A stretch of DNA of 23,809 nt, taken from a virus. A model generated the notes under the pieces. That model was not told the origin of the DNA, did not search any database, and worked only from the letters and a program-made list of their open reading frames with translations. The DNA lies in IMG/VR virus record IMGVR_UViG_3300010389_000142, positions 1 to 23,809 of that record. One strand, given 5' to 3'. Shown here piece after piece: positions 1-23,809 of this stretch (positions within the stretch are counted from its first letter, which is position 1; each line of letters opens with the position of its first letter). A program made the position numbers and the translations under genes.

Positions 1-1326
1 CACGAATCCTTTCTTAAAACAGCAAAGAACCCTGTGAATGTAAGGAAGCTATTACAGTTAATTGGTGTTAAATTCAGAGGACCATCTTCATCTGCGGCAC
101 AGGCCGTAGCAACTGTTATAGGATCAGGTGGAGTTCCTTTAACCATACCAGTAGCGTCCAGGGTGTTTACAAAGAAATCACCTGAAGATGGTGAGATTGT
201 TAACTATACCTTATATCAAACAGATAACGGACAGATACTTGACATTGCGGCAACAAACGAAATAAACCTAGAGGTTGCCGATTCAGATTTAGGGACTGGG
301 CAAGCTTGGAGTAATCTTGTTCTAGTAGAAGGTGCTCTAGTTGAAGACTCAGGAACTTTTGCTGATACTGATGTTTTAAAATCAGTTTCTCTTAGTCGGG
401 GTCCTGTGATTGATGGTAGTGTTCAAGTATTTATTGATACTGGTGATTCTAATTCAGAACCTTATAGAGAGGTTGCGTCTTTATTATCAACATCTTCATC
501 CGATCAAGCCGCGTTTGAATTAATATATAACGGTGACTACACTGCTACTGTTCTGTTTGGAGATGGTGTTAGCGGTAAGATTCCTCCAACAGGGTCCACT
601 TATAGAATCTTGTACAGAGTTGGTGGAGGAACCAGAGGAAATGCAGCCACCTCTCAAGTTAGAGATACAATTGTATCAGATGAAGGGGCTTCGTTAACAG
701 TAGAAAATATACTTCCATTCACAGGAGGAAATGATGCTGAAACAATTGACCACGCTAGGAAGTATGCACAGTTAACCTTTAGACAGCAGGATCGTTATGT
801 CTCATTGGATGACTATACAACAGTAGGGAATACTTTTAAATCATCTACAGGAGCATCAGCTAAGGCTATAGCTGCTACTAGAAAAGCCTATAGCTCTGCT
901 AATGTCATTGATCTATATGTTGTGGAAGTTGCTTCTGACCTACAACTTCAAAAGGCTTCCATAGCCTTTAAGAGTGATTTGTTAAAACACATCTCTACAA
1001 AGAAAATGATTACAGATGAAGTTGTTGTAGTCGATGGTCTTATACGAACCATAGATCTTAATATGGAGGTTAGTTTAGATAGAAGATTTGAAAATAAAGA
1101 GGGATCATTGAAGGCTGCTATCTCACAAGTAATTCTAAACTACTTCAATGTCAACAACAGGGAGTTTGGTCAGGACTTTATACCAGAGCTTGTATCTAGA
1201 GAGGTGTTCCAGAAAATACCTGAGGTAAGACTTGCAAAGATATTAAACTACTCAGAGCCAGTAAGCCTTGAGTTTAATGAAATTCTACAGTTGAACAACT
1301 TTTACATAGGATTCAATTATGTCTAA
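1..1326 (+). CDS. 6: Baseplate wedge protein, gp6 / baseplate-J-like (5' partial)
   Basis: The reading frame is open from the first base, so this is the C-terminal 441 residues of a longer protein; the GTG at 34 is internal, not a start. T4 gp6 (about 660 aa) and P2 gpJ are related wedge subunits that form the ring around the baseplate hub. Visible family signatures are FGDGVSGKIPPTGS followed by YRVGGGTRGN (about nt 553-645), then FTGGNDAET with FRQQDRYVSLDDY (about nt 718-816). This is the usual baseplate-J order. The C-terminal part alternates beta strands and helices, as in gp6. The next gene begins inside the last codons of this one, and it is gp7-like, matching the 6-7 gene order of T4. 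Family assignment is confident. The missing N-terminus lies upstream of the window. Confidence 0.86.
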   Translation, partial: HESFLKTAKNPVNVRKLLQLIGVKFRGPSSSAAQAVATVIGSGGVPLTIPVASRVFTKKSPEDGEIVNYTLYQTDNGQILDIAATNEINLEVADSDLGTGQAWSNLVLVEGALVEDSGTFADTDVLKSVSLSRGPVIDGSVQVFIDTGDSNSEPYREVASLLSTSSSDQAAFELIYNGDYTATVLFGDGVSGKIPPTGSTYRILYRVGGGTRGNAATSQVRDTIVSDEGASLTVENILPFTGGNDAETIDHARKYAQLTFRQQDRYVSLDDYTTVGNTFKSSTGASAKAIAATRKAYSSANVIDLYVVEVASDLQLQKASIAFKSDLLKHISTKKMITDEVVVVDGLIRTIDLNMEVSLDRRFENKEGSLKAAISQVILNYFNVNNREFGQDFIPELVSREVFQKIPEVRLAKILNYSEPVSLEFNEILQLNNFYIGFNYV

Positions 1327-4300
1327 GTATTACAAAAGAAACTATGTCGATGTACTTCAAATCATAACCCCTGAGTATTACAAAGGGCTAGATAAAGTAA
1401 TAGCTCCAGAGAGTCTTGATATAGTAGATGAGATACTTAGATCAGATATAAAACTAATTGAAGAAGAGCTTTATTGTGATGTTATAAAATCTGAACCTAT
1501 AAAAACAATACTAGGATACAGCACAGCAACCTTATATGCCTCTGGTCTTCTGCCTTATTTTGTAAAGAAAAACAATCTAACAGATTTAACCCTAGAGGAA
1601 TTAGATCTAAATGTAATTCAAAGATTAGGGTATTCTATTGATGGTTATACAAAAGAAGAGTTTGCCACTTTCGTATCTGGAACACTCATACCAAAAATTA
1701 CAATAGGAGCTTTCGGAGCACCCTCAGATCTTTACGCTGCTACAAACGGTTTATTAGGATCGGACAACGAAGCTTCTCACCGATTCATGTTTGAAGAGCT
1801 AGGTCTTTTATACCTACTCACCTATGAGCGCACTGGAATAAACTTCAAACCTTATTTAGCTGAACTGTTTGTAAATAAGCTGTACGGAGGACAGAGACTA
1901 ACTTTAGTAGATGCCTTTAAGGCTATTAAGGAGGCACTATTTGATACTGGTAATGTTAATGTTTTAGCCAAGCTCCTACCCGATAGTTTTTCTGTGGATT
2001 CAGATGATACTTGGACTAGTGGAACACAGCAACTTGACAAGCTAAAAACCTGGGTTGATGTACTTTACTCGGTTGATTATGCTCAAGAGGATGATTCTTA
2101 TATAGAAAGTATTCTTTACGACTACTTTGAAAATAATATATCTCCTAATACTATTACACAGAACGGACCTCTGTTCAAACTTCAGAGAGCAATTGGATTC
2201 CTGATATCAGATATAAATGATCAGGTGCTTAGGCTAGATACTCTGAATTCAATATCCGATTGCCCAGATGAGTTTCTACCATATCTAGCTGACATTGTAG
2301 GGTGGAAGCTTTACACATCTAAACCAGATTCTTGGAGGAGACAGCTTTACAGTGCAATCAGTCTGTATCACCAGAAAGGAACAGCAGCAGGCTTAGAGAA
2401 CCTTATAAAGGTTGTTCTACCCTCATTTGATTTAGACTTCAGCGCAGCTTACAATGAGTTCCATGAATCATACATTCCCAACCTACTATATTATCTTTTA
2501 AAGACAGACTCTTTTATAACAAGTAGTCTAAGTGGTTGGACCTCTGATAAAGCTGTAGACTATACAGAGGGAGAAAGGGATCCACAGAATTTAGACACCT
2601 CTATACGCTACATTGTAGATCATTTGCTATTAAGATGCGTAGATCAGTTCCCACACTTATTCTCAGTAAGAGGATACCAATTCAATATCTATGACCCAGA
2701 GTTTGTATTCAATTACAGAGGAAGGGATTTCCCAATACCCCCATGGGAGGAGGAGAACTTCTACAAAGACTGTGCAGTTTCTGAAGACTTATTAGAGTAT
2801 CTTAGAGATGAGCTTATATGTTTAGGAGTCACTCAAGAATACGCGGATGATTTCTTTAACTATACCCTATCAAACACTGCTGACGGTAAGACAGATCCTA
2901 TATTTTATAACAACGGATTCCTGTTCTTAACATCAGGATTACAGCTTCCTCCTAACTATAGCTATCTAATTAATAACTACAAAAGAGAGAGCTTTGATTA
3001 CATTCCCATGTGGAACGGAAAGTCCTCTCATTTCAACTTAACTGTATCTTCAACAGCAATAGAGGATGAATTCTTTAATCCAGGCGCGTTTGATAGAAAA
3101 GACTTCTTTGATTCTTTGGAAGCCATACCGTCATTCACACCAGCAAAAGCAATATCAAGGGTACATGTTGATCTCCTACAAGGACAGCCTTTAATATCTT
3201 ATGTAAAGCTATCCCCTAGATTCAATGTTAAACTCACCTCTACGCCAGATGTCTCATCAACCTTAGCAGGATGGCATGTAAGTGGACTAGACATGCGTAC
3301 AGAAAAGGCTGGTCTTATTGGTAAGTTCAAATATGTAGGATATGGATTCGGTGGAGATGATGTTAGAGCTAGAAATAAAGCTCTACATGAGGTATATCCT
3401 ACATTTACAAGAGACAAAACCTATTTTGGAAATAAGTACAACTCAAAGACTGGATTATCCGATCTAAGCTCTTCTCCATTTACCTTGAGTGGAGACTATG
3501 TTTCTATAGAAGGAGGTAGGGGAACCAAGAGGAGAAAGGGATATCACAAGGTAATATCTGAAGGTGATTGGTTTGTAAGAGATGGATTTAATCCACCTTT
3601 ATGGCTGAACCTTGGAAGGTATACAGATGCATTTTCATCAATAGACTTTGGACCTTCAGGCTACCTGCCTCTGGGTTTAATCCCAAGCTCGTATCAGTAC
3701 CAGACCATAGAGGATACATTCAATCTCCCAGGCGTATATGAATACTGTGAAGACACAGGTTCTTCTTCAGTTTTCTTCGGTGTTCCCGTGTCTGGAACAT
3801 TTGAGACTAGAGGCGTCGATGATATTGAAATTATAAACGGCAATTACTATAAATTTAGAGATGATCTTGAGGACTTCCAAAAGATAGTATACGAGGTTAT
3901 ACAAAGAGAATTAGAAATGGAATCTATGAGGTTCGTAGAGAGGAATGAACATCTATTCAGATTCAACAAGTGGAAGAACTACCAGAAGATTATTGAGAAT
4001 GTCCTATGGAGTAGGATGGACTTCTCAAAAGATCAATACTACCAGTTCTTCTTAGACAAATATGAAAGAAGATCGGGTCTATTAGGAGGCTCTCTTAGAG
4101 GTATAAACTACCTGTATGAAAAAGACTACGCGGGCTCTGATAATATTGATATCTCTAGAGATACCTTGGACAATTTAGGAAATGGTGGAGGCACCATCCT
4201 GTCCAAGATTTATGGACCATTCTTGTACAATGGATTACTGAAAGTAGACGGAAGTGGTATCAATGGCAAGATAACTGATGTAGACTCTATTAGTTCTATA

Positions 4301-5722
4301 ACAATAAAGGGATCAGGAGGAGATTTAATAACAGCTTCTCAAGATAGCCAACTATACATAGGAGGTTATACTACTGAATATAGAGATCCTTATTACTTCT
4401 CAGGAGTTGAGTTAATCACTCATGATGAGGACAAGTCCAAGATGTATGTCTTTGATGTATCTGATGAAACCACCGTCATATCAGAAGACTCACTTCTTTT
4501 CAATAAGAACGCAACCTTCTTTAGTCTAAAATCCCAAGGGAATAGGATAAGGTATACATTCAATTACGGAGATGGAGATGTTAGCTTCGATCCAGAACAC
4601 GACTATTCTATCAATGTAAGTTCTCTATTCATGAACTTGAATAACCTACAGACTGGAGGTAAGGGCTACTCAGTATGGCTTCATACAGAGCCTGAGGTAG
4701 ACTATGAAGGAACCCTAGTATTCTGGAACTATTCCCCAAATAAAAAATGGACGAAGCATCTAGCATCCTCAGTCACAGGACCACAAGGTCGCCAGTATGT
4801 AAACGGATTAGTTCACAACATAGTGCATGATCCATCCTCTTTAACCAACGAGAACTTCTGCTTCGCTTCTGGTGATCAGAAAGGTCTTTTAAATGTATCT
4901 GTAAAAGATGTAGTGAAGGATACTATACCCTTCACAACTAAGAATAGAGGAATTTCTGTTGACCTTCCTTACTACAGATCTTTCCAACAGGTTCATAGAA
5001 AGAATCAGAAATATGTAATAGAAGTTCTACTTAATCAGGATATAGATTCAGAAGCTATCTTTGCCTTTGATGGAGTGTCTGTTATAGATGAAACTATTAG
5101 AGAGCGTGCTTTAATAGAGTACGACCTTTCCATAGATGATTATAAGCTAGAAGATATTGTCACCAACTTATTAGTAAGATACTTTGATGAAAGTGGCAAC
5201 TTAATAGAATTAGGAGAGGATATTTTAGTAGATCTTAGTGGAAATATGTTCTACAACGGTCAAAAGGTCACGGCAGCCATAGCGTTGTCGGACCAAACGA
5301 AGACACCAACTCCTAAGCCTAGGCTGTTTACCCAGGTGGAAGCTGTCCAAAAATCAATATACTATTCCAACGGAAACACTTCTCCAGACAATGTTTACGC
5401 GGGTATAATAAGACAGAATAGCTACTCAAATGATTACGCCATATCCTCTCTAGAGGTATACGGAAAGACTCGCGGTAGCTACATACAGTATAGGGAAAAA
5501 GTTAGAGAGCTTCTAAGCCCAGAGCAGTTCCTAGAAATACTTAGATTCTATAAGGAGCAATCGAACAATATAAAGAAGAGGGGCAACAACAGAATACAGA
5601 CGGACAATGGATATAGTGGTGGAAGTAGAATAAACTACAGACACATAGCTGAACAGACTAACTGGTCAGTAGCCTTAATCGCTGACGCAGCTAGATATGA
5701 CAAGATAGACTTATTAAACTGA
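1319..5722 (+). CDS. 7: Large baseplate wedge protein, gp7-like with P2 gpI-like segment
   Basis: This is a 1467-residue protein whose ATG overlaps the end of the gp6-like gene by 8 bases, with AGGA at 1308-1311 as ribosome site. Residues about 290-370 read as a phage tail protein I (P2 gpI) domain: a helical stretch, then LPYLADIVGWKL, SWRRQLY and YHQKGTAAGLENLI. T4 gp7, the partner of gp6 in the wedge core, is the accepted gpI counterpart, so position and motif agree. T4 gp7 is 1032 aa; this protein is over 400 residues longer. Residues about 1000-1250 look beta-rich, without an obvious family, and may be inserted domains exposed at the baseplate edge. The last 200 residues are charged and partly helical. 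The gene ends in TGA, which overlaps the next ATG (ATGA-type coupling). The wedge role is well supported; the function of the extra domains is not known. Confidence 0.75.
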   Translation: MSKYYKRNYVDVLQIITPEYYKGLDKVIAPESLDIVDEILRSDIKLIEEELYCDVIKSEPIKTILGYSTATLYASGLLPYFVKKNNLTDLTLEELDLNVIQRLGYSIDGYTKEEFATFVSGTLIPKITIGAFGAPSDLYAATNGLLGSDNEASHRFMFEELGLLYLLTYERTGINFKPYLAELFVNKLYGGQRLTLVDAFKAIKEALFDTGNVNVLAKLLPDSFSVDSDDTWTSGTQQLDKLKTWVDVLYSVDYAQEDDSYIESILYDYFENNISPNTITQNGPLFKLQRAIGFLISDINDQVLRLDTLNSISDCPDEFLPYLADIVGWKLYTSKPDSWRRQLYSAISLYHQKGTAAGLENLIKVVLPSFDLDFSAAYNEFHESYIPNLLYYLLKTDSFITSSLSGWTSDKAVDYTEGERDPQNLDTSIRYIVDHLLLRCVDQFPHLFSVRGYQFNIYDPEFVFNYRGRDFPIPPWEEENFYKDCAVSEDLLEYLRDELICLGVTQEYADDFFNYTLSNTADGKTDPIFYNNGFLFLTSGLQLPPNYSYLINNYKRESFDYIPMWNGKSSHFNLTVSSTAIEDEFFNPGAFDRKDFFDSLEAIPSFTPAKAISRVHVDLLQGQPLISYVKLSPRFNVKLTSTPDVSSTLAGWHVSGLDMRTEKAGLIGKFKYVGYGFGGDDVRARNKALHEVYPTFTRDKTYFGNKYNSKTGLSDLSSSPFTLSGDYVSIEGGRGTKRRKGYHKVISEGDWFVRDGFNPPLWLNLGRYTDAFSSIDFGPSGYLPLGLIPSSYQYQTIEDTFNLPGVYEYCEDTGSSSVFFGVPVSGTFETRGVDDIEIINGNYYKFRDDLEDFQKIVYEVIQRELEMESMRFVERNEHLFRFNKWKNYQKIIENVLWSRMDFSKDQYYQFFLDKYERRSGLLGGSLRGINYLYEKDYAGSDNIDISRDTLDNLGNGGGTILSKIYGPFLYNGLLKVDGSGINGKITDVDSISSITIKGSGGDLITASQDSQLYIGGYTTEYRDPYYFSGVELITHDEDKSKMYVFDVSDETTVISEDSLLFNKNATFFSLKSQGNRIRYTFNYGDGDVSFDPEHDYSINVSSLFMNLNNLQTGGKGYSVWLHTEPEVDYEGTLVFWNYSPNKKWTKHLASSVTGPQGRQYVNGLVHNIVHDPSSLTNENFCFASGDQKGLLNVSVKDVVKDTIPFTTKNRGISVDLPYYRSFQQVHRKNQKYVIEVLLNQDIDSEAIFAFDGVSVIDETIRERALIEYDLSIDDYKLEDIVTNLLVRYFDESGNLIELGEDILVDLSGNMFYNGQKVTAAIALSDQTKTPTPKPRLFTQVEAVQKSIYYSNGNTSPDNVYAGIIRQNSYSNDYAISSLEVYGKTRGSYIQYREKVRELLSPEQFLEILRFYKEQSNNIKKRGNNRIQTDNGYSGGSRINYRHIAEQTNWSVALIADAARYDKIDLLN

Positions 5723-7605
5723 TGAAAGGGACAGTCGAAGTATACAAAGTTTATGGTGACGGGAGCAGAGAATGTATCTGTTCTGAGTCCAACATGATTG
5801 TTGATGGTGCGGCAGAAAGCATTGTTCATTTTCTGACGATGCCTTCATCGGTCGCTATCATTGATAATGTTATACAGGAACGGGTCCTTGACGCATCAAA
5901 CTATATAATCCAGGGACTAGCCTTTGGAAAGGGTTCTTTGGGATATAAGAACAATGCTCACAAGTATAAGAAGCACAACCTTATTCCCAGTGCTGGGGAC
6001 CTATTAGCTATATTTCCATATTTAAATAGATATAATGTCACGGTGTCTTTATCACCTGAAAAGAACCCTTTCGATCTCTCTAGTGATGTATTTACTGTAT
6101 ATTCAAATGATAACAGTGCAGGGGGGCATTTCGATTTCTCAGGAAGAACCTTTGCAAACCCTGCCAACAATAAGATAACTTTCCCAAACTATCTTTCAGG
6201 TTCGTACAAGGCTCCTTACATATTCTCTGTAGATTTAAAAAGAAACTGGGAGTATCCTTCTCAACCTGTCGTTAGTGGTCAAGGGGCGGGCACTGGATTG
6301 ACGCAAATTGTTGTGGAGCATCATGGTGGGGTAGCTAGTGGTATACTTAGATGGAACCCTATCACTGGAGCAGCAACCACCTTATCTATTAGAAAAGATG
6401 AGCAGAATATTGCTATAAAAGAACTGGGGTCTGGGTGGTATAAAGTAGCTGTAGTATGTCCAAGTGGGAATGACATAACTAACTCAGGCATTAATGTAAG
6501 AATATACCCTGCTGGCTTGTCTTCATTAAACTCGTCCGTGTGGCAGACTGACGCCCTTGCCCCTGGCGTGGGACCTTCAGGAGGCGTTTTCCTATCAAGG
6601 CCAAGCTTAAACATAGGAAGTGTTCCAATTAATTACTTCTTAGGACAAGAGCCACATTTTATAGAAAGCTATGATCAACAAGCATTCCCATTATTATGTT
6701 CATCTATAGCAACTTATGATTTTGGAAGCACTGATGGTTTTGCACCTAGTGGTTTCTACATGCTGTCAGGTCCAGGGACATTGAGAACTAATGTCTCCTC
6801 CTACGATGCTTGCTGCTCATTACCAGCATCGCAGAACCCTTCAATGACTAGACTTGAGCCTGATACGGAGACTGATTACGAAAGCTCAACCGATCTAGAT
6901 TTAAATCTAGGCCATACTTTAAACTTCATGGGGTTCATAGGAAAGGATATAAATGTTTGGAAATATCTCCCAGATTGGACCGCCATGTCTGGCCTAACTT
7001 CAATGCCTTTACAAAGAGATTTGAGATGGTTAGGTGGCGGTGGAGGGGAGTATGCTTCTACCAACTTTTCTACTTATTACGCAGTGGTATCTGCTTTGGA
7101 TGCAGAAGCGTTTGCTAACCCAATACGAACAACAATAGAGAATGCCCTCACATCTTCAAATAGAAAACGCCAAATTGATCTGTCAGGATTCAGAAGAGCT
7201 AAGTATCAAGAACTAAATGAGGATGGAAACTCTACCGCTGTTGGAGCAACCCCTGGATATTTATCTGTATCTAGCTCAAATATAACTCTACACCCTAATC
7301 CTAAGATTACATATTTTGCATCAATAACTCCAGAGGATCTAAATGCATATAATATGTTTGGAGGAATACAGACTTTAGGCATGTATACCTTCGACTATCC
7401 AAAAATGTTATCAAACGGGCTATCACCATCAGCGGCTTTTGATAAGGATGTGGATACTGGAGATGAACCTGTGTACAAGCTGTTCTGTAGAAAAGTCTTG
7501 TCTGATAATATTGCAGCCGTAAGCGACACCTCCTCAGGTGCTACAGACTACGCTGGTATAGAGAACGCAACTAATGTAGATATAAAGTGGAGTCTTGAAT
7601 TCTAA
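5722..7605 (+). CDS. Fibre/baseplate-attached structural protein, adaptor module with inserted jelly-roll-like domain
   Basis: This 627-residue protein is the first of three neighbours sharing a module. Its N-terminus (MKGTVEVYKVYGDGSRE, then an SN-x3-DG stretch) aligns with the starts of the next two genes. The rest of the module appears only at its C-terminus: residues about 521-627 end in NVDIKWSLEF, matching LDIDWVIKL in the second gene and LVFLWTLQF in the third. About 430 residues are therefore inserted inside the module. The insert includes a probable carbohydrate-binding-type jelly-roll at about 123-303 (YIFSVDLKRN, GSGWYKVAVV, VFLSRPSLNIGS). It starts at the ATG overlapping the gp7-like stop, with no clear ribosome site, so translation is probably coupled. 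No database family is claimed. A tail-fibre or baseplate-decoration role is inferred from position and domain type. Confidence 0.6.
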   Translation: MKGTVEVYKVYGDGSRECICSESNMIVDGAAESIVHFLTMPSSVAIIDNVIQERVLDASNYIIQGLAFGKGSLGYKNNAHKYKKHNLIPSAGDLLAIFPYLNRYNVTVSLSPEKNPFDLSSDVFTVYSNDNSAGGHFDFSGRTFANPANNKITFPNYLSGSYKAPYIFSVDLKRNWEYPSQPVVSGQGAGTGLTQIVVEHHGGVASGILRWNPITGAATTLSIRKDEQNIAIKELGSGWYKVAVVCPSGNDITNSGINVRIYPAGLSSLNSSVWQTDALAPGVGPSGGVFLSRPSLNIGSVPINYFLGQEPHFIESYDQQAFPLLCSSIATYDFGSTDGFAPSGFYMLSGPGTLRTNVSSYDACCSLPASQNPSMTRLEPDTETDYESSTDLDLNLGHTLNFMGFIGKDINVWKYLPDWTAMSGLTSMPLQRDLRWLGGGGGEYASTNFSTYYAVVSALDAEAFANPIRTTIENALTSSNRKRQIDLSGFRRAKYQELNEDGNSTAVGATPGYLSVSSSNITLHPNPKITYFASITPEDLNAYNMFGGIQTLGMYTFDYPKMLSNGLSPSAAFDKDVDTGDEPVYKLFCRKVLSDNIAAVSDTSSGATDYAGIENATNVDIKWSLEF

Positions 7606-10133
7606 TGAAAGGAGAGGTCACAATAACAAAGGTTTATAAGGACGGGACTAAAGAGAAGGTCCTGTCTCAAGACTGTAATGTTCTTACGGATGGGTTTGGT
7701 ATAAATCTAACAAACCTATTTACCAGCAATCCAGCAGATGATATAGATAGGTTCAAGATTGGCTATTTTCAAGTAGGAACCTCGGGATACTATCAAGAAA
7801 CTCCAATACTGGGTGGATTACAAGAAGAGTTTGCGTATTCCTTACCACTGAATACACATAACAACTTTTATGAATTGTCATCTGCTCTAACTGATTCAAC
7901 ATCTTATGGAACTCAGGGAAACGTAAAGACTGTCGTTAGAGATGTCACTACAGTCACAAACCCTTTCTCTCCATCTGATGAGTTGGTTTACACAACTTCT
8001 TCTATGGTTCTAGCTGTCTTAGAAGATGATCCAACTACAAAGCTTACAGATAGGACAATTAATGTAAAGATAACCATTGATGAGGATTCTCTCAATGGAG
8101 TATCTATAAGAGAGTTTGGATTGTTCTCAAAGAATCCAACCAATAGACTTAAGGAAAGACCCGCTCTTGTAGCTTACAAATCTTTATCAACCCCAATAGA
8201 AAAGAATCAATATTTCAACTTGGATATTGATTGGGTAATAAAGCTTGATCCTTATCAATCAAATGTCGGAACAGATTATTACACTAACCAGGAAATAAAA
8301 AAGCTTGGTGAAATTGTAAAGTTCTATCCTTCAGTTCAGGCCGCTGGGATAAAGTTCTACTCTTATTCCATGAGTGCCTCAGATGCTACAAAAATAAATA
8401 CTTACGATGTCATTGTTGAAAGCTCTACCCCAACAACTAGAGACGGGTATTTATACTATAGTTTATCTGGTACAGCACTTTCTGGGTATCACTATGCAAT
8501 AGACCCAGGCGCGGCTTCCCCAATATTCTGGCCTAAAGGATCTCAGCAAACTGTGATTCAAGTATCTGCGTTATCCGCAGTAAGCTTCTCTGATCCATCA
8601 ACAAGGCTAGAAATTCATTTAGATGGGTTTACAGGAGGCAAGAGGGTTCCTAATCCTTTATTAGATCAAGCTCCTGATAAGTTCTATATCTTCTTTCAAG
8701 ATGATGGAACTCCTCCAACAGCAGCCCTTAGCCAGACAGGATCTGGACCTATAACAATAACGGCTACCTTGGATGCAAGCTCAAGAAGTGAGACTAGGAT
8801 CTACTTTGAGGCTTCTGGTAATGCTGCGTATGAAATTCGAGATGTGGGTCAGGCAGAAGTTCTTTCTACTGATAATCATTACATCACGGTTCGCGCTGGA
8901 CAGTATACAGGGTCACTAGACATAGCTGCTCCTGCGGGAGCATTAGTAGATGTATCTGCATTCAACCCACTATCAAGTGATACTGAGGTTAATATACTTG
9001 CCCACTCTAACGACTTCGGACCAGAAGAGCAGGTTCCAGTCAGCATAAAGATACAGGATCTTGTGGATAATTATGTATCCATAGGAACTCCTGATAGTCC
9101 ATGGTATCTTGAAAACATAGGAGCCACTGGTAAGATTTATTGGCCTGGGTATCCTACTCAGAAAACTCATTCGGGGAACGATACCTTCTCCAACGGTCCA
9201 ACTCAGTTCATGTATCTTAATACCGAGCATCTAGATGATATCAAAGCTCCTGATAAGATCCAACCAGCCACACTAGCATATGCCCCGTCATCTATTTACA
9301 TCTGGGCTCACAAGCCTACAGATTTAGATCCTGTAAACTCTGTCCCTAAAATTAGAAAGTCTTATACTTCTTATTCCTTTGATTCCTTAGGAAGAACAAT
9401 AAATCTTCCTGATCAAAGACAGCCTTACAGTTCTGATACTTCCACATTGATACTATCAATGTATGTTAAAAAGATAGATACACCGATACAGACTACACAT
9501 CCTAATTACTCAGAGCCAGAAGAAATTACTAACAGCGAGTACATTGCAATTAGATTCTATACCAGAGGATTCCTCGGAGTGGGCAATACCATAGCCCCAG
9601 GAACCTCTGTATATACTGCTACTGTTATTTTTAGATGGGTTGGTGATTATCTAGAACCGTATACCTCAGACCTTAGGGGTGCTTTTAATGGTCAGCCCCA
9701 TGAATACGGAGTATTCAGCGGAACTGCTGATGATATAACAGAGTTTGGGGTTAGCGATAGGTGGGCAGGTACAGACGGATGGCAGAGGATATTCTTCGCT
9801 ATAGAGGTCCCTCCTGAGCTTACAGACGCGGCTGCTGCAATAGACCTTACACTAGACGGGTCTGGAGCTACTCAGCAGTGGTTCATAAACCCCACGATTA
9901 CCCATGACGGAAAGCTCCCAGGGTTCACAGGCACCTTTACAGCGCCCACTACATTGTCAGGAAGTCTAATAGCATGGGCTCAATTAGAGGATATTAAAGA
10001 CAGTGTGCCTTCTACATATAATGGATTTTTACCAGCAGAATATCAGCCAAGGGACACAGCTTACTTCAGTCCTTTAGGTGGAGCCTATATATCGTCCACA
10101 TCCTCAGAACAAATATTGAATCTTACATTCTAG
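7605..10133 (+). CDS. Fibre/baseplate-attached protein, adaptor module plus Calx-beta-like and jelly-roll-like domains
   Basis: This is an 842-residue protein. Residues 1 to about 215 form the complete shared module: MKGEVTITKVYKDGTKE, NVLTDGFG, FKIGYFQVGTSG, SIREFGLFSKNP and LDIDWVIKL each have a counterpart in the 192-residue gene downstream. The following 630 residues are a composite extension. Residues about 245-364 resemble a Calx-beta repeat (YYSLSGTALSGYHYAI, closing with FYIFFQDD). A second, weaker copy spans about 375-485 (RIYFEASGNAAYEI, closing with SIKIQD). Residues about 495-780 look like a jelly-roll carbohydrate-binding fold (LILSMYVKK, DGWQRIFFAIEVP, QQWFINPTI). The start codon overlaps the previous TAA; GGAG at 7589-7592 is distant, so coupling is likely. 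It ends in TAG, the only TAG stop here. A virion fibre with surface-binding domains is the best reading; the fold names come from pattern recognition only. Confidence 0.6.
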   Translation: MKGEVTITKVYKDGTKEKVLSQDCNVLTDGFGINLTNLFTSNPADDIDRFKIGYFQVGTSGYYQETPILGGLQEEFAYSLPLNTHNNFYELSSALTDSTSYGTQGNVKTVVRDVTTVTNPFSPSDELVYTTSSMVLAVLEDDPTTKLTDRTINVKITIDEDSLNGVSIREFGLFSKNPTNRLKERPALVAYKSLSTPIEKNQYFNLDIDWVIKLDPYQSNVGTDYYTNQEIKKLGEIVKFYPSVQAAGIKFYSYSMSASDATKINTYDVIVESSTPTTRDGYLYYSLSGTALSGYHYAIDPGAASPIFWPKGSQQTVIQVSALSAVSFSDPSTRLEIHLDGFTGGKRVPNPLLDQAPDKFYIFFQDDGTPPTAALSQTGSGPITITATLDASSRSETRIYFEASGNAAYEIRDVGQAEVLSTDNHYITVRAGQYTGSLDIAAPAGALVDVSAFNPLSSDTEVNILAHSNDFGPEEQVPVSIKIQDLVDNYVSIGTPDSPWYLENIGATGKIYWPGYPTQKTHSGNDTFSNGPTQFMYLNTEHLDDIKAPDKIQPATLAYAPSSIYIWAHKPTDLDPVNSVPKIRKSYTSYSFDSLGRTINLPDQRQPYSSDTSTLILSMYVKKIDTPIQTTHPNYSEPEEITNSEYIAIRFYTRGFLGVGNTIAPGTSVYTATVIFRWVGDYLEPYTSDLRGAFNGQPHEYGVFSGTADDITEFGVSDRWAGTDGWQRIFFAIEVPPELTDAAAAIDLTLDGSGATQQWFINPTITHDGKLPGFTGTFTAPTTLSGSLIAWAQLEDIKDSVPSTYNGFLPAEYQPRDTAYFSPLGGAYISSTSSEQILNLTF

Positions 10134-10158
10134 TATAATAAATATAAGAGGTATTGTT
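10134..10158 (+). promoter_or_regulatory. Short spacer with TATAATAA motif and ribosome site
   Basis: This 25-base gap is one of few non-coding stretches in the tail block. It holds TATAATAAATATAAG (10134-10148) and AAGAGG (10146-10151), 7 bases before the ATG at 10159. The first eight bases, TATAATAA, recur in the spacer upstream of the scaffold gene at 23178-23185. It resembles both a sigma70 -10 box and the T4 late element TATAAATA. No -35 element can be argued because upstream sequence is coding. It is a candidate late promoter only. Confidence 0.35.
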
Positions 10159-10737
10159 ATGAAAACAGACAAGTTCACTCCAACTGGACACATTGAAATA
10201 TGGAAAGTGTACCCTGATGGTACACAGGAACTGCATTGGAGTGATCACAATGTAATTACCTCTGGCATGGGTCTAGGTCTAACCTATTTATACTCTGCCT
10301 CAGGTAGCAACAGCATCGTTGATTATCAAATAGTTAACTTTCAGGTTGGGGTTTCTGGAGATCTAAACGACTACGGTGCATCCTCCTATAAGCTACAAGA
10401 GCCCCTTGGAGGATTAGCTCCTTATGGAACTAAGAGCAATATATTTGAAGAGAGCTTACAGCCTATTCAAAATGGAGCATTAGCCACAGCAGAAACATTT
10501 GCAAGAATACCTTTCTCGAACATACATAAAGTAAGTAAGACTGCGGTTAGATACACTTTAGTTCTAGATCAGAACAGCGCGAACAATGATCTTGAGCTAA
10601 ACGAAGTGGGGTTATTCATGAGAAATCCTACTGGATCCGCCTCGGTCAATCCAATCCTAGTAGCTTACAGACCTTTTGAAGGTATCAAAAAAACAGAGTT
10701 TTTCACCTTAGTATTCCTTTGGACTTTACAATTCTAA
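10159..10737 (+). CDS. Stand-alone adaptor-module protein (third paralogue)
   Basis: This 192-residue protein consists of almost nothing but the module shared with the two preceding genes. Residues about 9-26 (TGHIEIWKVYPDGTQELH) match their N-termini. HNVITSGMG, YQIVNFQVGVSG, ELNEVGLFMRNP, NPILVAYRP and LVFLWTLQF match the downstream parts of the 842-residue neighbour in the same order. It has about eight extra N-terminal residues, a strong ribosome site (AAGAGG, 7 bases upstream) and its own promoter-like spacer, unlike its two coupled paralogues. With no extra binding domain it may be a connector or a plug on the baseplate; this is inference. The gene ends one base before the next start codon. 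Recognition as a paralogue is confident; its biochemical role is unknown. Confidence 0.65.
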   Translation: MKTDKFTPTGHIEIWKVYPDGTQELHWSDHNVITSGMGLGLTYLYSASGSNSIVDYQIVNFQVGVSGDLNDYGASSYKLQEPLGGLAPYGTKSNIFEESLQPIQNGALATAETFARIPFSNIHKVSKTAVRYTLVLDQNSANNDLELNEVGLFMRNPTGSASVNPILVAYRPFEGIKKTEFFTLVFLWTLQF

Positions 10738-10738
10738 A

Positions 10739-13700
10739 ATGGCTTTTCAACCAAACGACATATACACAGTAAGCGGCGGGGCTAACTTATTTAATTATTG
10801 GAACCCCTTCGTAATAAAGTTTGATTCTTCTTCCTTCTATACTTGGGAAGAGGATAACTTACCACTATACGACTTGGATGAAAGGACTGAGTATCTTTGG
10901 GAGAAACTAGGATGGCCCACTTCATCAGTCCCAGGGCTCGCGCTAACAGTATCCTCAACTATAGATAAGAGTCTTGAGTTGAGCACTAACATGTTCACAA
11001 GCGTTCAGGACGCCATAGATGCTCTTCCTGAGGTCATCAGGTTCCCCACCTTGATAGAGATCGCAGCCTCTGGAGATCTGGGAGAGATACATTTAGACGG
11101 CATACGGTGTGACCAAAATGGATCCCTTGAGATTGTAAACAGGGTATTTGGAGAGCTATCAGGAACTAATGATAGATTCAATTCTACTGATACTTACGGT
11201 GTAGCTAGGTCAGTTTTAACAAACGACTCTCTTAACTATGATTTTAACAACACTAGTGCATTAGGATTGAGTGCTAATGTTTCGAGTCTTTGGCAGGATA
11301 ACTGGGACAGCATGTGGTTTGGAATAAACTACAACCAAGATAAAACACTTCCAAACTATCTAAATTTAGGTTTAGGCAATAAGAGTTCAGACACCTTTAA
11401 TAGGATAAGTGCGTCTCAAGCTTCAATTAGTGTTCCAGATGTAAAGGCACCTACCTCCAATGCTTTAGATGATACCATTGATTACTCGGGTATAAGAAAC
11501 ACGGGGGCACTTCTTACAGATGAGGATTATGCTAGATTAGGTATAGCTACTGATGATAAGATCGTGGGATCATGGACAGGAAACTACGCCAGAAAGGTAA
11601 AGGTTTCTAACTGCGATGGTCCAATTTACATCAGGGGAATCCATGTAAACTCTGCCTCTGGGGCTTCTGTTCCATTTACACACATACATGAAATAGGTTT
11701 TGAAGTAGACTCTACCAAGGGTCTTGTCATAGAAAACTGTGGTGTAGCTAGAGCTTCAAGGGTTGGGCTTAGTGTAGCAAACTCTAAAGTTATAATGAGA
11801 AGAAGGTTCTTCGCCGCCAGAAACTATGACAGTGCAGCTAGAGGAACTCTTGAGGATGTAGGTGTCCTTGCTACCAACTCAAAACTAATTTTTGAGACTG
11901 ACGATCATACCAATGGTTCTGATTCAGTGTTCAATGTTGGACACCAGAAAATAGGAATCAAGCTTGTAGGATCAGAGATACTAAATGAGGGCACCGCTGA
12001 TTCAAGCCAGGGAGATCCTTGCATACTAGGTGTTTACGCTTGTGAGGAAGGTATCTCTGCAAAGCAATCTACAGTTTCATTTAACGGGCTAGTAGATGTT
12101 TACAACTGTGGTGTTGGTTTTAAGTTTAATGAGTCCACCTTGGAATCAGATTCAATTATAGCCAACGCTTGTAGCCATGCTGGTTTAGAACTTAACAATT
12201 CTAAGTTCCTTTATAACAAAAATCTAATCAAACCTACAGCTTATCCTCAACTTAGTAATAGCTATCACTTAAGCAAGTCCTTGTTCTTAGGAAATGGGCA
12301 GTCTATAAAAGCTAAGAGTTCTGTAATAGAATCTGTTGATGCTTCGTCTGACCTTCCTTACAAGCATGGAGAGTTTGCTTCTATAGAAACTCACGGGCAG
12401 ATACTTGACGGAGGTTCTTTACCAGCTATAGAGCTTAAAAATACCTTTGCTGATATTATCCATCTATACTCTTATTCTGAGCAGCAGCCTGATGCTGCAA
12501 GCAGAGGTTTACACATCTCACTTGAACATTCTAACTTGAACTTAAGAGGATCTGAGGTTCATGCTACGATTATTTCAAATAGAGGAGCTAAGTCTGGATC
12601 CAACATCCATGTAAACAATAACTCTACTCTAAACATTGCTGGTGCTACTCATATTTCACAGTCCGACTTTGGAATATTTGCTAATAATAACTCCGTAGTA
12701 AACTTTAGACCACAGTTTGAGAAAGATATTGATACTTATTCACTTAGTTCTTGGAACCTTTCGTCCACAGGAAACCACACTAACATTGAAGTTCATGGAC
12801 TAAAAGGTTGCGTAGCTGCTAATAATAACTCTGTTATTGATATTAAAAACCTAGGAGATTTCGCAACTTCTTACGAGAATTCCGACGAAGAGGTTGGTTT
12901 ATTATTCTCTGACGCAGAGGCAGACATCATCTATAACAACGCTACAAGTGGAGGAAGCTTTGCATTCTATCCATTTACATTAAATGATGCTTCTGCTGCT
13001 CTGGATTGGATGGACTATAAAGGAGAGCTTCACCCAAGCTCGTCGCCTTCACTCAAGAAGTTTAGTAATTCTGTAATAGGTCAGTGTAAATATAACTACC
13101 TCATACATGACCTAACGAACCCTGATGTTTATGAATTTAGAAAATTCTCTAATGGGGGAATGTGTGTTAGGGCATACGGAAACAGCACAGTTAATGCACA
13201 GAATGTTAACTTTGTGACAGGCCCTGTTAACGCTGATGATGTCTTCCTAGATCCTAACCTTAATGTTGCTGGAGGATGCAACGACCTTAGAATATGGTCC
13301 TTTGGTGGTGGCTCTACTCTCAATGCATCCTATCTCAGCGTAAGCGGGGTGTACCCAGTATCTGCTGGCTATCACGGTCCTAGATCCGTGTACTTTGATT
13401 CAAGCTCTACAGACCCTTCTACAGTCGCTTGTAGTGCTTTCATACATGCTCCTTATTGGCAAGGAAGACAGTTTGAAACAAACAGACAACAATACTCTAT
13501 GAGGGCTCAATTAATACCTTGGGCAGAATATAATCTTCAAGATGGTGTTGAGAGCAACGAAGCTGTAAGTGCGTTGAGTGGAGTACCAGGGTTCTGGAAT
13601 ATTTTAACTCTCAGCAGTGTAGCTACTCTAGATCAGTTTGGACTTGGAGTTTCTTCTGTGTCTTCTGTAGGATTCCCCAATGTTCTAAGAAGTGTTTCAA

Positions 13701-14296
13701 TATCCTCCGCAGATGTAGAGCATTATAGAAGAAGATCTAAAGCTCAATGGGGTCCGAATGAGCCTTATGGATTTGGACCTAGCTCTTACGAAAACTGGGG
13801 TCCTTACAGATTGTTCCTTGAGATTGATGGAGCAGCCTTGGGTTTAAAATATCTAGATTTATCAAGTGCCACTCATGCGGTTCATGATGATTACGATACG
13901 ATTCCTTATCAAACACTAGCACAAGGTTATTTCCTTTCTGGCTCATGTTCTGCTACAGCGTCTGCCGTGGATTTATACTTCAATAAGCTATACACGACAG
14001 AGTATGCACCTTACACTGAGGTATCAGGAACAGATGTTTTCGCGGTGTCAGGATACTATCATCCAAATATTTTTATAAGACCTTCGGCATATAATATATT
14101 GTTAGATGAGTCTGCATCAAATACATTTGCTAATGCTAAACATTGTAATATGCCTCACTTAGATAGACCGTCTCTAGTTAATATTTATAGATCTACTAGC
14201 ACTGGGACGGGTGCTGGTCTTGGATCCACTACGCAACCAGGGTTCGGCCAAGGATTCTTAGGCGTAGCTAATTTTGATATAGATAGAGATATATGA
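10739..14296 (+). CDS. Tail spike/fibre-like protein with parallel beta-helix
   Basis: This is a 1185-residue protein. The N-terminal 60 residues carry FYTWEEDNLPLYDLDE (33-48), which matches the N-terminus of the next gene and probably anchors the protein to the virion. From about residue 300 to 860 a ladder of short repeats appears, in which a polar turn ending in Ser precedes hydrophobic-x-hydrophobic strands: ANSKVIM, TNSKLIF, KQSTVSF, NNSTLNI, NNSVVNF, NNSVIDI, GNSTVNA, GGSTLNA. This pattern is typical of right-handed parallel beta-helices such as phage tailspikes and pectate-lyase-fold proteins. Residues about 880-1185 are not helix-like and may form a C-terminal trimerisation or receptor-binding tip. 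No catalytic residues can be identified, so glycan cleavage cannot be claimed. The start lies one base after the previous stop. Confidence 0.65.
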   Translation: MAFQPNDIYTVSGGANLFNYWNPFVIKFDSSSFYTWEEDNLPLYDLDERTEYLWEKLGWPTSSVPGLALTVSSTIDKSLELSTNMFTSVQDAIDALPEVIRFPTLIEIAASGDLGEIHLDGIRCDQNGSLEIVNRVFGELSGTNDRFNSTDTYGVARSVLTNDSLNYDFNNTSALGLSANVSSLWQDNWDSMWFGINYNQDKTLPNYLNLGLGNKSSDTFNRISASQASISVPDVKAPTSNALDDTIDYSGIRNTGALLTDEDYARLGIATDDKIVGSWTGNYARKVKVSNCDGPIYIRGIHVNSASGASVPFTHIHEIGFEVDSTKGLVIENCGVARASRVGLSVANSKVIMRRRFFAARNYDSAARGTLEDVGVLATNSKLIFETDDHTNGSDSVFNVGHQKIGIKLVGSEILNEGTADSSQGDPCILGVYACEEGISAKQSTVSFNGLVDVYNCGVGFKFNESTLESDSIIANACSHAGLELNNSKFLYNKNLIKPTAYPQLSNSYHLSKSLFLGNGQSIKAKSSVIESVDASSDLPYKHGEFASIETHGQILDGGSLPAIELKNTFADIIHLYSYSEQQPDAASRGLHISLEHSNLNLRGSEVHATIISNRGAKSGSNIHVNNNSTLNIAGATHISQSDFGIFANNNSVVNFRPQFEKDIDTYSLSSWNLSSTGNHTNIEVHGLKGCVAANNNSVIDIKNLGDFATSYENSDEEVGLLFSDAEADIIYNNATSGGSFAFYPFTLNDASAALDWMDYKGELHPSSSPSLKKFSNSVIGQCKYNYLIHDLTNPDVYEFRKFSNGGMCVRAYGNSTVNAQNVNFVTGPVNADDVFLDPNLNVAGGCNDLRIWSFGGGSTLNASYLSVSGVYPVSAGYHGPRSVYFDSSSTDPSTVACSAFIHAPYWQGRQFETNRQQYSMRAQLIPWAEYNLQDGVESNEAVSALSGVPGFWNILTLSSVATLDQFGLGVSSVSSVGFPNVLRSVSISSADVEHYRRRSKAQWGPNEPYGFGPSSYENWGPYRLFLEIDGAALGLKYLDLSSATHAVHDDYDTIPYQTLAQGYFLSGSCSATASAVDLYFNKLYTTEYAPYTEVSGTDVFAVSGYYHPNIFIRPSAYNILLDESASNTFANAKHCNMPHLDRPSLVNIYRSTSTGTGAGLGSTTQPGFGQGFLGVANFDIDRDI

Positions 14297-14308
14297 TAAG
14301 GTGACACT

Positions 14309-16801
14309 ATGGCCGATTTACCTGATAACTTAATTAACAGCGCCTCTGAGCAATACATAGAAAGTTCTTATAGATTTACACAGCCTGTAAGATACTTCAA
14401 AAGCAACGACCCTTATTACTGGGAAGTTGATAACATTCCAATCAAGCAGTTAGAGGAGAATATCCTATTCCTAAAGGATCAAATATCTAACAATTTAAGT
14501 ATATCAGGTATTGGTCGTAAAGATCTAGCAGAGCTAAGACCTTTCTGCACAGGCTCTGACCGTATTGTTTATGTTAATCCTGGAAGGTATACTGCTAGAA
14601 TCAACGATGCATACAGAAAAGGTATCAATAGATTCAATGAGATACAGGCTCTTGATTATGTATCGACAGGCGGTGAAGGGTTTGATTCGATTGCGAAGAG
14701 AAGAAACACCGCTTTTGAATTATCCGTAGATGTCTTAAAGCAGATTGCTGGTGAGGTCGTGACTCCAGCACTATTGGATAATGGATTATTTCATTTCCTT
14801 CAGCATCACAACTCAGAGGCTTTAACTGGAAACTCATTTAAATACTCATTCTTAAAGGACTCTGAGATAAACCCAGGGACGGGTATAGATGCTCTTCCAA
14901 AAATTAAGATGGCTGTTTGGAGAGCTTACAGTCCTGATTTTGGAACAGAAACTTTTAGAAGTGACCTTCAACAAGAGTCCGTAGAGTTTACTAGACATTG
15001 GGGAGGAGCAGTTAGAACTTCAGTTGTTAATGTTCCAGACACTTTATCAATTGATATACCTGAGTTTGATGAAACTGCATTTGCAAACACTACAACTAGC
15101 CAACCAACCACAAGAATAGACCTCCTATTCATATATTCACATCCTATGGATGCTTCTTCTACATCCATAGTTAAACCTAATGGTCAGGTTCCTACAACGA
15201 TTACAGCGCCACAGTTAGGTATTCTAGAGGGCGCTGGTGTCATAGCACTGAACGAGGGCCGAGGATTATTTGAATCCTTTACTCCTAACGAATCAGGATT
15301 CTTTGAAGGAATATCTTATAGCCAAGGTTCATCGGTAGCTTCTAATTACTTCGAGTCTTCTGATTCAATAGGTGCTAACGGGAATCATAGAACCGTAGGG
15401 ACTTTGGCGGATCAGTTTCAGAGTAATGTAGGTATTGATGGTGAGTACGCCTCGCTACCTTCTCCAGACGATCTTCTAAACCTAACTCCTCTTTTCGAGC
15501 AGACTCTCTCGGAAAACAGTCTAGCTCTAGTAGGACAATCTATACTTCCCATAGCTTATATCGTTGTTGAAAGAGGAAAGGCTAATATCGAACAAGCAAA
15601 TCTATTTGATATAAGACCTTTCTTTAGAACCACAGAGCTTTCATATAATGAAAGAGCAGGTATAGCTGCTGCTAACCCACCATTATCTTTTGCAAACCCT
15701 GCTGTTGGAAAAAAAGAAGTTCAGAAGTCCATACTTGAAGTTAGAGATCACTTACAAGCACAGTTAAACAATCCACAACTGATAAGTTCTCCAATTGCTG
15801 CTGGAACTATTTGGGGAGGAACCAAGTGGGGTCCAGAAGGCCCAATACTTCATTATATCAAAGGGGCTGAGGGAGGAGCTATTGACGCTAACTCTGCTGC
15901 CGTGGCGGAAGCCTTAAGACAATACGGACACGGAAATAGCAGGTTGCTAGAAGCTCCTGTATACCCAGGATGGGATATAAATACAGCATATTTTTCCAAT
16001 GAAGCAGGAAAATATAGAAACGATAGATTATTTTCATTCATCAAATATGGTCAATATAGCAACCCACAAGGACTCAGCGGAAGGTATCTTCAAGAAAATA
16101 GTCTTGAAAACGACTGGTTTGAGTTGATAAACGACTACCCTGACCAGCCTGGACGCCCAGGGGGTGAAATTGAACGACTGTATCAAAGCGGAAAACAACA
16201 ACTTATGTCTAACTCGGCATTATTTACTAAAAAATACATAGAAATTAATCCACAACTTCTTGAAGGGTATGATGATTACGAGGTTAACCTTAGATTGATA
16301 GGTTGCACATTAAGGACTGGTCAAGTTGGTGGAGATGGAGGTGGAGCTTCAGATAACTTACAGTCTACAGGAAACACAGGTATTTTATATGAAAAACATG
16401 GAAGATCTGGGTTTACAATTTATGTATGTGTAGGCCCGAGTCTTCCTAATCAAGGTGGACTCTATTTCTGTAAGCCTGATTCTCCAAACCTTAACTACCA
16501 GTGGACTGGTATAATTAAGAATCACGAATGGTGGTTAAGGGAGTCTGGTCACTTCTCACTGGTCAGAGTTATAAATAAATACATTATAGAGGACGGGCCA
16601 ACTGATAGAGGCACAAGTAAAGAAAGTTCAACCGTCAACAACTCACTTAGAAATACAACACGACATGGAGATAGTTTTCAGCCCGTAGCAGTCACTTACC
16701 CTACAGTATCTTTTGAGGTTGTTGGTTATAAATCATCGACTGGCTTTAAAAACTACTACAGCACAGAGGCCACTCAAAACTCTCCTGCATCTATTCTGTG
16801 A
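14309..16801 (+). CDS. Structural protein sharing the YWE-DN-P N-terminal module
   Basis: This is an 830-residue protein with ribosome site AAGGTG at 14298-14303, five bases before the ATG. Residues 36-50 (YYWEVDNIPIKQLEE) match the N-terminus of the preceding beta-helix protein, followed by a helical stretch (NILFLKDQI). The middle contains a regularly built segment, RIDLLFIYSHPMD near residue 270, then LPIAYIVVERGKANIEQ and FFRTTELSYNERAGIAAA (about 410-460), whose family I cannot name. A Gly-rich loop (GGDGGGASDN) near 670-680 precedes a beta-rich C-terminal domain. It is clearly coding, has no signal peptide, and lies among virion genes. Because it shares an attachment motif with its neighbour, it may occupy an equivalent site on the baseplate; that is inference. 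Its TGA is separated by six bases from the next start. Confidence 0.5.
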   Translation: MADLPDNLINSASEQYIESSYRFTQPVRYFKSNDPYYWEVDNIPIKQLEENILFLKDQISNNLSISGIGRKDLAELRPFCTGSDRIVYVNPGRYTARINDAYRKGINRFNEIQALDYVSTGGEGFDSIAKRRNTAFELSVDVLKQIAGEVVTPALLDNGLFHFLQHHNSEALTGNSFKYSFLKDSEINPGTGIDALPKIKMAVWRAYSPDFGTETFRSDLQQESVEFTRHWGGAVRTSVVNVPDTLSIDIPEFDETAFANTTTSQPTTRIDLLFIYSHPMDASSTSIVKPNGQVPTTITAPQLGILEGAGVIALNEGRGLFESFTPNESGFFEGISYSQGSSVASNYFESSDSIGANGNHRTVGTLADQFQSNVGIDGEYASLPSPDDLLNLTPLFEQTLSENSLALVGQSILPIAYIVVERGKANIEQANLFDIRPFFRTTELSYNERAGIAAANPPLSFANPAVGKKEVQKSILEVRDHLQAQLNNPQLISSPIAAGTIWGGTKWGPEGPILHYIKGAEGGAIDANSAAVAEALRQYGHGNSRLLEAPVYPGWDINTAYFSNEAGKYRNDRLFSFIKYGQYSNPQGLSGRYLQENSLENDWFELINDYPDQPGRPGGEIERLYQSGKQQLMSNSALFTKKYIEINPQLLEGYDDYEVNLRLIGCTLRTGQVGGDGGGASDNLQSTGNTGILYEKHGRSGFTIYVCVGPSLPNQGGLYFCKPDSPNLNYQWTGIIKNHEWWLRESGHFSLVRVINKYIIEDGPTDRGTSKESSTVNNSLRNTTRHGDSFQPVAVTYPTVSFEVVGYKSSTGFKNYYSTEATQNSPASIL

Positions 16802-16807
16802 TGAAAA

Positions 16808-19800
16808 ATGGGAACATTCTTCTCTTGCGTACTTAAATCAGGAAAACTGATTACAGGACCAGGGCCAGACCCAGGCGGGGATACTGACCCTGGTGGAGGA
16901 TGTGATGATCCTACTAGCGGAGAAGTTTGTGACGATGATGAGGATGATCCTTGTAGTGAAACATGTACCTACTACTACTGTGATTACACCTACGATGTAG
17001 CTTTAGCAGGAACTGATGATATTGCATCAACCTCTTATGATGTCACGGGTGTTGTTGATCCTAACTCCCCTGGAGGCTGCACTGCTGAATGCCCTCCCAT
17101 AGACCCCGCTACAGGAGGTACACCTGTAGTACCAACCACTTGTCACATAGAAGTTCCTTACTACTTCTGCCGCCCTCCAGTTCCTTTATGTTCTCAAGGT
17201 AATGGTTGTCGAGGAGAATTAGTGCTTATATCTGCACCTACAGCAGACGATGCTCCCGATACTGTTGTGATAGCTGGAGTCACAGGCTATAAGAACTCTG
17301 GCTCTTGTGTTGCTGCAAGCAATGGTTGCTGTAGTCTTAACCCAACTCCTCCAGTAATAGGACCACCTCCTGATTTCCCAGGAGATGTATTTAGTTCAAA
17401 CAGTTGTCAGGTTAGGTACTGTCAAAATGGTGTAATAAAAAGCGCACTGCTTAGTCAGCAGTATTTAGGTGGAGCCTGTGCTTCTGATGGAGGAACAACT
17501 GTAGATGGTATTACTTATTATCCACCTCTATTTGATTTAGAAGACATTTGTGGTAAGTGCAACTACTGGGAGTGTGGAACAGATGGGAACTGCACCGAGA
17601 AAGAAGACATTTATACCAACGAACCTGTAGCTAATCCTTGCCCAGGATCTCCTACCCTTGAGGAGTGTCAGCAGAGCAACGCTGATTGCTGCGATGATGT
17701 AGGAAGCCCAAACAGCATAGATGAGGTCTTAGCCAATGCTTATGGTGCCTTCAACATACCTGCCAATGACACCACAGGTAATATAGATATATCCTTCTGC
17801 CCTGGGATTGATAACATTACATATGTGCCTGTAGCTAATACTCTGTTCAACTTAACTGGTCCTGATTTCAATGGAACTATACAAGGTATAGGAGGAGCTA
17901 CCTTAAACGATTCTACTGGAGCTATCTCTATACCAATCAACTCTTTATCTCCAGGCATGAATGCAGCCACCATTACCTTCACTAGACAGTGTGGTAATCA
18001 GGAAAGCGGTTCGTTCGTTGTTCTGATTGATAGCAGTGATATAAACTTCTGTAGTGATTACGATTCTTGTTTAGACTCCGTAGGTCAAGACTGTGGGTTC
18101 AGCCCTAGTGAACCTGTGCATGATATTCAGGTCATTCAGCTTCAACCTATAACTGGGCCAAACTCACAACCAATACAGTTTACAAGCGAAGGCGGTTATT
18201 CAAACGGACTATACCTAAATCCAGATGTATTTAACAGTCCTGTAGGAGCTTTGAACTGGGAGATTTGTGATTACCTTGGTGGTTCGTTTGATGGAAGCTC
18301 AACAATAGATGTAGCTGCTGTAGATATAAATGGACAGCCTACAAGGATACTAGATGTATCTTTCAATCTAGACGGACCAGCATCATTTAGTATCACTGCT
18401 AAATATCCTATCTCACCGAACGGAAGCAGATGGAGATTAGAATTAGCAAATACTTCATTAACATTCAATAGCGGTGCTGTTCCGTATTATGTTGGAACCT
18501 TAGTTATTACTGATACAGATACAACTAATCCTATAAAAACCTCTCCTATGTTCTTAACCTTAGAGGGAGATATCTTTACACCTATTTCCACCATATATCC
18601 TAAGCTAATAGATTGTGGTTCTACTACAGAACCTCTTCCAGGCCCTAGCATTGGTCAAGCTACTTACGAGTTTGCTGCCAATAACCTAGCCAATAGGGGA
18701 GGAAGCAGAGAGGTTCTAGCTTCTGGTAAGGCGAATGCTAAACTGGAATACTTAGATAACCTTTTGAGGAGGAGAAACTCAGAGACAGTATTCGATCCAA
18801 TCCTATCTAACAAAAGGTATAGAACCAAATCAATTGTTCCATTCATCCCACATCAAGGACCTAACCCTAACTCTAGGTTATTCTCTAGAATATTTGATTA
18901 TAGGATTGAACTAATAAGGCAATACTACTTGTCGAATGAAGACGAGGATGATTATAGCCAGTTCTTATTCTCAGACCTTACACTAACTAATATTTCAAGA
19001 AGCCTTACTAAGGAAGCCAGAAGAAAGATAAACTCTCTCAAGAACATAGATGGTAGTCCATTAGCCCCTAGAATTCTAGCTAAGATTAGGGACCTTATCA
19101 TAACTGATACTGTTAGGGACTTTGAGCTTTCAGAGCTTGATCTATTTAAAACAGAAACAACGAACCCAGAACCTGTAAGGACAGCATCCTCTTCCTTAAA
19201 AACTAACAAGAAGGTTCTTGATGTTTTCAATAGTTCTTACAGTCTGCATGTCCCAGACTATGAAGGTAGCACTAAAGAGAGGATTCGTCACTGGAAGACG
19301 ATAGCATCTGATCTAAGAAAACAGATAGCCATCCTAGAGACAGAGGGAACTATAGAAACTACAAGAGTTTCTGATGAGGATCTGGTGGATGTCGTTCTCA
19401 GTGATGGAACCATGTCAGCAATTCCAATCACTGATTTCGATACTTATCCTATCCTTCAATCTAACGGTGTTCTAACAGAATATCCGTTAGATACACAAGC
19501 ACATAGAAGCAAAGTTCTTAACTTTGAAGATCTTACTAGATTATTCAAAGACTTAAATGAAACTTACTCTATTAGGCTAGAGGTTAGCTCTGGAGCCCCT
19601 GCCAGGATAGAGGAACAGGCTAATTTAGAAGACGAAAGATCTGAGAAGTATGTTCTAAAGCTAGAGCCAGACACCTTTGTAGACCTTGACAGAACCAATC
19701 CCCTTATTAGATTAACTGAGTGTCAGTACAGCTTGATGACAGATGACGAAGAGATAGAAGAATGGATAGCTACAAAACCTTATCCTTTCTACAACTTCTA

Positions 19801-20575
19801 TATGAACCATGAAGATACTTTCTTAGATCATTTAGAAAGGCGAGGTAGGCTTAAGGCTGTTTACAAAGATCTTAGCCTGGATGCCTTTGCATACGCAGAC
19901 GAGTATCCTGTGACACCTAGAAGAATACCTTGGTACATCGTAATAATACCTACGGACAGAAATGCTCTAATGTCGTCTACAGGAAAGTCTAGACTCATAG
20001 ATTATCACACAAGAGTAATAAACTATCAGGTAAGCCCAGTCACATCTAGGTATAAGCAGAACTGGAACCCTGTCCTGTTAGATGAGGAGCCTGGAGAATA
20101 CCTTGTAGATACTCGAACTGACAGATCTTTCTACGATTCTTATACATTCAAGTTCAATCCAGATAAACTCAAGTCTGAGATTCAACAATATAAGAGAGGA
20201 TACGAACCTCTACCAAGAAGACCTCCTTCCAGCAGAGCTTTGTTTACAGCCATTAGAGAATCTATTGAAGCTGGAGATGAGTTTGTAGAGAGGAATAGCA
20301 AGACTATATCTTGGGGCTCTGTATACAAGAGAATGTCTAAGAAAGATAAGAAATCTATAGCTCTAGTAGAATCACTTAACTTCTCAAACTTAAGAACAAA
20401 ACTTCTTGAAGGAAAGATAAGTAGAAATGATACGATAAACTCTGAACTAGGTAAGGTAGTCGAGTCTGGAAAACTAAATATTACAAATATAGCTGATTTC
20501 GATCCAAAGGTTGTGGCTGCTAAGAAGCTACAAGTAGATCCAAAAGCTATAGCAACACCAGAATTAATAGAATAA
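16808..20575 (+). CDS. Cysteine-rich multidomain virion protein, unknown family
   Basis: This is a 1255-residue protein with three visibly different parts. Residues 1-300 contain 26 cysteines, after a Gly/Pro/Asp-rich linker (about 17-50). Three pairs keep the same C-x4-C spacing with aromatic residues between (C53-TYYY-C58, C200-QVRY-C205, C251-NYWE-C256), and a looser one is C112/C121, suggesting repeated small knotted domains. Residues about 301-610 look like two Ig-like beta-sandwiches. Residues about 619-1255 are long, charged and mostly helical, with few cysteines, quite unlike the first half. No signal peptide is present. The ATG used follows the previous stop by six bases without a good ribosome site. 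The following PAAR-like gene overlaps its stop codon. A host-binding or baseplate-linked role is plausible from context; no family is recognised. Confidence 0.5.
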   Translation: MGTFFSCVLKSGKLITGPGPDPGGDTDPGGGCDDPTSGEVCDDDEDDPCSETCTYYYCDYTYDVALAGTDDIASTSYDVTGVVDPNSPGGCTAECPPIDPATGGTPVVPTTCHIEVPYYFCRPPVPLCSQGNGCRGELVLISAPTADDAPDTVVIAGVTGYKNSGSCVAASNGCCSLNPTPPVIGPPPDFPGDVFSSNSCQVRYCQNGVIKSALLSQQYLGGACASDGGTTVDGITYYPPLFDLEDICGKCNYWECGTDGNCTEKEDIYTNEPVANPCPGSPTLEECQQSNADCCDDVGSPNSIDEVLANAYGAFNIPANDTTGNIDISFCPGIDNITYVPVANTLFNLTGPDFNGTIQGIGGATLNDSTGAISIPINSLSPGMNAATITFTRQCGNQESGSFVVLIDSSDINFCSDYDSCLDSVGQDCGFSPSEPVHDIQVIQLQPITGPNSQPIQFTSEGGYSNGLYLNPDVFNSPVGALNWEICDYLGGSFDGSSTIDVAAVDINGQPTRILDVSFNLDGPASFSITAKYPISPNGSRWRLELANTSLTFNSGAVPYYVGTLVITDTDTTNPIKTSPMFLTLEGDIFTPISTIYPKLIDCGSTTEPLPGPSIGQATYEFAANNLANRGGSREVLASGKANAKLEYLDNLLRRRNSETVFDPILSNKRYRTKSIVPFIPHQGPNPNSRLFSRIFDYRIELIRQYYLSNEDEDDYSQFLFSDLTLTNISRSLTKEARRKINSLKNIDGSPLAPRILAKIRDLIITDTVRDFELSELDLFKTETTNPEPVRTASSSLKTNKKVLDVFNSSYSLHVPDYEGSTKERIRHWKTIASDLRKQIAILETEGTIETTRVSDEDLVDVVLSDGTMSAIPITDFDTYPILQSNGVLTEYPLDTQAHRSKVLNFEDLTRLFKDLNETYSIRLEVSSGAPARIEEQANLEDERSEKYVLKLEPDTFVDLDRTNPLIRLTECQYSLMTDDEEIEEWIATKPYPFYNFYMNHEDTFLDHLERRGRLKAVYKDLSLDAFAYADEYPVTPRRIPWYIVIIPTDRNALMSSTGKSRLIDYHTRVINYQVSPVTSRYKQNWNPVLLDEEPGEYLVDTRTDRSFYDSYTFKFNPDKLKSEIQQYKRGYEPLPRRPPSSRALFTAIRESIEAGDEFVERNSKTISWGSVYKRMSKKDKKSIALVESLNFSNLRTKLLEGKISRNDTINSELGKVVESGKLNITNIADFDPKVVAAKKLQVDPKAIATPELIE

Positions 20576-20892
20576 TGCCAGCAATTTTAGCAGTGGGAGA
20601 TTTCGCAGACACTTGTGTAGCGGAAACAATCGGTACAGGATCAATAACTATAGGCGGTATAGCTTTAGGCGCTCCACCTATGACAGGACACGAACATGTT
20701 GGTGGTATAGGTGGAGTCTATGACTGCGTATCTGTGGCTGAGGAAAGCGGTCTGGTAGGAGTTGAAGCTGAGGGTCAGAGTGTTTATGCCATAGGGACCT
20801 TTGCCGACTGCGGTACTCATTCATATGAAAGAAATATAGCTACGCCTCCAAATGTATTACCTTTGTTAGAGCGAGTGACGATAGGTGAATAA
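20575..20892 (+). CDS. PAAR-like tail-spike tip protein (putative)
   Basis: This 105-residue protein starts at the ATG overlapping the TAA of the cysteine-rich gene. PAAR proteins cap the central spike of contractile tails (T4 gp5.4) and type VI secretion systems, holding a metal at the sharp tip. Here PAILAVGDFADTC at the N-terminus, SITIGGIALGAPPM, then a second half-repeat (GQSVYAIGTFADCG followed by an Asn-Val turn near 93) follow the Gly-Asp-rich short-strand pattern of PAAR folds. Candidate metal ligands are C14, H39, H41, C51, C79 and H82. Length is typical of the family (roughly 90-110 aa). The canonical Pro-Ala-Ala-Arg motif itself is not evident, so this is a divergent member or a look-alike. 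Being last in the baseplate operon is consistent with a spike role. Confidence 0.6.
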   Translation: MPAILAVGDFADTCVAETIGTGSITIGGIALGAPPMTGHEHVGGIGGVYDCVSVAEESGLVGVEAEGQSVYAIGTFADCGTHSYERNIATPPNVLPLLERVTIGE

Positions 20893-20970
20893 GAAAAAAC
20901 ACTAAAAATCATCAGTTAAATTTAATCACCTATACATACATACAGACGGTAATACCGTCAGGAGTTTATT
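20893..20970 (+). promoter_or_regulatory. Intergenic region between tail and prohead-core blocks, with promoter-like motif and hairpin
   Basis: At 78 bases this is the longest gap in the window. It contains an A-rich stretch after the PAAR-like stop, a palindrome TTAAATTTAA (20916-20925), a T4-late-like TATACATA (20931-20938), a perfect 6-bp hairpin with a 3-base loop (20945-20959) and AGGAG (20960-20964), six bases before the next ATG. No U-rich run follows the hairpin, so it does not look like an intrinsic terminator. Its place just before the ribosome site suggests an mRNA 5' structure. Promoter function is inferred. Confidence 0.4.
20945..20959 (+). other. Perfect hairpin GACGGT-AAT-ACCGTC before ribosome site
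   Basis: This is a six-base-pair perfect inverted repeat with a three-base loop. It ends immediately before AGGAG of the acidic core gene. It could stabilise the transcript or influence initiation; no run of T follows, so termination is unlikely. Confidence 0.45.
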
Positions 20971-21405
20971 ATGAACAGAGATCAATTAAGAGAAGCCGTA
21001 CTTGGCACCGCAGCCTGGAAGAAGGCTGGTTTTATCACTGAGTCCGCTGCTCCTGTTAAGGAAGCAGAAGTAATCGAAGAGGCCAAGGAAGCAGAAGCTC
21101 CTGAGGCTCACACCTGCCCTCTCTGCGAGTCCACCCTTGAGGGTGAGCTTTCTGACGAGGTTCTCCTTGAGCACGCCTCACAAATGCTAGGCGTCTTTGA
21201 GGAAGCAGAGCAACTACTCGCTGAGGCTGAAGAAGCTGAAGAGGGTGATGTCATCGAAGAAGACGAGGAGTTCGAGGAAGTCGATCTTCTTGAAGGCATT
21301 GATGACGAAGACCTTGAAGAAGTTGTAGAGCTTATCGAAGCCTACAAGTCTAAGAAAATGAAGTCCAAGAAGAAGAAAATGGACATGGACGGCGAAGCCT
21401 GCTGA
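20971..21405 (+). CDS. Acidic prohead-core-type protein with CxxC motif
   Basis: This is a 144-residue, highly acidic protein. Long Glu/Asp/Ala-rich helical stretches (about 23-46 and 78-126) are followed by a lysine-rich patch (127-136). Near the middle is HTCPLC (H47, C49, C52) with H68 further on, which could bind a metal. It starts after AGGAG with good spacing and has a higher G+C content than the tail genes. T4 places the small acidic core protein gp67 just upstream of 68, 21 and 22; this gene has the same position and character, but no sequence signature proves homology. Acidic core proteins of T4-like heads are normally degraded by gp21 at [LI]-x-E sites, and many such triplets are present here (for example LAE at 83-85, LLE at 106-108, LIE at 121-123). 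The core role is inferred from context. Confidence 0.5.
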   Translation: MNRDQLREAVLGTAAWKKAGFITESAAPVKEAEVIEEAKEAEAPEAHTCPLCESTLEGELSDEVLLEHASQMLGVFEEAEQLLAEAEEAEEGDVIEEDEEFEEVDLLEGIDDEDLEEVVELIEAYKSKKMKSKKKKMDMDGEAC

Positions 21406-21419
21406 CCTAAAAAATAATC

Positions 21420-21824
21420 ATGGCTTCTCTTAAGGAAACAGGTTTGGGGATTGGTGATTTTGCTCTTAATTTATTAGAGCAAGAGAAGACTAATCCTCAA
21501 CCTGTTTCTCACAAAGCTCCCGTGAGGGGCGATGTGCCAGACATAGAGAACATTAAAGTTCTTCAAGAAGATGTTAATGCAGTTCTCTCTACATCATTTG
21601 GAGTAGAGACTAAGCCTCAACCTAAAAGAAATCTTGAAGAAGAGAGAAAGCAGCACCTTAAGGAGCAGATACAGGTCAAGATAAATGAACTGAAAGAGCT
21701 TCTTAATGAGCTTGGGATAGGGACTGGTGTAGGTAATATCGGTATTAATTTTGCTGGGGGCAGAAATGTTAATAGATCTAGTGGAAAGCCTAAACGCTAC
21801 AGAGCTACACGAAAAAAAGACTGA
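21420..21824 (+). CDS. Small head-region protein with coiled-coil segment, unknown
   Basis: This is a 134-residue protein. Residues about 72-99 form a strongly charged, heptad-like helix (EEERKQHLKEQIQ then KINELKELLNEL), followed by a glycine-rich stretch (GIGTGVGNIGINFAGG) and a basic tail (KPKRYRATRKK). Such a composition suits an internal head or core component. By order it could be the counterpart of T4 gp68, between the acidic core gene and the protease, but no sequence signature confirms this. No clear ribosome site precedes the ATG; the upstream TGA is 15 bases away. Its last 59 bases overlap the next gene in a different frame, and seven consecutive A residues lie just before its stop codon. 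Arginine is mostly encoded by AGA here. Confidence 0.5.
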   Translation: MASLKETGLGIGDFALNLLEQEKTNPQPVSHKAPVRGDVPDIENIKVLQEDVNAVLSTSFGVETKPQPKRNLEEERKQHLKEQIQVKINELKELLNELGIGTGVGNIGINFAGGRNVNRSSGKPKRYRATRKKD

Positions 21825-22215
21825 AAGATATCCTCAAGGTAGAGGTAGTTATCGTAGGAGTGATAAGGTCACTACGAGAAAGTCTAAAGTTCCTATTTAT
21901 AAAACTATTAAAGATGCCTTATCAAAAACATCTGCTGGAACTATCTTCTCTACCAAAGGTTCCTACAGGATGTATGTGACCACGGCTGGGGGTTGGGGTA
22001 GCAGTAAGCAACAGAGAGTAGGTGGAAAGACCGCCAAGGGGTTCACGCCTGGAAGCTCTACTCCTAGCTCCGATTGGAAGAGTATCAGAAGCCACGCAGC
22101 AAGAACAAAAGCAAAGCATGGCTCTACTAAATCAAAGGCAGCCGAGGTTAGAAAAGATCGTAGAGAAAAAGATAAACCAAAGAAGTATTCGGCCAAGGCC
22201 AAAAGGAGAATGTGA
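21766..22215 (+). CDS. Basic head-region protein, unknown
   Basis: This is a 149-residue, strongly basic protein. I chose the ATG at 21766 because GGGGG (21756-21760) precedes it at good spacing; an in-frame TTG at 21751 would add only five residues. It overlaps the previous gene by 59 bases. The N-terminus (MLIDLVESLNATELHEKK) is helical. Residues 60-105 contain SYRMYVTTAGGWGSS, GGKTAKGFTPGSSTPSSDW, a patterned segment with no fold I can name. The C-terminus (about 109-149) is almost entirely Lys/Arg/Ala/Ser and could bind DNA or the acidic core proteins. The stop TGA overlaps the protease start by one base. It is probably a core or capsid-associated protein by location; a gp68 relation is possible but unproven. 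Confidence 0.5.
   Translation: MLIDLVESLNATELHEKKTERYPQGRGSYRRSDKVTTRKSKVPIYKTIKDALSKTSAGTIFSTKGSYRMYVTTAGGWGSSKQQRVGGKTAKGFTPGSSTPSSDWKSIRSHAARTKAKHGSTKSKAAEVRKDRREKDKPKKYSAKAKRRM
21812..21818 (+). other. Run of seven A in overlap of two head-region genes
   Basis: A7 is followed by GACTGA, which contains the stop codon of the upstream gene. The downstream gene is read in the +1 frame across the same bases (upstream ...AAA AAA GAC TGA; downstream GAA AAA AAG ACT GAA). The run could permit slippage that joins the two proteins, or may be chance in Lys-rich coding sequence. Confidence 0.3.
22203..22208 (+). promoter_or_regulatory. Ribosome binding site deciding the protease start
   Basis: AAGGAG lies six bases before the ATG at 22215 and is the best such site in the head block. 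It favours that ATG over the in-frame GTG immediately upstream at 22212, and it lies within the final codons of the upstream gene. Confidence 0.7.
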
Positions 22216-23150
22216 TGCTACTAGAAGATGTTTTTATTATTGAAAAATTACAGGTCCTCAACGAGGGTAAGAACGGAACTATGAAAGTCCGTGGCGTTTT
22301 CCAGCGTGCAGACGAGGAAAACAATAACGGTCGTATCTACCCAAAGGCTCTCCTTGAGCGTGAGATTGATAAGCTTTGTGAATCCATGAAGGGCCGTCGT
22401 CTAATGGGAGAGCTTGATCACCCTCAACACGATAGCGTCAAGCTCTCCAATGTCTCTCATCTTATCACCAAGCTAGATGTTAAAGGCAACGAGATCATCG
22501 GTGAGGCTGAGATCCTTGATACTCCTATGGGCAAGGTAGCCAAAGCTCTTATTGAAGGTGGTGTTCAAATCGGTATCTCCTCTAGAGGTATGGGCACCTT
22601 ATCAGAAGCTTCTGATGGTAAGAAATATGTCAACGAGGACTTCCGCCTTATCACCTGGGACCTCGTAGCAGACCCTTCTACCCGTGGTGCCTTCCCCACC
22701 CTTGCCGAAAGCACCGAACTTAACAGCAAGCTTGCTAACGAGATTCTAGAGTCTGTATTACCTAAGGTCACAAAGCAGAAGGTCTTCAGCACCATGCTAT
22801 CAGATCGTCTTGATGAGGCACTTAGGGGTAGACAGCATGTCTTGGATAAAAATAAGAATGGAAAACTAGACTCTCAAGACTTTAAGATGCTTAGAGGCAA
22901 GAAAAAAAGACAAGACTCCTCAAGAGTATTCCCTCGTCTAGGTGATATCCTTTCTGAAACTGAAGAGGCAGAAGGATCAAGAACAACTAAGCCACGCAAA
23001 GGTCCTACTAGAACATCTAAGTCTCAAAGAGATCCTAATGTCTCTGCTCCTGAAAGAAGGATAAGTAAAAAGTATTACAAGCAAAAACCTGAGGCTGCTG
23101 CAAGGTATGAAAGACTTAAAAGACAACTTCATACCATGCTTGGTAAGTGA
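22215..23150 (+). CDS. 21: Prohead core protease, gp21-like, with C-terminal extension
   Basis: This is a 311-residue protein. Residues 1 to about 200 are a gp21-type prohead protease, a serine protease with the herpesvirus-assemblin-like fold that digests the scaffold and trims head proteins. Diagnostic pieces are NNNGRIYPKALLEREI, GELDHP with catalytic His69, DTPMGKVAKALIEGG, GISSRGMG with the catalytic Ser at 122 or 123, and WDLVADPS. The His-Ser distance (53-54) fits T4 gp21 (H85, S140). T4 gp21 is only about 212 aa. The extra C-terminal 110 residues are basic and low-complexity. They begin after an LDE triplet (199-201) that matches the [LI]-x-E cleavage motif and contain an EF-hand-like loop (211-222). 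Codon usage also changes there: Arg is mainly CGN before and mainly AGA/AGG after. It overlaps the upstream stop by one base and is followed by the scaffold gene, as in T4. Confidence 0.93.
   Translation: MLLEDVFIIEKLQVLNEGKNGTMKVRGVFQRADEENNNGRIYPKALLEREIDKLCESMKGRRLMGELDHPQHDSVKLSNVSHLITKLDVKGNEIIGEAEILDTPMGKVAKALIEGGVQIGISSRGMGTLSEASDGKKYVNEDFRLITWDLVADPSTRGAFPTLAESTELNSKLANEILESVLPKVTKQKVFSTMLSDRLDEALRGRQHVLDKNKNGKLDSQDFKMLRGKKKRQDSSRVFPRLGDILSETEEAEGSRTTKPRKGPTRTSKSQRDPNVSAPERRISKKYYKQKPEAAARYERLKRQLHTMLGK
22845..22880 (+). other. EF-hand-like calcium loop encoded in protease extension
   Basis: These codons encode DKNKNGKLDSQD (residues 211-222 of the protease), followed by F. Asp at position 1, Asn at 3 and 5, Gly at 6, Leu at 8, Asp at 9 and Asp at 12 fit the EF-hand or dockerin loop pattern. 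Position 12 is Asp instead of the usual Glu, as in dockerins. Only one loop is seen. Confidence 0.6.
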
Positions 23151-23217
23151 GAAAAAATAGTAAAAAACGAACTAGTCTATAATAACCCTATAGATAACAA
23201 TAGATTGGAGTACAATC
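23151..23217 (+). promoter_or_regulatory. Spacer before scaffold gene with TATAATAA motif and inverted repeat
   Basis: This 67-base spacer holds A-rich sequence and TATAATAA (23178-23185), which is identical to the octamer at 10134. The inverted repeat TCTATA-N7-TATAGA (23176-23194) overlaps that motif, and TTGGAG (23205-23210) lies seven bases before the ATG. Scaffold protein is needed in large amounts, so a separate late promoter here is reasonable. The octamer resembles TATAAATA of T4 late promoters, but this is not proof. Confidence 0.4.
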
Positions 23218-23809
23218 ATGGATAAAAAGAAAATAGATGACATCGCTCAGTTGCTTCCTGAGGGCATCACCGAAGAGACGGTAGTTGAAATCGCTGGTGT
23301 AATGACGGAGTTAATCGAGCAAAGAGTACAAGAGGAAGTTGGCGAATTAACTGATAAGGTTTTCGCTTACCTATCCATGAAGCGTCAGCAGATTCAAGAG
23401 GCAGCCCTTGAGGAGCTTCATGAGTCCAACGATGTTTACCGTGACGCACAGAGATTCCGCGAGCTAATGGGGTTCATGGCTGTTGAGTTCCGCCCTGAGC
23501 ACATTGACGCAGAGAGCGAGAGAAGATTGTCTGAGGCTACTAACCTAGTAGAGGACAATGAAATTCTTGCCCGTGAACTTTCTGATTCACTAAGAGAGCA
23601 AGAGCGTCTTGCCAAAACAATTCAACTGCTAGAGTCTAAGGTCGCCAAGCGCGAGAGTGAAATTTCATCTCTCACTGAAAGCGTCCATGCTTTAGCGGAA
23701 GAAAAGGAGGCTATGCTGTTCGAGTCTACCGAGCAGGCTGTAGTCATTACTAAGAATGTAGACGAAGAGGTTGAGGATGAACAACTGGAAAGCATCGGAA
23801 ATCAGTTCT
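23218..23809 (+). CDS. 22: Prohead core scaffold protein, gp22-like (3' partial)
   Basis: The frame is open from an ATG with a good ribosome site (TTGGAG, spacing 7) to the end of the window: 197 residues without a stop. The product is acidic and almost wholly helical, with coiled-coil-like stretches (for example ELSDSLREQERLAKTIQLL) and no cysteine. Placement directly after the gp21-like protease matches the T4 order 21-22-23, and T4 gp22 (269 aa) is the major helical scaffold around which the capsid assembles and which gp21 then degrades. Several [LI]-x-E triplets occur (LIE, LEE, LHE, LVE, LAE), as expected of a protease substrate. G+C and CGN arginine codons are higher than in the tail genes, suggesting high expression. 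The missing C-terminus lies beyond the window; the major capsid protein would be expected next. Confidence 0.78.
   Translation, partial: MDKKKIDDIAQLLPEGITEETVVEIAGVMTELIEQRVQEEVGELTDKVFAYLSMKRQQIQEAALEELHESNDVYRDAQRFRELMGFMAVEFRPEHIDAESERRLSEATNLVEDNEILARELSDSLREQERLAKTIQLLESKVAKRESEISSLTESVHALAEEKEAMLFESTEQAVVITKNVDEEVEDEQLESIGNQF

Follow-up and report, generated by a model that had tools for sequence, protein, structure and literature searches.

Three consecutive genes of a tailed phage, encoding the proteins P1, P2 and P3, are supported as paralogues which arose by tandem duplication. We regard it as likely that they are ancient duplicates serving as adaptors between the baseplate and the attachment apparatus, docked on a wedge of J/gpI-like proteins and carrying exchangeable cargo. 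The basis of this reading is the homology, gene order, conservation, insertion and cargo variation seen in sequences or in predicted models.

Gene layout and homology of the three proteins

The window, i.e. the whole 23.8-kb stretch of an IMG/VR virus record that was analysed, contains baseplate genes and a T4-type prohead protease, which mark it as part of the genome of a tailed phage with kinship to the T4-like viruses. A nucleotide search revealed no match to isolated phages, tblastn with P1 and P2 found none among phages, and the close relatives are all metagenomic. A J/gp6-like baseplate wedge protein (34..1326, + strand; phrog_219, 5e-23; phrog_6, 3e-11; Baseplate_J, 7e-4, below the Pfam cut-off) is followed by a 1467-aa gpI/gp7-like baseplate protein (1319..5722, +) with a Tail_P2_I domain (PF09684, 2.7e-6, above cut-off), which is the presumed partner of the modules discussed here. 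Next come the three adjacent ORFs singled out by the original prediction and recovered at 5722..7605 (P1, 627 aa), 7605..10133 (P2, 842 aa) and 10159..10737 (P3, 192 aa), all on the + strand; by ORF coordinates the P1 gene overlaps its gpI/gp7-like neighbour by 1 nt. Two large proteins, a 1255-aa protein, a 105-aa protein and the prohead protease are also encoded.

Directly after P3 lies an 1185-aa gene (10739..14296, +), whose product is a probable attachment protein and bears the N-terminal tag FYxWExDNLPL; the 830-aa gene behind it (14309..16801, +) has this tag as well, in the form NDPYYWEVDNIPIKQL. The tag profiles of the two match in hhalign at 93.6% (E 2e-7; shuffled controls ≤2.5%), and the common pattern (FYxWExDNLPLxxLxE / DPYYWEVDNIPIxQLxE) is kept across relatives. 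This second tag is unrelated to the adaptor module and represents a further tandem anchor set adjoining the first. The 105-aa protein (20575-20892) resembles a PAAR-type spike tip by eye; its PHROG tail-fibre match is weak (0.22) and a Pfam search gave no match. The best relatives of the prohead protease (22212-23150) are mostly cyanophage gp21 proteins, and its S77 domain is followed by a calcium-loop-like stretch, DKNKNGKLDSQDF, with EF-hand matches below cut-off.

The original prediction had claimed paralogy from direct sequence comparison, and BLASTP of P2 with P3, P1 with P3 and P1 with P2, together with family profiles, bears this out. Apart from its first nine residues, P3 aligns throughout with residues 3-214 of P2 (29% identity, E 8e-19), P3 being the module alone, as had been proposed. 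The P2 module (residues 1-214; 7605..8246, +) is followed by a 628-aa C-terminal extension for which no family match was found. The PHROG family phrog_5417 recognises both P2 (3.5e-5) and P3 (0.005). The C-terminal signature W-[STV]-[IL]-x-[FL] that had been described is present, but in P2 it occupies residues 210-214, where the module ends, and not the C terminus of the protein. With P1, BLASTP aligns only the first 46 residues to P3 (9e-7) and only the first 40 to P2 (3e-5).

Profile-profile comparison, carried out in hhalign with families of ~70 slot-1, 36 slot-2 and 67 slot-3 sequences (the slots being the positions held by P1, P2 and P3, respectively), supports similarity among all three. 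The slot-2 and slot-3 profiles (S2 and S3) match at 100% (E 7e-54). The profile of the N-terminal module half of slot 1 (S1N) matches S3 at 96.8% (E 2.6e-10) and S2 at 97.7%, and that of the C-terminal half (S1C) matches S3 at 76.9% (E 2.1e-5) and S2 at 56.8% (E 1e-4). The controls were flat: ten column-shuffled profiles and one reversed profile per pair all gave ≤1.6%, and profiles of unrelated downstream genes scored ≤0.7% against the modules. In P1 the two halves correspond to residues 1-75 (5722..5946, +) and ~510-627 (7249..7602, +), the latter with WSLEF at its end; at 77% the support for the C-terminal half as part of the module is moderate.

The AlphaFold models of P3 (pLDDT 92.8) and P1 (pLDDT 82.5) were compared by the order and length of their elements, without superposition, and on this footing the predicted order in P3 agrees with that of the two P1 ends, namely strand, strand, helix, strand, and five strands past the insertion. 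The N-terminal end of P1 is modelled with strands at 2-10 and 16-24, a helix at 30-39 and a strand at 63-69, and the C-terminal end with strands at 514-519, 528-535, 551-557, 585-592 and 618-626. One might hold that only P2 and P3 are paralogous and that the likeness of P1 reflects chance or a convergent beta-strand pattern, a view to which the 46 residues detected by BLASTP lend themselves; since two independent halves of P1 match in the right order against flat controls, and the predicted elements of P3 and the P1 ends agree, we find it scarcely credible.

Short slot-1 relatives (338-427 aa) possess both module halves together with an insert common to all slot-1 proteins, equivalent to residues ~360-509 of the window protein (6799..7248, +; coverage 0.31-1.0 in the short relatives), and their coverage is near zero over most of P1 residues 91-345. 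The best PDB matches to the P1 model in Foldseek are the Pa193 baseplate/tail-fibre entry 9B45, an exo-agarase, and CBM4 and CBM22 modules. The model suggests that residues ~96-315 of the P1 insert (6007..6666, +; limits taken from the predicted strands, not from the Foldseek alignment) contain a CBM4/CBM22-like jelly roll. Since this piece adds to the insert common to the slot-1 relatives, P1 of the window looks doubly decorated. The idea that two of the copies grew by gaining surface-binding domains agrees with the CBM4/CBM22-like insert of P1 and with the slot-2 sulfatases of relatives (see below). In P1 the module is interrupted, not extended.

Gene order and duplication history

Searches of IMG/VR produced 92 non-redundant viral loci, throughout which the gene order slot 1, slot 2, slot 3 is invariant. 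Three module genes occur in 36 of the 92, and another 29 have a slot-1/slot-3 pair with nothing between, so that slot 2 is not essential; the remainder are mostly cut at contig ends. The module genes overlap or almost touch, and lie directly downstream of the J- and gpI/gp7-like baseplate genes. Slot 1 has a split module (338-2132 aa), slot 2 is optional (206-1523 aa, with bare copies of 206-272 aa), and slot 3 is bare (190-231 aa) and comes last in 67/67 cases. Of the three proteins, P3 varies least among close relatives (57-77% vs 26-45%).

Several members of the set are unusual in size or build. Giant slot-1 proteins are encoded at L041:3571-9969 (2132 aa), L052:5209-9990 (1593 aa) and L045:5490-10001 (1503 aa); the largest proteins of this slot (1145-2132 aa) had no Pfam match at all, and tblastn with a short slot-1 relative from L137 found no match among phages. 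The 567-aa slot-2 protein at L023:8244-9947 has a module that is itself split (P2N matches at 7-116 and 462-561) in the manner of a slot-1 insertion. A search of genome contigs gave 84 pattern matches and 0 confirmed relatives; the alignment of all 78 module sequences was too diverse for scanning.

In a tree of the module core, slot 2 forms a clade (34/36, support 0.98), as does slot 1 (65/65, support 0.998, a value that may be inflated, the slot-1 alignment consisting of two joined fragments with slot-specific columns); slot 3 is the remaining group. Single-copy bare modules of other viruses fall between slot 1 and slots 2+3. Since the slots form clades, the duplication is old. The slot-2 exceptions come from L124 and L129, where the second gene is nested in slot 3 and has 52-56% identity to its neighbour; judged from these sequences, it stems from a tandem duplication of slot 3 that took place separately and later. 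Loss is the simplest explanation for the absence of slot 2 from 29 loci, given that slot 2 branches off ahead of the diversification of slot 3, a branching order with modest internal support (0.69-0.85).

The tandem duplication that had been proposed is thus supported by the profiles, by gene order in ~65 multi-gene loci, by the tree and by the later event in L124/L129. It has been weighed against domain shuffling, by which the module would have been copied into unrelated genes with no tandem gene duplication. Two of the three proteins do have unrelated extra domains, the P1 middle and the P2 extension being dissimilar (no relation, 4.2%), but adjacency and fixed order in the ~65 loci, the existence of bare slot-2 copies and the plain tandem duplicate of slot 3 have already largely refuted this explanation, which we rate as very improbable.

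Related modules in other viruses

Only one family, phrog_5417, recognises the module in nearly all of its members (77/78 in the module alignment, best 5.8e-10), and PHROG annotates it as of unknown function. Of the P1-type proteins 3/61 match (best 0.059), and P1 therefore joins the family through slots 2 and 3, not directly. Searches of the module against Pfam and NCBIfam found nothing; a lipocalin (E 0.28) and a glutamate receptor (E 0.48) returned by a sequence search of the PDB were rejected as chance matches.

Modules of the phrog_5417 type are present in Campylobacter phage CP8 (117420-117980; 4.6e-59), Pseudomonas phage Peetri (Peetri_00118; 2.4e-16), halovirus HGTV-1 (gp28; 9e-11) and Vibrio phage D69 (gene 16; 3e-12). 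In all four the module lies directly downstream of the gene that follows a J/gp6-like gene; for CP8, D69 and Peetri, gene order alone identifies that preceding gene as gpI-like. In Peetri the module gene is also directly upstream of a gene annotated as tail fiber protein. These viruses have the module and its place after J/gpI-like genes in common with the window, but in the records searched each has one bare copy, and no split or cargo-bearing tandem copies were seen.

When the P3 model was compared with the PDB using Foldseek, a 953-residue HFTV1 tail chain alone was significant among the best 50 matches (E 7e-4, prob 1.0); this is the size of the baseplate hub gp44 (PDB 9H4P). The phrog_5417 profile matches HFTV1 gp44 at residues 404-507 and in a second stretch just after, so that two independent methods link the module with a baseplate protein of solved structure. 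The two consecutive phrog_5417-like stretches (L163:24234-24791) suggest that the hub may hold an internal repeat of the module. According to the HFTV1 study, gp44 is a virion baseplate protein and the tail fibres join the hub at its N terminus (PMC12494034). The module match is mid-protein (residues ~404-589); because the fibres sit at the N terminus, the match supports a baseplate location for the module and not fibre holding by it. A further difference is that HFTV1, a siphovirus, has the module embedded in its trimeric 954-aa hub, whereas the window has separate genes.

The BFVD matches of P3 in Foldseek include proteins annotated as tail-collar fibre (prob 1.0, E 1e-3 to 1e-2, TMq 0.38-0.47); the tail-collar family PF12571/DUF3751 had no Pfam match up to E 1 in the 78 module members. 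The gpH protein of phage P2, whose N terminus is of the tail-collar fibre type, holds the same place after J and I as the modules do. The P3 fold was also found by Foldseek in uncharacterised proteins (B2CRN3, E 6e-9; Q914H2; A7WKQ9) of filamentous archaeal viruses, lipothrixviruses among them, which are not tailed phages; literature on lipothrixvirus end proteins yielded nothing bearing on the module.

By analogy, gp10, gp11 and gp12 of T4 may be seen as a precedent in kind. They are products of consecutive genes, have a primordial fold in common into which big loops are inserted, lie at the baseplate periphery and became specialised as subdomains were gained or lost (PMC3004832). Both sets comprise consecutive paralogues with insertions, and the window set may likewise lie at the baseplate periphery; the T4 kinship was recognised from structures, whereas that of the window proteins is detectable by sequence profile. 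None of the 50 top-ranked PDB matches of the P3 model is a T4 chain, and by this model the fold of the module appears to differ from that of gp10, gp11 and gp12.

Slot-2 cargo and the proposed adaptor function

Behind the module, slot-2 proteins of three relatives carry a Pfam sulfatase domain: L112:11158-15705 (5e-29), L113:10138-14709 (2e-27) and L110:11905-14775 (7e-26). The domains look intact in sequence, with the formylglycine signatures (CxPxR) CSPTRANILTG, CTPTRANILTG and CTPTRATLLTGK, respectively, and, in L112 and L113, the GKWH signature. The L110 sulfatase region had no match in 50,697 isolated-phage records, and literature on phage tail sulfatases offered nothing bearing on these proteins, no tail sulfatase activity being found reported. 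Past the module, the slot-2 proteins at L144:11125-13248, L122:6418-8556 and L147:11023-12816 match alpha/beta-hydrolases weakly, short of the Pfam cut-offs, and are putative hydrolases.

A role as baseplate adaptors, which we infer as the original prediction did, is strengthened by the constant place of the module genes after J/gpI-like genes and by the match to the HFTV1 hub. The same place directly after these genes, and the fact that the homologous region of HFTV1 belongs to a hub protein, would also suit a module that is a structural wedge or hub subunit, its insertions or extensions being architectural (cf. T4 gp8 and gp10) and not receptor-binding or enzymatic cargo. We consider this unlikely, as slots 1 and 2 vary several-fold in length while slot 3 is constant, and sulfatase and CBM-like folds are not typical architecture.

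Under the adaptor model that we favour, the module, a ~190-residue beta-rich domain of the phrog_5417 family, would lie at the baseplate periphery, and each copy would dock through it onto the J/gpI-like wedge and present something outward. Slot 3 is bare and would act as a pure adaptor, or as the socket into which the product of the next fibre or spike gene fits. The domain that slot 1 would present interrupts a loop of the module; the common insert is always there, and in the window a CBM-like jelly roll as well. Slot 2 is optional, and its C-terminal cargo is exchangeable, being a sulfatase or putative hydrolase in relatives. Slots 1 and 2 would present glycan-binding or glycan-processing domains, for use on host surface glycans. 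A more ambitious version is offered tentatively: a three-socket attachment platform derived from one ancestral adaptor, with a fixed 1-2-3 order, in which slot 2 exchanges enzymes that modify surfaces, among them a virion-borne sulfatase that is active. If this is true, the slot-2 sulfatase would desulfate surface polysaccharides at adsorption.

The adaptor model provides a testable functional assignment for phrog_5417, a PHROG family with members in tailed viruses of both bacteria and archaea. It also makes a duplicate-then-decorate route visible in sequence, the T4 counterpart of which was recognised from structures. Slot 2 is a place to seek new virion-borne enzymes acting on cell-surface polysaccharides, and the set as a whole looks like conserved sockets for the changing cell-surface tools of this phage group.
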